A stretch of 64,000 nt of DNA, taken from contig JANQPV010000073.1 in NCBI GenBank assembly GCA_028285305.1, positions 1 through 64,000 on the forward strand, read 5' to 3'. Positions 1 through 64,000 of this stretch are shown one piece after another. The translations under genes were made by a program, and so were the position numbers. Source of the DNA: Alphaproteobacteria bacterium. Lineage in GTDB: Bacteria > Pseudomonadota > Alphaproteobacteria > SMXP01. A model generated the notes under the pieces. The model made no database searches. It was not told where the DNA came from and saw nothing but the letters and a program-made list of their open reading frames with translations. The stretch's first letter is position 1; each line of letters opens with the position of its first letter.

Positions 1-56
1 TCCAGGTGAAGTGGAATCCGGTTCACCGTCAGGAAACGCGCAAAACAAAGAATCTG

Positions 57-93
57 GAGCCGTTTTGTGTTTCCGTCAAAACCAAAACGGCTC
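57..93. repeat. 11-bp inverted repeat in the left-hand intergenic region
   Basis: The arms GAGCCGTTTTG (57-67) and CAAAACGGCTC (83-93) are perfect inverted copies around a 15-base loop. No T-run follows, so it is not a classical terminator. It resembles the short palindromic intergenic elements common in alphaproteobacterial genomes, but no second copy was seen in this window. Confidence 0.4.
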
Positions 94-135
94 TAGATCC
101 GGCATTGGTCGCTCAATAAATCGTCAACAAACAAC

Positions 136-173
136 AAAGCCCTCCGTTTGCGTGAGCAGCGGAGGGCTTTTTT
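136..173. terminator. Rho-independent terminator, probably bidirectional
   Basis: The stem AGCCCTCCG (138-146) pairs with CGGAGGGCT (160-168) and is followed by a T-run on the + strand. On the - strand the hairpin is followed by a weaker T-rich tract and lies just beyond the bamE stop. It probably ends both a + strand gene left of the window and bamE. Confidence 0.8.
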
Positions 174-200
174 GTTCCATCGGAGAAAGTTGGAAAGGAA

Positions 201-650
201 CTAATTGCCTCCGCCGCCGCCTGGACCGGGCAAGCGGCCGATATTGCCGAACATCTGTTCAAGGAAGGTAAGTTCCTTGCCGCGGGTCGGCGTGGTCCGG
301 TCCACATAATTAACAACCCGTCCGTCTTCCAGGCCGTAATTCGCAACATTGGCCACAAGATCGTTCTCGTCAAAGGAAACGGCCACCACCTGGCGATCCA
401 CAATTCTTGGGGCGAAAAAGCCGAAGCGCTCTGTCCGGCTCGAGATGTAATACCAAGTGTTGTTCTCGAACGTTGCCGTTGTAGAAGGTGAGCCCAATTT
501 GGAATAAATCTGATCCTTGGTGTCTTGACCGATGGCCACCTTGCTCAGCTGATCTTCTTCCGGCACATAGCCACGCTTATCGACGATGGGGCTGCACGCC
601 CCTATACTAAGAGATGCGGCAACAAGAGCGATTGAAAGAGAGCGTTTCAT
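201..650 (-). CDS. bamE: Outer membrane assembly lipoprotein BamE (SmpA/OmlA family)
   Basis: 149 aa. The N-terminus is a lipoprotein signal ending in LSIGAC with Cys19 as the lipidation site. The body (about residues 28-100, with the segment KDQIYSKLGSP) has the BamE/SmpA fold signature. In the family, BamE is an accessory lipoprotein of the BAM complex that inserts beta-barrel proteins into the outer membrane. The C-terminus is a Gly-rich tail. I chose the ATG at 650 because it puts the signal peptide at the N-terminus; the frame stays open upstream to 755 but adds no recognisable sequence. The gene diverges from the bc1 chaperone gene at 810, an arrangement common in alphaproteobacteria. 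Confidence 0.9.
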   Translation of the reverse strand: MKRSLSIALVAASLSIGACSPIVDKRGYVPEEDQLSKVAIGQDTKDQIYSKLGSPSTTATFENNTWYYISSRTERFGFFAPRIVDRQVVAVSFDENDLVANVANYGLEDGRVVNYVDRTTPTRGKELTFLEQMFGNIGRLPGPGGGGGN

Positions 651-809
651 AGATCTATTCACCCACATGAGTTGTGTCCGACCGGTACACGCATTATCTA
701 CCGTTCGCAAACACCTGCAAGACGTGAACTCAAATTTGTGGTCGTTTTGGGACAATTCCTGGGTCCAGGCCGTTCATTGAGAGCTGAGTTCGGTGAAACA
801 CGAGGGTTA

Positions 810-1358
810 ATGTTCGATTACTTCAAAAAGCGGCGCGCCGATTGGGACCAGGCTGAGCGCTTGTATTTTAAGATCGTGGAACAGTCCCGGCTTCCGTATT
901 TCTATCGCGATGGCCAGGTCGAGGACACCGTTGACGGCCGTTTTGACATGGTGGTTCTTCACGCATTCCCGGTATTCAACCACTTGAAACAACAGGGCAA
1001 GCCAGGCCAAGAATTCGCGCAGACCCTCTTCAACGTTCTCTTCAAACACATGGACTATGCCTTGCGAGAGATGGGTGTGGGCGATCTCAGTGTGGGCAAG
1101 AAGATCAAGAAGATGGCCGAAGCCTTTTATGGTCGCGTCACCAATTACGAGACCGCCTTGGCCGCTGACGACAAAACGTTGCGAGAGGCACTTCATCGAA
1201 ACTTGTACCGTTCGCAGCCCGTGGGGCCCGATACATTGGAGATGATGGCAACCTATCTCCGCCTTCAGGTCAAAGCGGTCTCCACTCACTCACTTGCTGA
1301 TCTCCGAGAAGGTCGTTTGGAATTTGGCGCTTTAGAGCAAGTGCTGGCGCCTGTATAA
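810..1358 (+). CDS. Ubiquinol-cytochrome c chaperone (CBP3/UQCC1 family)
   Basis: 182 aa starting MFDYFKKRRAD, with CGAGGG at 801-806 as a likely ribosome site. The domain spans nearly the whole protein and includes the family-like segment FNVLFKHMDYALREMGVGD. Mitochondrial relatives assist synthesis and assembly of cytochrome b in the bc1 complex; a matching bacterial role is inferred from the family. The frame is open upstream to 672, but the extra residues look non-coding and would cross the divergent bamE promoter region. The DUF177 gene follows 9 bp downstream, so the two are probably co-transcribed. Confidence 0.88.
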   Translation: MFDYFKKRRADWDQAERLYFKIVEQSRLPYFYRDGQVEDTVDGRFDMVVLHAFPVFNHLKQQGKPGQEFAQTLFNVLFKHMDYALREMGVGDLSVGKKIKKMAEAFYGRVTNYETALAADDKTLREALHRNLYRSQPVGPDTLEMMATYLRLQVKAVSTHSLADLREGRLEFGALEQVLAPV

Positions 1359-1367
1359 GGCTGTCTC

Positions 1368-1961
1368 ATGCGATCAATCCAAACGAATTTGTCAGCACTA
1401 AAGCCGCTTGCCACGGAAGAAGTCGCTCATTTGGGCGTGCATGTTCAAATCGAAACCTTGCCGAAAGAAAGAGCAGACCTTGCGCGCGACTTAGGCCTTG
1501 AAGATCTTTCTTCTTTTGACGCGGAAGTTCAACTCGAGCCCGTCCAGAAGAACGAACGAAAGATCGACGGACACCTGTCTCTCTCTGCAAACCTTGTTCA
1601 GAAGTGCGTGGTCAGTTTGGAGCCAGTCGCGGACCGGCTGTCCCGTCGTTTTGAGTTGATCCTCCATCTCTCCTCACTGGACCAAGCCGATGACAGTGCT
1701 GATGAGGATCTGGAAGAGGGCTCAACGCGCATTATCGAGGAACTAAAAGGCGAACAGCTCGATCTGAAGCCCATTCTCATCGAAGCCTTAGCTCTGAGCC
1801 TCAATCCTTATCCGCGAATAGCCACTGCCGAACCAGATGTACCAAATTCGGCTTACATCAGTTTCCAGCGCGACGAGGGGGCGGCCCAAGAACAAGCGTC
1901 TCACGAGACCGAGAACAAACCGTTTTCGAACTTGAAGGATCTGCTGGCATCTAAACACTAA
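1368..1961 (+). CDS. YceD/DUF177 family protein
   Basis: 197 aa. The central part carries the DUF177 pattern: a Cys-containing segment (QKCVVSLEPV), a long acidic stretch (residues about 105-125) and a conserved region around LKPILIEALALSLNPYPR. Members are usually encoded beside rpmF-plsX or plsX and some have been linked to 23S rRNA accumulation; the mechanism is unclear. It lies 9 bp after the bc1 chaperone gene and about 140 bp before plsX. The ATG at 1368 was chosen as the first start after the preceding stop. No rpmF lies between it and plsX. Confidence 0.85.
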   Translation: MRSIQTNLSALKPLATEEVAHLGVHVQIETLPKERADLARDLGLEDLSSFDAEVQLEPVQKNERKIDGHLSLSANLVQKCVVSLEPVADRLSRRFELILHLSSLDQADDSADEDLEEGSTRIIEELKGEQLDLKPILIEALALSLNPYPRIATAEPDVPNSAYISFQRDEGAAQEQASHETENKPFSNLKDLLASKH

Positions 1962-2098
1962 GAAGGCCCACATTTATGTTCGTCATGATTATCTGATATA
2001 GTTAAGGAATCAGAGAACGGTCCGAGGCAATGGCATCGAATGCAGGGATGTCCATAGGGGATACGGAACCGAAGTTCAAAAGGTGTGAGAAAGCGGGG

Positions 2099-3196
2099 AT
2101 GGCGGCACACATTACGATATCGATAGACGCTATGGGCGGGGACAACGGCCCGAGCACGGTCTTGGACGGTTTGGCCCACAGCCATGACCAGAATCAAGAC
2201 ATCAGGTTTCTTCTCTTTGGTGATGAAGCCGACCTTGAGAAGCAACTAAAGAAGCATTCCAGGCTGTCAAACGCGGTCGAGTTGATACACGCAGACACAG
2301 CGGTTGCGATGGACACAAAGCCGACCCAGGCCCTGCGCAAACGCGATGGAACCAGCATGTGGGCTGCCATAGAGGCGGTCAAAGAGGGGCGGGCCAACGC
2401 CGTCGTTTCTGCTGGCAACACAGGTGCTCTAATGGCGATGTCGCGGATGAGTTTGGGGATGATGAGCAGTATAGACCGCCCGGCCATCGCGGCCATGTGG
2501 CCCTGTCAGACGGGGCGGTCGATCGTGTTGGACGTTGGCGCGAACGTCGAAGCCAGTGCGTCACATTTGCTTGATTTTGCGATCATGGGACGGGCCTGCG
2601 CGATGGTTCTTTTCCACAAGGAAGATCCTTCGATCGGTTTGCTCAATATTGGTTCAGAGGATCTAAAGGGCCATTCGAGTATCCGCGAAGCCGCCGAAGT
2701 GTTGAAGGACCCGAGCTTGCGTCTCAATTATGTCGGATTTGTCGAGGGAGATGACATCAGCGCAGGAACGGTAGATGTTGTGGTGACTGACGGGTTTACC
2801 GGAAATGTGGCTCTCAAGACGGCAGAAGGAACGGCGAGATTGATCGGTACGTTTGTCAGGGACTCGTTCTCACAATCGCTGCTGACCAAACTAGGGGCTT
2901 TGTTCGCCGGATCGGCATTCAAGTCGTTGCGCGAGCGGCTTGATCCGGGGACGGTGAATGGCGGACCGTTCATGGGTCTGAACGGGCTCGTTGTGAAGAG
3001 TCACGGCGGTACGGACGCGAACGGGTATGCAAGTGCGGTGAACGTGGCAATCGAATTGGCCCGCGGAGACTTCGTCAATCGCATGGCCAAGACTGTCGAG
3101 CGTGTACACACGGCTCTTGAGCAGGGTGACTCAATGGTGGCTGATGCGGAATTTACCTCAGCGCAACAACAAACGAAGAAAGCGGCCGTATCTTAA
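2099..3196 (+). CDS. plsX: Phosphate acyltransferase PlsX
   Basis: 365 aa, near the usual 340-360. PlsX converts acyl-ACP and phosphate to acyl-phosphate, the first step of the PlsX/PlsY route to lysophosphatidic acid. Diagnostic segments are ISIDAMGGDNGP at the N-terminus, VSAGNTGALMAMS, VLDVGANVEAS and DGFTGNVALKTAEG. Start choice: the ATG at 2099 gives MAAHITISIDAMGGD, matching the family N-terminus. The frame is open to 2030 with two other ATGs, and the ribosome site is not clear, so the start is less certain than the gene. It is followed by fabH in the conserved plsX-fabH order. Confidence 0.95.
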   Translation: MAAHITISIDAMGGDNGPSTVLDGLAHSHDQNQDIRFLLFGDEADLEKQLKKHSRLSNAVELIHADTAVAMDTKPTQALRKRDGTSMWAAIEAVKEGRANAVVSAGNTGALMAMSRMSLGMMSSIDRPAIAAMWPCQTGRSIVLDVGANVEASASHLLDFAIMGRACAMVLFHKEDPSIGLLNIGSEDLKGHSSIREAAEVLKDPSLRLNYVGFVEGDDISAGTVDVVVTDGFTGNVALKTAEGTARLIGTFVRDSFSQSLLTKLGALFAGSAFKSLRERLDPGTVNGGPFMGLNGLVVKSHGGTDANGYASAVNVAIELARGDFVNRMAKTVERVHTALEQGDSMVADAEFTSAQQQTKKAAVS

Positions 3197-3244
3197 AGGC
3201 ATATCGACGTCATGATGCTGATTTGGCTGTAAGCAGTGAAAAAT

Positions 3245-4228
3245 ATGGTGCGAACGCGGATCTTAGGGTGTGGGACTTACTTACCGGCGAATATAGTAAC
3301 CAACACTGATCTATCGAAGAGGATAGACACCTCTGATGAATGGATCCGCGAACGGACGGGCATTCATCGCCGCCACATTGCCGCCGACAACGAATGGACG
3401 TCGGACTTAGCCGTTCACGCCGCGAACGCCGCACTTAGCGATGCCGGTCTCAAAGTAAGCGATATCGATCTCATCATGGTCGCGACGGCAACACCGGACC
3501 ATACGTTTCCTGCAACGGCCGCAGAAGTCCAGCGCAAGCTTGGTTTAAAGCGCGGCGCAGCGTTCGATCTCCAAGCCGTTTGCAGCGGCTTCGTCTACGG
3601 TTTGTCTGTCGCGGACGCCATGATCAAGGCCGGTCAGGCGCAAACTGTCTTATTGATTGGTGCAGAAACGTTTTCGCGGATTCTTGATTGGACCGACCGC
3701 GGAACGTGCGTCCTGTTTGGAGACGGGGCGGGAGCATTCGTTCTTCAGGCCACGCCTTTTGATGAAATTCCCGGAAAGAAGGCGGAAGGTCCCGGTATTC
3801 TGTCCTGCTACCTGCGATCGGATGGAGAGTATACGGATATTTTGTATGTAGATGGTGGACCGAGCTCGACACAGACCGTTGGAAAACTCAGGATGCAGGG
3901 ACGCGAAGTCTTTCGTCACGCCGTCACAAATATCGCCGATGCAATTCGCTCCGTCCTTCGCGATGTGGACCTTCAAATCAGTGACATCGACTGGTTCGTC
4001 CCCCACCAGGCAAATGTGCGCATACTCACCGGGACAGCCAAGAAGTTGCGCATTCCCGAGGAGAAAGTCATCCTAACAGTCGACAGACACGCAAACACGT
4101 CGGCTGCATCCGTGCCGCTTGCCTTCGGCGAAGGATTAGTGGACGGGCGGATCAAGCCGGGCGACTTGGTCTTGTTCGAAGCTATGGGAGGGGGCTTGAC
4201 TTGGGGAGGTGTTCTTGCCCGGTATTAA
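3245..4228 (+). CDS. fabH: Beta-ketoacyl-ACP synthase III (FabH)
   Basis: 327 aa. FabH condenses acetyl-CoA with malonyl-ACP to start fatty acid synthesis. The triad is visible: Cys113 in QAVCSGF, His254 in WFVPHQAN and Asn284 in DRHANTSAA. The N-terminus [13 protein letters not shown] is typical. I chose the ATG at 3245; a GTG at 3236 would add three residues and neither has a strong ribosome site. It lies about 50 bp after plsX. A gap of 329 bp then separates it from ihfA. Confidence 0.95.
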
Positions 4229-4557
4229 AGGCATCTACTGGTCAGAACGAGCCCACCGGTTCCCGCTTAAAGCCTCTCGTCAATTGGGGATGACATCTGC
4301 TTGAAATCACACTGGTTTTTGTAAGCACTATTGACGAGAAAATTGTTCCTTCCTATTCTACTCTTTGGTGAAACGAGTCGTAACTGTCCGGTTTATGCTC
4401 CGTGTTGTATCGACAGACCGAAATAGTCTTCTGTACGCCTGGCCTCGAAGGTTCAGTCGGTGGTGCAAGGAGGTCAGGAGTCACGGCTGAGTTGGTGTCG
4501 CGGGCTCGAGTGGATGGCACCGGACCGCGTTCAGGTCTGTATGGGTGATCTTGAGCC
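4229..4557 (+). other. Intergenic region between fabH and ihfA
   Basis: 329 bp with no convincing coding frame. It contains a good sigma-70-like promoter (4331-4359) and a long leader of about 200 bases before ihfA. I saw no strong hairpin followed by T's after fabH. Confidence 0.6.
4331..4359 (+). promoter_or_regulatory. Predicted sigma-70-type promoter for ihfA
   Basis: TTGACG (4331-4336), a 17-base spacer and TATTCT (4354-4359) make a near-consensus promoter. The implied start near 4366 gives ihfA its own transcript with a leader of about 190 bases, so ihfA need not depend on read-through from fabH. Confidence 0.6.
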
Positions 4558-4875
4558 ATGTCTGATCAGTCTTCCAATCAAACCATCACAAGGGCCCAAT
4601 TGAGCGAAGCCGTTTATCAAGAAGTGGGTTTGTCTCGGCACGAATCGTCCCAACTCGTAACCGCTGTCCTCGAAGAGATATGTCAGCGTTTAGAGAAGGG
4701 CGAGAATGTAAAACTTTCCTCGTTCGGGTCCTTTTTGGTGAGGGAAAAGGGCGGACGCGTCGGGCGCAATCCCAAAACAGGCGAAGAGGTTCATATTGAA
4801 CCCAGAAGAGTTTTGGTCTTTCGTCCATCTAACATACTGAAGGAAATGATCAACAACACTGAACGCAGTGACTGA
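4558..4875 (+). CDS. ihfA: Integration host factor subunit alpha
   Basis: 105 aa, a standard IHF/HU-family length. The family signature is clear: [18 protein letters not shown] at the N-terminus, KLSSFGSF, then the DNA-intercalating arm region with [11 protein letters not shown] and the C-terminal helix [14 protein letters not shown] alpha pairs with IHF beta (not in this window) to bend DNA. The start ATG at 4558 gives the usual short N-terminal extension. It is followed by the MerR-type regulator, as in many alphaproteobacteria. Confidence 0.95.
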
Positions 4876-4934
4876 GATGAGCATCCGGGTGAATGTCAGG
4901 GAAGACAGTTGCCTCTTAGGAATGGAGTGAGCGC

Positions 4935-5615
4935 TTGGCTAAGTCGTCGCAAGCATTTCGAACCATAAGCGAGGTTGCACAGGACCTCGATGTCCCCCAA
5001 CACGTTTTGCGGTTTTGGGAGTCAAAATTCTCGCAAGTTCGCCCCATGAAACGCGGGGGAGGGCGCCGGTACTATCGCCCGGAAGACGTGGACGTCCTGA
5101 AAGGAATTCGGATTCTGCTCTATGACGATGGGTTCACCATAAAGGGTGTACAGAAAGTCTTTCGAGAGCGGGGTGTAAGATATGTAGCGGAGACAGGCCG
5201 TAGAAACACCGGCGACAAGATTGGCGATGCTGCCCACCCTGTCGAGAATGCGGCAAAGGGGGCGGGAAAGAGCAAATCGTCCGAGGTCCTGCCACCAAAC
5301 CCGACGCCTGTAGATGGCGAAATAGCGCCCCGGCCGATCGAAGAGAGTCAAGGCAAAGCCGTGGTTTCGGAAACTGCGACGTCTGACGCGCTCCACATGC
5401 GGTCAGCGGACGAAGTAACCGGACTGACGGTGCATCAGCGGCAATCGTTGGAGCATATCCTGAGGGAGCTCACCAGCCTAAAGGATCGATTGGACAAGTA
5501 TCGCTCCAAGCGCAACAGTCAGCGGGTAGTTTCGCAAATCAATTTGGCCAAGCGCAAGGACCTGTCCAACACTCAGGCTACTGCGCCCAAAGAGGCGCGC
5601 GAGTCAAAAGGCTAG
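4935..5615 (+). CDS. MerR family transcriptional regulator
   Basis: 226 aa. Residues about 8-75 form a MerR-type winged helix-turn-helix ([19 protein letters not shown], then the wing [18 protein letters not shown]). The rest is low-complexity and charged with no recognisable effector domain; a helical patch lies at about 165-195. The start is a TTG at 4935: GGAG sits 7 bases upstream and no in-frame ATG is available. It lies directly after ihfA, a conserved alphaproteobacterial pairing whose targets are not known to me. Its 3' end faces the L,D-transpeptidase gene only 3 bp away. Confidence 0.85.
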
Positions 5616-5618
5616 TGC

Positions 5619-6266
5619 TCAGGGCACGAGAGAGGATGCGTATCCACGGCGTCCTCGAGCAAAAGTCCGCTCGGGTGGTGGCCCCTCACCGAATATGTAA
5701 AAGAGCGAGCCGGGCAGCGCGGCATTAAGATAGACCATGTCGCCTTGGCTCACGGCGGGACATCCCCAGCTTCGCCCGGGTTTCTTCCGTTCCGGCGCCA
5801 TATAACGCGCCCCGTGGATGACAATCCTCCGCTCACGGGCGTTTTTGTTTTGGTCCGTGAGCCCATCCATTTTGAGAGAGTCCCCGTGTGCGCCCACATA
5901 CCGTTCGCCGACCACAAAGAATCCATCGGGCGACATTTTTGAGCCTTCCACATGGCCGAATTCGTTCAGATAGCCGTCATTGTCCTCGTCGGAGCCACGG
6001 CCATGGGCCACCCGCATACGTGCGACTTGCCTGTCTTTTAGATCAACCACAAACAAGCGGTCTTCCGTTGAGTGTTTGCTGTAATCGACGAGCGTCACCA
6101 CACGGGTATTTTCAACCGCGTGCAAGTTCTCTTGCATATAGGTCATGGCCTCAAAGAACTCGTCTTCAGGCACATCGTCGGGCAGCCAGCTATAGCTTTC
6201 AGTGGTTACGCAACCACCCGTCGTGAACAAAGCCGCAATTGCGGCCAATCGAAAAATCTTACGCAT
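5619..6266 (-). CDS. Lipoprotein of the murein L,D-transpeptidase-like YkuD_2 family
   Basis: 215 aa. The signal peptide ends in a lipobox TTGGC with Cys19, so it is probably membrane-anchored and periplasmic. The catalytic-domain family is recognised from IVIHGARYM (His151) and SWGCPAVS (Cys169), the His/Cys arrangement of YkuD-type transpeptidases. Such enzymes rearrange or cross-link peptidoglycan peptides or attach proteins to them; the substrate here is unknown. The ATG at 6266 begins the signal peptide directly. It is convergent with the MerR gene. Confidence 0.85.
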   Translation of the reverse strand: MRKIFRLAAIAALFTTGGCVTTESYSWLPDDVPEDEFFEAMTYMQENLHAVENTRVVTLVDYSKHSTEDRLFVVDLKDRQVARMRVAHGRGSDEDNDGYLNEFGHVEGSKMSPDGFFVVGERYVGAHGDSLKMDGLTDQNKNARERRIVIHGARYMAPERKKPGRSWGCPAVSQGDMVYLNAALPGSLFYIFGEGPPPERTFARGRRGYASSLVP

Positions 6267-6351
6267 GCTTCCCCTCGCAAAGTCACATACTCACCATCCG
6301 CCCCGAACACGGCAAAGCTATGACAAGACCCTCCACGGGGGCAAGCCAGCG

Positions 6352-6380
6352 GCTTGTCTGTTCCGGCGGAGTTCTATATT
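6352..6380 (+). promoter_or_regulatory. Possible promoter of tRNA-Pro
   Basis: GCTTGT (6352-6357), 17 bases and TATATT (6375-6380) give a plausible sigma-70-type promoter about 70 bases upstream of the tRNA. The -35 match is weak. Confidence 0.35.
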
Positions 6381-6451
6381 AAGGGGATCGCGGTCTCCAA
6401 ACCGGAAAAGCGACCGTTAAAATTTGATCTTTCAAGATCTTTCACCGAAAT

Positions 6452-6528
<77 letters not shown>

Positions 6529-6679
6529 TCTGAAAACGGTTCATTCGTCAACTTTGATCGGACCACCTTCGACTTTATCAAGCACGCAGCCCAATAATGG
6601 GGAGCACTTAACCCGTTGATCGCCTATGCACTAGCGTTAGTCTATGTCTGTTCCAATTTCCGATCCAAGGGGGAAAAAG

Positions 6680-7090
6680 ATGAACGACGAAAACAAGCTG
6701 ACGATTGCCAAAGCAGTGGCCGAGCAAATTGGCGTTGAGCAGGCCGTCGTTGCGAACCGCTTAAGTTGGAACCTGACTTTTCAGGGGTTTATGATAGCAA
6801 GTTACGCGCTCGTCGCAACGTCTGCGTTCACCGAACCGAGCCGGACTTGGATCCACCTCATCATCATCGTTGCAGGTATTCTCGTGTCTGTTTCCACTTT
6901 TATTGGTGTCTGGGCGTCACGTCTCCAGTCTTCTCAACTCAAAAGGCACTGGGATGAACAGAATCTCGATATAAGCGGTTATCCTCGGCCATTTGCCGAA
7001 CCTCTGCCATCACTCTTAGGTCGTATACCCCCATTTTTGATTTGCTTCACGATCTCGGCTATGTGGATTGCTTTGCTGTTCATTGACTGA
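6680..7090 (+). CDS. Small membrane protein of unknown function
   Basis: 136 aa. A soluble, mildly amphipathic N-terminus (about 30 residues) is followed by two closely spaced membrane helices (about residues 34-55 and 60-80), a short charged loop with RHWDEQNLD, and a third helix at the C-terminus (FLICFTISAMWIALLF). I chose the ATG at 6680 because AGGGGG lies 6 bases upstream; the ATG at 6644 has no ribosome site. I do not recognise a named family. The TM-pair-plus-tail layout is seen in small membrane proteins near immune-type genes, and the TIR gene lies next door facing this one, but that is suggestive only. Confidence 0.7.
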   Translation: MNDENKLTIAKAVAEQIGVEQAVVANRLSWNLTFQGFMIASYALVATSAFTEPSRTWIHLIIIVAGILVSVSTFIGVWASRLQSSQLKRHWDEQNLDISGYPRPFAEPLPSLLGRIPPFLICFTISAMWIALLFID

Positions 7091-7221
7091 GGGCTGGAGA
7101 TCCACAAAGTCAGAGCACAGAAGCTCTAATGATTGGGCAGAGAGTCTGAAATCAAGCTCCGAAATGCCGAGTTAATCGCTAAGGAGCGCCGTGGGCGGAT
7201 CCCGAATCAGCCAGCGCACCC

Positions 7222-9627
7222 CTACCCAAACGCGCTTTGCAGCCTTTCGCGGATCTCCTCCTGGCTGAGCCCTTGCAGCTTCACCAACTGAGTATTGGCG
7301 AGGAAGAAAAGAAGCTCGTCCGGCACGTCGGCATTGTCGAGGTCGAGCGGACGAAAGTCGCGCTTGAAGTGAGCGGCAAGATAGACTTCCCGGTGCACAT
7401 TCTCAGAGTTATACGCATTTGAGGTCCCCATCAGCGAGAACATCTTGGACTCGCGGATGGCTTTGACAATCTTCCCGGCCCAAGCTTCGCCAGCCATAAT
7501 GTTGTCTTTGTCGATCCAGACTTTGAGGCCAAGCTTTTGGATAACGTCGGCAAGCTTGTGGACCTTTGAGGAGTCCTTGTGAGCGTACGAGATGAAAACG
7601 TCATAGTCCGACAAATCATCGCGAATGAGTTTGCGCGGGGGGACCCGCCGAACCAGACCAATCATCCGGCCGATCCGTGAAAGGATCGCATAGTTTAAAA
7701 ATCCGGCAATGAAGGAAAGGGCAGTGGCAATGGGGAACGCAAAGGGTTGGACGACGACCGGCAAAAGATCGCGGAGCCACTGCCAGACCTTGTCGCGGCC
7801 AGAGACATAGGCGCTCAGCGCGGATTGGAGGTTGGCTGCCATGCCACCGGCAGCTGACGGCAAGGTCTCTGATTGGCTTTGTGCGGCTGCGGCCAGCCAG
7901 TCGAGACCAAGGCCGGCCGTCATGCGGTCACGGATCAGCGCCGCCGAACGGTCGTAGTCGAGGACGGATTGCAGAATGCCGGTGATATCGGTGAAAGCCT
8001 CGCTTGCCTGGCCGCAGCCTGCTTCCGCCAAAACGCGTTCTTCGTCCGATTGCCAAGTAATCTCGTCGCCCCGTTCGACGGGATCACAAACAAAACTACG
8101 GATGGATTGGGTCTCACTTTGCACGGCAATGGCCCGGCGATTGAGATCGGCGGCCATCGCATTCAGACGGTCTAACTGTTGGTCGGCTTCCTTGACACCC
8201 GCCTGGGCCCCGTCGCAATCAAGCTGAGCCTGCTCGGCGGCCTCCTGCTCGCGGGCCGGGTCGCACGCTGCAAGTTCGCCGTCTCCTGTGGTGCCGGTTT
8301 GGTTCTCATTGCCTGCCAGCGCGCTTTCGATCTCCGCAATTTGCGCGTCGATATCGCCGGCATCTTCGATCTGTTCCTCAAGATCCTTCACACGGGCTTG
8401 AAGCTCATCGATCTCGCGCTGTTTGTTGCTTTCGGCGTCCCGAGCGGGTTTGCAGCTGGCGGGCTCCACGGCCCGCTGTTGGGGCGCGCACAGCTGATCG
8501 CGTTCCGCTTCGGCTTCTTCAGCATTGGTCTTCATGCTTTCTAGCGCGACAGCGGTGAGCAAATCCGTGAGCCAATTGTTTTGGCTGTCCCGGTCATCGT
8601 TTTGTTGGTTGGGTTCAATCTGTCCCTGATTTTGCTGCCGTTCTTTTTGACGCTGTTCCGCGAGGGCGTTCTCGTAGTCTGACCTTAGCTTTTGGGCCTT
8701 CTCTCGGGCCGGTCCGCACTGGGGCGAAGTGTAGGTTTCGTAAGACGGGGCACAGGCTTGGGCGGTGCGCTGTTGTAGAGCCGCCAACTCGCCTTGCGCT
8801 GTGCGGATCATCCCCAACAGCCGGTTCCGTTCCGAAATGAGCTGGGTGACACGGGTCCGCTCTTCCTCAAGCGCTCTCAATCGTTGAAGCAATCTTTCCC
8901 GCTCAGAGGACAAGCTTTCATTTAGGTTCTGCGCATCCTGACAGGCCTCATCGGCCGCTTGAACCAAATGATTTTGGTGCTCACTCGAACAGAGCTTTTC
9001 TTGTTCCGCGTTCGCGTCTCTTTGCTCTTGATCCATCTGAGAGAGTTCTCTGGACACCTCATCATATTGACGCGCTATCTCGATGGACTGTTCGCGTAAC
9101 GAATTGAGACGTTCCACATCCAGAACGGGCGCTCTCAGACCTAAGAGTCCGAATTCTTCCGCTGCGGTGTAGGTCAAGCCGCCGGTGACGGCCACGGATA
9201 AGCCGCCGATAATTAGCGCTGCCGCCCGTGCGCTCTGCAGGGCGCTTTCCGCCAGAGCCGTCAGCGCGAAGGCGTCACGGCCGAGTGTGTCATCAATCTT
9301 CTTGACCAGTTTCTTGATGGGGGCTGCCGACGCTTTGCCGTTCCAGCCCGACAAGCTAACGGCCTGAAAGTCTCGAAACCCTTTAGGGAGCGACTTGGCG
9401 CTGCCGAGATTCGCGATGACGAGCTCATCTTTTGCGAGCGCCTCGATCATATGTTGAGTGAGCTGTTCCTTATCGGCGGTTCTGCTTGATTTTGGCCAGA
9501 CCACCACTGTGCAGGTGCGTTCTGCGGCTTCGCCGATTGTAAAGCCCTGATCGATAAGCGCCGACCGAAGCTCGTCGGCCACGGTTTGGTTTAGTTTGGA
9601 ATGCTGAAGTTTAACTCGCCTTGCCAT
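7222..9627 (-). CDS. Membrane-spanning protein with two TIR-type domains and a Cys-paired coiled coil
   Basis: 801 aa. Residues 10-115 resemble a TIR-like domain lacking its first strand (HSKLNQTVADELRSALIDQG, later LPKGFRDFQAVSLSGWNG). A membrane helix follows at about 134-154. Residues 160-615 are a long coiled coil with ten Cys in five pairs: 213/229, 292/304, 380/392, 455/471 and 514/538. A hydrophobic stretch lies at about 620-650. Residues 673-801 are a complete TIR domain (YDVFISYAHKD, VWIDKDNI, a Glu at 747 in the usual NADase position in NVHREVYLAA). The layout predicts both TIR domains in the cytoplasm and the coiled coil in the periplasm. TIR domains cleave NAD or signal in bacterial immunity; the role here is unknown. 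Confidence 0.85.
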   Translation of the reverse strand: MARRVKLQHSKLNQTVADELRSALIDQGFTIGEAAERTCTVVVWPKSSRTADKEQLTQHMIEALAKDELVIANLGSAKSLPKGFRDFQAVSLSGWNGKASAAPIKKLVKKIDDTLGRDAFALTALAESALQSARAAALIIGGLSVAVTGGLTYTAAEEFGLLGLRAPVLDVERLNSLREQSIEIARQYDEVSRELSQMDQEQRDANAEQEKLCSSEHQNHLVQAADEACQDAQNLNESLSSERERLLQRLRALEEERTRVTQLISERNRLLGMIRTAQGELAALQQRTAQACAPSYETYTSPQCGPAREKAQKLRSDYENALAEQRQKERQQNQGQIEPNQQNDDRDSQNNWLTDLLTAVALESMKTNAEEAEAERDQLCAPQQRAVEPASCKPARDAESNKQREIDELQARVKDLEEQIEDAGDIDAQIAEIESALAGNENQTGTTGDGELAACDPAREQEAAEQAQLDCDGAQAGVKEADQQLDRLNAMAADLNRRAIAVQSETQSIRSFVCDPVERGDEITWQSDEERVLAEAGCGQASEAFTDITGILQSVLDYDRSAALIRDRMTAGLGLDWLAAAAQSQSETLPSAAGGMAANLQSALSAYVSGRDKVWQWLRDLLPVVVQPFAFPIATALSFIAGFLNYAILSRIGRMIGLVRRVPPRKLIRDDLSDYDVFISYAHKDSSKVHKLADVIQKLGLKVWIDKDNIMAGEAWAGKIVKAIRESKMFSLMGTSNAYNSENVHREVYLAAHFKRDFRPLDLDNADVPDELLFFLANTQLVKLQGLSQEEIRERLQSAFG

Positions 9628-10126
9628 CGCACGCTCAAGCGCAGACGATCCGCTCGGTTCCCTGCATCAAGCGAACACCGTCGCGCTTGCCCCTCGTCAC
9701 AAATGTTCCCCGCGATTCGAGAACGCTGCTCGTTCCCAAAACCCACACCTTTAAGCCGCCTTGAAGGGTACGCCTCTCCAAAGGACTCGGCAAGTATAGT
9801 TCATATGAAGACTGTGCTTCAGCGGCACCACTGCGCACGATAATGGAGAATATGTTGGAGTCCGGTGCGGAGGCGCGGGTGCAAACATGGGTAAGCCCTG
9901 CTGCCTAAAATCCCGTCAGCCAAGGTCACGAAGGGGTTAAACTTTAGCGCTACGGCAGAGCTTTTCACGCCCGCTCGACGACCGCGCCAACATTGTCGCC
10001 AGAGCGGGTCAATTGCGCTAAACTGATGAAAATTTCACCCATGCTTCTGGAGCGCAATCGGGTGGGGCCGGAGGCGGGTGACCCGAATATGGGCGAAACC
10101 GAACGCGGGCGAAAATGGAGGGGAAG
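9628..10126. other. Intergenic region with no supported gene
   Basis: About 500 bp between the starts of the divergent TIR and pentapeptide-repeat genes. Short open frames on both strands lack ribosome sites and family-like sequence. It presumably holds the promoters of both flanking genes; I could not pick out a convincing one. Confidence 0.5.
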
Positions 10127-11431
10127 GTGGCTTCACTAAAACGACTGGACAAAGCGCTTGAAAGTGAGCGAGAGCGGATCCGTCAGCAAGTTGTGAAAAG
10201 CCAAGATGCGAAGCTGTCGTTCGAGTATGCGGATAAGGACAAGGGCGCACGACCTGACTTCGACCCTGAACATCTCAGTGTACTGCGTGGCGGCGTTGAA
10301 GCCTGGAATTCGTGGCGTGCCAATTATCCGGACGTTATTCCCCGGCTCCAAGGGGCGAACTTCAATGACGCCAGTTTTCTCAACTCGAGCCTTTGGGATG
10401 AAAAGAACTCCGTACTGAACTTTTCCGGCATCAACTTGAGCAATGCCCAGCTTCAAGGGGCAAACATGAGTGGCATATGGATGATCAACGCGGATCTGAC
10501 AGGAGCCTATCTTGTTTCAGCGGATCTCAGTCGCACGGCTCTGCTCTCGTCCGATCTCCGTGGATCAGTCCTTTATCAAGCGAATTTAAGTGGTGCGCGT
10601 GCGGACTGGGGAGATTTTTCCGGCTCGAGTTTGCGCAATGCCGACTTGTCCCATTCTTCCCTCGTGGCCTGTGATTTGGGCTATTGCGATATGACAGGTG
10701 CGGATTTGACGGGTGCGCGACTGGAAACGGTCAACTTGGAACATTCCAATGTTTCTCACGTAAAGTACAAGCGCGGCCTTCTGCCCGGGCGGTGCCAGGG
10801 TATTCGAGCTCAAGAGTGTTTCGGCGATGCGCTGTTCCGCCGGGATGTGATCGACCAGGACTACCTGGATCAATTGAGTTCGAATTTCAGCCGTGGCGGC
10901 ATCAGTTGGGTCTCGCTTGCAGTGGCGCTGGTTGCCGGCTCGGTCTTAGGTCTCGTCTTGGCTCTTTTGATTTCTGATGATCCAGGTGCGGTCTTGACTT
11001 TCCGGCCAAGCGCTGAGGATCTCTCTGTCTCGATCATTACCGCATTCTCAGTCGGTTTGGGTCTGGTTATCTTTTTGGCAACGGCGGCGGGGCGCTCCAT
11101 GCTCTTTAACATATGGGGCCTTTTCGATTATGGGCGAAGTTGGGGCCGCGTCGTGATTTTTGCGGCGATTCTGGTCGTCGTGTTCGGCTATCTCTATGCG
11201 CTGATGACGCCGGAACACGTTGCTTACTTGCGGTCGGAAGGCGCCGACGGAATATGGTTCTACCCCTGGTTTTTGGCTCTTATGGGCTTTGCCACATTGG
11301 GGCTGAGCGATCTAGCCGAGCCGGTTACGCGGGCGGGAGCCTTGGTCATGATGCTGAACGTACTCTCGGGATTTGCGACCCTTGGCCTCCTGGTTTCGGT
11401 TCTGGCCAGCACATTTGCGCGGCGCGCCTGA
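10127..11431 (+). CDS. Pentapeptide-repeat membrane protein with an ion-channel-like C-terminus
   Basis: About 434 aa. A charged, helical N-terminus precedes a pentapeptide-repeat solenoid at about residues 75-210 (units such as ANFND, ADLTG, ADLSR, SDLRG). Several membrane helices follow from about 250. The last part, FALMGFATLGLSDLAEPVT-like (WFLALMGFATLGLSDLAEP), aligns by eye with two-helix K+ channel pores, where TVGYGD is the filter; here the filter position reads TLGLSD, so ion selectivity is doubtful. Start: GTG at 10127 has GGAGGGG just upstream; an in-frame ATG at 10115 adds four residues but has only a weak site. Ligand and physiological role are unknown. Confidence 0.8.
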   Translation: MASLKRLDKALESERERIRQQVVKSQDAKLSFEYADKDKGARPDFDPEHLSVLRGGVEAWNSWRANYPDVIPRLQGANFNDASFLNSSLWDEKNSVLNFSGINLSNAQLQGANMSGIWMINADLTGAYLVSADLSRTALLSSDLRGSVLYQANLSGARADWGDFSGSSLRNADLSHSSLVACDLGYCDMTGADLTGARLETVNLEHSNVSHVKYKRGLLPGRCQGIRAQECFGDALFRRDVIDQDYLDQLSSNFSRGGISWVSLAVALVAGSVLGLVLALLISDDPGAVLTFRPSAEDLSVSIITAFSVGLGLVIFLATAAGRSMLFNIWGLFDYGRSWGRVVIFAAILVVVFGYLYALMTPEHVAYLRSEGADGIWFYPWFLALMGFATLGLSDLAEPVTRAGALVMMLNVLSGFATLGLLVSVLASTFARRA

Positions 11432-11527
11432 GAAACAGACCACAAAATTACCCCATCTTAACTTTACTTGCGTCCACTTACATGAGCTGCGATGACCGAT
11501 CTCGCAGAGAAAACGAGGGTGACCGGC

Positions 11528-12031
11528 ATGAAATGGACGATAATCATATGGTTTTCGATGGCGTTTTCCGCCCAGGCCGCCGAACTTACCGAGAATAAGA
11601 AAGCGATCATTGACGAGCTGATCATCATGACGGGTGCAGCGGAAATTGCTCGCACCATGACGGGTCAATTCGAGGACATCATGCTTCGAACCATGGCGCA
11701 GCAATATCCGCAGCTTTCCGAGGCGGCAAAACAAGCTATCGTAGATGAGACGGCAGATGCGGTGAAAGAAAACATGATTGAAAATGAGTGGTTCAATCAC
11801 ATGCAGTATGATCTCTACTCGAAGTATTTCACCGAGTCCGAACTCTCAGAGATGCTGGCCTTCTACAAGACGGCCACAGGGCGCAAAGCGACAAAAGTTT
11901 TGCCTCAGCTGATGCAAGAATCCATGATTGTGGGGGGAGCGAAAGCACAGGCGCTGGCGCCGGTTATACTTGAACGCGTTCAAAACCGGCTGCACCGCGA
12001 AGGGCTCCTCCAGCTCGGCAGTGCGCCTTAA
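11528..12031 (+). CDS. Secreted DUF2059-type protein
   Basis: 167 aa. A signal peptide (MKWTIIIWFSMAFSAQA) precedes an all-helical domain with the DUF2059 pattern (LIIMTGAAEIARTM, then YSKYFTESELSEMLAFYKT and GRKATKVLPQLMQES). The domain is common in periplasmic proteins of unknown function. The ATG at 11528, after GAGGGTG, is chosen; an ATG at 11492 would bury the signal peptide. It follows the pentapeptide-repeat gene by about 100 bp on the same strand. Confidence 0.8.
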   Translation: MKWTIIIWFSMAFSAQAAELTENKKAIIDELIIMTGAAEIARTMTGQFEDIMLRTMAQQYPQLSEAAKQAIVDETADAVKENMIENEWFNHMQYDLYSKYFTESELSEMLAFYKTATGRKATKVLPQLMQESMIVGGAKAQALAPVILERVQNRLHREGLLQLGSAP

Positions 12032-12138
12032 GAAAGTATCTTCGAGCCCGCTCCCAATATCCGCAAAAGAGGCCTAAAGTTCAGCTTTAGAAATCTGCCC
12101 AAGGTAGCAAAACTCAGCCAACGAGACTCCGCTTCGAT

Positions 12139-12720
12139 CTAGAGACACTCCTCGAGCGGCCGCCAACCATGGACGATTGCGCGTTCAGAAACATTGTAAG
12201 CGAAGACGTTTCCGCCGCCGGCATGCTGGTCGTGTTTTCTGTCGATGTTCAGACCAGCGAACCAGCAATACAGGAGCGTTCCGACGCCTCCGTGACCAAC
12301 CATCAAGATGTCGTCTCTGAGGTGGTCTTGCATGAACGTGTTCGCCGCCGCGACAATTCGTTTTTGAGCGTCGACGGCCCGCTCCCATCCGCGCACGCTC
12401 TTCTCCGGTTCGGCGAAGAACGCGTCGGCCATTTCTTCAAACTCATCCGCCTTCAAATATCCAGTCGCTGAACGATCATTCTCGTCGCACATTTCATCCA
12501 CCGTGTAAGGAATATCGAGGGTGACAGCGATGATTTCAGCCGTCTCCATGGCTTTGGTCTCCGCGCTGCAAAGGATGTGAGATGTAGATTTCAAGTAGCT
12601 GGCCCCGGCGAACAGTTGCGCGCGTTTGCGGCCTAAATCAGATAGGCCCCACTCGGGGACCGGAACATCTGGATCGATATCAACTTGGGGGTGGGTCAGA
12701 TAACGAAGCAACCGGCTCAT
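12139..12720 (-). CDS. Histidine phosphatase family protein with a non-canonical RHG motif
   Basis: 193 aa. The fold is recognisable from WGLSDLGRKRAQLFA, ILCSAETKAMETAEII and the C-terminal MVGHGGVGTLLYC, which carries the second catalytic His. The first motif, normally RHG, reads LTHPQV, keeping the phospho-accepting His but losing the usual Arg and Gly. This THP variant seems to define a subgroup I have seen described only as generic phosphatases; the substrate is unknown. The start ATG lies one base after the stop of the upstream subtilase gene, so the two are almost certainly co-transcribed and perhaps translationally coupled. Confidence 0.82.
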   Translation of the reverse strand: MSRLLRYLTHPQVDIDPDVPVPEWGLSDLGRKRAQLFAGASYLKSTSHILCSAETKAMETAEIIAVTLDIPYTVDEMCDENDRSATGYLKADEFEEMADAFFAEPEKSVRGWERAVDAQKRIVAAANTFMQDHLRDDILMVGHGGVGTLLYCWFAGLNIDRKHDQHAGGGNVFAYNVSERAIVHGWRPLEECL

Positions 12721-12721
12721 G

Positions 12722-14683
12722 CTAGAGATCGATCAGATCCAAGGAGGCGGAAAGCTCTTCGTCCTCTTCCCACTGTGACGCGAAAACGACCGGCTCTGCG
12801 CCCGCAGGATCTGGTGAAGTGCGCCATTCCCGGGCTTCGAGTGTGTAGGTGCCCGTGTGACTGCCGACGGCGCTGGCGTCAAGGAAGTACAATCCGGTTT
12901 GGTCCGCCTCGAACGCCAGACGCGCATCGTTGCCAACGCCGCTATTGTTGTTCTGCGCAATTAAGTTGCCCTGAATATCGCGAAGCTGAAGGAGCGGATC
13001 GATCAATGTTCCGCGATCGGACGAGGCGCCGCGCAGCGCAAAGCGATAATCGGTGCCTTCCTCCAAATCGATGGCGAACCAATCGTGATCGCCGACCTGT
13101 TCAACTGTTCCGGTAATACGTTCGCCAACCCCGAACGACGTCGCCGTTCGTCCATCGTTACCATGATCATCTTCGCCGAAGGGAGGCGGAGGAGGCGCCA
13201 CCGACCATATGTTTGTTTCAAGAGTATAAGTGCCCGCAGCGCCGCCGCTCCCGGCGGCCTCCAAATAGTAAGTACCACTTGCGTTCGCCGTGAACCCCAG
13301 CCGGGCGTCTGTTCCGACGCCGCTATTGTTGTTGGAGGCAAGTTCCGTCCCGTCGGCTTCACGCAGCTTGAGGAGCCCGTCGGACAGGGTTCCCCCGTCC
13401 GAGGATTCGCCGCGAAGGCTAAACCGGTAGCTCGTGCCTGCATCTAGCTCCACGGCGAACCAATCCCGATCTCCGGACTGTTCGATGTCGCCGCCCACGC
13501 TTCCGCCGACTTCGACCTCACCAGCAGTCCCCTCCGACTCACCGAAATCGTCCTGGTCGCCGAGATCGATAATGGCTTCCGCCAGCGCCAACATATCCAC
13601 GCGATCATAGATCGTATTGGTATTGGCGACATTATCGTCTTCATCATCACCGTCAAAGATCTGGGTCGAGCTGTCCGTCAGCAAAGTTTCGAACTCTTCA
13701 TTGCTAAGCCGGCGGCCCAAATTCTCATCGGCAAGTTGCTGGGCCAGAACCGCCATCCCCGTCACGACCGGTGTTGCCTGACTGGTCCCCCCGGCCAACC
13801 GCGCACCACCCCCCGGTGCTGCTCCCGTAATGAGGGCGCCGGGCGCAAAGACCATGTCGATATCGTCAGAACGCTGACTGAATGACGTTATGCGGTCGGC
13901 ACCGGTCGTAAAATCGGTGGCGCCGGACGACCACGCGATGCCGCCATTGTTCCCATCCCAGACGGCGCCAACGGGAATGACATTCGGATCCGCTGCTATT
14001 GACGAGACACCTTCTGTTTGGAAATCGTAATAGCCGTTGCCAGCGGCAACTGTGGTCACGATATCCTGATCAGCGAGTTGTTGGAACTCGTCGCCTAGAA
14101 GAGGGTGGGTTTGATTGAAGTTCAAGTTTGAATTGCCGCCGAGCGACATATTCACGGCAACAATATTGTACGTATCCGCATTGGCGTTGACCCACTGAAG
14201 GGCGTCTTCGATATCAAAGATGGATCCCGAGCCGTTGTTCCCCAAAACTTGCAACGAAATGATGTTGGCTTCGGGCGCAATGCCCTCGTAGGCGGGATTA
14301 GAGGAACCGATGATCGATGAGACGTGGGTGCCATGACCATGCACGTCGTCTGCAGTGCCGTCGCCTTCGCCTGTGAAGTCCTGGTGATAGACGATCCTGT
14401 CGGACACGCCGTCATTATTTGTGTCAGGACCAAAGGCCTGGTGATTAAGGTCGATCCCCGTGTCCAGCACGACCACCGTGTATCCGGCGCCGTCCACGCC
14501 GGCGAACCGATTGTCGCCGCGAAATTGATCGAGATTGATAACGCTGGCCGCGTCGTTGCTGGCGGGAGCGAACGTCTGGCCACTTGTCGGAGAAAGCACG
14601 TCGCGCGCGCCAAGCAAGCCCGACTCTCCCAAGGTAGAGGAGCTTGCAAACACATCGGTGGGATGTTGGTCCTGATGGGTCAC
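12722..14683 (-). CDS. S8 family serine peptidase (subtilase) with two PPC-type domains
   Basis: 653 aa. The catalytic triad is Asp74 (VVLDTGID), His117 (HGHGTHV) and Ser301 (GGTSQATP), with Asn216 near the oxyanion hole in AAGNG. Two pre-peptidase C-terminal-like beta domains follow at about 385-480 and 515-620; each has the pattern DWFAVELDAGT or DWFAIDLEEGT and a shared NNNSGVG turn. There is no N-terminal Sec signal and no obvious RTX repeat, yet such proteases are normally exported. The only in-frame start is a GTG at 14683 with a weak ribosome site, so the N-terminus is uncertain. The histidine phosphatase gene follows immediately. Confidence 0.88.
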   Translation of the reverse strand: MTHQDQHPTDVFASSSTLGESGLLGARDVLSPTSGQTFAPASNDAASVINLDQFRGDNRFAGVDGAGYTVVVLDTGIDLNHQAFGPDTNNDGVSDRIVYHQDFTGEGDGTADDVHGHGTHVSSIIGSSNPAYEGIAPEANIISLQVLGNNGSGSIFDIEDALQWVNANADTYNIVAVNMSLGGNSNLNFNQTHPLLGDEFQQLADQDIVTTVAAGNGYYDFQTEGVSSIAADPNVIPVGAVWDGNNGGIAWSSGATDFTTGADRITSFSQRSDDIDMVFAPGALITGAAPGGGARLAGGTSQATPVVTGMAVLAQQLADENLGRRLSNEEFETLLTDSSTQIFDGDDEDDNVANTNTIYDRVDMLALAEAIIDLGDQDDFGESEGTAGEVEVGGSVGGDIEQSGDRDWFAVELDAGTSYRFSLRGESSDGGTLSDGLLKLREADGTELASNNNSGVGTDARLGFTANASGTYYLEAAGSGGAAGTYTLETNIWSVAPPPPPFGEDDHGNDGRTATSFGVGERITGTVEQVGDHDWFAIDLEEGTDYRFALRGASSDRGTLIDPLLQLRDIQGNLIAQNNNSGVGNDARLAFEADQTGLYFLDASAVGSHTGTYTLEAREWRTSPDPAGAEPVVFASQWEEDEELSASLDLIDL

Positions 14684-14992
14684 ACCGGCATCTTTCGTCC
14701 CGTTAACCTGGCCATGCGCTGCCCGAACTTGCCGCGATGCTCATACCCAACGGACCGGCTTCGGAGGGTATACGCCCAGGCGAGAGCTTCTGTAAAGCGC
14801 CGGCTTGTTCACATCTTTCAAAGCTCCATCTGATCCCCCCGACACTCTCATTTTGCGCGCGCAACAAGGAAAAACAATGGCCTCAACGGGCCTCTTCGAA
14901 GGAAATTGGGAGAACTTTGCTGAGCCCGCGAGCGATTGTGATCTCATGAGGGCGAGACTAAAGTCATAATGCCAAGATGAGGGAAGGAAGAC
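14684..14992. other. Divergent intergenic region
   Basis: 309 bp between the divergent subtilase and flavoprotein genes. No coding frame with support. It must hold both promoters, but no clear consensus or operator palindrome was seen. Confidence 0.5.
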
Positions 14993-16621
14993 ATGAGCCA
15001 ATACGATGTGGTTGTGCTTGGCGCCGGCGCTGCGGGACTAACCGCAGCCCTCTCCGCCCGTGGCCATGGGGCCAGCGTGGCAGTCCTTGAAAAGGCGGAC
15101 AAGCTGGGCGGGACCAGTGCGTGGTCGGGCGGCATGATTTGGATCCCAAACAACGACCACATGAAACGGCACGGTATCGAGGATAGTCGGGAAGACGCCA
15201 TCCAATACCTCATGTCGATGTCCCACGGGCTGATGGATGAGCGTCTTGTGGCTTCATTTGTCGATCACGGCGCGGAGATGGTCAGATGGCTGGAGCAAAA
15301 CACTTCGGTCGAGTTTCAGTTGGTGCCCGAGTTCCCCGACTATCATCCAGAGTTTCCAGGCGGAAAACCCGGCGGTGGACGGTCTCTCGAATGCCCTCTT
15401 TTTTCTTTCGATCGCCTGGGAGATCACCGGGACCGCGTCACGGTTGGCGCCAACTACGGCAAGGCCCCTATTACAATGGAGGAATCCACACTCGGAAAGG
15501 CCGTGCCTCTTCAGGTTTCTGCCGAGGAGCATGCGCGCCGAGCAGCATCTGACGAACGCGGATGCGGCCAGTCTTTAATCGGCCACCTTTTCCATGCGTG
15601 CCTTGAGAAGGGGATTGAAATCCACACGGAGTGTCAGGCCACGGAATTGATCACACGCGAGGGAATCGTGAGAGGTGCGAAGATCAAAAGGGCGGGCCAA
15701 GAACAGATAGTACACGCGAACGGAGGCATTGTGCTCGCCACCGGGGGCTTTGAGTGGAACAAAGAACTCGTTCGCAGTTTTCTTCGTGGACCTCTGACAA
15801 GCCCCGTGTCCATTCCCACGAATGAAGGCGACGGCCTGATCATGTGCATGCGGATCGGTGCGGCGCTCGGCAATATGCGCGAAGCCTGGTGGATGCCCGC
15901 GGTGGAAACACCGAACGCTAATGGGTCCATCCAAACTCACTTGTTTGCCGCCGAGCGTGCACGACCGCGCTCCATCATTGTGAACAAGGCAGGCAAGAGG
16001 TTCACGAACGAGGCTGCGAACTATAACGCGTTCGGCGCTGCGTTCCACGAACAAGATGTGGCCCACTTTTCTTATCCGAATTTGCCCTGCTGGTTTGTTT
16101 TCGATCAGGAACATCTGGACAGGTTCGGGTATCTGCAAGAACCACCCGGCAGTCCCGCGCCAAACTGGATGGCCCGCGGAAGCTCCTTGCGCGAGCTGGC
16201 CGAAAACATTGGGGCCGACGCGCAAGGTCTTAAAGCAACTGTTGAGCGCTGGAACAGACATGTCGATAAAGGAAGAGATCCGGATTTTCATCGCGGCGAA
16301 AGCGTCCATGATACCTGGTGGGGGGACCCGAACAACAAGGGCAAGCCTGAAGCGACATTGGGCCGGATCGATAGGGCGCCGTTTTATGCCCTGGAGGTCA
16401 AATCCGGTGCGCTCGGTACCAAGGGCGGACCCAAGACGGATGCTCTTGGACGGGTCATCAACGTTGATGGTGAAGTCATCGCCGGACTCTATGCCGCCGG
16501 AAATGTCATGGCCTCGGTTATGGGAATGACCTATGGCGGCGCAGGCGGCACGTTGGCGCCGGGCATGGTATTTGGCTACTTGGGCGGCAAAGACGCCGCC
16601 GCCCGGGCAAAGAGGGAATAA
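14993..16621 (+). CDS. FAD-dependent oxidoreductase (3-ketosteroid dehydrogenase/fumarate reductase-like)
   Basis: 542 aa. It opens with an FAD-binding Rossmann motif ([14 protein letters not shown]) followed by [14 protein letters not shown]. The C-terminus has the second FAD-contact segment ([19 protein letters not shown]). This layout is typical of the flavoprotein family that includes 3-ketosteroid-delta1-dehydrogenases and fumarate reductase flavoprotein subunits. The exact substrate cannot be read from sequence. ATG at 14993 follows GAGGGAAGGAAG. The GMC oxidoreductase gene starts 5 bp after its stop, so the two flavoenzymes form an operon and may act in the same catabolic route. Confidence 0.85.
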
Positions 16622-16626
16622 CAACC

Positions 16627-18237
16627 GTGGAAGACTACGATTACATCATTGTTGGTGCCGGTTCAGCCGGGTGTGTTTTGGCCAACCGCCTTTCTGCTGT
16701 GTCCGGGCACCGCGTTCTTGTGCTGGAAGCAGGCGGCAAAGATACCAGTCCCCTGGTCACGATGCCGAAAGGCATCGGCAAGCTCGCTCAGGATCCTCAG
16801 CATGCGTGGCATTTTCCGGTCGAGCAGCCGAGAGAAGAGGGCGTCGCGTCGAACGAGGTATGGGTGCGGGGAAAAGTCATCGGCGGCTCAAGCTCCATCA
16901 ACGGAATGATCTACTCCCGCGGCGATCCTCAAGATTATGAAGACTGGAATGAGGCCGCCGGCGGCGAGTGGGGCTGGAGTGACATGAAGACCGCGTTCAA
17001 GGCCATCGAAGATCACGAATTGGGCGAAACCGATTGGCGAGGAGCGGGTGGCCCCCTCCATGTCAGCACGGGTAAGCAACGTTACCCCGCCTCGGAAGCG
17101 ATGATTGAGGCAGGTGTGCAAATGGGGCTGCCGCGTACAGATGATCTTAATCGGGAAGATCTCGAAGGCATTGGCTATTACGCCCATACGATTAAGAACG
17201 GCAAACGCCAAAGCGCCTATCGCGCCTTTCTCAAACCTGTCGAAGGCCGGCCGAACCTGGATGTTGTCTTGAATGCACTGGTGGATCGCATCGTCTTTCA
17301 GGACAAACGTGCTACTGCGGTGAGGGCGCGCGTCGATGGTGAGGTAAGGGAGTTTCCTTGCCGCGGTGAGATCATTCTTTCGAGCGGCGCAATCATGTCG
17401 CCGGTTATCTTGCAGCGTTCGGGCATCGGTCCGGTAGAGCACCTGAAGTCACTTGGCATTGAAGTGGTCTCCGACAGTCCGGATGTGGGGAACCGCATGC
17501 GGGAGCATGTTGGTTTTTCCCTTCCTCATCGATTAAAGGGCACCAAGGGTCTCAATGGCAAATTCCAAGGACTGGGCTTGATACAAAGCGTCGCCAGGTA
17601 CTATGCGTTTCGCGACGGGCCTATGGCCACGGGACCATTTGAGGTGGGCGGATTCGCCAAGACGTCACCCGATGTCGACCGTCCCGATTTCCAACTTTAT
17701 GCAGGGGCCTTCACCTATGCCCGCAGCGATGACAATTTTCCGGTAACGCTAGATGGCCCCGAGAAAGAGCCAGGGCTGACGATTTATGGTCAACTGTTGC
17801 GGGCAACAAGCGAAGGCAGTGTGATGATCAAATCGTCTGATCCGGATCACAATCCTTACATCGCGCCAAATTGGGTGTCGACGGACTATGATCAAAAAGC
17901 GATGGTCGCGATGGTAAAGTATTTGCGCAGATATGCCCGGCAAAAGGCGCTTGAACCCTATGTCGGTGAAGAACTCAGCCCAGGGGCGCAATTCAAAACA
18001 GACGAAGAGATCCTGACCGCTGTACGCAAATTATCAACGAGCGGACTCCATGCGGTCGCCTCATGCAGGATGGGCAAAGACAATGCGGCAGTGGTCGACA
18101 ACCAGCTCAGAGTCAAAGGCGTGGAGGGTTTGCGGGTCGCCGATTGTTCGGTCATTGCGGTACCCATTTCCGGCAACACCAACGGGCCGGCAATGGCGAC
18201 AGGCTGGCGAGCTGCTGATATCATTCTGAAAGAGTAA
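16627..18237 (+). CDS. GMC family oxidoreductase (choline/alcohol dehydrogenase-like)
   Basis: 536 aa. The N-terminal FAD motif is [17 protein letters not shown]; the GMC signature [20 protein letters not shown] and the C-terminal region ([12 protein letters not shown], then [17 protein letters not shown]) are complete. Such enzymes oxidise alcohols using bound FAD. Substrate assignment beyond the family is not justified. The start is a GTG at 16627, five bases after the upstream stop. It is co-transcribed with the flavoprotein upstream. Confidence 0.9.
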
Positions 18238-18277
18238 TCGGAGCACGGATCAAACTGTGTACGGTGCTTGATATCTC

Positions 18278-19435
18278 ATGATTTCCACCTTGGCGATTTC
18301 CGGCTATCGCTCCATCCGAGAGCTGAGCCTGTCTCTCGACCGGCTGAACGTAATCACCGGTCCAAATGGAAGCGGTAAGTCCAATCTCTACCGCGCCTTG
18401 CGTCTGCTGGTTTCCATTGCCCATGGAGAGTTGCATGCGGCGCTGGCTCGAGAGGGCGGATTCCCGTCCGTGTTGTGGGCTGGCCCTGAGCAGTACGCAC
18501 GTAGTGTCAAGTCCAAACAGCATCCGGTTCAGGGTACGGTCCGGCGCAATCCCGTTGCTCTAAAGCTCGGGTTCAGCACGACCGAATACAGCTATGCAAT
18601 CGAGCTCGGCTTACCCAAGCCCTCGCGCTCCGCGTTCGGGCGCGATCCCGAAATAAAGCGCGAGTTACTCTGGTCGGGTAAAGAGCCTCGCCCGCGTTCA
18701 ATCATCGCCGACCGAAAGGGGCCAAGCGTCATGGCGTCCGACAAGGACGGCGAGATGGCGTCCATTGTCACCGATCTTGCCCTTTTCGATTCCATGATGA
18801 CCCATGCTGTGGAACCGCGACGTACGCCGGAAATGCTCGCCGTCCGTGAGACCATGCGGACTTGGCGATTTTACGATCACTTTGCCATCGATGAGTCCGC
18901 TCCCGCGAGGCAGGCTCGGGTGGGCACCTATTCTCCCGTTCTCAGCGCAGATGGAGGCAATCTTGCGGCGGCTGTCCAAACGATACGGGAAATCGGGGAC
19001 GCAGCCGCTCTGGATGACGCCATCAATGATGCTTTTCCGGGCACAGATCTACAAGTGCAAGTAAACGAGGGATACTTCGAACTCGTCTTGACACAAACAG
19101 GGCTGTTGCGGCCGTTGCGAACGCAGGAATTGTCAGACGGCACACTCCGTTTCTTGCTCCTCACAGCAGCGCTTCTCAGCCCGCGCCCGCCGGAACTCCT
19201 AGTATTGAACGAGCCCGAATCCAGTCTGCATGCGGATTTGGTCCCGGCACTCGCGAGGCTCATTGTTCAGGCTTCGGTCCACTCTCAAATCGTGGTGGTG
19301 ACGCACGCCCGCCATCTTATTGATGCTATTTCAAATGAAACGGACGTGCATTTTATTGAGTTGCATAAGGAACTTGGGGAATCGAAAGTGGCCGGCAACG
19401 GATCCGCCCCATGGAAGTGGCCGACACGGCGATAG
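18278..19435 (+). CDS. AAA family ATPase (RecF/OLD-like, AAA_21 type)
   Basis: 385 aa. Walker A is GPNGSGKS at about residues 28-35, at the start of an ABC/SMC-like head (ISGYRSIRELSLSLDRLNVI). The signature-like QELSDGTLRFLLLTAALLSP is followed by the Walker B region LLVLNEPESSLHADL, where Asn replaces the usual Asp; this Asn form is common in this subfamily. A D-loop His segment (VVVTHARHLIDAI) follows. No nuclease (Toprim) domain is fused. Such stand-alone ATPases occur in DNA-repair and defence contexts; the function is unknown. It faces the unknown membrane protein gene, with 52 bp between the stops. Confidence 0.82.
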   Translation: MISTLAISGYRSIRELSLSLDRLNVITGPNGSGKSNLYRALRLLVSIAHGELHAALAREGGFPSVLWAGPEQYARSVKSKQHPVQGTVRRNPVALKLGFSTTEYSYAIELGLPKPSRSAFGRDPEIKRELLWSGKEPRPRSIIADRKGPSVMASDKDGEMASIVTDLALFDSMMTHAVEPRRTPEMLAVRETMRTWRFYDHFAIDESAPARQARVGTYSPVLSADGGNLAAAVQTIREIGDAAALDDAINDAFPGTDLQVQVNEGYFELVLTQTGLLRPLRTQELSDGTLRFLLLTAALLSPRPPELLVLNEPESSLHADLVPALARLIVQASVHSQIVVVTHARHLIDAISNETDVHFIELHKELGESKVAGNGSAPWKWPTRR

Positions 19436-19487
19436 GGAAAGTAGGCCTATATGGGACGAGGCAACAGACCGGACCCAGCGCGGCCGT

Positions 19488-21071
19488 TCATCGCATCGCG
19501 ATGACCTCAAGATCGGTTCTGCAACTCCGGGCCGACAAGCTGCCGCACGGCCGAATGGGCTTGCCCAGGGGCACCAAATGGAATGAGCCATCCATCTCGA
19601 CGACACAGGTCAGTGTCCCGCTCATCGTCCAGCACCCTTCGCCGCTCTCGTTACTATCGCTGTTTCCAATACCGCCGTCGCTCGCATCTAGAGACGCATA
19701 CTGAACACTGTCTTGCACCTGTTCAGCGTTCAACTTTGGCTCGTCCTCGCTAAGCACTTGCTCGGGTTCAGCGTCCAAAGCCTGCGCCGCCAATTCAGTG
19801 GGTGCCGTATTCTCTTCGATGACTTGATCAGCCTCAGCCGCGACGTCCTCAATCGCCAAAGGAGATGTGAGTACGTCGGTTTGCGCAACCTGTTGGTCCG
19901 CATCGTCGGCCGCCGATTTGGCCTCGGCGAGGTGAGAGGAGTCGAGAACAGGGTCGTCCGAATAATCGTCCTCGGTCAGTTGATCGCTCCCAGATCGATG
20001 ACTGACTGGGAGTTCCTCTATTTCGTTCGCAGCCTGATCACCGTTCTCATCCATACTGTCTGACTTGGCTGACGGTGCGGCATCCTCACTGGGCCCCAAG
20101 GCCAAATCCGGTTCGGTATCCGCGGTGTTTACACTGACTTGGATGTCTTCAACTGAACCCAGGATGTCCTCAGAGGCGGACGCAACAAACTTTTGAATCG
20201 AGCCGAATGTAGCTTGCGCCGCATCGGCCGCGTCACGAAGTCCCCGCTCCAACAGAGCAGGGTTCCTGTCGCCCAGATAACCAATGGTTCCAAGAGCGGC
20301 CAACAAGGCAAGTGCCGCCACCGTGCCGGTCCAGCCGCCATGGCTGACCCGATATTGCTCCTGACGACGAGGCGTGCGTAGATGGGGAATTCCAGCGTGT
20401 GTAGCATTTTTCCGCTTCTGAGAGAATGCGGGCGCGGAAATCGGGTCTTTTGTGAAATACCCGTTCTCGCCAATCCAGTATTGAGTGATTAAGCCATCGG
20501 GATGCTGATCCGACGGCGGAACAAAGTCGACGAGGCCAGGCTGGCAACTTGCTTCCGGGAAAAAGATTGCACCCTCTGAGTCGAAATACAGATTACGGAG
20601 GATAATCCTCTGTTGAAGCGCGTTGCCTTCGATGGGTCGGTTGAAGCTTGGTTGCAACGCCTTGACGAGCAGGTGTTTGATGGTCGTGAGCTCGTCTAAA
20701 TCGGGCCGCGGCGGCACGTGGGCCTCGTCTCCGTGGCGGAATGTTCCGACATGAATTCGGTGCGCGCTCGCAGAAGTCCGGCTGGCGACCGGATGGTCAA
20801 GGAGTTCGTTCGGAAGTGTGCCACGAGGCCTGTGGGCTTCTTCAAGCCACTGCAGCGCAGGCTGATCGGCATTGTCTCGCGTTATGGCGTAGAGCCCGTC
20901 CAGCATGTTGTTGTCTGCAGCGAAGTCGCTCGCTTCGTCTACGGAAACGAAATTGCAATGCCAGTCGATGACGGCAACGGTCGCGTCAATGGGTGTGACC
21001 GGCTCTAGAGCACTGCGAAGGCTCTCATCTCGGATCTCCGCAAAGCCTTCGTACTGCAACAAACTTCGCAT
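19488..21071 (-). CDS. Unrecognised single-pass membrane protein with acidic linker and Cys-rich C-terminus
   Basis: 527 aa. Residues 1-240 are a soluble, presumably cytoplasmic domain. Its part from GLYAI (residue 59) to ELTTIKHLLVKALQPSFNR (127-145) vaguely resembles the ends of a GIY-YIG nuclease domain, but the central catalytic Arg/Glu pattern is not evident. A membrane helix lies at 248-267. Residues about 295-470 are strongly acidic and Ala/Glu/Asp-rich, and the last 50 residues contain four Cys (GEGCWTMSGTLTCVVE, RPCGSLSARSC). The start ATG at 21071 has GGGGAGGA upstream; the longer frame to 21287 overlaps the ctaA promoter. Function unknown. Confidence 0.7.
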   Translation of the reverse strand: MRSLLQYEGFAEIRDESLRSALEPVTPIDATVAVIDWHCNFVSVDEASDFAADNNMLDGLYAITRDNADQPALQWLEEAHRPRGTLPNELLDHPVASRTSASAHRIHVGTFRHGDEAHVPPRPDLDELTTIKHLLVKALQPSFNRPIEGNALQQRIILRNLYFDSEGAIFFPEASCQPGLVDFVPPSDQHPDGLITQYWIGENGYFTKDPISAPAFSQKRKNATHAGIPHLRTPRRQEQYRVSHGGWTGTVAALALLAALGTIGYLGDRNPALLERGLRDAADAAQATFGSIQKFVASASEDILGSVEDIQVSVNTADTEPDLALGPSEDAAPSAKSDSMDENGDQAANEIEELPVSHRSGSDQLTEDDYSDDPVLDSSHLAEAKSAADDADQQVAQTDVLTSPLAIEDVAAEADQVIEENTAPTELAAQALDAEPEQVLSEDEPKLNAEQVQDSVQYASLDASDGGIGNSDSNESGEGCWTMSGTLTCVVEMDGSFHLVPLGKPIRPCGSLSARSCRTDLEVIAMR

Positions 21072-21205
21072 AAGACCAATTCCTCCCCACGTTAACCATA
21101 TCCCAAATTCGCGTTTTTGTACATGTTTGCGAGGGCGCTCTTCGATTCCAACTTGCGTCAAAGGGGCCGATTGCAGCCGCCATGTTTTCCGGGCAGGTGT
21201 GGGGC

Positions 21206-22291
21206 ATGAGGAAATTGTCCACAAATATCGGCAGAACATGGCCGCAACCGTTGCCTGTTCACACACCTGCCGAAGCCAAACCGGCACTTGTCATTTGGCT
21301 CGGCGCGATTCTTGTCCTTTTGGCGGCAATGATCCTGCTGGGTGGGGCCACGCGGCTGACCGACTCGGGCCTTTCCATTACCGAATGGCAGGTGGTCAGC
21401 GGCGCTCTGCCACCCCTCAGCGAGGCCAGTTGGAACGAAGCTTTTGAGAAGTACAAGCAAATCCCGGAATACGCCTTGATCAATGCCGGAATGACTCTGA
21501 ACGAGTTCAAGGTCATCTATTGGTGGGAATGGTCCCATCGTTTCTTGGGCCGCCTCATTGGACTTGCGTTCGCTTTACCTTTCTTTGTGTTTCTGGTGAG
21601 CGGGCGCATTGGCGGGGACTATGTGTGGAAGCTGACGGGTCTCTTTATCCTTGGTGGTCTGCAAGGCGCGCTGGGATGGTTCATGGTCCAAAGTGGCCTC
21701 GTGGACCGCGTGGACGTGAGCCAATACAGACTGGCGGCGCATCTTGGTCTGGCGTTCGTCATTTTCGGCGCCGTCGCGTGGGTCCGATGGGATCTTGCGG
21801 GGCGCGCGCCCATATCCATTAAGAGCGAATTTGCACCACTTATACGGTATGCAGCGGTTGGGCTGCTTGTGTTGATCTTTTTGCAGATTGTCGCCGGTGC
21901 GTTCGTCGCCGGGATCAAGGCGGGCCATACGTATAATACGTGGCCGCTGATGGATGGAGCGCTTGTCCCCAAGGGCTATTGGTTTGTGAGTCCCTGGTAC
22001 CTGAATTTCTTCGACAACGCAGCCAGTGTCCAATTCAATCACCGGGTCTTGGCCTATGTCATCCTTGCCTTGACTCTTGGGTTGGCGATCGTTGTCTTCA
22101 GGCGGGCGGCGTCCCTGAGCGCTCCCGCATTGATTCTTGTGGGTACTGTATTGGTCCAGGTGCTTCTCGGCATTTGGACGTTGCTGGCGGTGGTGCCGCT
22201 CCCCCTCGGCGTCCTCCACCAGGCTGGCGGCATTGCCGTCTTCGCGGCCGCGCTCAACCTTGCGTATACGTCTCAAATCGCTGAACGATAG
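21206..22291 (+). CDS. ctaA: Heme A synthase (CtaA/COX15)
   Basis: 361 aa with eight predicted membrane helices. CtaA oxidises the C8 methyl of heme O to make heme A for cytochrome c oxidase. Signatures are GGATRLTDSGLSITEW and four His in conserved positions: WWEWSHRFLGR, YRLAAHLG, FNHRVLAY and VLHQAGG. I chose the ATG at 21206 after GGTGTGGGG; an in-frame ATG at 21182 lacks a ribosome site. The partner heme O synthase and oxidase genes are not in this window. It diverges from the unknown membrane protein gene. Confidence 0.93.
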   Translation: MRKLSTNIGRTWPQPLPVHTPAEAKPALVIWLGAILVLLAAMILLGGATRLTDSGLSITEWQVVSGALPPLSEASWNEAFEKYKQIPEYALINAGMTLNEFKVIYWWEWSHRFLGRLIGLAFALPFFVFLVSGRIGGDYVWKLTGLFILGGLQGALGWFMVQSGLVDRVDVSQYRLAAHLGLAFVIFGAVAWVRWDLAGRAPISIKSEFAPLIRYAAVGLLVLIFLQIVAGAFVAGIKAGHTYNTWPLMDGALVPKGYWFVSPWYLNFFDNAASVQFNHRVLAYVILALTLGLAIVVFRRAASLSAPALILVGTVLVQVLLGIWTLLAVVPLPLGVLHQAGGIAVFAAALNLAYTSQIAER

Positions 22292-22360
22292 AGCAATATT
22301 GCAAAGGCTTGGAAGGGTCGAGAGGAGGGCGGACGGCCAGATCAGCGCTTCGTTCTCTGC

Positions 22361-22399
22361 CAAAAAGAAAAGGCGCCGCTGGTACGCAGCGACGCCTTC
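22361..22399 (-). terminator. Rho-independent terminator of pstS
   Basis: On the - strand the hairpin AAGGCGTCGCT/AGCGGCGCCTT (one mismatched pair in the stem) is followed by TTCTTTTT. It lies about 45 bp beyond the pstS stop. The divergent-end ctaA stop at 22291 is to its left. Confidence 0.8.
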
Positions 22400-22443
22400 A
22401 TAAATTGAGCTTACAAACTACTCCAGGTGCTCAACGACGAACT

Positions 22444-23589
22444 TTATTTAAGACCTTCGTTTCCAGTCATAACGGCAAGCGACTCAACTTTGGCTTGCCA
22501 CTCTGCGCGCTCAGCGTCAGGAAGCGGGATCAAACCCTTGTCGAGAAGCGCACCTTCCGGACCAATTTGATCGTCATCCATGAAAGTTGAAACAAACCCA
22601 ACCATCTCGCCTTGCGCGGTGGTCACATCAATGTGGTTTTTCTTCACATAGAACCAAAGGCTCCGAGACACCGGATAGTCGCCAGCGGCGATCGTTTCAA
22701 CGCCGGGAGCAACACCGTCAATGGTCGCGCCCTTGATCCGGTCACTGTTTTGGTCAAGGAAGGAGAAGCCGAACACGCCAACAGCTGTCGGGTTTTGCTC
22801 AAGGGTACCAACGATGGCGTTGTCGTTTTCGCCGGCGTCAACCCAAGCGCCGTCTTCACGAAGGGTGCGAGCCATACACTTGAATGCGTCCTTACCTTTC
22901 CACTTCTTTTCTGCTGAAGCTTGGCAGTCAGCAGGAAAGCCGTCGAACTTGGCAAGGGCAGCTTTGACTTCCTCTTCACCGCTCGCGCCGCGAAGCTCCT
23001 TCAGGAAAGCATTTTTCTTGGCGCCGCCGTCCATGGCGATTTCAACAAAGGCATCACGGGTACCGGACGTCGGCGGAGGGCCGAAAGCTTCGATCTTTGT
23101 ATCGGGAAGGGAGTCATCGATGTCGCTCCACTTCGTGTAAGGATTAAGCGTGGCAACCTTACCGTTCGGGCCGACATAATACTTCGCAAAGGCCTTATAG
23201 ACCTGCGCCTTGGTCAGAGCGAGCTCAGGGGAGCTTTTGGCGTTGGCGATAACGATCCCGTCATAGCCGATCTTAAACTCAACAACGTCGATATTGTTGG
23301 ATTTGCACGTCTCAAATTCGTTTTGCTTGATGCGGCGGGATGCATTGGTGATGTCAGGTGTGTTCTCACCGATGCCAGCACAGAAAAGCTTCAGTCCACC
23401 GCCTGAGCCCGTTGATTCGACAACAGGTGTTTTGAATGCAGAAGAGTTTCCGAATTCTTCTGCTGCGGCAGTAGAAAACGGATAAACAGTCGAAGAGCCC
23501 ACGATCGAAATTTGATCGCGCGCTTGAGCAGCTCCAACGGCCACAGTAAAGGCCGCCGCAGTTGCCAAAACGGATAGCGTTTTGTTCAT
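22444..23589 (-). CDS. pstS: Phosphate ABC transporter substrate-binding protein PstS
   Basis: 381 aa. A Sec signal peptide (cleavage near AQA-RDQ) precedes a periplasmic binding protein with the PstS phosphate-site segments ISIVGSSTVYPF, TGSGGGLKLFC and GTRDAF. It binds phosphate and delivers it to PstCAB, none of which is in this window. Start ATG at 23589 has AGGGAAA upstream. The gene ends at a strong terminator, so it is a single-gene transcript. A candidate Pho box lies about 130-150 bp upstream, consistent with induction at low phosphate. Confidence 0.93.
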   Translation of the reverse strand: MNKTLSVLATAAAFTVAVGAAQARDQISIVGSSTVYPFSTAAAEEFGNSSAFKTPVVESTGSGGGLKLFCAGIGENTPDITNASRRIKQNEFETCKSNNIDVVEFKIGYDGIVIANAKSSPELALTKAQVYKAFAKYYVGPNGKVATLNPYTKWSDIDDSLPDTKIEAFGPPPTSGTRDAFVEIAMDGGAKKNAFLKELRGASGEEEVKAALAKFDGFPADCQASAEKKWKGKDAFKCMARTLREDGAWVDAGENDNAIVGTLEQNPTAVGVFGFSFLDQNSDRIKGATIDGVAPGVETIAAGDYPVSRSLWFYVKKNHIDVTTAQGEMVGFVSTFMDDDQIGPEGALLDKGLIPLPDAERAEWQAKVESLAVMTGNEGLK

Positions 23590-24074
23590 TACGGATTTCC
23601 CTTATCAAGAGGCTTCCTTCCGAGAAGCCTATTTGTCGGCATTTGTCATGGGCCTAACAATCGCGGTCAGGCGCACACAATTGCCCCTCGACCAAACCCG
23701 AGCGGACATTGCCCGCTTTGTTTTATAGTTTAATGACAGTTGAACAGTTTGTTCTCGAGATCTGGAGGGAATCCACAGCCTCTTGCGTTGACCTCAAGTT
23801 GCAACGGAAAACACAAGAAGGGAGAGACCGAGCGGACATATGCAATCAGAAGTGCAGGCCCAGGCTCCGTGATCCAAATGCCTCTAGCAATCGTAAAATC
23901 CTGAGTTTACTGAGAGGTCTTTACTGATATGAAAAACCTATCAAAGATTCACAAAGCATCGAATGAGTAAGCACTATGTCACGCTATGTGCGTCGGTGCG
24001 AATTCCTGGCAAGACCAGATCAAACCAATCCGATGAATACGTGCCTTCGAAAACCAACGGAAAGGACCTTAACC
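23590..24074. other. Divergent intergenic region between pstS and the NTF2-like gene
   Basis: 485 bp. It contains the candidate Pho box at 23721-23739 and otherwise only short unsupported frames. The promoters of both genes must lie here. Confidence 0.5.
23721..23739 (-). promoter_or_regulatory. Candidate Pho box upstream of pstS
   Basis: The - strand reads CTGTCATTAAACTATAAAA. The first half is a perfect CTGTCAT; the second half, 11 bases on, is CTATAAA, matching 4 of 7. The 7-4-7 spacing is that of PhoB/CtrA-type OmpR-family direct-repeat sites. It points towards pstS. Confidence 0.5.
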
Positions 24075-24602
24075 ATGAACAAAAAGAACGTTTTCGGTAT
24101 TGCCGCTGCACTAAGCAGCTTATCAATTACGGCTTACGCGGCGGACATTACTGAGGCCGACGTCATTGCCGCCCAAACGGAATGGGGCAACGGCATTGTT
24201 GCTATCGCCAGCACGCATTCGGCTGGCGGAGATTTCGAAGCCCGTGCGACTGAGCATATCAATACGCTGTATGCTTATGGCGACACCAAAGTCATGTTCA
24301 AGCCGACGCTAGCGGCGGAAGATCAGTTCCGCGAAACATTTGAAGAAGCACTCGCCTATTTCATTGGAGCCGAGGGCACCGAGGACACTGGATTCGCTAT
24401 TAAGGGGTGGACCGACGTTCGCTGGGAAAACAACGGCATTTATACCAACGACAAGTCGGCAATGGCGATGGGCAACTACTATTTCACTGGCCCTGATGGC
24501 GCAGAGACCAAAGTGGAGTACACGTTTGGCTATGAACGCAACGCCGATGGTGATCTGAAAATCAATCTTCACCATTCCTCGCTGCCTTACACTCCTGAAT
24601 AG
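24075..24602 (+). CDS. Secreted NTF2/SnoaL-like protein
   Basis: 175 aa. A signal peptide (MNKKNVFGIAAALSSLSITAYA) precedes a small alpha+beta domain ending in INLHHSSLPYTP, a C-terminal motif seen in CaMKII-association/SnoaL-like (NTF2 superfamily) proteins. Close homologues in databases are sometimes labelled with HisI by error; no cyclohydrolase motif is visible. The ATG at 24075 was chosen because AAAGGA lies upstream and the signal peptide starts there. It lies divergently from pstS and beside the OprP-like porins, but a phosphate role is only suggested by position. Confidence 0.75.
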   Translation: MNKKNVFGIAAALSSLSITAYAADITEADVIAAQTEWGNGIVAIASTHSAGGDFEARATEHINTLYAYGDTKVMFKPTLAAEDQFRETFEEALAYFIGAEGTEDTGFAIKGWTDVRWENNGIYTNDKSAMAMGNYYFTGPDGAETKVEYTFGYERNADGDLKINLHHSSLPYTPE

Positions 24603-24613
24603 TCTAACACTTC

Positions 24614-24659
24614 GTTTCGCTCCGTCGTTGTTCTAAAAAGTCAGACGGCGGAGCGAAAC
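24614..24659. terminator. Possible terminator hairpin after the NTF2-like gene
   Basis: GTTTCGCTCCG (24614-24624) pairs perfectly with CGGAGCGAAAC (24649-24659) around a 24-base loop, 11 bp after the stop codon. No T-run follows, so termination strength is uncertain. Confidence 0.45.
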
Positions 24660-24763
24660 ATATTCATTCGACCTGGACGCCAGCTTCGTCATCCTGCCAA
24701 CGCCCTCTGAAAAACTTTCACGCGCTGAGCGGCTGGTTTGGGCTTGATCTGATCTGCCCGCTC

Positions 24764-24795
24764 AAAAAAAGCGGCCCCCGAAAACGAGGGCCGCT
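24764..24795 (-). terminator. Rho-independent terminator of the first porin gene
   Basis: On the - strand AGCGGCCC and GGGCCGCT form a strong stem followed by TTTTTTT. It lies about 30 bp after the porin stop. Confidence 0.88.
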
Positions 24796-24823
24796 GAATT
24801 GTATCGGTTGGAAGATGGAAAGA

Positions 24824-26173
24824 TTACCAGTCAACCTGTGCGCGGAAGGTGATGTTTTGGACTTCACCGTCCCCGAGGTTAGCCGTGTTATCATCGACGT
24901 CTGAGTAACCGTAGTTCAACATCATCCGGGTGTAGTTGTTCAGGTGCCAATTGATGCCGCCGATAATGCCGGTCATCTCACCTGTCTGCGTCAACCCTGC
25001 AACATCGTCGTCCGTCAGATCGACATAGTCGTAGCGGACAGCAAGTTGCCACGCACCCAAGCCACCGTCGTTGACTGGGTTTGCTACCTTCACGCGTCCG
25101 AACTTACCCTTCTTGGCTTGGTAATTTCGACTCTCGCCCGTTAGGAAAACAGAGGCGTCCACATACCAACCCCAGAAAGACGGATCATCGTTCGGGCATG
25201 CGATGTCACCGAAAACGTCCGACGTGTCGTTACACTCTACCTCAAGGCGCATATACTCACCTTGGAGAGAGAACGGACCGAATGTGCCAGCCGCTTCGAA
25301 ACCGTAAGTCAGGTCGCTGTCAGCATCGACGCGGAAGTTACCGATCGGGCGAAAGCCTGTGCGGTGATGTGCAGCAGCACGCTGACGATAGCGTACGCCG
25401 TCTCCGCCGGCATCTTCAAAGCCACGGTAGCGAATGTGAGCACCCAGGTGAACGTTCATGTCGTCGTTGGCGATTGGTGCGAACGTTCCGCGAGCTGCTA
25501 GAGCATACTGCTCCTGTTCAACGATGCCCGCCGTGGTAGAGCCATCGCCGCCACCGGCCGGGCCACTAAATGCCCCAAGCTTGAACGTCCACTGATCGCC
25601 GCCGAAATCGGCGCCAACACCAATTTGACGACCAAGTTGGAACGCATCCGTGATGAAGGCGCGTTCAATGAAGGTGATGTACTTAGAAGATGTATTCTCT
25701 TCCAAAGAGTTCGGCGTCCTGAACTGACCCAGAGTTATTTTTGCCGGTCCCCACTTTTGCTGAACATAAGCGTCGGTGATATCAACTTCGTTTTCTGCGA
25801 AGTCGACCTCGAACTTGTACTTGGTCTTGCTCATGATTTTGCCCTCGGCGCCCAAACGGACCCGACGGAACTCAGCACCTTGGTCAGATGCTTCAGTGGT
25901 TCCAAGATCGATATCTTGGATAGAGTAGTCGGCCATCACGCGACCACGGACTTTGAACTGCCAACCGTCTTGGCTCCACTGCGGCGCGGCCTTCCATTTG
26001 GGCTCTAGGCCACCTTGAGCCGCCTTTTCCTCCAGAAGAAGAATCCGGCGCTGCAAGTCCTCTAACTGATCACAACAGTCCCCAGCCCCTGCATTTGCTG
26101 TCCCAGAGAAAGCTGCCGTGAGCGCGAAGGCTCCGGCAGATGATAGAAGTACTGACAATCCCCGCTTCATCAT
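24824..26173 (-). CDS. OprO/OprP-family porin (copy 1)
   Basis: 449 aa. A signal peptide (cleavage near ANA-GAG) is followed by a short coiled-coil with adjacent Cys (CCDQLEDLQRRILLLEEKA) and then a beta-barrel of the phosphate-selective porin type: GRVMADYSIQDID, KFEVDFAENEVDITDAYVQ, ITLGQFRTPNSLEE. The last residue is an aromatic (QVDW), as in outer-membrane barrels. OprP/OprO take up phosphate or polyphosphate; proximity to pstS supports this, though Cys-plus-coil porins of this type are broadly distributed. It ends at a strong terminator. Start ATG 26173 or the next ATG; AGGAAAGA lies upstream. Confidence 0.88.
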   Translation of the reverse strand: MMKRGLSVLLSSAGAFALTAAFSGTANAGAGDCCDQLEDLQRRILLLEEKAAQGGLEPKWKAAPQWSQDGWQFKVRGRVMADYSIQDIDLGTTEASDQGAEFRRVRLGAEGKIMSKTKYKFEVDFAENEVDITDAYVQQKWGPAKITLGQFRTPNSLEENTSSKYITFIERAFITDAFQLGRQIGVGADFGGDQWTFKLGAFSGPAGGGDGSTTAGIVEQEQYALAARGTFAPIANDDMNVHLGAHIRYRGFEDAGGDGVRYRQRAAAHHRTGFRPIGNFRVDADSDLTYGFEAAGTFGPFSLQGEYMRLEVECNDTSDVFGDIACPNDDPSFWGWYVDASVFLTGESRNYQAKKGKFGRVKVANPVNDGGLGAWQLAVRYDYVDLTDDDVAGLTQTGEMTGIIGGINWHLNNYTRMMLNYGYSDVDDNTANLGDGEVQNITFRAQVDW

Positions 26174-26714
26174 AATAATATGTCTTTCCTCGTTTGCGAA
26201 TTACTGTGTTCAACCCAAAATTGTAGCGTCACCGCCCGAGGGGTCGGGCAGAGCGGTATACTCAGTGCGCAATGAATGATCGTCTCCGGTAAATGAGTCC
26301 CAACGACTAATCAGTAGGCAAAGCTTCAATCAAAATCACTGACAGTGGCGTTATTACAATATTGCTTGAACTATTTGTGACAACCTGCGAGCCCCGGCGG
26401 GAGAGACTCTGAACAAAGTAAACAAATCGTAAATGAGCAGTGAGGTGTCGTATTTTTGCACGCGCAATATGTGCGGACGGGGTGTGGAAAACTTCGGATA
26501 GATACCATTTGGACGGCTTGGAGTATGCACTAGTCCGCCAAACGACTCGAACGAATGAGCCTCAACTGAATTTCGAGCTAGGCATCGCGGCCATCGGGGA
26601 AATGTTTATACGAATAGGGTGGTGGGAGAAGAGGGAGGCATAACAGCAATGGCCCCCTAAGCGCGCTTAGAGGGCCATCACTCAATCTAGGCTAAACTGG
26701 AGTTGTAATTCAGG
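26174..26714. other. Intergenic region between the two porins
   Basis: 541 bp. The left part is the promoter region of porin 1; it shares the block GTTGAAC...AGGAAAGA with the porin 2 promoter. A weak Pho-box-like half-site (TTGTCAC on the - strand, near 26377-26383) is visible. A possible 67-aa frame at 26440-26643 has no ribosome site and is not called. The hairpin at 26649-26678 belongs to porin 2. Confidence 0.5.
26649..26678 (-). terminator. Palindromic hairpin after the second porin gene
   Basis: ATGGCCC and GGGCCAT flank CTAAGCGCGCTTAG (with one unpaired base in each arm), so 30 bases form an almost continuous palindrome about 37 bp beyond the porin 2 stop. No T-run follows, so it may act as an mRNA 3' stabiliser rather than an efficient terminator. 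Confidence 0.5.
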
Positions 26715-28022
26715 TTACCAATCGATTTGGCCACGGAATGTGACGGTTTGTACTTCACCATCACCGAGGTTGGACCCATTTTCATCGATATCACTGTACC
26801 CGTAATTCAGCATCATGCGCGTATAATTGTTCAGATGCCAATTGAGGCCGCCAATGATGCCCGTCATTTCACCGGTGCCTGTGAGGGACGCGACGTCGTC
26901 ATCGGTCAAATCGATATAGTCGTAGCGAACCCCAATTTGCCAAGCGCCGAGACCGCCGTCGTTCACGGGGTTATTGACTTTGACTCGGCCGAACTTGCCC
27001 TTCTTGGCTTGGTAATTACGGCTTTCGCCTGTCAAGAAAACAGAAGCGTCCACATACCAGCCATAGAATCTGGGGTCGTCGCCACCAGCATTCGATTCGA
27101 CCTTTGTGCCCATATACTCACCTTGCAGCGAGAAAGGACCGAAAACGCCGGCAGCTTCAACGCCCCAAAGAAGATCCCCGTCAGCATCTATCGGCGCCAC
27201 GCCGGACGTGCTGATCGGGAAGAACGCCGTGCGATGGAACGCTGCAGGACGTTGCGTATACGCGGTCGTGGTATTGTCTTCATTGCCGCGATATCGTACG
27301 TGCGCACCAAGATGAACTTGCCGATCGTCTTCGACGATGGGCGCATATGTGCCGCGAGCCGCGAGTGTGAACGTCTCCTGTTGGAACGCCGTGGTGTCAC
27401 CGGAACCTGCGGCATCAGCAAAAGCACCGGTCGTAAAGGTCCAGTTGTCGCCATTGAAACCCGCGCCGATGCCGATCTGACGTCCAAGCCCGAAGGCGTC
27501 GGTGATGAAAGCGCGTTCCGTAAATGTAATGTAGTTCGAAGAGGTCTGTTCCTCTAACGAATTAGGCGTCCGAAATTGTCCGATTTTTACGGTCGCAGGT
27601 CCCCATTTTTGAGCCAGATATGCGTCAGTAATCTCGACAGAATTTTCGGCAAAATCGACCTCGAACAGATACTTGGTCTTTTTCATGATCTTGCCTTCAG
27701 CACCCAAACGCGCGCGGCGAAACTCACCGCCGTGGGAGGAGGCTTCAGTAGCACCTAAATCAACGTCTTGAATGCTATAGTCAGCCTGGATACGGCCACG
27801 TATTTTGAACGACCAGCCGTCTTGACTCCAACGAGGAGCTGCTTTCCATTTCGGCTCAAGGCCGCCGGCTCCAGCCTTTTCTTCCAAAAGAAGAACCCGG
27901 CGCTGCAAATCTTCAACTTGATCGCAGCAATCACCTGCCCCTGCATTCGCAGATCCGGCAAATCCTGCCACGAGTGCCGCAGCTGCAGCTGATGACAGAA
28001 AAACTGACATTCCCCGCTTCAT
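26715..28022 (-). CDS. OprO/OprP-family porin (copy 2)
   Basis: 435 aa, clearly paralogous to copy 1 over its whole length. The same elements are present: signal peptide ending ANA-GAG, CCDQVEDLQRRVLLLEEKA, GRIQADYSIQDVD, LFEVDFAENSVEITDAYLA, KIGQFRTPNSLEEQ, and a terminal aromatic (GQIDW). Differences cluster in the surface-loop region in the middle third, where copy 1 has extra Cys and charged residues. The ATG at 28022 has AGGAAAGAG 8-9 bases upstream; a GTG at 28031 is also in frame. Tandem duplication with loop divergence suggests different solute preference. Confidence 0.88.
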   Translation of the reverse strand: MKRGMSVFLSSAAAAALVAGFAGSANAGAGDCCDQVEDLQRRVLLLEEKAGAGGLEPKWKAAPRWSQDGWSFKIRGRIQADYSIQDVDLGATEASSHGGEFRRARLGAEGKIMKKTKYLFEVDFAENSVEITDAYLAQKWGPATVKIGQFRTPNSLEEQTSSNYITFTERAFITDAFGLGRQIGIGAGFNGDNWTFTTGAFADAAGSGDTTAFQQETFTLAARGTYAPIVEDDRQVHLGAHVRYRGNEDNTTTAYTQRPAAFHRTAFFPISTSGVAPIDADGDLLWGVEAAGVFGPFSLQGEYMGTKVESNAGGDDPRFYGWYVDASVFLTGESRNYQAKKGKFGRVKVNNPVNDGGLGAWQIGVRYDYIDLTDDDVASLTGTGEMTGIIGGLNWHLNNYTRMMLNYGYSDIDENGSNLGDGEVQTVTFRGQIDW

Positions 28023-28426
28023 AATATTCACTCTTTCCTAGTTATCAGAATATGGTTCAACGCAATACTCACGAAGTCACTGTCCGTGCACAACGTCTAC
28101 GGCCTTGCGCAACACATAATCGTCAGCCATCCGCATGGATCGCAACCTTTAACCTGTCCGTGGACAAAGCTTATACCGATAGTCAGTGACGACACCGCAT
28201 TTGTCGTTGTGTACGGTCTTTCTGTCAGACCAAGTCTGTGTGCTCAATGATTGATCATTACTCTGCACAAGTCGCTTCCAGTCCTGTGACAAACAAGCAA
28301 CGTTTGTTAAGGCTATGTTTAGATTGGTTAACGAAGGGTAAATTTTCGGCCTGAAAATAACCGGATTTGCGATCAAATGGTTAACGCGCGATAACCAATG
28401 AACCACAGTCCAAACGGAGCGATGCG
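28023..28426. other. Divergent intergenic region between porin 2 and the enoyl-CoA hydratase gene
   Basis: About 400 bp, rich in A+T near the hydratase. It holds the promoter of porin 2, with the block GTTGAACC...AGGAAAGA shared with porin 1. No supported small gene, hairpin or clear operator was seen. Confidence 0.5.
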
Positions 28427-29239
28427 ATGTACGAAACGATCTTGGTCGAGAAAGTAGGCCGAACAACGATAATCAAGATGAACAGGCCGGAAAAACTAAA
28501 TGCATGGACTCACCAGATGGGGACAGAGATGCGCAGCGCGATCAGTCACGCCAACGAAGATGAGGACGTGAGCGCGATCATACTGACAGGCGAGGGACGG
28601 GGGTTTTGTGCCGGAGCGGATATGGAAGACACGTTCAAGTCCCGTCTGGACGGCCCCTCGTCTGAGGGCGAATCCGAAACGCCTGGAGGCGCAGATGGCT
28701 GGGTAGAGCTCGCGCGCGCCTCGAAACCGCTCATTGCCGCCGTGAACGGTCCGGCGATCGGGGTCGGTATCACTCAGATTTTGCCCTTTGACGTCATTGT
28801 GGCCTCCAAGGCGGCCAAGTTCTGCCTCATGTTCGTTCGTGTTGGCTTGGTGCCCGAGCTGGCCAGCAGTCACTTCTTGGTGAGTCGAATCGGTTTTGGA
28901 AAAGCAAGTGAATTGATGTTGTCCGGACGCATCATATCCTCCGAAGAGGCTTTGGACCTGGGACTGGTGGATCGCTTGGCTGAACCAGAGGATCTCCTGC
29001 CCGAAGCATTGCGTGTGGCGTCGTCCATGACCAACAATCCGGTTCCGATGATGAAAATGATCAAAGAGCTCCTTTCACAGAATGCGTGCGAAACGGATTT
29101 GACGAAAGTACAGGAGCGCGAGATTGAGCTGTTGAACAAGTGCTACGATCTGCCCGAACACAAGGAGGCCGTTTCCGCCTTCTTGGAGAAGCGCGACCCC
29201 GATTTTAAGAAGGCTCGGGCGGTCGCGATGGATCAATAG
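28427..29239 (+). CDS. Enoyl-CoA hydratase/isomerase family protein
   Basis: 270 aa, the usual crotonase length. The oxyanion-hole motifs are GRGFCAGADMEDTF and AVNGPAIGVGITQIL, and the active-site Glu segment is VRVGLVPELASSHFL. Such enzymes hydrate or isomerise enoyl-CoA in fatty acid or aromatic-acid breakdown. The position 68-82 insertion is Ser/Glu/Pro-rich (GPSSEGESETPGGA). The start ATG at 28427 has CGGAGCG upstream. It converges with a second crotonase gene that ends 13 bp away. Confidence 0.88.
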   Translation: MYETILVEKVGRTTIIKMNRPEKLNAWTHQMGTEMRSAISHANEDEDVSAIILTGEGRGFCAGADMEDTFKSRLDGPSSEGESETPGGADGWVELARASKPLIAAVNGPAIGVGITQILPFDVIVASKAAKFCLMFVRVGLVPELASSHFLVSRIGFGKASELMLSGRIISSEEALDLGLVDRLAEPEDLLPEALRVASSMTNNPVPMMKMIKELLSQNACETDLTKVQEREIELLNKCYDLPEHKEAVSAFLEKRDPDFKKARAVAMDQ

Positions 29240-29252
29240 AATATATGCCGAA

Positions 29253-30089
29253 TTACTCGGCCCAGCGGGGCGGTCGCTTTTCCAGAAAGGCCCCAATGCC
29301 CTCTTCGGCTTCGTCCCGCAACATGTTCGCCGCCATGATTTCGCTCGCTAGCGCATAAGCTTTCTCGAGACTGAGAGATTGCTGAGCGTAAAAGGCGCGT
29401 TTCCCGAGGGCCACGATTGCGTCCGGCTTGGACGCGATTTTTTGCGCCAGCTCGATTGTTTGCCGCTCCAGATCGACACTCGGAACAACGCGATTGATCA
29501 GGCCGATCGATTGCGCCGAATAGGCCGAAACGGGGTCTCCTGTCATCAGCATCTCAAAGGCGTGCTTGGGGAGTACGTTGCGCGTCAAGGCAACCATAGG
29601 CGTTGAACAGAAAAGGCCGATATTCACACCCGGGGTCGCAAATGCGGCTTCGGTGCTCGCCAGTGCTAAGTCACAGCTGGCAACCAGCTGACAGCCGGCT
29701 GCAGTTGCCGTGCCTTGCACTTGGGCGATGGTCGGCTTTGTGCAGTTCGTGATGGCCATCATCATCTCACTGCACAAACTGAAGACCTGACTGTAAAAAG
29801 CTCCGCCTGCGTCTTTTGCGCGTCGCGCGCGCTCCATTTCTTTGAGATCGTGACCTGCACAGAAGACGGGGCCGGCGGCAGCCAAAATGACAACTTTGAT
29901 GCGTTTGGCTTCGGACGCTTCCTCAAATGCGGCCTTAAGAGAAGCAATCAACTTCGAGGACAATCCGTTGCGTTGGCGTGGCCTGTTTAAAGTCAGGCGG
30001 AGCAGTCCTCCCGGCAGAACTTCCACGGTCAGGTCTTGTTCATGATCACCGGTCGCCTTTGCCGCCAAGGCTTCATTCAAGGCTCGCAT
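29253..30089 (-). CDS. Enoyl-CoA hydratase (ECHDC3-like)
   Basis: 278 aa. Crotonase motifs are PVFCAGHDLKEM (the typical GHDLKE of the ECHDC3 subgroup) and QVQGTATAAGCQLVASCDLA, then FATPGVNIGLFCSTPMVAL. ECHDC3-type proteins have diverged catalytic residues, so hydratase activity is not certain. The ATG at 30089 was chosen because GGAGGAG lies 7 bases upstream; an ATG at 30107 adds six residues. It converges with the first crotonase gene, but the two are only moderately similar and are not a recent duplication. Confidence 0.85.
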   Translation of the reverse strand: MRALNEALAAKATGDHEQDLTVEVLPGGLLRLTLNRPRQRNGLSSKLIASLKAAFEEASEAKRIKVVILAAAGPVFCAGHDLKEMERARRAKDAGGAFYSQVFSLCSEMMMAITNCTKPTIAQVQGTATAAGCQLVASCDLALASTEAAFATPGVNIGLFCSTPMVALTRNVLPKHAFEMLMTGDPVSAYSAQSIGLINRVVPSVDLERQTIELAQKIASKPDAIVALGKRAFYAQQSLSLEKAYALASEIMAANMLRDEAEEGIGAFLEKRPPRWAE

Positions 30090-30168
30090 CCGCAGCTCCT
30101 CCAGCATTTGTAGTACTATAGTAACTCATCTACATCCAATTGAAATCAAAAGAGAAAATACATTTGGG

Positions 30169-30197
30169 TTGACATGCTTAGCCGCCCCCATGTATGC
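30169..30197 (+). promoter_or_regulatory. Possible promoter of rplM-rpsI
   Basis: TTGACA (30169-30174) is a perfect -35. A weak -10 (GTATGC or TATGCG at 30192-30198) follows at 17-18 bases. This sits about 60 bases before rplM. Confidence 0.4.
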
Positions 30198-30257
30198 GTT
30201 CCCGCCAACGGAGCGCTCCGCTCAACTGATCCTAACATGGCCAAGTGGAATGAGGGA

Positions 30258-30722
30258 ATGAAGACCTATTCGGCGAAACCGTCAGAGATTGAAAAGAAAT
30301 GGATTGTCATCGATGCCGAAGGCGTCGTTGTCGGCCGTTTGGCATCCTTTGTAGCCCATCGGCTGCGTGGAAAGCACAAACCGACCTACACCCCGCATAT
30401 GGACTGCGGGGACAATGTGATTATTGTGAACGCGGACAAGGTGGTGTTCACCGGGAAAAAGCGGACAGACAAGATCTATTACCGGCACACGGGTTATCCT
30501 GGCGGAATCAAACAGCGCACCGCCAGACAAACACTCGAAGGTCAGCATCCGGAGAGAGTCGTTGAGTTGGCTGTGCAAAGAATGCTGCCGCGCGGACCGC
30601 TCGCCCGGCGCCAGTTCAAAAATTTGCGTGTGTATGCCGGCGGCGAACACCCCCATGAGGCACAAAACCCGGAAGTGGTAGATTTCGCATCCCGCAATAA
30701 AAAGAATGTACGGACACTGTAA
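30258..30722 (+). CDS. rplM: 50S ribosomal protein L13
   Basis: 154 aa, the normal alphaproteobacterial length. The N-terminus [20 protein letters not shown] and the conserved [28 protein letters not shown] and [17 protein letters not shown] identify L13. The ATG at 30258 matches homologues; in-frame ATGs at 30237 and 30174 would add residues not usually present. The stop overlaps the rpsI start by one base (TAATG), implying translational coupling. Confidence 0.96.
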
Positions 30723-31249
30723 TGGCTGAAGAAACAAAATCCCTGGAAGATTTGGGCGATGCTCTCGCGAAGGCGGAGCCGGCGGGCGAAGAAACCGGAG
30801 CAGACCTGTCGACTGACATTTCTGAAGATGCACCGCGAACGTATGAAAAGGTTATTGACGAACAAGGCCGTTCCTATGCGACCGGGAAGCGAAAAGATGC
30901 CGTGGCCCGCGTATGGATTAAGCCAGGCGTTGGCAATGTGACCGTGAACGGGCGCGATCAAAAGCAGTATTTTGCACGGCCGGTTCTTCAGATGATCCTG
31001 AATCAGCCCCTGGCCGCTGTAAACAGGGCGGGGCAGTACGACGTGGTCTGTACGGTCAAGGGCGGCGGATTGTCCGGCCAAGCGGGAGCCGTGCGCCATG
31101 GGATCTCCAAGGCCCTTGCGCTTCATGAGCCGGACCTTCGACCGGATCTAAAGCAAGGCGGCTTCCTGACGCGAGATTCTCGGGTTGTCGAACGCAAGAA
31201 GTATGGTCGGCGCAAGGCCCGCCGCAGCTTCCAGTTTTCCAAGCGCTGA
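30722..31249 (+). CDS. rpsI: 30S ribosomal protein S9
   Basis: 175 aa. The S9 core begins at about residue 50 ([18 protein letters not shown]) and ends with the typical RRSFQFSKR tail that contacts P-site tRNA. The 50-residue acidic N-terminal extension is common in alphaproteobacteria. Translation starts in the TAATG overlap with rplM. In many relatives argC follows rpsI; here a 5.8-kb iron locus lies between. Confidence 0.96.
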
Positions 31250-31332
31250 TGCGTCATGGGGGCTGCTGCTCCCAAATCGGAACATTACCTGCGAATAGCG
31301 GCGTGCACCAAATAGGTGCCTGCACGGAACGG

Positions 31333-32235
31333 TTACTTCAAACCGGCGATCGCAAACTCGATGCGAGCAGCAACGCCGTACAGCAGGGTTGCGTCGGTCT
31401 CGAGCGTTTCGGGTGGCATCACGCCCGGCCAAGCGACATCGAGTTCATTCAAAGATGCAGCCACCTCCGTGAGTGTGTCGGCGACACCTGGGTCAGCGCT
31501 CGTTTGCAGATCCGCAACGATGGTCTTGGCGACCTCAGTAAAACCATAGGCATCTTGGTACTCGTGCGCATTCGCCAGCTTACCATCCACCACGCCGATC
31601 GCGTACTCATCCCCCGCCGTGCGAACCAAGTTGACCACGACTTTCAGCTTTTCCTCAACGCTAGATTTGGTCGTCTCGGCGATTTTGGACTCTGATTTAC
31701 TGATTGCTTCTGTGAGAGCCGCATACGCGGCTTCGACGATGTCCGCCTCTTTGTCTTGCTCAATCGCCACGGCCAGCGCTTCCAGCTCATCGGCAAACCC
31801 CTCGGAGCCTCTTGCTTTGAAGGCAGCGACAGCATCGGCATAGAGCTCGGCGCTGGGGTGTTTCATATGTGTCTTGGCATGATCAATGGCGCCCGCGCGA
31901 AAGAGTTCCAGGCCCACCAGCAGATGCCCGCGCATCAAACCCAATTGGGTGAGGTACGCCACGTCGTCGGTTTCCAAGCGGGCGGAGTCTGACCCGGCCC
32001 CTTCGCCTTCGCCCTCTCCGCCGCCTTCGCCTTCTCCTCCTTCACCTTCTCCCCCACCAAACCAGGCCAAATCAAAGGAGCGCGCGTGGTCACTATGTGC
32101 TCCCGCACCGGACGATTTCAGCACGTCCTGCTCTTCAGCGGCTTCGGCGCTCTTTTGCTGACCGGCTGTAAGGGCGAGGGTGCTCACCATCGCCGCGGTC
32201 GTCATACTGGTCCAAATCTTCCGTCTTTTTGTCAT
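31333..32235 (-). CDS. Periplasmic protein of unknown function in the iron locus
   Basis: 300 aa. A signal peptide (cleavage near AEA-AEE, residue 32) is followed by a His-containing patch (AGAHSDHARSFD), a pure Gly/Glu linker at residues 60-81, and a helical domain from about 88. The helical part has HAKTHMKHPSAELY, a plausible metal-binding motif, and long amphipathic helices. I do not recognise the family. Its start lies beside a Fur-like box shared with the divergent PKHD hydroxylase gene, so it is probably iron-regulated; a role in periplasmic iron or heme handling is an inference. Confidence 0.72.
   Translation of the reverse strand: MTKRRKIWTSMTTAAMVSTLALTAGQQKSAEAAEEQDVLKSSGAGAHSDHARSFDLAWFGGGEGEGGEGEGGGEGEGEGAGSDSARLETDDVAYLTQLGLMRGHLLVGLELFRAGAIDHAKTHMKHPSAELYADAVAAFKARGSEGFADELEALAVAIEQDKEADIVEAAYAALTEAISKSESKIAETTKSSVEEKLKVVVNLVRTAGDEYAIGVVDGKLANAHEYQDAYGFTEVAKTIVADLQTSADPGVADTLTEVAASLNELDVAWPGVMPPETLETDATLLYGVAARIEFAIAGLK
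31993..32058 (-). repeat. Low-complexity Gly/Glu repeat inside the periplasmic protein
   Basis: 66 bp encoding only Gly and Glu except one Ala, from repeats of a GGCGAA/GGAGAA-like hexamer. It is probably a flexible acidic linker and a likely site of length change by slippage. Confidence 0.7.
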
Positions 32236-32325
32236 TGATTGTTCCCACTCGTTGGATGAGCTTCCGCCCCCTGGCGCCCCGATTGCTTTATCTGAAGATC
32301 GCTTCTATCTATAGACCGGCACAGT

Positions 32326-32344
32326 TGCAATTCATTCTCATTTA
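32326..32344. promoter_or_regulatory. Fur-like box between the periplasmic protein and PKHD hydroxylase genes
   Basis: TGCAATTCATTCTCATTTA resembles the reverse of the classical GAGAATGAATTGCA-type Fur site. It lies between the two divergent genes, 7 bases before the hydroxylase start, so a bound repressor would block both. Confidence 0.6.
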
Positions 32345-32350
32345 GATCTC

Positions 32351-33013
32351 ATGATTTTTTGCATTTCACAAGTCCTGGATCGATCCGTCACAAAAGAAAT
32401 CCGCAGAGCGCTTTCCGGTGATGACCTCTTTGAAGATGGCAAGAAGACGGCCGGCAAACAGGCAAGAACGGTAAAGGCGAACCTCCAGGGCAAGCGCGAG
32501 CATCCGTTGGTGCAGACAGCATGTGATCAGGTCAAGCAGGCTCTGGCGCAAAACGACGTGTTCAAATCAGCGGCCATGCCGCTGAAGTGGGCGAGGCTTC
32601 TGATCTCCCGGTGTGAGCCTGGCATGTATTACGGTCCTCACATCGACAACCCCAGGATCGACAGTGTGCGAACCGACATTTCTTTCACCGTGTTCTTGTC
32701 TCCTCCTGGGGATTATGACGGAGGCGCACTGGTGATTGACCGTGTCGACGGCGAAGAGGAAGTGAAGTTGGAGGAGGGCAGTGTGGTCGTTTACCCTTCA
32801 TCCTCCCTGCATCACGTGCAGGAAGTGACATCGGGCACGCGCCTTGCCGCTGTCGGCTGGATCCAAAGCCAAGTTAGATCGCCGGAAAAACGCGAATTGC
32901 TCTTTGGGCTGTCAAGGTCGGTGACCCAGCTACGTCAAGACGGAGTGACGTCCAGCGCTGTGACCGAAGTCGCCCGCGTCCATGCCAACTTGGTACGTAT
33001 GTGGGCGGACTAA
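32351..33013 (+). CDS. PKHD-type Fe(II)/2-oxoglutarate hydroxylase (PiuC/YbiX family)
   Basis: 220 aa. The iron-binding triad is His97 and Asp99 (YGPHIDNP) with His154 (SSLHHVQEV), followed by the 2-oxoglutarate-binding Arg region GTRLAAVGW. The family is typically iron-regulated and encoded near siderophore or iron transport genes; its substrate is not known. The ATG at 32351 lies right after the Fur-like box. Neighbours are an FbpABC-type ferric transporter and an unknown periplasmic protein. Confidence 0.9.
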   Translation: MIFCISQVLDRSVTKEIRRALSGDDLFEDGKKTAGKQARTVKANLQGKREHPLVQTACDQVKQALAQNDVFKSAAMPLKWARLLISRCEPGMYYGPHIDNPRIDSVRTDISFTVFLSPPGDYDGGALVIDRVDGEEEVKLEEGSVVVYPSSSLHHVQEVTSGTRLAAVGWIQSQVRSPEKRELLFGLSRSVTQLRQDGVTSSAVTEVARVHANLVRMWAD

Positions 33014-33025
33014 TCGCACGAGTTG

Positions 33026-34042
33026 CTACTTCCATCCCGCCCGGTCGAACACTTTCACCGCCAGCGGCTGATTGACGCCTAAGACGTTGGCGTTGACCTG
33101 GTCTTCTTCAAAGTCGCCCAGACTGGCAACCGGTCCGGAAACAGCAACCGAAGCCACAGCGGGGTACTCATTATTCCCCTCGGCCAAGATTTTCTGCGCA
33201 TAATCGCTAGAGAGAAACTCGATAAATTTGATCGCATTCTCTCTATTGGGCGCATGTGTGAGAACCCCGGCACCACTGATATTGACATGGGTACCGGTCG
33301 TCTCTTGGTTCGGAAACAAAACACCGACGTTCTCAGCCGTTTTCCTTAGCTTTTCGTCCTCTGACCCAAGAAACCTTGCAACGTAGTACGTGTTTACAAT
33401 CGACAGTTCACACTCCCCGGAGGCAACGGCTCTGATTTGGGAGGTATCATTGCCCTGAGGTGGCCGCGCAAAGTTGTCGACAACTGCCTTTGCCCAAGTT
33501 TCCGCCTCTGCTTCTCCGGCCCTTTCGATAATCGACGCCATGAGTGAGAGGTTATAGATGTTGGAAGACGTCCGGACACAGACAAGTCCTTTGAATTCGG
33601 GCTTTGCCAAATCTTCATAGCTGGACAGCCCTTCCGGCAATCCGGCCGCGGCGCGATAGATGATCACGCGCGCCCGCTTCGATAGGCCGAACCATTTTCC
33701 TTCGGGATGCTGCAAGTGGCTTGGGATGCGTGAGGAAAGAATCTCCGATTGGATGGGTTGAAAAAGCCCGCGCTCTTCGGCTCGCCATAGACGCCCTGCA
33801 TCGACGGTTATGAGAACGTCAGCAGGGCTAAACTGGCCTTCGTTTGCAACCCGTTCGATGAGTTCATCGGCCTTGCCCTCAATCAAATTGACCTTGATGC
33901 CAGTCTCCTTCGTGAACTGATCATAAAGCGCCAGGTCGGTGTCGTAATGACGGCCGGAATAAACGTTCACATTTTCAGCCAGAGCCGCATTCGCAGCGAA
34001 TGAAAGGACGGCCGCTATCAGAGTCAGGAGATGCAATTTCAT
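33026..34042 (-). CDS. fbpA: Ferric iron ABC transporter substrate-binding protein (FbpA/AfuA type)
   Basis: 338 aa. A Sec signal peptide (cleavage near ALA-ENV) precedes a type II periplasmic binding protein that starts VNVYSGRHYDTD, the family signature. The paired Tyr that ligate Fe(III) are present in NTYYVARFLG. It should capture ferric iron for the FbpB/FbpC transporter encoded next door. A Fur-like box lies 26-44 bp upstream of the ATG at 34042. It converges with the hydroxylase gene, 12 bp away. Confidence 0.92.
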   Translation of the reverse strand: MKLHLLTLIAAVLSFAANAALAENVNVYSGRHYDTDLALYDQFTKETGIKVNLIEGKADELIERVANEGQFSPADVLITVDAGRLWRAEERGLFQPIQSEILSSRIPSHLQHPEGKWFGLSKRARVIIYRAAAGLPEGLSSYEDLAKPEFKGLVCVRTSSNIYNLSLMASIIERAGEAEAETWAKAVVDNFARPPQGNDTSQIRAVASGECELSIVNTYYVARFLGSEDEKLRKTAENVGVLFPNQETTGTHVNISGAGVLTHAPNRENAIKFIEFLSSDYAQKILAEGNNEYPAVASVAVSGPVASLGDFEEDQVNANVLGVNQPLAVKVFDRAGWK

Positions 34043-34067
34043 CGATTACCCTCAACGTGTAAGTCTT

Positions 34068-34086
34068 GAAAATCATTCTTATTCGC
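34068..34086. promoter_or_regulatory. Fur-like box upstream of fbpA
   Basis: The - strand reads GCGAATAAGAATGATTTTC, a good match to the Fur pattern of GATAAT-type hexamers, here AATAAG-AATGAT. It lies 26 bases upstream of fbpA. Confidence 0.6.
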
Positions 34087-34149
34087 AATAGGAGCGCATG
34101 TCCAGGCTCCATGCGGAAAGAGCAAGTGCCTTGAGAAGAAGGCCTCTGT

Positions 34150-35196
34150 TCAAGCAGGAAAGACGAAGACCTGGTCTGCGTCGAACTCCAATTCAACCGG
34201 TGCTCCCAATTGGAGGTCCGCCACGTCCTGCAGCTTCAATTGGATGGGGGGTGCCGGGTGCGTTGGCTTGGCAGGCTCGACAAAGACAAGCCAGTGATCG
34301 CCCATGAACCGCATATCGAGGATGCGGCATGCGGGACTTGAGGTCCGGGCGACCGGTCTCACGCCAATCGCGTCTGGTCTGGCGGCCACCAGCACGTGAG
34401 AGAGATCGGCAACACCGCTTGCGGCGATGAGACCAAACGGCGTGACAATGGATCCAGACTCGACCGTCCCCGAAATCGATTGTGCGCCTCCAAAGAACTC
34501 GGCGACAAAGGCAGACTCGGGACGTCTGTAAAGATCCTCGGGCGTGCCCACTTGAACAAGATAGCCTTCCTCAAGAATGGCAACGCGGTCGCTGATTTCC
34601 ATGGCCTCCTCGGGATCATGTGTCACCATCAGAGCAGTGGTTCCGGACTTCCGCAGGAGCTGGCGTGTTTCATCGCGCAACCGCGAGCGAAGGGAGATAT
34701 CGATGCTTGCGAACGGCTCATCCAACAACAGGATTTGCGGCGCCGACGCCAAGGCGCGGGCCAAGGCCACCCGTTGTTGTTGACCGCCTGAAAGGGTATG
34801 GGGAAACCGGTCTTCAAAGCCGCCCAAACCCACAGCTTGCAATTGGGACCGAACGCTAGAACTCACTTCGCGCTTATCTTGGCCGCGTATCCCAAACGCG
34901 ATGTTGTCTCCGACGGTCATGTGGGGGAACAAGGCATGATCCTGAAAGACAAGCCCGACATCGCGGTCTTCGGGTTTCGTGTGAATCTTGGACGAAGCGA
35001 TTAGGCGCTCAGCAAAATAGATCTCCCCTGACTGAAGACGCTCCAGCCCGGAAGCCAACCGAAGCAACGTTGATTTCCCGCTGCCCGACGGTCCCAAGAG
35101 ACTTACGATTTCGCCTTCATGGATATCGAGATCGACACCGTTTAAAGCCGGTAAACGAGAAAACGCATGACGGATGCCGCAAAAGCGCAATGTCAT
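34150..35196 (-). CDS. fbpC: Ferric iron ABC transporter ATP-binding protein
   Basis: 348 aa. Walker A is GPSGSGKST, the ABC signature LSGGQQQRVALARAL, Walker B ILLLDEPFAS, with the H-loop MVTHDPEEA. The C-terminal third is a TOBE-like beta domain. It powers the FbpB permease. The ATG at 35196 gives MTLRFCGIRHAF directly; the frame is open to 35307 but that extension overlaps the divergent permease gene and has no support. A Fur-like box lies between this gene and the permease gene. Confidence 0.92.
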   Translation of the reverse strand: MTLRFCGIRHAFSRLPALNGVDLDIHEGEIVSLLGPSGSGKSTLLRLASGLERLQSGEIYFAERLIASSKIHTKPEDRDVGLVFQDHALFPHMTVGDNIAFGIRGQDKREVSSSVRSQLQAVGLGGFEDRFPHTLSGGQQQRVALARALASAPQILLLDEPFASIDISLRSRLRDETRQLLRKSGTTALMVTHDPEEAMEISDRVAILEEGYLVQVGTPEDLYRRPESAFVAEFFGGAQSISGTVESGSIVTPFGLIAASGVADLSHVLVAARPDAIGVRPVARTSSPACRILDMRFMGDHWLVFVEPAKPTHPAPPIQLKLQDVADLQLGAPVELEFDADQVFVFPA

Positions 35197-35215
35197 TAAA
35201 ATAAACCACTCCAGT

Positions 35216-35234
35216 TGCAAATGAGAGCCAATAT
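35216..35234. promoter_or_regulatory. Fur-like box between fbpC and fbpB
   Basis: TGCAAATGAGAGCCAATAT shares the TGCAAATGAGA half with the box at 32326 (in reverse). It sits 20 bases before the fbpC start and about 54 before fbpB, so it could control both divergent genes. Confidence 0.5.
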
Positions 35235-35287
35235 GACTTAACTGCGCCGTCCCAGGATAACAAGAGCGAGCAATCAGGATCGTCAAG

Positions 35288-36967
35288 GTGCGCACCCGCT
35301 CAGGCACTCAGTCAAGGCTTCGGCCCACGTCCTTTCGTCCCACAGCCGCGGGGATTTGGATTATTGCTCTGGTCTTGGCCTTTCCGATCTTCGTTGTCGT
35401 GAGCGCCTTGTTCGCGCCCGCGCCAGAGGTCTGGAGCCATCTGCGGTCTACGGTGTTGACGAGCTATGTCATCAACACTGCCGCACTCTCTCTCATGGTG
35501 GGGGCATTTGCGCTGATCCTCGGCGTAGGAACCGCTTGGCTTTCGGTTGCCTATGAGTTTCCAGGACGAAGGGTCTTTGGGTGGGCGCTTGTGCTTCCCT
35601 TGGCCTGTCCCGCCTATATCATCGCATATGTGTACACGGACTTGCTCGAATTCTCAGGTCCTGTGCAAGCCGGTCTTCGCGCGCTCTTTGGTTGGAATGC
35701 GAACGAGTACTGGTTCCCGAATATTCGCTCGCTTTATGGGGCCGCGCTTGTTTTGGGTCTTGTCCTTTATCCCTATGTCTACCTTGCAGCGCGTGCGTCA
35801 TTCTTGCGCCAATCTACCACTCTCTTTGAAGCGGCGAGAGTGTTGGGCGCGGGACCTTACACAGCTTTCGTCCGCGTCGCTCTGCCGACGGCCCGCCCCG
35901 CCATCGCTGGAGGGCTCGCATTGGTTCTGATGGAAACGGTCGCAGACTACGGCGTTGTTGAATATTTCAGCATCCCCACATTCACGACAGGAATCTTCAG
36001 AACCTGGTTCGAAATGGGTGAACGATTGGCGGCTTTGCAACTGGCGGGCTGGCTCTTTATGGTTGTGGCAGCCATCGTGCTCTTTGAGGCGATCTCGAGG
36101 CGGGGCCAGACGAGCAATCCAGTCTCAAGGGACCGGGCGATGGAGCCCGTGCGTCTCTCGGCTGGGCGCGGCCTCCTCGCAGCACTGGTTTGTTTAGCGC
36201 CGATTGCACTTGGGTTTCTGGTGCCCATGATTTCTTTGGCGAACTATGCCTTCACGGAAGGCGATCCTTTACTCGGGCGGAGCTTTTTCGAATTCGCGAG
36301 AAACAGCTTCTTTGTAGCTGGAGCTGCGGCACTTGTTGCAACGTGTTTGGCCATGACTTTGGCGCACGGCGCCAGAGTGCAACAAAACTTCACGAGCCGC
36401 GCGGGGATCCGCTTAGCGACTTTGGGTTATGCGATGCCTGGGACCGTTTTGGCGCTTGGGGTGCTTGTTCCGTTGACGCAAGCGGATAGGGCGATCGCGG
36501 GTTTTTTTGCATCCCATACAGATTGGTCGGTCGGACTGCTGATGACCGGAACAACGGCCGCGCTGATCTATGCGTATGTGAGCCGGTTTCTGACGGCTGC
36601 GTTCAATGTCTATGACGGGAGCTTGCAACGCATTCACAAAAATATTGATGGCGCTGCGCGGATGCTGGGAGCTTCAGGGCTAAAACAATTCAGTACCATT
36701 CACTTGCCGCTCTTGCGGGGCGCCATTCTTAGCGCCGCACTTTTGGTTTTTATCGACGTGATGAAAGAGCTTCCTGCAACGCTCCTATTGCGTCCGTTCA
36801 ATTTTGAAACGCTCGCAACACGCGTCTATCGTTTGGCATCCGACGAAAAACTTGCAGAGGCGTCGACGGCTGCCCTGACGATTGTAATTCTTGGCATGAT
36901 ACCGGTCATTTTGCTGACCCGTTCGATTGAACGTTCAAGAACAACCGAAACAAGCACAAATCCCTGA
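35288..36967 (+). CDS. fbpB: Ferric iron ABC transporter permease (fused two-domain)
   Basis: 559 aa with about twelve membrane helices in two homologous halves. Each half has an EAA-type loop that contacts the ATPase (FEAARVLGAGPYTAFVRVALP in the first; DGAARMLGASGLKQFSTIHLP in the second). This is the single-chain permease of FbpABC/AfuABC systems. The start is a GTG at 35288, with AGGA 8 bases upstream. It is divergent from fbpC but belongs to the same transporter; the split, divergent layout is unusual since fbpABC is normally one operon. Confidence 0.9.
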   Translation: MRTRSGTQSRLRPTSFRPTAAGIWIIALVLAFPIFVVVSALFAPAPEVWSHLRSTVLTSYVINTAALSLMVGAFALILGVGTAWLSVAYEFPGRRVFGWALVLPLACPAYIIAYVYTDLLEFSGPVQAGLRALFGWNANEYWFPNIRSLYGAALVLGLVLYPYVYLAARASFLRQSTTLFEAARVLGAGPYTAFVRVALPTARPAIAGGLALVLMETVADYGVVEYFSIPTFTTGIFRTWFEMGERLAALQLAGWLFMVVAAIVLFEAISRRGQTSNPVSRDRAMEPVRLSAGRGLLAALVCLAPIALGFLVPMISLANYAFTEGDPLLGRSFFEFARNSFFVAGAAALVATCLAMTLAHGARVQQNFTSRAGIRLATLGYAMPGTVLALGVLVPLTQADRAIAGFFASHTDWSVGLLMTGTTAALIYAYVSRFLTAAFNVYDGSLQRIHKNIDGAARMLGASGLKQFSTIHLPLLRGAILSAALLVFIDVMKELPATLLLRPFNFETLATRVYRLASDEKLAEASTAALTIVILGMIPVILLTRSIERSRTTETSTNP

Positions 36968-37101
36968 AGCGCCATGCTGACAGAGGTTGATTTCGCCGGG
37001 TCGGCCCACCAAATCCCAGCAAAAGCGTAACGTAGACACGCCACGGATGCGGGTGTATGACACGCGCCTAATTTTTGGCTGCGGCCAGGCGGGTAGAAAC
37101 C

Positions 37102-39417
<2,316 letters not shown>

Positions 39418-39601
39418 CACTACCTCCTAGACGCACTGAAAGAAATGAGCAGTGCGTTAGAAAAAGGTAGCATCATCTTCGACGCAGCAAACAATCGCCC
39501 AGCCGAAAAAGACAAGATTTCCGACGTTCGCGCGGTCCTTAGGCAACCTGAAGTAGATTTGATTAGGCCATGAGCAATTTTATCAAACGCGTTGCCATCA
39601 A

Positions 39602-40029
39602 TCAGGAGGTCCCTGCCTCGGTCAGGCGTTTGACGGTGTCTGCAAACTTGTCGAACGAGGGCTGTAAGTTGGGCATGGAGTTCCAGATCACTCCTGACAA
39701 GAGACCGGAGAAGTCTTCGCGCATATAGAACTCGGTTTGATCGCCGCTACGGGTCAGGTTGAATTGGCGCACGCCCTTGAAGAGACCGAGCGGCACGCCG
39801 CCGCTCTAAACCGTTCGCTCCTCAGGCTCAAACTCGCTCACCACTAAGTCGAACGCGCGCTCCGGACTGACTTCGGAAAAAGCTTGAATCGTGCTCCCGC
39901 AACGATCGATCCTTCAATCTTGGTGCTTCCGCAGCCGGATGATTGCAATTTGGCCGCATCGGTAAGGATCGCCCAAATCCGCGACGGCTGGGCATTGATT
40001 GTTCGCCTCACTTCAACAGACTTTGACAT
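39602..40029 (-). pseudogene. SRPBCC (polyketide cyclase/START-like) pseudogene
   Basis: The N-terminal piece MSKSVEVRRTINAQPSRIWA and the C-terminal piece PLGLFKGVRQFNLTRSGDQT belong to one SRPBCC protein of about 140 aa. Two lesions separate them: a one-base loss near the A5 run at 39876-39880, after which the frame resumes as SEVSPERAFDLVVSEFEPEE, and an in-frame TAG at 39806-39808 where homologues have Trp (RTVxSGG). The downstream end is intact to the TGA at 39602. Such proteins bind hydrophobic ligands and are often paired with ArsR regulators; no regulator is seen here. Confidence 0.75.
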
Positions 40030-40169
40030 GCCTCTATCTCCTCTGGATTGGCACTGTCTTCAAAACCTACAAAGACCGAGATACCGAAATGGTCAGGATC
40101 CTGCGACAGTCTTTTGCCATTGGCGACGACTGAGCCACGGATCACAGCACGTTCGCGTTTGCTGAACAT
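40008..40169 (-). CDS. Possible 53-aa small protein overlapping the SRPBCC pseudogene
   Basis: A complete small frame beginning MFSKRERAVIRGSVVANGKR and containing HFGISVFVGFED. The residue composition looks protein-like, but the ribosome site is weak. It overlaps the pseudogene start by 22 bp, as co-transcribed genes often do, and may be the remnant of a lost partner. Family not recognised. Confidence 0.3.
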   Translation of the reverse strand: MFSKRERAVIRGSVVANGKRLSQDPDHFGISVFVGFEDSANPEEIEACQSLLK

Positions 40170-40442
40170 CTTTTAAATCAATGAGTTATCGCAAAAGAGT
40201 CCGCCCAGGAGGCTCCCCATCAGGCATCCCCAAAGCGGGCGCGATCTGTTGAGGACGAAATGATTGTTGCAAATGCAAGTTCATTCTTATGCGGAGGAGA
40301 GCCTCATCGCAATTAGGTGATTGCCACACCGGCAAATTCCACTACAGTTTTAGGCAGCCCCTCAACGACGTCACCATGCAAAAGGTGAACAAAGGGGCAG
40401 CGCGCTTTGGCCCGAATGTCAAAGCCTCAAGCGGAGGAAATC

Positions 40443-42029
40443 ATGGAACAACTAACCGGCATGGATGCCGCCTTCTTGTATTTGGAAAGGCCGAACGCAC
40501 CGCTTCATATTGGGGGACTGGCCATATATGACCCCTCGACCGCGCCGAACGGCAAAGTGCGGTTCAAAGAGATTCTTCGGTTTACGGAGGAGCGCCTACA
40601 CCTGGCACGGACATTTCGCCAGCGGCTGGTGAAGGTGCCTTTAGGCGTTGATCATCCCTATTGGATTGAAGATCCCAATTTCGATTTGGAATATCACATC
40701 AGGCACATTGCACTTCCGGCTCCTGGCGACTGGCGGCAACTCTGCATCGTGGCGTCCCGGATCTATGCCCGGCCGCTTGATATGGAACGCCCGCTCTGGG
40801 AGTACACAATTATCGAAGGTCTGGACAATGTCGCCGGCGTACCGAAAGGCAGCTACGCCATTCTCACAAAGATTCATCATTGTGCGATCGATGGGATGTC
40901 CGGCATCGACATTATGAACGCCGTCCACACAATGGCCCCGGACGACGTCTCCGTTGCACCTCCGCGACAACCATGGGTGGCGGACAAGATTCCCAGCGGA
41001 GCAGAACTCTTGGCTCGGGCGCAAGTGAACAACGTGCGTCAACCCATCCGTCTTGCAAGCGTGGCGGCGCGCACGGCTCCCGGTGTTGCAAAGGCCGTAC
41101 GCGGAATGATCTCCGGCGCGGTAAAAGCCCCAACGCCGCCCAACCGTGTCCCCAAGACGCGGTTCAGCAAGAATTTATCGTCCCACAGGGTCATCGAAAA
41201 TCGCACATTTACGCTGGAAGACATTCGAGACATTAAAAGCCGCCGAACCGGAACGACCGTGAACGATGCGGTCCTCGCGATTGTGGGTGGCGCGTTGCGG
41301 AAATACCTGCAGTCAAAGAACGATTTGCCGGAGCGCTCCCTCGTGGCCATGGCGCCGGTTTCAACGCGGGCCCAAGAAGAAAAAGACTCCATGGGCAACC
41401 AGGTCTCTGCCATGTCCATTGCACTGGGAACGGACATCAAGGATCCGATTGAGCGTATGGCCTTCACCCACGAGGGTGCTGCCGCACAAAAAGTCTTTAC
41501 GAACGCCATAGGCGCTCGTCAGCTCACAGATTATACAAAGTTCTCACCTGCGGTGCTGACCGGTTTGGCGGCCCGCCTGACGGGCCAAATGGGGATTAAC
41601 CCCCCATTTAATACGGTAGTGACAAACGTACCTGGGCCGCAAATTCCTCTCTACTCGGTCGGCGCCCGTATGGTCACTCATATTGGCTTGGGATGCCCCG
41701 TGGACGGCATGGGCATCTTCCACGCGATCGGCAGCTATTGCGGAAACATGACGATCGCCGTCACGGCGTGCCGCGATGCGCTCCCCGATCCCGAATTCTA
41801 CGCCGCCTGCCTTGACGAGGCGTTTGGCGAGTTGAAGGCGACCACTGTGAAGCGTCCGCAGGCTAAGAAGAAGGCGAATGGCGCCAAGCGCAAGACGGCT
41901 GCGAAAAAGGCCCCACGATCAAAAATCAGGGCAACCACGGTCAAACGCAAAAGCGCTTCTCCGAGGGCGAAGTCTTCGCCTGCCCGTAAAAAGCGAACGG
42001 CAAAGTCTGCGAGTGCACCGCGAAGCTAA
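40443..42029 (+). CDS. Wax ester synthase/diacylglycerol acyltransferase (WS/DGAT) with basic C-terminal tail
   Basis: 528 aa. WS/DGAT enzymes make wax esters or triacylglycerol from acyl-CoA. The catalytic HHxxxDG motif is HHCAIDG at 145-151; other family segments are MDAAFLYLE, PLWEYTIIEGL, NDAVLAIVGGALRKYL and NVPGPQIPLY. The ATG at 40443 has GGAGG 5 bases upstream and matches the family N-terminus; ATG 40416 is less likely. The last 60 residues are Lys/Arg/Ala/Ser-rich (KKKANGAKRKTAAKKAP), resembling histone H1-like tails; this is not part of the enzyme fold. Nearby phaC suggests a storage-lipid context. Confidence 0.93.
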   Translation: MEQLTGMDAAFLYLERPNAPLHIGGLAIYDPSTAPNGKVRFKEILRFTEERLHLARTFRQRLVKVPLGVDHPYWIEDPNFDLEYHIRHIALPAPGDWRQLCIVASRIYARPLDMERPLWEYTIIEGLDNVAGVPKGSYAILTKIHHCAIDGMSGIDIMNAVHTMAPDDVSVAPPRQPWVADKIPSGAELLARAQVNNVRQPIRLASVAARTAPGVAKAVRGMISGAVKAPTPPNRVPKTRFSKNLSSHRVIENRTFTLEDIRDIKSRRTGTTVNDAVLAIVGGALRKYLQSKNDLPERSLVAMAPVSTRAQEEKDSMGNQVSAMSIALGTDIKDPIERMAFTHEGAAAQKVFTNAIGARQLTDYTKFSPAVLTGLAARLTGQMGINPPFNTVVTNVPGPQIPLYSVGARMVTHIGLGCPVDGMGIFHAIGSYCGNMTIAVTACRDALPDPEFYAACLDEAFGELKATTVKRPQAKKKANGAKRKTAAKKAPRSKIRATTVKRKSASPRAKSSPARKKRTAKSASAPRS

Positions 42030-42090
42030 GAGGGAAGCCCCAAGCCAATAGATGTGCTAAGCGAGCGGCGGCGCAAGAAAGTGAGGGGGA

Positions 42091-43707
42091 ATGAGTTCTA
42101 ACGGTATGATCGTCGCGCCTCAGCCGGAGGCGGTTGAGGCGGGGGCTCTCGTTCTGAAGAAAGGCGGTAACGCCGTCGATGCGGCCATCACCTGCGCCTT
42201 GGTTCAGGGGGTTGTCGATCCTCAAATGACCGGGATCGCCGGTTTCGGCAGCCTTCAACTCTATCTCCCGAAAACAGGCGAGCATTACTGCATCGACTTT
42301 CACGGCCGCTCCCCGTCGGCGGTGAAGCCCGATATGTGGGAAGATCTTATCGAAGGCGAAACGGCGGACGGCTTTGGCTTCATTCTCAAGGGCCGCATCA
42401 ACGATGTGGGTTACCAAGCGGTCACCGTACCTGGCAGCCTCAAGGCCTATTTCGAGGCCCAGACCCGCCATGGAACCATGGATTGGTCGGACGTGGTTGC
42501 ACCCGCCATTCAGTGGGCGGAGGACGGATATCCGATCCGGCCACACATGCTTGGCTTTTGGACGCGGGACGAAGGCTTTGGACGAGCACCGGTGACCGAC
42601 CGGCTGGCCTTCACCCAGAGCGGACGCAAGATCTATTTCAATGAAGACGGCAGTCTCAAGGCTCTGGGTCAGATCCTCAAAAATCCGGACATGGCCGAAA
42701 CCTTGCGCCGCATTGCGCGGGACGGGGCCGACGTATTCTACCAAGGTGAGATCGCGCGGCGGATCGCCGAGGACATGGCGGCCAATGGCGGGCTTATCTC
42801 TCTCGAAGATCTGAAAACCTATGAGACGACACGCATAGATCCTTTGTGGGGCGAATATCGCGGGTATCGCTTTGCAACCAACAATCCGCCCGGCGGCGGG
42901 ATCATGCTCGCGCAAATGCTCAACATACTGGAGAACTTTGATCTTGGGGAGATCGGTCACAACAGCCCCGACTATATCCGTATCGTCGCCGAGGCCATGA
43001 AGCGGGCTACATCGGACAAGGATAAGTTTGTGGGCGACCCGGCCTTCTTTGATGTGCCGGTTGCCAAGTTAACCGACAAAGCTTACGCGAGAGAGATAGC
43101 GCAGGCCATCAAGGCCGGCGAAAAGGCGTCCGTAGACAGACTTCCCCAAGGCAGCGCTAAAGAAAGCTCGAACACCACTCATGTGGCGGTCATCGATCAG
43201 GCCGGCAACGCGGTCACCATGACCCATTCTTTGGGCATGCCGTCCGGGGCCATCACGGACGGCTTGGGCTTCATGTACAACGGCTGCATGGCGGTGTTCG
43301 ATCCTCGGCCCGGTCGGGCAGGGTCTTTGGCCCCCGGCAAAAGCCGCTTCTCGTCCTTGTGTCCGACCATCGTGTTTAAGGGAGACAATCCCCACATCGT
43401 CCTCGGCGCGCCGGGCGGTACGCAGATCGCCATGGGCGTTTTGCAGGGAATTCTGAATGTTCTCGACTTTGGGATGGACATGCAACAGGCAGTTTCGGCT
43501 CCGCGCTTTTCAGCGACGTCCGATGTTATCGACGTGTGCAATCGGATACCGGCCTACATCACGAACGAGGTCGCGGCCCAGGGCTATGAGATCCGCCGCA
43601 ACCCGTTGAGTTTCGCCTTTGCCATGGTCCACGGCATACGCATAGAGGACGGGGGCATGGACGGCGGCGCCGACCCGGCCGGAGACGGTATGGCGTTGGC
43701 GGTGTGA
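42091..43707 (+). CDS. Gamma-glutamyltransferase family protein
   Basis: 538 aa. It has the Ntn-hydrolase GGT fold: GNAVDAAITCALVQGVVDPQ near the start and the autocleavage/nucleophile region SSNTTHVAVID with Thr362. Further conserved segments are NNPPGGGIMLAQMLN and GAPGGTQIAMGVLQ. Family members hydrolyse gamma-glutamyl amides or cephalosporin-type side chains. There is no signal peptide, so unlike classical periplasmic GGT this one is probably cytoplasmic. The ATG at 42091 follows GAGGGGGA. It lies 61 bp after the WS/DGAT gene. Confidence 0.9.
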   Translation: MSSNGMIVAPQPEAVEAGALVLKKGGNAVDAAITCALVQGVVDPQMTGIAGFGSLQLYLPKTGEHYCIDFHGRSPSAVKPDMWEDLIEGETADGFGFILKGRINDVGYQAVTVPGSLKAYFEAQTRHGTMDWSDVVAPAIQWAEDGYPIRPHMLGFWTRDEGFGRAPVTDRLAFTQSGRKIYFNEDGSLKALGQILKNPDMAETLRRIARDGADVFYQGEIARRIAEDMAANGGLISLEDLKTYETTRIDPLWGEYRGYRFATNNPPGGGIMLAQMLNILENFDLGEIGHNSPDYIRIVAEAMKRATSDKDKFVGDPAFFDVPVAKLTDKAYAREIAQAIKAGEKASVDRLPQGSAKESSNTTHVAVIDQAGNAVTMTHSLGMPSGAITDGLGFMYNGCMAVFDPRPGRAGSLAPGKSRFSSLCPTIVFKGDNPHIVLGAPGGTQIAMGVLQGILNVLDFGMDMQQAVSAPRFSATSDVIDVCNRIPAYITNEVAAQGYEIRRNPLSFAFAMVHGIRIEDGGMDGGADPAGDGMALAV

Positions 43708-43738
43708 GTATGGAGTTCAGTGGGCGCGCCAAACAAAA

Positions 43739-44110
43739 CTAGATGCCAAACACGATAAGAACGACGGCGGCAGTCAACATCATCCAGCCTGGATGCCGAC
43801 CTCGCGTCGCCCAAGCATTAATGAGCGCCGCGCTGCCATAAACCGCCACGCCGATTGCAGAGACGATAGTTCGCCCATCGTCATCGAAATAGTGGGGCGC
43901 GGCCACCAGCGATACGCCGACAACGAACCAGCAAAGAGTGCTGTAGTGCACCATGACCGGAATCAGCCGAACCAAGGGAGGGTTCATGCCTTGGCTGTTG
44001 GCTCCGTAAATCACAAAGGGCCTGACCATCCTCTTTTGCAGAATGACTCCATGGATCAGCGAAACCAAGAGTCCCATCCCGCCGGCACACATAAGCAAGA
44101 GATCTTCCAT
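43739..44110 (-). CDS. Four-helix membrane protein controlled with a divergent TetR regulator
   Basis: 123 aa with four predicted membrane helices and no clear family (segments LIHGVILQKRMVRPF, VHYSTLCWFVVGVSLVAAPH, SAIGVAVYGSAALINAW, MMLTAAVVLIVFGI). The ATG at 44110 has GGAGG 5 bases upstream; an ATG at 44122 is in frame but overlaps that site. One ATACA-N4-TGTAT operator (44121-44134) lies directly upstream of the ribosome site, so repression by the divergent TetR protein is likely. Function unknown. Confidence 0.75.
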   Translation of the reverse strand: MEDLLLMCAGGMGLLVSLIHGVILQKRMVRPFVIYGANSQGMNPPLVRLIPVMVHYSTLCWFVVGVSLVAAPHYFDDDGRTIVSAIGVAVYGSAALINAWATRGRHPGWMMLTAAVVLIVFGI

Positions 44111-44120
44111 CTTGTCCTCC

Positions 44121-44134
44121 ATACATTAGTGTAT
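44121..44134. promoter_or_regulatory. TetR-type operator 1
   Basis: ATACATTAGTGTAT, a perfect 5-bp inverted repeat ATACA/TGTAT around TTAG (extended to CCATACA/TGTATGG). It abuts the ribosome site of the membrane protein gene. Confidence 0.75.
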
Positions 44135-44163
44135 GGTTATAAGGCACTACATTGCTTTAAACA

Positions 44164-44177
44164 ATACAGTGGTGTAT
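44164..44177. promoter_or_regulatory. TetR-type operator 2
   Basis: ATACAGTGGTGTAT, the same ATACA-N4-TGTAT palindrome as operator 1 with centres 43 bp apart (about four helical turns). It lies 10 bases before the regulator start, suggesting autoregulation. Confidence 0.75.
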
Positions 44178-44187
44178 GGAGTGATGT

Positions 44188-44724
44188 ATGGCAAAACGTC
44201 TCACTGCCGACGACTGGACAAATTTCGGATTAAGAGAACTAGCGAAAAGCGGTCCCGCCTGTCTGCGCGCGGACGTTCTTGCAAAGAGACTAGGCGTATC
44301 GAGAGGAAGCTTTTACTGGCACTTCAAGAATATTGACGACTATGAGACGATTGTCTTGGCCGCCTGGCGGGAGCGGACCACAGAACGTGTGATCAGCGAA
44401 TTGGAGTCGAAGCAAACGCCGCTCGAACGCTTAAGAGATCTCGTTGGGCGGGCCATGACCATTAACATCGATCTTGAGCGTGCGATCAGATCATGGGCGG
44501 CCAATGATCCCAAAGTCGCTAAAGTGGTTGCCGCGGTCGACCAACGTAGGCTGGACTATGTTGAAACGCTTCTGGACGAGCTAGGTGTCGATCACAGCGA
44601 CGCACCCGTTCGTGCCCGAACGGTCTATTGGGCCAGTTTGGGTCGAGTTATGATGACGTCTCAACGCCTTCGCAAGGTCTCGAGCCAAGATATCGACCAA
44701 ATGGTCAAGCTTATTATTGGCTAA
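44188..44724 (+). CDS. TetR/AcrR family transcriptional regulator
   Basis: 178 aa. The N-terminal helix-turn-helix is LAKRLGVSRGSFYWHFKN; the C-terminal part is a ligand-binding helical domain (IRSWAANDPKVAKVVAAVD). The divergent membrane protein gene and two identical ATACA-N4-TGTAT palindromes imply it represses both itself and that gene until an unknown ligand binds. The ATG at 44188 follows GGAGTG. Its 3' end overlaps that of phaC by 4 bp in opposite orientation (CTAA). Confidence 0.88.
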   Translation: MAKRLTADDWTNFGLRELAKSGPACLRADVLAKRLGVSRGSFYWHFKNIDDYETIVLAAWRERTTERVISELESKQTPLERLRDLVGRAMTINIDLERAIRSWAANDPKVAKVVAAVDQRRLDYVETLLDELGVDHSDAPVRARTVYWASLGRVMMTSQRLRKVSSQDIDQMVKLIIG

Positions 44725-46760
44725 CTCCGCACCTTTACGAACCGACCCGGCGCATCCTCGATGACCTCGAGCTCGCCGTCGCCCGGTACGCGGGCCGGCA
44801 CCTTGTCGCCTGATTTTTCCGACAGCCAAGCATCCCAATCGTTCCACCAGGAGCCCGGATATTCCGTCGCGCCCTCCCACCAGTCTTCGATTGTGGCAAC
44901 GTCTTCATCGTCATTGATCCAATGCTGATATTTCTTCGCATCGGGATGATTGATGACCCCGGCGATATGGCCTGAGCCTGCCACCATAAAGCGCACCGGG
45001 CCTCCTAAGAGACCCTTTGCTTTGAACACGGAATTATAAGGCGCAATATGGTCTTCTTTTGAGGCTTGCAAGTAGACCGGAATCTTCACCTTGCTCAGAT
45101 CGAGCTTGGTGTTGTCGACGACGAGCTCGCCTTGGGCCAGTTTGTTCTTCTGATAGAACTCTCTCAGATAGTAAAGGTGCAGGGCTTGGGGCATGCGCGT
45201 GGCATCGGCATTCCAGAACAGAAGGTCGAACTTCTTGGGATCCTTGCCCAGCATATAATTGTTGATGACATACGACCAGATGAGATCGTTTGCCCTGAGC
45301 ATGTTAAAGGTCTGAGCCATATCTTTGCCATGGAGGAATCCGCCGGCCGCCTCCATGCGCTGCTCCATGGCTTCCAATTGCTCATTGTCCACGAAAACGA
45401 GCAAATCGCCGGCTTCGCTGAAATCCATTTGCGCCGCAAAGAAGGTGGCCGACTTGATCCGGTCGTCGCCGTGCTCGGCCATGTAGGCCAAAGTCGAACC
45501 CAACAGCGTCCCGCCAATGCAATAGCCAATCGTATTGATCTCGGCGCACCCCGTCGCGGCCTCGACAGCATTAAGGGCCTCGAAGATGCCTTCGCGCATG
45601 TAATCTTCGAAGGTTTTGGCGGCCAGCTTGTCATCGGGGTTCACCCACGACACAACAAAGACCGTGTATCCCTTCGACGTGGCCCATCGCACAAAGGAAT
45701 TCTCTTCGCGCAGGTCAAGAATGTAGTACTTGTTGATCCACGGCGGGAAAACCAGGAGCGGCCGCTCATACACTTCCTCTGTTGTCGGATCAAATTGCAG
45801 GAGTTGGATGAGCTCGTTTTCAAAGACGACCTTTCCTGGAGCCGTCGCCACGTTCCGGCCGATTTCAAACTGAGCCATATCGGTCTGGCTGATTTGCAGT
45901 TGGCCGCCGCCTTGCTGCAGATCATGCAACAGATTGTTGAGCCCCTTGATCAGGTTCTCGCCCCCCGTTTCGGCCGTCTTGCGGATCACTTCCGGGTTGG
46001 TGAGAGCAAAGTTGGAGGGCGAAAACGCATCCACCATCTGCTTGGTATGAAAGGCAACTTTTCGCTTTGTCTGCTCGTCCAGGCCGTCGACGTTATCGAC
46101 CGTGTTCATTAGCCAACGGGAGGTCACAAGATAAGACTGTTTGATGACATTGAAGACATCATTCTCCGACCAGTCTTCGTGACGGAATCTCTTGTCGCCT
46201 TTATCCGGCTCAATAAATGGTTTGACCTCTTCGCCGCGCATGCGGCGCGCTTGGTTTTCCCAGAGTTTCATGTGATCGCGCCACAGCGCATATTGCGCCT
46301 CAAAGACCTTCTGGGGACTGGCAACGAACTCCCCCATCAGTTTTGCAAACGACTCCCCTATATTGAGCGGATCCGGCATGAGCTGAGATGACAATCTGCT
46401 GTGGTCCGCATCGAACACCTGAGACATAAGGTCTTGGGTTCGTCCGATCGCCTCAATCAGCTCACTGACGTGTTCAGGGTCCTTTAATGGCTCTTGGTCG
46501 GCCTTGGGCGGCATCTTCTTCGGCTTGTTTTTTGGCGCCTTGGGTGAAGGAGCGGTCTGCGAGCGTTTGGAGCGGTTAGAGGCGCCGCTATGAACTGTTG
46601 ATCGAGATGCGCTCTTTGCTTCAGGTTCCTCGGCGGACCTCTGAGTCCTTTCTGGCTTCGCCGGCGGGTCTTCCAAAACGGTTTTCGGTGGCTTGATCGA
46701 CCGGCTGCTTCGACTGCGCCGCGTGCGTGGAGTTGATGTCACTTCGTTTTTTGTTGCCAT
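44721..46760 (-). CDS. phaC: Class I poly(3-hydroxyalkanoate) synthase with basic N-terminal extension
   Basis: 679 aa. PhaC polymerises hydroxyacyl-CoA into PHA. The lipase-box-like motif is GYCIGGTLLG with nucleophile Cys414; the catalytic Asp lies in SKEDHIAPYNSVF and the His in GSGHIAGVINHP. Class I enzymes are about 590 aa; the excess is a 100-residue N-terminal tail rich in Arg, Lys, Ser and Pro (RRSRSSRSIKPPKT, KAPKNKPKKMPPKAD). The ATG at 46760 is the first with GAGG upstream; the longer frame to 46880 has no support. No phasin or depolymerase gene is in this window. Confidence 0.95.
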   Translation of the reverse strand: MATKNEVTSTPRTRRSRSSRSIKPPKTVLEDPPAKPERTQRSAEEPEAKSASRSTVHSGASNRSKRSQTAPSPKAPKNKPKKMPPKADQEPLKDPEHVSELIEAIGRTQDLMSQVFDADHSRLSSQLMPDPLNIGESFAKLMGEFVASPQKVFEAQYALWRDHMKLWENQARRMRGEEVKPFIEPDKGDKRFRHEDWSENDVFNVIKQSYLVTSRWLMNTVDNVDGLDEQTKRKVAFHTKQMVDAFSPSNFALTNPEVIRKTAETGGENLIKGLNNLLHDLQQGGGQLQISQTDMAQFEIGRNVATAPGKVVFENELIQLLQFDPTTEEVYERPLLVFPPWINKYYILDLREENSFVRWATSKGYTVFVVSWVNPDDKLAAKTFEDYMREGIFEALNAVEAATGCAEINTIGYCIGGTLLGSTLAYMAEHGDDRIKSATFFAAQMDFSEAGDLLVFVDNEQLEAMEQRMEAAGGFLHGKDMAQTFNMLRANDLIWSYVINNYMLGKDPKKFDLLFWNADATRMPQALHLYYLREFYQKNKLAQGELVVDNTKLDLSKVKIPVYLQASKEDHIAPYNSVFKAKGLLGGPVRFMVAGSGHIAGVINHPDAKKYQHWINDDEDVATIEDWWEGATEYPGSWWNDWDAWLSEKSGDKVPARVPGDGELEVIEDAPGRFVKVRS

Positions 46761-46924
46761 AGCCTCGTTGCATCTCAGTTTCTGGAAAGTGCCGCCCCCA
46801 GAACCGCTTAAACCTATACCACACAAATCGCCAATTTGGATGATTTGCAGCGTATGTATGGACAGTGATGGCGAATTCAACTTAAGTGCTGCTTAGAAAG
46901 TAGGCGGAGTAGAAAAATATTATC

Positions 46925-47197
46925 ATGTACCGGAGATTTCCGCGGCTCGCCTTGCTCGGATTGAGCGCGCTCCTCGCAGGCTGCACAACCGTTGCGCATG
47001 TGATGCCGGGGGCAGACGTCCTCTGGAAAGATGATGTCGTTTACGACGGCGACGGGCTCGAGTACCCCGAGCTGTCAACCGTGCCTGACCGGCCTGAGGC
47101 CTCGGGGGTCGAGACGGCAGAGGAAGAACTCGTCGAAACCCTCCAATCGGACCTAGAGAGAGCGAAAGAGATCCGCAAAAGTGCGGACAATCCATAG
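46925..47197 (+). CDS. Small lipoprotein of unknown function
   Basis: 90 aa. A lipoprotein signal (LLGLSALLAGC) is followed by a short acidic sequence without a recognised domain; the C-terminus (AEEELVETLQSDLERAKEIR) is helical. It lies between phaC and the aminotransferase gene, as in several related genomes, but its role is unknown. The ATG at 46925 gives the signal peptide directly. Confidence 0.72.
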   Translation: MYRRFPRLALLGLSALLAGCTTVAHVMPGADVLWKDDVVYDGDGLEYPELSTVPDRPEASGVETAEEELVETLQSDLERAKEIRKSADNP

Positions 47198-47361
47198 CCT
47201 TGGTGAGCTGGCGATGCTCACTTGGTGCCGATCTCGGGAATTGGAAAAGTGCGGTAATTTCCTAGCAAAGTCTTAGACTTTTCTGTATCAAACTCAGCCT
47301 GGCTCAAAACCGACATAATCTGGCGCAAGAACGCTGGCCGAAGCGCTGGCGGGAAGGAAAC

Positions 47362-48585
47362 ATGGATACAGAATTTCATCGCATTAAGAGGTTGCCCCCG
47401 TACGTCTTTGAGGAAGTGAACCTTCTCAAGGCGCGCGCGCGAGCGGCCGGCGATGACATTATCGATTTTGGCATGGGCAATCCGGACTTACCGACCCCTC
47501 AACATATCGTCGACAAACTCAAGGAAGCAGCTGACAAACCGAGAACACACCGCTATTCGGCGTCCAAGGGGATCCCTGGTCTACGCCGCGCCATGGCCGC
47601 CTATTATGAGCGCCGCTTCGCTGTAAAACTTAATCCCGATACAGAAGTGATCGCCACTCTGGGGTCCAAAGAGGGATTTGCCAACCTGGCGCAAGCGATC
47701 ACGACGCCGGGCGACGCGATTCTGGTGCCCAATCCGTCTTATCCAATTCATGCGTACGGCTTTATCATCGCGGGCGGCGTCATTCAGCATGTCCCAGCCC
47801 TGACGCCTGAGCAGTATCTAGAAAACATTTCCAAGATCGCCAATCAGTCCGCTCCGCGGCCGTCGGTACTGGTGCTTAATTATCCGTCCAATCCGACCTC
47901 CGCCGTGGTGGATTTAGACTTCTACAAAGAGATTGTGCGATTTGCCTCGCGCCATGATTTGATTGTCCTGTCGGACTTGGCGTACGCCGAGATCTACTTT
48001 GAAGGGGATCCCCCGCCGTCGATCCTTCAGGTGCCGGGCGCCAAAGCCCGCTCCGTCGAGTTCAACTCATTAAGCAAGACCTATTCAATGCCGGGATGGC
48101 GCGTGGGGTTTGCGGCCGGGAACGAACGCTTGATCGGTGCGCTCGCGAGGATCAAGTCCTATCTCGACTATGGCGCCTTTACGCCGATCCAAGTCGCTGC
48201 CGCTGCGGCGTTGAACGGCCCCCAGGACTGCGTCGACGAAGTGCGCCGAATCTACAAATCGCGCCGCGATTGTCTGGTTGAGAGCATGACCAACGCCGGC
48301 TGGGAGATTCCTTCCCCTCCCGGCACGATGTTCGCGTGGGCGCCACTGCCGAAGGAATATGTTCACATTGGTTCCCTGGAATTCTCTAAACTCTTGGTCG
48401 AACACGCCAAAGTCGCGGTGTCGCCGGGGGTTGGATTTGGCGAATACGGCGAAGGTTACGTGCGCGTGGCTCTGGTCGAAAACAAACACCGTATCCGTCA
48501 GGCAGCACGCAATGTTCGCAAGTTCTTGAAAGGAGCCGACGACATCCTTGCCGAATACACAAACCGCAAGACGGCTGTTCTGTGA
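47362..48585 (+). CDS. PLP-dependent class I/II aminotransferase (AlaC/LL-DAP aminotransferase-like)
   Basis: 407 aa. The cofactor Lys239 lies in SLSKTYSMPGWRVGF, and DIIDFGMGNPDLPTPQHIV, LNYPSNPTSA and SDLAYAEIYF are typical. This group, often annotated as LL-diaminopimelate or glutamate-pyruvate aminotransferase, cannot be resolved further from sequence. The ATG at 47362 follows GGGAAGGAAAC. Its stop overlaps the hom start by 4 bp (GTGA), so the two are translationally coupled. Confidence 0.9.
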   Translation: MDTEFHRIKRLPPYVFEEVNLLKARARAAGDDIIDFGMGNPDLPTPQHIVDKLKEAADKPRTHRYSASKGIPGLRRAMAAYYERRFAVKLNPDTEVIATLGSKEGFANLAQAITTPGDAILVPNPSYPIHAYGFIIAGGVIQHVPALTPEQYLENISKIANQSAPRPSVLVLNYPSNPTSAVVDLDFYKEIVRFASRHDLIVLSDLAYAEIYFEGDPPPSILQVPGAKARSVEFNSLSKTYSMPGWRVGFAAGNERLIGALARIKSYLDYGAFTPIQVAAAAALNGPQDCVDEVRRIYKSRRDCLVESMTNAGWEIPSPPGTMFAWAPLPKEYVHIGSLEFSKLLVEHAKVAVSPGVGFGEYGEGYVRVALVENKHRIRQAARNVRKFLKGADDILAEYTNRKTAVL

Positions 48586-49874
48586 CGTCACCATTGCGCA
48601 TAGGGGTTGCCGGGTTGGGCACTGTAGGCGCCGCCGTTTGTGATATTCTCCTCAATTCTCAAGACCTCCTTGGCGAGCACGTAGATCGAACGATTGCGCT
48701 TTGTGGTGTCAGCGCCAGAGATCGGGAAAAAGACAGAGGCGTAGATCTCACGGGAGTTGAATGGTTTGAGGATCCCGTCATTCTCGCCAAAGACCCCGGC
48801 ATCGACGTTTTCGTCGAATTGATTGGCGGCGACAGCGGGCCCGCCTATGACGCCGTCTCCGCCGCCCTGGCGCGGGGTACTCATGTGGTCACGGCGAACA
48901 AGGCCTTGATCGCCGCGCACGGCGTAGACCTGGCGTTGCGTGCAGAGGAAAGCGGAGCCCAGCTCAGCTTTGAGGCTGCCGTGGCAGGGGGCATACCAAT
49001 CATCCGCACACTGCGAGAAGGATTGACTGGAAACCGGATCGACAAAGTATTCGGAATTTTAAACGGCACCAGCAACTTCATTTTGACGGAGATGGAAAAA
49101 TCGTCCCGCCCTTTCGCAGATGTGCTCAAAGAAGCACAAGCAAAAGGCTATGCCGAGGCCGATCCCACATTTGACATCGAAGGACAAGACACCGCCCACA
49201 AGCTTTGCATCCTGGCCGCCCTAGGCTTTGGGATCGAAGTCTCCGACGAGAGTTTGTGCGTCGAGGGAATTTCACTGATTACTCCCGAAGACATTCGCTC
49301 GGCCGGAGAGCTCGGCTACCGGATCAAACTGTTGGGCTATGCAGCCCGGAAAGATGGGGACTGGGACTTGCGGGTCCATCCCGCATTCGTGTTGCTCGAT
49401 TCACCGCTGGGCGCCGTCGACGGCGTCACGAACGCGGTGGTCTTGGAGAGCTCCCTATTGGGCCAGCTTGTTTTGGAAGGGCCGGGTGCGGGCGGCCAGG
49501 CGACGGCGTCATCGGTGGTTGCGGACGTTTGCTCCATCGCGCTTGAGAAGGCCCGGCCGGCCTTTGGTCGGAGAGCTGCCTCTCTGCGGCGCACCAATGC
49601 CTTACCCATTGGAGACATTGTGGGCGCCTTTTATCTCCGTCTCACTGTGCAAGATAAACCGGGCGTTTTGGCCCGAATCACCGACGAATGCGCACGGCAT
49701 GACATTTCATTTGCGACGGTCCTGCAACGCGGAACCGACCCGGACGGAAACGTGCCGATCGTCGTCGTCACCCACGCCTGTCAAGAATCTGCTATGGATC
49801 AAGCCATCGCTACCATCAATGAGATGCCGGAGACGATAGGATCGCCGAAAACGATTCGGATCGTTGACTTGTAG
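48582..49874 (+). CDS. hom: Homoserine dehydrogenase
   Basis: 430 aa. It reduces aspartate semialdehyde to homoserine in threonine/methionine synthesis. The N-terminal NAD motif is IGVAGLGTVGAAVCDIL; the catalytic domain has GGIPIIRTLREGL, GILNGTSNFILTEM and KGYAEADPTFDIEGQDTAHK. A C-terminal ACT domain (about 350-430) suggests feedback control by threonine. The start is a GTG in a GTGA overlap with the aminotransferase gene. Confidence 0.95.
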   Translation: MTSPLRIGVAGLGTVGAAVCDILLNSQDLLGEHVDRTIALCGVSARDREKDRGVDLTGVEWFEDPVILAKDPGIDVFVELIGGDSGPAYDAVSAALARGTHVVTANKALIAAHGVDLALRAEESGAQLSFEAAVAGGIPIIRTLREGLTGNRIDKVFGILNGTSNFILTEMEKSSRPFADVLKEAQAKGYAEADPTFDIEGQDTAHKLCILAALGFGIEVSDESLCVEGISLITPEDIRSAGELGYRIKLLGYAARKDGDWDLRVHPAFVLLDSPLGAVDGVTNAVVLESSLLGQLVLEGPGAGGQATASSVVADVCSIALEKARPAFGRRAASLRRTNALPIGDIVGAFYLRLTVQDKPGVLARITDECARHDISFATVLQRGTDPDGNVPIVVVTHACQESAMDQAIATINEMPETIGSPKTIRIVDL

Positions 49875-49912
49875 TCCCGCCGGATAAGGCGCACAGAGAG
49901 TAGGAAACCCTT

Positions 49913-50899
49913 ATGTCCGAAGAATTGGCGAATTTAGATCGGATGCTGACGATAGAGTTGGCGCGCGTAACGGAGGCGGCCGCCATAGCGGCAGCGGACT
50001 TGGTCGGTCGCGGCAACGAAAAAGAGGCCGACCAGGCAGCCGTTGATGCCATGCGCCGGGCCCTCAACACAATGAACGTAGAGGGCACGGTGGTCATTGG
50101 AGAGGGCGAAAGGGATGAGGCGCCCATGCTCTATATCGGCGAAAAAGTGGGGACCGGAAATGGACCCAAGGTCGACATTGCCCTCGATCCCCTTGAGGGG
50201 ACCACACTTACGGCAAAGGCCATGCCCAATGCACTGGCTGTCGTAGCGGTCGCCCAGGGCGGCACGCTTCTGCATGCCCCCGATGTTTACATGGACAAAA
50301 TTGCCATCGGCAGCGGGTACAAAGAGGGTTTGGTGGATCTGGATAAATCACCGTCCCAGAACATCAAGGATTTGGCTGAGGCCAAAGGCGTGGCCCCGAA
50401 CGAAATCACCGCCTGCATTCTGGATCGGCCGCGTCATTCGGATATGATTGAAGAAGTGCGCGGCTTGGGCACAAGCATTCACCTAATTCCCGACGGAGAC
50501 ATAGCGGGTGTCATCCACACAACCGATCCATCGACGGGAATTGATATCTATATGGGACAAGGGGGGGCGCCCGAAGGCGTGCTCGCCGCGGCCGCACTGC
50601 GCTGTATCGGTGGCCAAATGCAAGGCCGCTTGGTCTTTCGCAACGACGACGAACGTGGCCGGGCCCGGCGCATTGGGATCGAAGATCTGGACAGAAAATA
50701 CACGATGATGGAACTCGCAAGCGGTGACGTTATGTTTGCGGCAACCGGTGTAACCGACGGATCGATCCTCAAGGGCATCAAGGTCAAAGGGGACAAGGTT
50801 GAAACCAATACGGTGGTCATGCGCTCCCTCACGCACACGGTACGTTGGATCACCGCGCTTCACGATGTGAACAACAAAAAGAAATACATGAAAAGCTGA
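49913..50899 (+). CDS. glpX: Fructose-1,6-bisphosphatase class II (GlpX)
   Basis: 328 aa. It converts fructose 1,6-bisphosphate to fructose 6-phosphate in gluconeogenesis or the Calvin cycle. Identifying segments are VIGEGERDEAPMLYIGE and ALDPLEGTTLTAKAMPN. It sits between hom and recJ, a conserved alphaproteobacterial order. ATG 49913 begins MSEELANLDRMLTIELARVTE, typical of the family. Confidence 0.95.
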   Translation: MSEELANLDRMLTIELARVTEAAAIAAADLVGRGNEKEADQAAVDAMRRALNTMNVEGTVVIGEGERDEAPMLYIGEKVGTGNGPKVDIALDPLEGTTLTAKAMPNALAVVAVAQGGTLLHAPDVYMDKIAIGSGYKEGLVDLDKSPSQNIKDLAEAKGVAPNEITACILDRPRHSDMIEEVRGLGTSIHLIPDGDIAGVIHTTDPSTGIDIYMGQGGAPEGVLAAAALRCIGGQMQGRLVFRNDDERGRARRIGIEDLDRKYTMMELASGDVMFAATGVTDGSILKGIKVKGDKVETNTVVMRSLTHTVRWITALHDVNNKKKYMKS

Positions 50900-50913
50900 T
50901 CGCAGCGCTGCAC

Positions 50914-52719
50914 ATGGTCATTGACGAAAGGAGCGATCAGTCTCATCTTGTTTTGAATGTCGAGCGCTCGCTGAGCGGCCGCGCCTGGCGGCCACGCATC
51001 CTCGACACTTCCCTTCTTGAACGTTACGCGTCCGTCGACGGAGTGTCGGAGCTATTGGCAAGGGTACTTGCCGGCCGCGGCGTTTCGCCGGACGATGTGG
51101 CCGCATACTTCCAGCCGACCCTGAAATCCGGCTTGGCGGACCCCAGCCTGATCACCGATATGGACGCAGCTGTTGAGAGGGTCTGCGCGGCGATCGAGAA
51201 TTCCGAAAAGATTCTCATTTTCGGCGATTATGATGTGGACGGCGCAACATCAAGCGCGCTCCTCAAAAGATATTTGACCGAGATTGGCGTGGAGGCGTCA
51301 GTCTACATCCCGGATCGATTGACCGAAGGCTACGGGCCATCGGTCCCGGCCTTCGAAAAATTTGTCGAAGACCAGATTGACCTGATCATTACCCTCGACT
51401 GCGGCACCGTCGCGTTCGATCCGATTGAAGCCGCCGCTCAAGGTGGGATCGATGTGATCGTGATTGACCATCATCAACCCCCGGCCAGTCTGCCAAAGGC
51501 CTTTGCGATCATAAACCCTCATCGCACGGACGATCAATCTAACGCGGACAATCTTTCCGCGGGCGGACTAAGCTTCATGTTTCTGGTGGGGCTGAATCGT
51601 GCTCTCCGTACCGCGGGGTACTTTCAAAAGACCGGCAGAACGGAACCGGATCTTCGCAAGAATCTCGATCTCGTTGCCCTGTCGACCGTTTGCGACGTGA
51701 TGCCGCTTCGCGGTCTCAATCGCATTTTCGTCGCCCAAGGTCTAAGAATGCTTGCCCAGACAGAAAATATGGGGCTCAGCTCCCTCCGCCGGGTCGCGGG
51801 GGCGAAAGGGGCGCCGACGACCTACGATCTGGGCTTCATTCTGGGACCCAGAATTAATGCGGGAGGCCGGATCGGCAGATCCGATTTGGGGTCCCGTTTG
51901 CTCAGCACACGCGATCCGCAAGAGGCCGAGCAACTGGCATGGTCCCTCCATGAGCTCAACGAGCAGCGCCGGTCCATGGAGCGTCAAGTCCTGGAGCGGG
52001 CGATTGAGGGTGCCGAACGTCAGTTGGAAGAAGCACCGGACACGCGCATTCTCGTCGTATCTGAGACCGGTTGGCATCCGGGCATCGTTGGCATTGTCGC
52101 CAGCCGGATCGTCGAGCGGTTTCACCTGCCGGCCTTGGTGATCGGGATTGATGAGGCCGGCGTGGGCAAGGGCTCGGGCCGCTCGGTTCAAAATCTTGAC
52201 CTGGGCGGATTGATCGCAAGGGCCCTCGAGGCTGGGCTCCTTCGAGCGGGCGGCGGCCACGCCATGGCGGTGGGCGTCACTATAGACGAGGCGCAGCTCC
52301 AGGCATTTTCACACTTCCTTCAGGAAACGGCCACGGATCTTCAAATGGAGCCGGGAACACCGGTGCTGAAATTGGATGGAACGGTCCATCCGTCTGCGGT
52401 GTCGCGTGGAGTTTACAATGACATCCAGCGGGCGGCTCCCTTTGGCGAAGGAAATCCGGAACCGCGCTTTGCCCTTGAAGCGGTCACCGTGTCCTATGCG
52501 GATCAAGTAGGCGACGGCCATATCCGCTGTACACTGAAGGAGACCTCGTCCGGTAGGGGCATCCCGTCTATCGCCTTCCGGGTTGCCGGTGGCCCGGTCG
52601 GTGAGGCGCTTTTGAACCGCCAATTGCCCATCCACGTGGCGGGGAAAATGCGGCCTGACGCGTGGCGGGGCGGCGAGGCCATGCAGTTTCAGATCGAAGA
52701 TGCCGCGCTGGCGGAGTAG
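50914..52719 (+). CDS. recJ: Single-stranded-DNA-specific 5'-3' exonuclease RecJ
   Basis: 601 aa. RecJ degrades single-stranded DNA 5'-3' in recombination and mismatch repair. The DHH domain shows DYDVDG at 105-110, TLDCGT and DHHQ at 185-188; the DHHA1 domain has GGGHAMAVGVTI, followed by the C-terminal OB fold. The frame is open to 50845 inside glpX. I chose the ATG at 50914, which has no good ribosome site; a TTG at 50953 (LNVERSLSGRAW) matches homologous N-termini and is an alternative. It follows glpX by 14 bp. Confidence 0.94.
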   Translation: MVIDERSDQSHLVLNVERSLSGRAWRPRILDTSLLERYASVDGVSELLARVLAGRGVSPDDVAAYFQPTLKSGLADPSLITDMDAAVERVCAAIENSEKILIFGDYDVDGATSSALLKRYLTEIGVEASVYIPDRLTEGYGPSVPAFEKFVEDQIDLIITLDCGTVAFDPIEAAAQGGIDVIVIDHHQPPASLPKAFAIINPHRTDDQSNADNLSAGGLSFMFLVGLNRALRTAGYFQKTGRTEPDLRKNLDLVALSTVCDVMPLRGLNRIFVAQGLRMLAQTENMGLSSLRRVAGAKGAPTTYDLGFILGPRINAGGRIGRSDLGSRLLSTRDPQEAEQLAWSLHELNEQRRSMERQVLERAIEGAERQLEEAPDTRILVVSETGWHPGIVGIVASRIVERFHLPALVIGIDEAGVGKGSGRSVQNLDLGGLIARALEAGLLRAGGGHAMAVGVTIDEAQLQAFSHFLQETATDLQMEPGTPVLKLDGTVHPSAVSRGVYNDIQRAAPFGEGNPEPRFALEAVTVSYADQVGDGHIRCTLKETSSGRGIPSIAFRVAGGPVGEALLNRQLPIHVAGKMRPDAWRGGEAMQFQIEDAALAE

Positions 52720-52777
52720 GGAGCGGCCTTACGTGTCGTACTCGGAACACGCCCGAGGACTCAGGAAAATCAGGTAG

Positions 52778-52876
52778 CGTCATCGCGAAGCCGCGATAGC
52801 GGCTGACGCGATCCAGGAAAGCAAAGTGCAGAACGTCTGGATTGCCGCGCCGAGCTTTGCTCGTCTCGCAATGACG
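52778..52876. repeat. Interspersed palindromic element (CGTCAT...ATGACG type)
   Basis: The element begins CGTCATCGCGA and ends TCGCAATGACG, with inner arms GATCCAG and CTGGATT. This architecture (CGTCATTGCGAG...CAATCCAG and its inverse) is a family of short inverted repeats widespread in alphaproteobacteria. Only this copy was noted here. It lies exactly at the junction between the conserved hom-glpX-recJ block and the accessory cassette. Confidence 0.6.
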
Positions 52877-52886
52877 TCCAGGGATC

Positions 52887-53807
52887 TCAATCTTTCAAAA
52901 ACGCCGTCACGTGCTCGAGAAAGATCTCCAACTGGTCGTGGTGTACCCAGTGGCCGGCTTTTTCCACATTGATGGACTTTGCATTCTGAAAGTGTTTGAT
53001 GCGACCGTCAACGAGCGGGTCGGACGCCCAGGATTCCGTACCGCGGATCAACAAAACCGGACAGGTGATCCGCTCAAAGAGCTTATATTGATCCTCGAAC
53101 GGAATGCCGATCGCCGGGAAGGCCCGGATATAATTGTCGAACTTCCAGGAATAGGTGCCGTCTTCGTTCTGACTGATCCCATGAACGGTCAAGTGACGCG
53201 CCTGGTCGGCGGACAAGTGCGCGTTTTCCGCCTGCATCCGTTCGAAGGCTTCATCGAGCGTTTTGTAGCGTTTGGGCACCCGTCCCGAAATGCCGCGCAT
53301 TTCGCCGATCCATTTGTCGAGCCGATCGGCGATGGGTTGGGAGATGCGTTCTTTGACAAATTCCGGCGGCGGCCCAAGGCCCTCAATGGCGACCAGCTTG
53401 GACACGTTCTCGGGATAGACGCCCGTATGCATCAGCGAGATGTTGCCGCCCAGGGAATGGGAGACGATTTTGACCGGTGCAATGTTCTTTTGATGAATCA
53501 GCTGCGCCAGGTCGTAAATGTAGTCCGTGTGGACATAGGCCCCGCCCTGGATCCACTGGCTGTCGCCGTGCCCCCTCAAGTCCGGCGCGAGGATGTGATA
53601 ATCCTTCTCCAGTTGCTCCGCGACCCAGTCCCAACTGCGGCAATGGTCGCGGCCGCCATGCACCAACAGCAGCGGCGGGGCGTCCGGATCGCCCCATTCG
53701 GCATAGTGCAGCCGTAGCCGCTGAGAGTAAAACGTGTGGGATGTCGGACCTTTCATGGGCGGATTTATGGGGGAATTCGGGGCCGATGTCGAGGGGCGGG
53801 CGCACAT
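52887..53807 (-). CDS. Alpha/beta hydrolase
   Basis: 306 aa. The nucleophile elbow is SHSLGGNISL and the oxyanion region LLLVHGGRDHCRSWDWV; the catalytic His lies in KAGHWVHHDQLE and an acid in LIRGTESWASDP. It resembles haloalkane dehalogenase/epoxide hydrolase-like proteins; the substrate is unknown. The ATG at 53807 keeps the conserved PPMKGPTSHTF segment intact; an ATG at 53756 begins within it. No signal peptide. It diverges from the CHAT gene with a spacer of about 75 bp that holds the CHAT promoter. Confidence 0.85.
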   Translation of the reverse strand: MCARPSTSAPNSPINPPMKGPTSHTFYSQRLRLHYAEWGDPDAPPLLLVHGGRDHCRSWDWVAEQLEKDYHILAPDLRGHGDSQWIQGGAYVHTDYIYDLAQLIHQKNIAPVKIVSHSLGGNISLMHTGVYPENVSKLVAIEGLGPPPEFVKERISQPIADRLDKWIGEMRGISGRVPKRYKTLDEAFERMQAENAHLSADQARHLTVHGISQNEDGTYSWKFDNYIRAFPAIGIPFEDQYKLFERITCPVLLIRGTESWASDPLVDGRIKHFQNAKSINVEKAGHWVHHDQLEIFLEHVTAFLKD

Positions 53808-53821
53808 CCACCAATCGTGTC

Positions 53822-53850
53822 TTGGCGCGGATGCCTGTTTAGGTTTTAAT
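53822..53850 (+). promoter_or_regulatory. Promoter of the first CHAT gene
   Basis: TTGGCG (53822-53827), 17 bases, TTTAAT (53845-53850). The same -35 and -10, with the same spacer length but different spacer sequence, precede the second CHAT gene, which supports function. A start near 53857 leaves a short leader. Confidence 0.7.
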
Positions 53851-53882
53851 TGGTCAAGGGAACACGCAAGGAAATCGGGCGG

Positions 53883-56825
53883 ATGGCTGCCGGGACGCAA
53901 TCGATATGGTTGTTGGAGTGTTGCAAATGGTTGACTGCGGCGGGGTTGGTTCTGCTTAATTCGAACGCAGCACAGTCCTGTGACTCCCAGCGATTGGTTG
54001 AACTTTACACAGAGTGGTATGGGCTCTATTCCGCTGGACAATATGCCGAAAGCGAACCTTTTGCTCTTGAAAGCGTCTCCGTCGCCGTTCAAACGTGCGG
54101 CCCGGACCATCCTGAGACCGCCAGCACCCTTGGCAATCTGGCGATTGTGTACGAAAACCAGGGCCGCTATGAGGAGGCGGAGCCCCTCTATCTACGGGCT
54201 TTGAATATCAGGGAAGACTCGCTCGGTCCGGACCAACCCGAGACTGCCGGAACACTTCAAAACCTAGCGATTTTGTATAGCAACCAGGGCCGCTATGGAG
54301 AGGCCGAACGCCTTTATCTTCGGGCCTTGAAGATCAAAGAAGATAAGCTCGGCACCAACCATCCCGATACAGCTGGAACACTTCAAAACCTGGCGATTTT
54401 GTATTGGACCCAGGGCCGCCATGGAGAGGCCGAACCCCTCTTTCTGCGGGCCTTGAAGTTCTGGGAAGACTCGCTAGGCCCGGACCATCCCGAGACCGCC
54501 CGAACCCTTGGCAACCTGGCGGCATTGTATAGAAGCCAGGGCCGCTACGGGGAGGCTGAATCCCTCTATCTGCGGGCCTTGACGATCAGAGAAGACACGC
54601 TCGGCCCGGACCATGCCGATACAGCCACGACCCTTCAAAACCTTGCGATACTATATAAGGACCAGGGCCGGTATGGGGAGGCCGAACCCCACTATCTGCG
54701 GGCCGTGAAAATCAGGGAAGACAAGCTCGGCCCGGACCACCCTGAGACGGCCAGAGCCGTTAGCAACCTGGCGTTTTTGTATGATGATCAGGGCCGCTAC
54801 GAGGAGGCGGAGCCCCTATACCTTCGGGCATTGAAGATCATGGAAGACACGCTCGGCCCGGACCATCCCTTGACCGCCATAACCCTTCGAAACCTTGCGG
54901 GTTCGTATGAAGTTCAGGCCCGCTATGGGGAGGCAGCGGGACTCTACCACCAAGCCCTTATCAATCTGCAGGATCGCCTATTTATGGGGGCGGACGGGGA
55001 GATTGAAGACCTGGTGCGCACCAATCTGGTGCGGGATTGGATCCTTCCTAGCATTCACCTCTTCTTAGGACGGATTCCCCTGGAGCAAAGAAGGTTTCCC
55101 GATCTTTTTGCAGCGGGTTTTGATGTCTTTCAGCGTCTTAAGACCTCCTCGGTCGGGTCAGAAATAATTCGATCAGCTCTCGTCTTGCAGGCTGAGGATC
55201 CAGATCTACGAAGTCTGGTAAAGTCGGTTGATTTCGCAAACGTTGAATTTGAGCGAATTGCGGATCTCCTGCTCACCGCAAGAGAAAAAGGCGCCAGTCC
55301 GGAAACTATCGCCGAGCTCGAAAGAGATCGAGTAATTGCGCTTGAACGCCGGGCGAAGGCACAGCAGGCACTTGAACTAAAATACCCTGATTTCGCCCTG
55401 TTCGCTCGGCCGGAACCCACGACGTTCAAGGAATTCCAGAACGATCTCCTGAGCGACGGTGAAGCTCTCATAGCCTATGCTCAGGTCGGTTATCAAGGCA
55501 TGTACCTTGCCTATGTTGTCACACAAGGGGCCGTCGAGTTTGTGCCTTTTGATCTGACGGGAGAGGAGATCGAAGCGCTTGTTTCCTCGCTTCGTGCGGG
55601 AACAGCCTTGCCCTCAGGCGGGTCTTTCAGCGTGCGCGACCTAGCCAACCTGGAATTTGATCTGGGGGCGGCTCATCAGCTCTATACCGGCCTCATCGCA
55701 CCGCTGGAGCCTTATCTTGTCGGCATCGATCATCTCCTGATTGTACCAGACGGACCGCTGGAAAGCCTCTCGTTCAACTTGCTCGCAACTTCCCTTCCGC
55801 GAACGGAGGAAACCCAATCCGTAGAAGATGAGGCTGTTGAAGAATCGGAACCTGGCGCCGAAGACCCTTTGGGGCAAGCCCGAGCTATGGCGGAGAAGGC
55901 CTGGGCATGGCTGCAAACGACCGCCGCAAGTGTTCAAGCCTCCTTGCAAACCGACGCGGGCGCTTTTGCCCCGTACCGGGAGCCGGCATGGCTTGGCGAT
56001 AAGTACGCCATCAGCACACTGCCCACAGTGGGGGCCATTGAAGCGGTTCGCAAGCTGGAAGGCTCGAGTGCGCGTCAGCCCTTGCTCGGCTTCGGCGATC
56101 CGGTGTTAGAGGGGCCGTCCAGCCGCACTGCCCAATCAGCAGGCGCGGAAGATCTCCTCACCTTGGGACTCGGCGAGTCAGCGGACGTCACCAAGGTTCG
56201 CCAATTGACCCCCATCCCTCAGACCGGAGAGCTTTTGAATGAGTTGGCACTCGCCTTGGAAACAACTGCGGTTCATCTGTACACGGGCTCGAAAGGCACC
56301 GAGCAAGACTTAAACCTCTTGAACGAGCGCGGCCTGTTAAGGGACTATAGAACCGTTGCGTTCGCCACACATGCTCTTGTTGCTGGAGAGCTGCCCAAGC
56401 TGGGTCTCGATGAACCCGCGCTCGTTCTCACACCGCCCGCGAACGACAACGACGTCCTCTTCTCCAACGATGGCCTTTTGCGCGCCAGTGAAGTGGTGCA
56501 GCTCAATCTGAACGCAGATTGGGTGCTGCTGACCGCGTGCAACACGGCCGCGTCCGACGGAACACTAGGGGCGGAACCACTTTCGGGTCTCGCCAAGTCC
56601 TTCTTTAAGGCCGGCTCGCGTTCTCTTCTTGTGTCTCATTGGCCCGCCGAGGCGAATGCGGCGGCAAAGCTCGTCCCCGACCTCATCAAACGCACTGCGG
56701 CCGGTGAGCCCCGAGCCGAGGCCTTGCGCCAAGCCATGATCTCCTTACGGAACGACCCGGACAATCCCCATTTCGCCCATCCGGCCCTCTGGGCGCCGTT
56801 TGTCATCGTAGGCGAGGGGGGCTAG
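53883..56825 (+). CDS. Exported TPR-CHAT (caspase-like) protein, copy 1
   Basis: 980 aa. A Sec signal peptide (about residues 1-33, cleavage near AQS-CDS) precedes eight tetratricopeptide units at 42-residue spacing (about residues 40-365, consensus NLAILYxxQGRYGEAEPLYLRAL). A helical region (370-520) leads to a CHAT domain. The His-Cys dyad is His830 (FATHALVAG) and Cys886 (LLTACNTAA). CHAT peptidases are clan CD cysteine proteases that cleave partners on command. Secretion is unusual; most studied TPR-CHAT proteins are cytoplasmic. The ATG at 53883 is preceded by AAGGAA; an upstream TTG is unlikely. The second copy follows after 129 bp. Confidence 0.9.
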   Translation: MAAGTQSIWLLECCKWLTAAGLVLLNSNAAQSCDSQRLVELYTEWYGLYSAGQYAESEPFALESVSVAVQTCGPDHPETASTLGNLAIVYENQGRYEEAEPLYLRALNIREDSLGPDQPETAGTLQNLAILYSNQGRYGEAERLYLRALKIKEDKLGTNHPDTAGTLQNLAILYWTQGRHGEAEPLFLRALKFWEDSLGPDHPETARTLGNLAALYRSQGRYGEAESLYLRALTIREDTLGPDHADTATTLQNLAILYKDQGRYGEAEPHYLRAVKIREDKLGPDHPETARAVSNLAFLYDDQGRYEEAEPLYLRALKIMEDTLGPDHPLTAITLRNLAGSYEVQARYGEAAGLYHQALINLQDRLFMGADGEIEDLVRTNLVRDWILPSIHLFLGRIPLEQRRFPDLFAAGFDVFQRLKTSSVGSEIIRSALVLQAEDPDLRSLVKSVDFANVEFERIADLLLTAREKGASPETIAELERDRVIALERRAKAQQALELKYPDFALFARPEPTTFKEFQNDLLSDGEALIAYAQVGYQGMYLAYVVTQGAVEFVPFDLTGEEIEALVSSLRAGTALPSGGSFSVRDLANLEFDLGAAHQLYTGLIAPLEPYLVGIDHLLIVPDGPLESLSFNLLATSLPRTEETQSVEDEAVEESEPGAEDPLGQARAMAEKAWAWLQTTAASVQASLQTDAGAFAPYREPAWLGDKYAISTLPTVGAIEAVRKLEGSSARQPLLGFGDPVLEGPSSRTAQSAGAEDLLTLGLGESADVTKVRQLTPIPQTGELLNELALALETTAVHLYTGSKGTEQDLNLLNERGLLRDYRTVAFATHALVAGELPKLGLDEPALVLTPPANDNDVLFSNDGLLRASEVVQLNLNADWVLLTACNTAASDGTLGAEPLSGLAKSFFKAGSRSLLVSHWPAEANAAAKLVPDLIKRTAAGEPRAEALRQAMISLRNDPDNPHFAHPALWAPFVIVGEGG
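54114..54977 (+). repeat. Tandem 126-bp TPR repeats in CHAT copy 1
   Basis: Seven tandem units of 126 bp encode 42-residue TPRs; unit boundaries fall at GPDHPET or GPDHPDT. Units are well conserved at the DNA level (for example CAGGGCCGCTATG-type blocks recur), so they may expand or contract by recombination. Confidence 0.85.
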
Positions 56826-56894
56826 AGCCCGATACATAAAAGGCTTGCGGTCTTGCTTGCTTTTGATGCTTCGATTTGTGCCTCGAAATGTGTC

Positions 56895-56923
56895 TTGGCG
56901 CTGTTGCATGGATCGGTTTTAAT
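56895..56923 (+). promoter_or_regulatory. Promoter of the second CHAT gene
   Basis: TTGGCG (56895-56900), 17 bases, TTTAAT (56918-56923), identical in its elements to the copy 1 promoter. The wider block GTGTCTTGGCGC-N13-GGTTTTAAT is shared while the spacer differs. Confidence 0.7.
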
Positions 56924-56954
56924 GAGGAACCAAACGTCCCTTTGGAGCAAGACA

Positions 56955-59894
56955 ATGCCTGTTTGTCACCGCAAAAAGCGTCTTTTATTTCTGCGAGTAT
57001 GGGTTGCAGCCGCCGGTCTTTCGGTGCTTTCCATGTCCGGTGCCCAGGCTTGTGACCGCGCGCAGTTTGACGCGTTCGATGCGCAATTCAGTGCGTTATA
57101 CGCGGCTGGAAAGTACGCCGAGAGTGATCCGGTGGTGGTCGAGTGGCATTCCGTTGCCGAAACCACCTGCGGCCCGGATCATACCGAGACCGCTTACAGC
57201 CTCAACAAACAGGGGCTCTTGTACAAGGCCCAAGGCCGCTATGGAGAGGCCGAGCCTGTCCTGTTGCGCGCAATCGCGATCTATGAAGAGCAAGTGGGCG
57301 CTGACAATCTTCGAACGGCCAACAGTTTGAACAATCTCGCAGTTTTGTACCGGGACCAAGGCCGTTACGCTGAAGCGGAGCCATTATACTTGCGCGCTTT
57401 GAAAATCCGGGAAGACAAGCTTGGCCCCGATCACCAAGACACGGCAACCAGCCTTAACGATCTTGCGCTGTTCTACAATGACCAAGGCCGGGACGCAGAA
57501 GCCGAGCCTCTGTTTCTGCGCTCGTTGAAGATATATGAAGAGCGTCTTGGTCCGGACCATGTCTGGACCGCAACCAGTCTCAACAATCTCGCCTCATTGT
57601 ACCATAAGCAGGGTCGCTACGACGAGGCCGAGCCGCTGTACTTACGCGTCCTGAAAATCGATGAAGCCCAGCTGGGGCCAGATCATCCCGACACGGCAAC
57701 GAACCTCAACGACCTGGCGCTTTTGTACTCCGACCAGGGACGCTACGCGGAGGCGGAAGCACTTTATGAGCGAGTCCTAAAGATCTACGAAACCCGTCTC
57801 GGTCCAGAACATCCCTGGACGGCGACCAGCGTCAACAATCTGGCGCTGCTCTATTGGAATCAACGCCGGGACGATGAAGCCGAACGCTGGTACCGGCGGG
57901 CCTTGAGTATTCGGGAAAAGAGCCTTGGTCCCGACCACCCGGACACCGCTGCGTCTTTACGAAATTTGGCACTTATGTTCAGTGACGACGGGCGTTTCGG
58001 CGAAGCAGCCAATCTTTACACGAGAGCGCTCACCAATCTGGAAAGCCTCCTGTTTGGCGGCGAGAATGGTGAAATTGAAGATCTTGTGCGCTCCAACTTG
58101 GTGCGGGATTATATTCTTCCAAGCGTCCATCACTTGGGCACGGTCAGAGGCGCCGGTGGAGATCCGTTCCCTGAACTCACATCCGTCAGTTTCAACGTTT
58201 GGCAGCGTTTGAAAGTGTCTTCGGTCGCCTCCGAACTGGCCCGAGCGGCGAGCGTGCTTCAGTTGGACGATGCAGAATTGCAAGCGGCCGTAAAGGCTCT
58301 CGATGAAGCCCAAAAAGAATTTGCGCTGTTCTCCGAACTCCTGGGGCAGCAACGCCAAGCCGGCGCCACGGCCGATCGGATTGCGGCCCTCGAACGCCAG
58401 CGCGACGCCGCGTTGACCAAAAGACAGCAAGCCCAAGCAGCGCTTGAGCGCACAGACGAGGACTTTGCGCGCTTTGCGCGGCCCGAGCCCACACCGGTGA
58501 GCACACTGCAAAACGCATTGCTGGAAGACGGCGAAGCCCTGATCGCTTTTGCCCAACTCGGCCCAAGTGACGGCTACTTGGCTTACGTCGTTACCCAGAC
58601 CGAGGCGCGCTTTGTTGCCCTGTCACCCTCTGGCAAAGAGGTGGAAGATCTTGTGTCGTCCTTAAGGCAAGGGACGGCCCTGCCGTCGGGCAGCGCGTTC
58701 GGCGTGGACGATTTGGCCGATCTTGAGTTCGATGTTCAAAGTGCACACGAACTGTATCGTCTCCTATTTGAGCCGCTGGAGCCCTATATCTCCGGCATCG
58801 AGCACTTGCTGATTGTCCCTGATGGACCGCTGGAAAGTTTGTCCTTCGGGCTACTTGCGACATCTCTACCGGAAACAGGGCAAACGACGGAAACCGGGGG
58901 GCAAGAGCCGGAAACGGAGTCTGAGCCCGCCGATGCGCTCGGCCAGGCGCAAGCAATGGCCCAAGACGCCTGGGCTTGGACACAAAAAACGTTCGGCGAA
59001 TTGCAAGCCCAGTTCAGCAGCAATGCAGGTGTGTTCGCCGGCTATCGGGACACGGAGTGGTTGGCGGATCGATATGCCATCAGTGTGCTGCCCACGGTGG
59101 GCTCCCTTGAGGCGGTGCGAAAGTTGGAGCGCTCTTCCGGTAAGTGGCCCCTTCTGGGCTTTGGGGATCCAGCATTGGAAGGAACGGGCGCCCCGGCCGA
59201 GACTTCGGGCGGTGCCGAAGACTTGCTCACCCTCGGCCCGGGACGGGCGGCGGACATCACCAGAGTTCGCCAACTGACGCCCATTCCTCAGACCGGGCGA
59301 CTGTTAACCGATCTCGCTCTCGCGCTGAAGACGCCGGCCGTTCATCTGTATACGGGCGAAACCGGAACCGAGCAGGATTTGAACCTCCTCAACGAAAGAG
59401 GTTTGTTGCGGGACTATCGCACAATCGCTTTTGCGACCCATGCGTTGATCGCCGGGGAACTGCCGAAACTCGGTCTTGAGGAGCCGGCCCTTGTTCTCAC
59501 GCCGCCGGCAGGCGACAGCGAAGTGCTGTTCTCCAACGATGGGCTCTTGCGGGCCAGCGAAGTGGTCCAGCTCAACCTCAACGCGGATTGGGTGTTGCTC
59601 ACCGCCTGCAACACGGCGGCTTCGGACGGCACCCTTGGCGCGGAGCCCTTGTCGGGCCTTGCCAAGTCGTTCTTTAAGGCGGGCTCGCGTTCTTTGCTTG
59701 TGTCCCATTGGCCCGCCGAGGCAAGTGCCGCGTCCAAGCTTGTGCCCGATCTCATCAAACGCACCGCGGCAGGCGAGCCCCGGGCCGAAGCCTTGCGCCA
59801 AGCCATGATCTCTTTGCGGAACGATCCGGACAATCCCCATTTCGCCCATCCGGCCCTGTGGGCGCCGTTTGTCATTGTCGGCGAGGGCGGCTAG
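56955..59894 (+). CDS. Exported TPR-CHAT (caspase-like) protein, copy 2
   Basis: 979 aa, same order as copy 1: signal peptide (cleavage near AQA-CDR), eight TPRs (about 40-365), helical connector and CHAT domain with His829 (FATHALIAG) and Cys885 (LLTACNTAA). The last ~120 residues differ from copy 1 at only a few positions, whereas the TPR part is far more diverged. A charged insert (about residue 650-690, rich in Glu, Thr and Gln) interrupts the CHAT N-terminal half in both copies. The ATG at 56955 has GGAG 8 bases upstream; upstream ATGs in frame lack support. The hydrolase gene follows 29 bp later. Confidence 0.9.
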   Translation: MPVCHRKKRLLFLRVWVAAAGLSVLSMSGAQACDRAQFDAFDAQFSALYAAGKYAESDPVVVEWHSVAETTCGPDHTETAYSLNKQGLLYKAQGRYGEAEPVLLRAIAIYEEQVGADNLRTANSLNNLAVLYRDQGRYAEAEPLYLRALKIREDKLGPDHQDTATSLNDLALFYNDQGRDAEAEPLFLRSLKIYEERLGPDHVWTATSLNNLASLYHKQGRYDEAEPLYLRVLKIDEAQLGPDHPDTATNLNDLALLYSDQGRYAEAEALYERVLKIYETRLGPEHPWTATSVNNLALLYWNQRRDDEAERWYRRALSIREKSLGPDHPDTAASLRNLALMFSDDGRFGEAANLYTRALTNLESLLFGGENGEIEDLVRSNLVRDYILPSVHHLGTVRGAGGDPFPELTSVSFNVWQRLKVSSVASELARAASVLQLDDAELQAAVKALDEAQKEFALFSELLGQQRQAGATADRIAALERQRDAALTKRQQAQAALERTDEDFARFARPEPTPVSTLQNALLEDGEALIAFAQLGPSDGYLAYVVTQTEARFVALSPSGKEVEDLVSSLRQGTALPSGSAFGVDDLADLEFDVQSAHELYRLLFEPLEPYISGIEHLLIVPDGPLESLSFGLLATSLPETGQTTETGGQEPETESEPADALGQAQAMAQDAWAWTQKTFGELQAQFSSNAGVFAGYRDTEWLADRYAISVLPTVGSLEAVRKLERSSGKWPLLGFGDPALEGTGAPAETSGGAEDLLTLGPGRAADITRVRQLTPIPQTGRLLTDLALALKTPAVHLYTGETGTEQDLNLLNERGLLRDYRTIAFATHALIAGELPKLGLEEPALVLTPPAGDSEVLFSNDGLLRASEVVQLNLNADWVLLTACNTAASDGTLGAEPLSGLAKSFFKAGSRSLLVSHWPAEASAASKLVPDLIKRTAAGEPRAEALRQAMISLRNDPDNPHFAHPALWAPFVIVGEGG
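57186..58049 (+). repeat. Tandem 126-bp TPR repeats in CHAT copy 2
   Basis: Seven tandem 42-residue units. Their starts alternate: DTATSLND, WTATSLNN, DTATNLND, WTATSVNN, DTAASLRN. This two-unit periodicity suggests that a pair of repeats was duplicated as a block. Confidence 0.8.
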
Positions 59895-59923
59895 AGTTGG
59901 TCTCAGGGAAAGGGAGTTTGAAA

Positions 59924-61747
59924 ATGGTTTTAAAAGGTGTTTCCCTGAGAGTGATGTCTTGGTCGCTTGCGCTCTGCTTACTCGCAACGAGTACATGGGC
60001 AAGTCCTGACCTGATTAGAAAACTGGGTGAGGCCAGTGCCGCAGGTGACGTCCCGGCCTTGACCAGCCTGGCGGACGATATCATGGCGACGAATGCCGCG
60101 TCCCTCGAATTGCCCCTTGAGCTTTTTGAAGATCTGAAATCCGATTTGGCCGAAAAGCTCAGCGCTGAAGGCAACCAGGACAAAGCGGCCGAACTCTTGG
60201 AATCCGTTCTGCGAGACCAGGAGGAACGGGTTGGGCCGAACGCCTTTGAGTTGGTGGACACGCTCGACAAGCTCGCCGCCGTTGAACGTTTGCGGGGAAA
60301 CACCGAGCGCGCCAACGCGCTTGAGTTCCGGGCCTTTGAAAACAGCCGCCGCAGCCTGGGCGATGGACATCCCACACTTAAGCCGCGCCTTGAGGCGTTG
60401 GCGGATCATTATCGGCAGCCCCCGCACGGTGTGGTCGAAGAATCCGGCGAGATCCCGGAAGAGCGGGCCGAAGTCGAAGAGGCGTTGGGCGAATTCGAAA
60501 CAGATAAAGAAGACGATACGCTTGTGACTCTCGGCGGCGGATCCGAGCCCCGCGCCCGCGACACCACCCATGAAGTCGTCACAGTCTATTACGGAACCCA
60601 CCGTAAGCGCACCGGCTCCAACAACATCAATTCTTTCTATGGCGCCGCCCGAAGCCGGACGATGGAGTACGGCACGGTGACCGTCAGTGTGCCGACCCGG
60701 GGCGAACTGGGCACCATCAGGCGACCAGGTATATGGCGCCAAGTAGTGCGGATCGACCCCGATGTCACAAAGCACGTTTTTCTGGAAAAGATTGATGTCG
60801 CCACCACGCGGGCGCGCTTTCTGCGCAGTCTCAGGCGGGACATCGCGGACTCTGAGCTCAAAGAAATGTTCGTTTTTGTTCACGGCTTTAACGTAACGTT
60901 TCGCGGCGCTGTGGAGCGCACAGCCAAGCTCGCGGTCGATCTTGAACTGGACGGGGCGCCGGTTCTCTACAGCTGGCCGTCAAACGGCAGTCTTTTGGGC
61001 TATATCTCCGACGGCGAGGAGCTCACCGCGCCCCTTAAAAAGCAGCTCAAAGACTTTCTTTTCGACCTGGCCATCCGGTCTGGTGCGGAGCGTGTGCACA
61101 TCATCGCCCATTCTATGGGCAATCGTTATTTGATGGACGCCCTGGAAGCCATCTCTGCGCCCGATCCAAACCGTGAGCCAATCTTTGACGAAATTATCTA
61201 CGCTTCGCCTGATCTAGATGCGGAGGACTTTGCCGCCAGAGCGCCCGGCGTGGCCCATTTGGCGGACCGCTCAACGCTCTATGCCTCCGGCGTTGATAAG
61301 GCGCTTTTTGTATCGGGGTTGCTCTCCAACTATGCCCGGGCCGGAAACATCAAACCGCCCCTCGTCGCCAAGCCTCTCGAAACCGTCGATACCACCAAGT
61401 CGACAGGCGGCCTCAGGATCATGGATCTGGGGGATGGCGGCCATAACGATTTTGCCGGCACGGCTTTGCAGGACTTTCGCTCGATCATCTGGCTGAGCCT
61501 TGACCCCCAAAAGCGCTGTATCCTGAGCGAACAGCCGCAGCCGGACGGCGTTGTTTGGGTGTTCGGCACCGCCCGCTGCGATGCCAAGGCCTATGAGCGC
61601 GCTGTCGTTTATGCCCGCCGCAAAAAGTATGATTTTGACGCCGCCATCGCCGACCTCAATGAGGCGATTGCGACGCTCAGATCCTCCGGCGACGATCAAG
61701 GCGCCGCCGACCTGGAAAAGGTGAAGGCGATCGTTGCTACGTTTTAG
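59924..61747 (+). CDS. Exported alpha/beta hydrolase (DUF900 family) with N-terminal helical region
   Basis: 607 aa. A signal peptide (cleavage near TWA-SPD, residue 26) is followed by a helical, TPR-like region (about 40-165), an acidic linker (170-205, with EEVEEALGEFETDKEDD-like composition) and a DUF900 hydrolase domain (about 215-530). The likely triad is Ser397 (IIAHSMGN), an Asp near 430-432 (YASPDLDAED) and His507 (DGGHNDF); VFVHGFN at 317-323 forms the oxyanion side. Esterase or lipase activity is predicted; substrate unknown. The ATG at 59924 has AAGGGAG upstream. It is 29 bp after CHAT copy 2, so it is co-transcribed with it. Confidence 0.88.
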   Translation: MVLKGVSLRVMSWSLALCLLATSTWASPDLIRKLGEASAAGDVPALTSLADDIMATNAASLELPLELFEDLKSDLAEKLSAEGNQDKAAELLESVLRDQEERVGPNAFELVDTLDKLAAVERLRGNTERANALEFRAFENSRRSLGDGHPTLKPRLEALADHYRQPPHGVVEESGEIPEERAEVEEALGEFETDKEDDTLVTLGGGSEPRARDTTHEVVTVYYGTHRKRTGSNNINSFYGAARSRTMEYGTVTVSVPTRGELGTIRRPGIWRQVVRIDPDVTKHVFLEKIDVATTRARFLRSLRRDIADSELKEMFVFVHGFNVTFRGAVERTAKLAVDLELDGAPVLYSWPSNGSLLGYISDGEELTAPLKKQLKDFLFDLAIRSGAERVHIIAHSMGNRYLMDALEAISAPDPNREPIFDEIIYASPDLDAEDFAARAPGVAHLADRSTLYASGVDKALFVSGLLSNYARAGNIKPPLVAKPLETVDTTKSTGGLRIMDLGDGGHNDFAGTALQDFRSIIWLSLDPQKRCILSEQPQPDGVVWVFGTARCDAKAYERAVVYARRKKYDFDAAIADLNEAIATLRSSGDDQGAADLEKVKAIVATF

Positions 61748-62261
61748 GAGTAGTGACTGGAGTCCGTCATCGCCGATTTGCAAATGCACTTCGCGCAGAT
61801 GTCATAAAGTACTGGGGCCGACAATTGTCCTACGGATGGAATAGATCCAGTTGCCCGAAACGGACAGTTCCGCGCGTCACCGATAGCTCGCAATGAAATC
61901 ACTTGAGCGTATTGGAGAATGCGGGGGTTGAATCTCTGACGGTAGGTGTAACCGGGTCCAAACGTATCGGTTCAACTCATCGACAGCCCCAACGAGAAGG
62001 AACCGGGTGGGAAGAGTCGTTTGGTCATGTAATCATCATACAGATGAAAGTGCGCAGCCGCCCGTTCGTGAACGGGACTTTAGGAACGTCTTGCTGGCAT
62101 AATCGGGTCGCGTGAGAGTCCGGTTGCATGCCTGCGCTTCTCTCTTCTTTATTGGAAGCCACCACATAAAAGCGCTATACCTGTTGTGATGCGTCAATGA
62201 CGGATTAGTTGTGTCGTTCACAAATCAATACTCGAGTCAATTCTTAGAGGAAAATCTAAAA
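61748..62261. other. Intergenic region before the RND operon
   Basis: About 510 bp without a supported gene. A 7-bp-arm inverted repeat CCCGTTC-GT-GAACGGG lies at 62061-62076 and could be an operator or a weak hairpin. The RND promoter was not identified, and no regulator gene is adjacent. Confidence 0.45.
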
Positions 62262-63434
62262 ATGTTGGGTGGTACACTAAAGAAGGTTGGGAGTTTGATA
62301 CTCTTCGGGCTGTTTCTTACAGGATGTGAACAGCAGTCAAGTTCCGCCCAGCAAACGTCTCAGTCAACCGCCGTGACGGTGGCCTCACCCTTGAGCCGGA
62401 CGGTCACACTCTGGGATGAGTATACCGGACGTTTTGATGCCATCGAATCTGTCGATATCCGTGCACGAGTTAGCGGATATCTGAAAGAGATTCAGTTTCG
62501 TCCCGGCGAGATGGTCGAGGCGGGTCAGGTGCTGTTCGTGATCGATCAGCGGCCCTTCGATGCGGCTTTGCAATCGGCACAAGCTGATCTGGAAGCCTCG
62601 CGCGCTCAACTAAAGTTGGCGGAGAACGAGCTGGAGCGCGCCCAACCTTTGGTCTCTAGAGGCAATATTTCCCAAAGCGCTTTTGACGAGCGGGTCCAAC
62701 AAAAGAACATTGCGAGCGCGTCCGTCAAGCGTGCGGAAGCGACGGTGACGCAGGCCGAATTGGATTTAGAGTTCACCGAAGTGAAGGCCCCAGTCTCCGG
62801 CCGCATTGGCCGAAACCTTGTGAGTATCGGTAATTTGGTGACAGGGAGCATGTCAGGCTCAACGGTGCTTGCCTCGATCGTGTCGCTGGATCCCATCCAC
62901 TTCTACTTCACCGTCAGTGAAGCGGACTATCTCAAATATGTGCGGCTCGGTAGATCCGGCGAACGAGAAAGTTCGCGCACACAAGCAAATCCTGTACAGA
63001 TCAAACTTGCCGACGAGACTGAGTTTGTGCACAGAGGCGTCATGGATTTTGTCGACAACCGTGTAAGCGACAGCAGCGGCACGGTCGTCGGCCGGGCCAT
63101 CTTGGACAATAAAGACCTCTTCCTCACCCCTGGCCTTTTTGGACGTGTCCGTCTTTTGGCGGCCGAAAACCAACAGGTCATTCTTATCCCGGACGCGGCT
63201 GTCGCGCGCGACCAAACTCGCCGTTTTGTCTACCTGGTTCAGGATGACAACACGGTAGCTGACACGCAAGTGGAACTGGGCGGCTTCTATGAAGATATGC
63301 GTATTGTGGAAAGCGGTGTGACGTCTGAAGATAAGATCGTCGTCTCGGGACTTCAGTTCCTGCGGCCCGGCGCTTCTATATTGCCGGAGACGGTAGAGCT
63401 TCAAGTTGCGAAATCCGAAGCCGGATCTCAGTGA
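62262..63434 (+). CDS. RND efflux system periplasmic adaptor lipoprotein (MexE/AcrA type)
   Basis: 390 aa. A lipoprotein signal ending in LFLTGC is followed by the adaptor architecture: barrel-sandwich halves (VDIRARVSGYLKEIQF; VKAPVSGRIGRNLVSIGNLV), an alpha-hairpin coiled coil (about 85-150) and membrane-proximal beta domains. It bridges the inner-membrane pump and an outer-membrane channel. The ATG at 62262 was chosen because the lipoprotein signal starts there; a GTG at 62211 is in frame. The pump gene starts 53 bp downstream. No outer-membrane factor gene is seen before the window ends. Confidence 0.92.
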   Translation: MLGGTLKKVGSLILFGLFLTGCEQQSSSAQQTSQSTAVTVASPLSRTVTLWDEYTGRFDAIESVDIRARVSGYLKEIQFRPGEMVEAGQVLFVIDQRPFDAALQSAQADLEASRAQLKLAENELERAQPLVSRGNISQSAFDERVQQKNIASASVKRAEATVTQAELDLEFTEVKAPVSGRIGRNLVSIGNLVTGSMSGSTVLASIVSLDPIHFYFTVSEADYLKYVRLGRSGERESSRTQANPVQIKLADETEFVHRGVMDFVDNRVSDSSGTVVGRAILDNKDLFLTPGLFGRVRLLAAENQQVILIPDAAVARDQTRRFVYLVQDDNTVADTQVELGGFYEDMRIVESGVTSEDKIVVSGLQFLRPGASILPETVELQVAKSEAGSQ

Positions 63435-63487
63435 ATGGCATCTATGCCTTTGGCACTTAGGGCTCAAAACCGATTGGCAGAACTCTT

Positions 63488-64000
63488 ATGAAATTCACTC
63501 ATTTCTTTATCGAAAGGCCCATCTTTGCCGCTGTTCTTTCGATACTGATCGTGCTGGTCGGCGGCGTATCCTTCGTTACTCTGCCGATTACTCAGTATCC
63601 GGAAATAGCACCGCCAACGATACAGGTGACAGCCTCTTACCCCGGTGCAAACGCGGAAATCGTTGCACAGACAGTGGCCACTCCGCTTGAGCAAGAGATC
63701 AACGGCGTTGAGGGCATGCTGTACATGCTCTCACAATCGACCAGTGACGGGCGCTTGACACTGACAATAACGTTCAAGCTCGGTACCAACCTCGATCAAG
63801 CTCAGGTGTTGGTTCAAAACAGGGTGGCACGGGCGGAACCGAGACTGCCCGAAGAAGTGAGAAGGTTGGGGGTGACCACCCGCAAGAACTCGCCGGATCT
63901 GATGATGGTCGTCCACCTCTTGTCACCAGACGGACGTTTCGATCAGCTCTACATTTCGAACTACGTGAATTTTCAGATTCGGGATGTGCTCAATCGCATC
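63488..64000 (+). CDS. RND multidrug efflux permease, HAE1 family (partial, runs off the window)
   Basis: The first 171 codons of an AcrB/MexB/MexF-type transporter. The N-terminus MKFTHFFIERPIFAAVLSIL includes the first membrane helix, followed by the porter-domain start LPITQYPEIAPPTIQVTASY and GANAEIVAQTVATPLEQEIN. The remaining ~870 residues lie beyond position 64000. Together with the adaptor it forms a proton-driven drug efflux pump. Confidence 0.93.
   Translation, partial: MKFTHFFIERPIFAAVLSILIVLVGGVSFVTLPITQYPEIAPPTIQVTASYPGANAEIVAQTVATPLEQEINGVEGMLYMLSQSTSDGRLTLTITFKLGTNLDQAQVLVQNRVARAEPRLPEEVRRLGVTTRKNSPDLMMVVHLLSPDGRFDQLYISNYVNFQIRDVLNRI

Follow-up and report, generated by a model that had tools for sequence, protein, structure and literature searches.

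The 64,000-nucleotide stretch of alphaproteobacterial DNA analysed here, called the window below, encodes a protein of 801 amino acids (7222..9627, minus strand, open frame from ATG to stop) whose order of parts is well supported: pseudo-TIR, first transmembrane segment (TM1), stapled periplasmic rod, second transmembrane segment (TM2) and catalytic-type TIR. All features of this gene given below lie on the minus strand. The GC content at the first, second and third codon positions was 0.65, 0.42 and 0.65, respectively, and was similar in the neighbouring genes. The product is very probably an inner-membrane double-TIR protein with a periplasmic loop. It is apparently an undescribed and unusual membrane receptor, a variant of the bacterial TIR effectors; the initial annotation knew of no described immune protein with such a layout, and no described protein of this kind was found in the libraries searched. 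With roughly even confidence, we read it as a single-gene, envelope-sensing TIR NADase receptor that is gated by its own pseudo-TIR and carries a periplasmic rod riveted by disulfides.

The N-terminal TIR-type domain

Judging from its alignments, the region of residues 1–118 (9274..9627) is a degenerate second TIR, a domain that was absent from the discussion in the initial annotation. Pfam alone did not call these residues. In blastp against TIR proteins of other alphaproteobacteria and of the same genome, the best match was at 2.9e-5 and six were at 0.005 or better, and all of this similarity was to the second half of TIR domains, in register. Comparison with TIR by hhalign gave a probability of 96.5% and an E value of 8.5e-10. 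A profile built from five TIRs scored 43.4 bits on residues 1–118, compared with a maximum of 10.2 in 20,000 shuffles; its members were selected because they resembled this region, which leaves the blastp value as the unbiased figure.

The alignment spanned the TIR domain from start to end except for about 17 residues between the end of beta-B and the start of alpha-B, where the W-W-D...BB loop...alpha-B stretch is missing. The side formed by beta-D, beta-E and alpha-E was kept, and His59 occupied the column of the catalytic Glu. Because the BB loop is missing and His59 stands in place of Glu, the N-terminal domain was termed a pseudo-TIR.

Enzyme TIRs require for their activity that the BB loop of a domain is bound to the EE/DE face of its neighbour (PMC8635717). 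In bacterial TIR-STING, the BB loop is likewise indispensable, and the active site is a composite that includes a contribution from the partner TIR (PMC9402430). In enzyme TIRs, this docking on the EE/DE face (beta-D, beta-E and alpha-E) serves to complete the NAD+ site or to open it. Here, the pseudo-TIR would present an acceptor face with neither BB loop nor Glu, and could therefore only receive the BB loop of the catalytic TIR, which it would take without extending a TIR chain. The rod and the two transmembrane helices would fix the relative position of both TIR-type domains. A pseudo-TIR lacking its BB loop would be a natural test of the activation rule in which one TIR gives the BB loop and another the EE face.

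It is possible, if somewhat unlikely, that the pseudo-TIR is instead an inhibitor, which covers the catalytic TIR in the resting state until movement of the rod pulls it away. Such a cap would fit a fold that kept its EE-type half but lost the BB loop, so that a TIR chain cannot propagate, and being fused would make it fitting for a lethal enzyme; it is at odds with the activating role of the BB/EE contact in enzyme TIRs (PMC8635717).

Cysteine pattern and the predicted periplasmic rod

The protein has Cys at residues 39, 213, 229, 292, 304, 380, 392, 455, 471, 514 and 538. Apart from Cys39, all of them (10 of 11) lie in the loop between the hydrophobic segments. The initial annotation had described this pattern correctly: the ten Cys from residue 213 onward form five pairs with gaps of 15, 11, 11, 15 and 23, the four C-x-P-(A/V)-(R/E) motifs begin at residues 304, 392, 455 and 514, and hydropathy agrees with the placement of all ten Cys between two membrane segments (about residues 133–153 and 622–652). 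With C-A-P at 292 and 380 as well, CAP-x9-CxPAR is present twice. When the loop was shuffled 100,000 times, four C-x-P-(A/V)-(R/E) motifs never arose, and placing the Cys at random reproduced the strict five-pair layout in 0.027% of trials. An LprI/DUF1311 lysozyme-inhibitor module, raised by the Cx11C spacing, was rejected, as the segments around the five Cys pairs gave no match to it at E values up to 10.

Counted over the first eight Cys of the loop, the gaps (15-62-11-75-11-62-15) form a perfect palindrome. Expressed as sums of residue numbers, 213+471, 229+455, 292+392 and 304+380 all equal 684, with residue 342 as the mirror centre. The coincidence of four of the 45 Cys pair sums had a probability of 1.75e-5 under random placement, and of 1e-4 under placement in five local pairs. 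Because facing positions of an antiparallel coiled coil add up to one constant, a turn at residue 342 would bring each ascending Cys opposite a descending one.

Structure prediction, which the initial annotation had proposed as a check, gave a helical, coiled-coil-like model of the loop. AF2 was run with one sequence as input; the loop alone reached a mean pLDDT of 71.8 and a pTM of 0.38, while the full-length protein reached 47.7 and 0.29, too weak for domain placement. The loop alone was modelled as helices with pLDDT mostly of 80–95, and the helix breaks (214, 293–303, 335–343, 380–392, 447–456 and 520–527) fell at or near Cys and the mirror centre. In a structural search with VIA-align, the loop model matched the human dynein stalk (8i3j) with an rmsd of 2.5 Å over 133 residues, in a superposition that uses model residues 230–451 and is centred at about residue 341. 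The next matches were Smc/Rad50 arms and the hairpins of EnvC and PcsB. Helical matches with Z near 10–13 are common for helical rods, and these structural matches count for shape only; those from Foldseek were generic long coiled coils and likewise speak to overall shape only.

With the Cys ignored, the hydrophobic complementarity of residues 171–334 with the mirrored partner had its maximum, of 166 registers compared, at sum 683 (z 2.9), a value reached by 1 in 20,000 of the 7-residue block shuffles of the descending strand. When only L, I, V, M and F were scored, the best register sums were 690 and 773, and 690 is in the heptad phase of 683. Charge pairing of the two strands did not single out sum 684.

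From these lines of evidence, the loop probably folds into a single long antiparallel rod. Its rungs would be nested, and it is predicted to comprise residues 171–519 (8071..9117) with its tip at about residue 342. Each strand would have 164 residues and the rod a length of about 20–24 nm, which is near the width of the Gram-negative periplasm. On the ascending strand, the membrane-proximal elbow is marked by Cys213-x15-Cys229 (8941..8991; mirror partners 471 and 455) and the distal elbow by Cys292-A-P...Cys304-G-P-A-R (8716..8754; helix break 293–303, mirror partners 392 and 380). The tip region, residues 335–349 (8581..8625), is a Gln/Asn-rich turn around the modelled break and the mirror centre. 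On the descending strand, the distal elbow is formed by Cys380-A-P...Cys392-K-P-A-R (8452..8490), at the break 380–392, and the membrane-proximal elbow, assigned from sequence and mirror symmetry, by Cys455-D-P-A-R...Cys471 (8215..8265). Nested disulfides 213–471, 229–455, 292–392 and 304–380 would rivet the rod and bracket its two paired helix breaks, the elbows. The fifth Cys pair, 514/538 (8014..8088), would form a separate local hairpin around the helix turn at 520–527 and lead the chain from the rod back to the membrane. This mirror-placed ladder of Cys amounts to a clean and falsifiable structural prediction made from sequence alone.

The initial annotation had expected disulfide-stapled helical hairpins. 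The helical coiled-coil nature of the loop was borne out by AF2, whereas mirror symmetry, hydrophobic pairing and the stalk matches spoke against five hairpins made by adjacent Cys. In that unlikely arrangement the receptor would be the same, with each Cys bonded to its neighbour in sequence. Five separate stapled hairpins would account for the grouping of the Cys as five close pairs, for the helix breaks that AF2 placed between or beside each pair, and for the tandem orientation of the two CAP-x9-CxPAR copies. However, they leave the exact palindrome of Cys gaps unexplained, the AF2-based matches are long antiparallel stalks spanning 230–451, and the hydrophobic pairing of the local hairpins was unremarkable (z from 0 to 1.9, compared with 2.9 for the long hairpin). 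The nested pairing of one long rod is thus favoured over the five hairpins.

The genome encodes DsbB, a component of the oxidising-periplasm pathway, and disulfides can therefore form in the periplasm. The presence of this system could also suit a sensor of redox or disulfide stress, as could a loop of 466 residues with ten Cys that pair across elbows. In such a sensor the loop Cys would be switchable, and any stress that led to reduction or mis-pairing in the periplasm would loosen the rod and fire the TIR. We regard such a sensor as distinctly unlikely: the loop carries no CxxC or other redox-active motif, and nested rungs suggest static riveting.

The C-terminal TIR and membrane topology

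The C-terminal domain, residues 673–801 (7225..7611), is a TIR of catalytic type with a BB loop and Glu747. Pfam TIR_2 matched it at 7e-19 and 68.9 bits, compared with the curated cut-off of 28, and its nearest solved relative by sequence in the PDB was the NAD+ hydrolase AbTIR (5.9e-6). The BB loop, WIDKDNIMAGEAW, aligned with TIR_2. Glu747, which the initial annotation had proposed as the catalytic residue, stood at the start of alpha-C and fell in the catalytic-Glu column of the profile alignment. Besides Glu747, the domain shared with catalytic TIRs the SYA-x-KD start, W-x-D and the Gly of the BB loop, while Asn743 replaced the W that is common in the bacterial TIR motif S-x-W-x-x-E. By sequence, the C-terminal TIR is likely to be a catalytic NADase. 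That the TIR domains act instead as protein–protein scaffolds in envelope assembly or signalling is quite improbable; Asn743 would suit such a role, but the conserved catalytic features and the identity of the closest PDB sequence as an NAD+ hydrolase speak against it.

By hydropathy, TM1 covers about residues 133–153 (9169..9231) and TM2 about residues 622–652 (7672..7764). TM2 is followed by a K/R-rich, presumably cytoplasmic flank with 6 K/R within 20 residues, as expected of a positive-inside flank. The simplest reading of hydropathy, the K/R flank, the Cys placement and the TIR-type ends is an N-in/C-in protein with a periplasmic loop. The topology suggested in the initial annotation is supported: the positive-inside flank follows TM2, TIR folds occur at both ends, and the ten loop Cys lie between the hydrophobic segments. 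The converse, a cytoplasmic loop with the TIR domains outside and the Cys as free thiols or metal ligands, is extremely improbable, as no point in its support was found, the K/R-rich flank sits on the TIR side of TM2, TIR domains require cytosolic NAD+, a CxxC metal knuckle is absent, and there is no signal peptide ahead of the N-terminal TIR fold. A zinc hook in the loop was also considered and was dropped, as there is no CxxC.

Relatives, neighbourhood and the proposed receptor

Searches of about 780 Pseudomonadota genomes, of plasmids and of viral contigs turned up no relative of the non-TIR part. There was no credible match to it among 385 genomes of the class and 398 of the phylum, and the weak matches in the phylum genomes were unrelated coiled coils, TIR halves or spurious. 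It was also absent from the four closest members of the family. The full protein gave TIR-only matches against 96 relatives and the 385 class genomes, and two scans of genome contigs returned no match and generic TIRs only, respectively. Among 92 TIR frames from other species, the one with a TIR downstream of a transmembrane segment was a multi-spanning protein, and the order transmembrane segment, long loop, transmembrane segment, TIR was not seen in any TIR frame of the alphaproteobacterial loci that were collected. A profile search of the 385 class genomes found many TIRs and no other frame with two widely separated ones. The layout of the double-TIR receptor is thus rare. As a separate observation, a 242-aa frame at locus L057 (G039:C1:120072-120740) consists of two TIR domains back to back. 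The genome under study has at least six TIR_2 matches (contigs C24, C35, C50, C54, C60 and C74), including multi-transmembrane and WD40-type fusions.

At lower coordinates in the window, tRNA-Pro(GGG) (6452..6528, plus strand; ARAGORN) ends a conserved plsX-fabH-ihfA-merR block, as seen by synteny with two other alphaproteobacteria. The distance from tRNA-Pro to argC is 30.6 kb here (window 6452–37075), compared with about 2.4 kb in one other alphaproteobacterium; the TIR gene lies inside the lineage-specific stretch beyond tRNA-Pro, where it stands alone. Insertion of a mobile element at tRNA-Pro was considered and rejected, as the window holds no att-like repeat of the tRNA 3' end. The divergent neighbour (10115–11431, plus strand) encodes a pentapeptide-repeat protein with C-terminal transmembrane segments, relatives of which, often in tandem, are encoded by each of the other four family genomes. 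The convergent neighbour (6644–7090, plus strand) encodes a small membrane protein whose similarity to 8xMP (1.1e-4) and to PycTM stays below threshold, and this gene is absent from the four family relatives. A partnership of the TIR gene with either neighbour was rejected: relatives of the pentapeptide protein exist in the family without a TIR beside them, the 8xMP-like gene is absent from the relatives, and an operon is unsupported.

Several other genes of the window were recorded. At 18278–19435 (plus strand), 9 kb from the TIR gene, an AAA_21 ATPase of the HEC-01A-like defence type gave an almost full-length match to PADLOC HEC-01A (2.5e-50), which is in keeping with a role of the TIR gene in defence; the neighbouring frame (19488–21287, minus strand) fits no family of Pfam or PADLOC and is perhaps not a true gene. 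Two large TPR-CHAT (caspase-like) proteins are encoded in tandem at 53850–56825 and 56853–59894 (plus strand), and two similar exported proteins, perhaps porins, with the N-terminus AGAGDCCDQ-x-EDLQRR, are in tandem at 24824–26173 and 26715–28031 (minus strand).

The TIR gene is monocistronic and has unrelated genes on either side. Neither a link to phage nor a partner gene was found for it. Whether the protein is a sensor of the envelope or of phage is, in our estimate, evenly balanced, and we infer the sensing from the architecture. In the gated receptor that we prefer, a disturbance of the envelope (adsorption of a phage or injection by it, loss of integrity in the wall or outer membrane, or breakage of rungs) would bend or release the rod. 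Movement of the rod would alter the contact between pseudo-TIR and TIR and turn on NAD+ cleavage, and growth would stop before the phage cycle is completed. The fuller version of this proposal is an immune protein resembling a Toll receptor, in which a helical ruler riveted by disulfides spans the periplasm and couples the envelope to a cytoplasmic TIR pair, the truncated pseudo-TIR licenses or restrains the NADase, and a breach by phage leads, within a single polypeptide, to abortive loss of NAD+. As a whole, we hold it as tentative and rather doubtful. Known bacterial TIR defences mostly sense intracellular cues.

When compared with known systems, AbTIR (PDB 8g83/7uwg) and the TIR_2 NAD+ hydrolases have the TIR fold and the catalytic-Glu column in common with the C-terminal domain; unlike in AbTIR, the TIR here comes last, behind a pseudo-TIR, two transmembrane segments and an extracytoplasmic loop of 465 residues. 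Thoeris ThsB shows TIR similarity only (PADLOC ThsB models, best 2.9e-8) and differs in its membrane receptor layout, and no model of ThsA matched among the neighbouring genes scanned. As in TIR-STING (CBASS Cap12) and other ligand-gated TIR effectors, control of the TIR through BB-loop TIR–TIR contact would apply (PMC9402430), whereas the input here would come from the envelope. With Pfam and PADLOC, neither a CBASS-type STING/SAVED domain nor a nucleotide cyclase was found in the protein or the tested neighbours. In the twin CX9C/CX3C hairpins of the mitochondrial intermembrane space, Cys pairs join two antiparallel helices in a nested manner. The spacings here are CX11C and CX15C and the rod is far longer; no sequence relation is claimed. 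EnvC and PcsB hairpins and the arms of Smc, Rad50 and MukB share the shape of a long antiparallel coiled coil with the rod, but in shape only, with low identity and no shared domains, a likeness that is generic for helical rods.

Toll-like receptors and IL-1R have the same general layout, with an extracytoplasmic sensor, a transmembrane segment and a cytoplasmic TIR (PMC8635717). For the receptor as a whole, there is no evidence of common descent with them. In place of LRR or Ig domains, the protein described here has a helical, Cys-rich rod as its ectodomain, and it differs further in its two transmembrane segments, its second, N-terminal TIR and the enzymatic type of its C-terminal TIR. If our reading is correct, this single-chain receptor would carry a signal from the envelope to a TIR enzyme and would parallel the Toll receptors in function.
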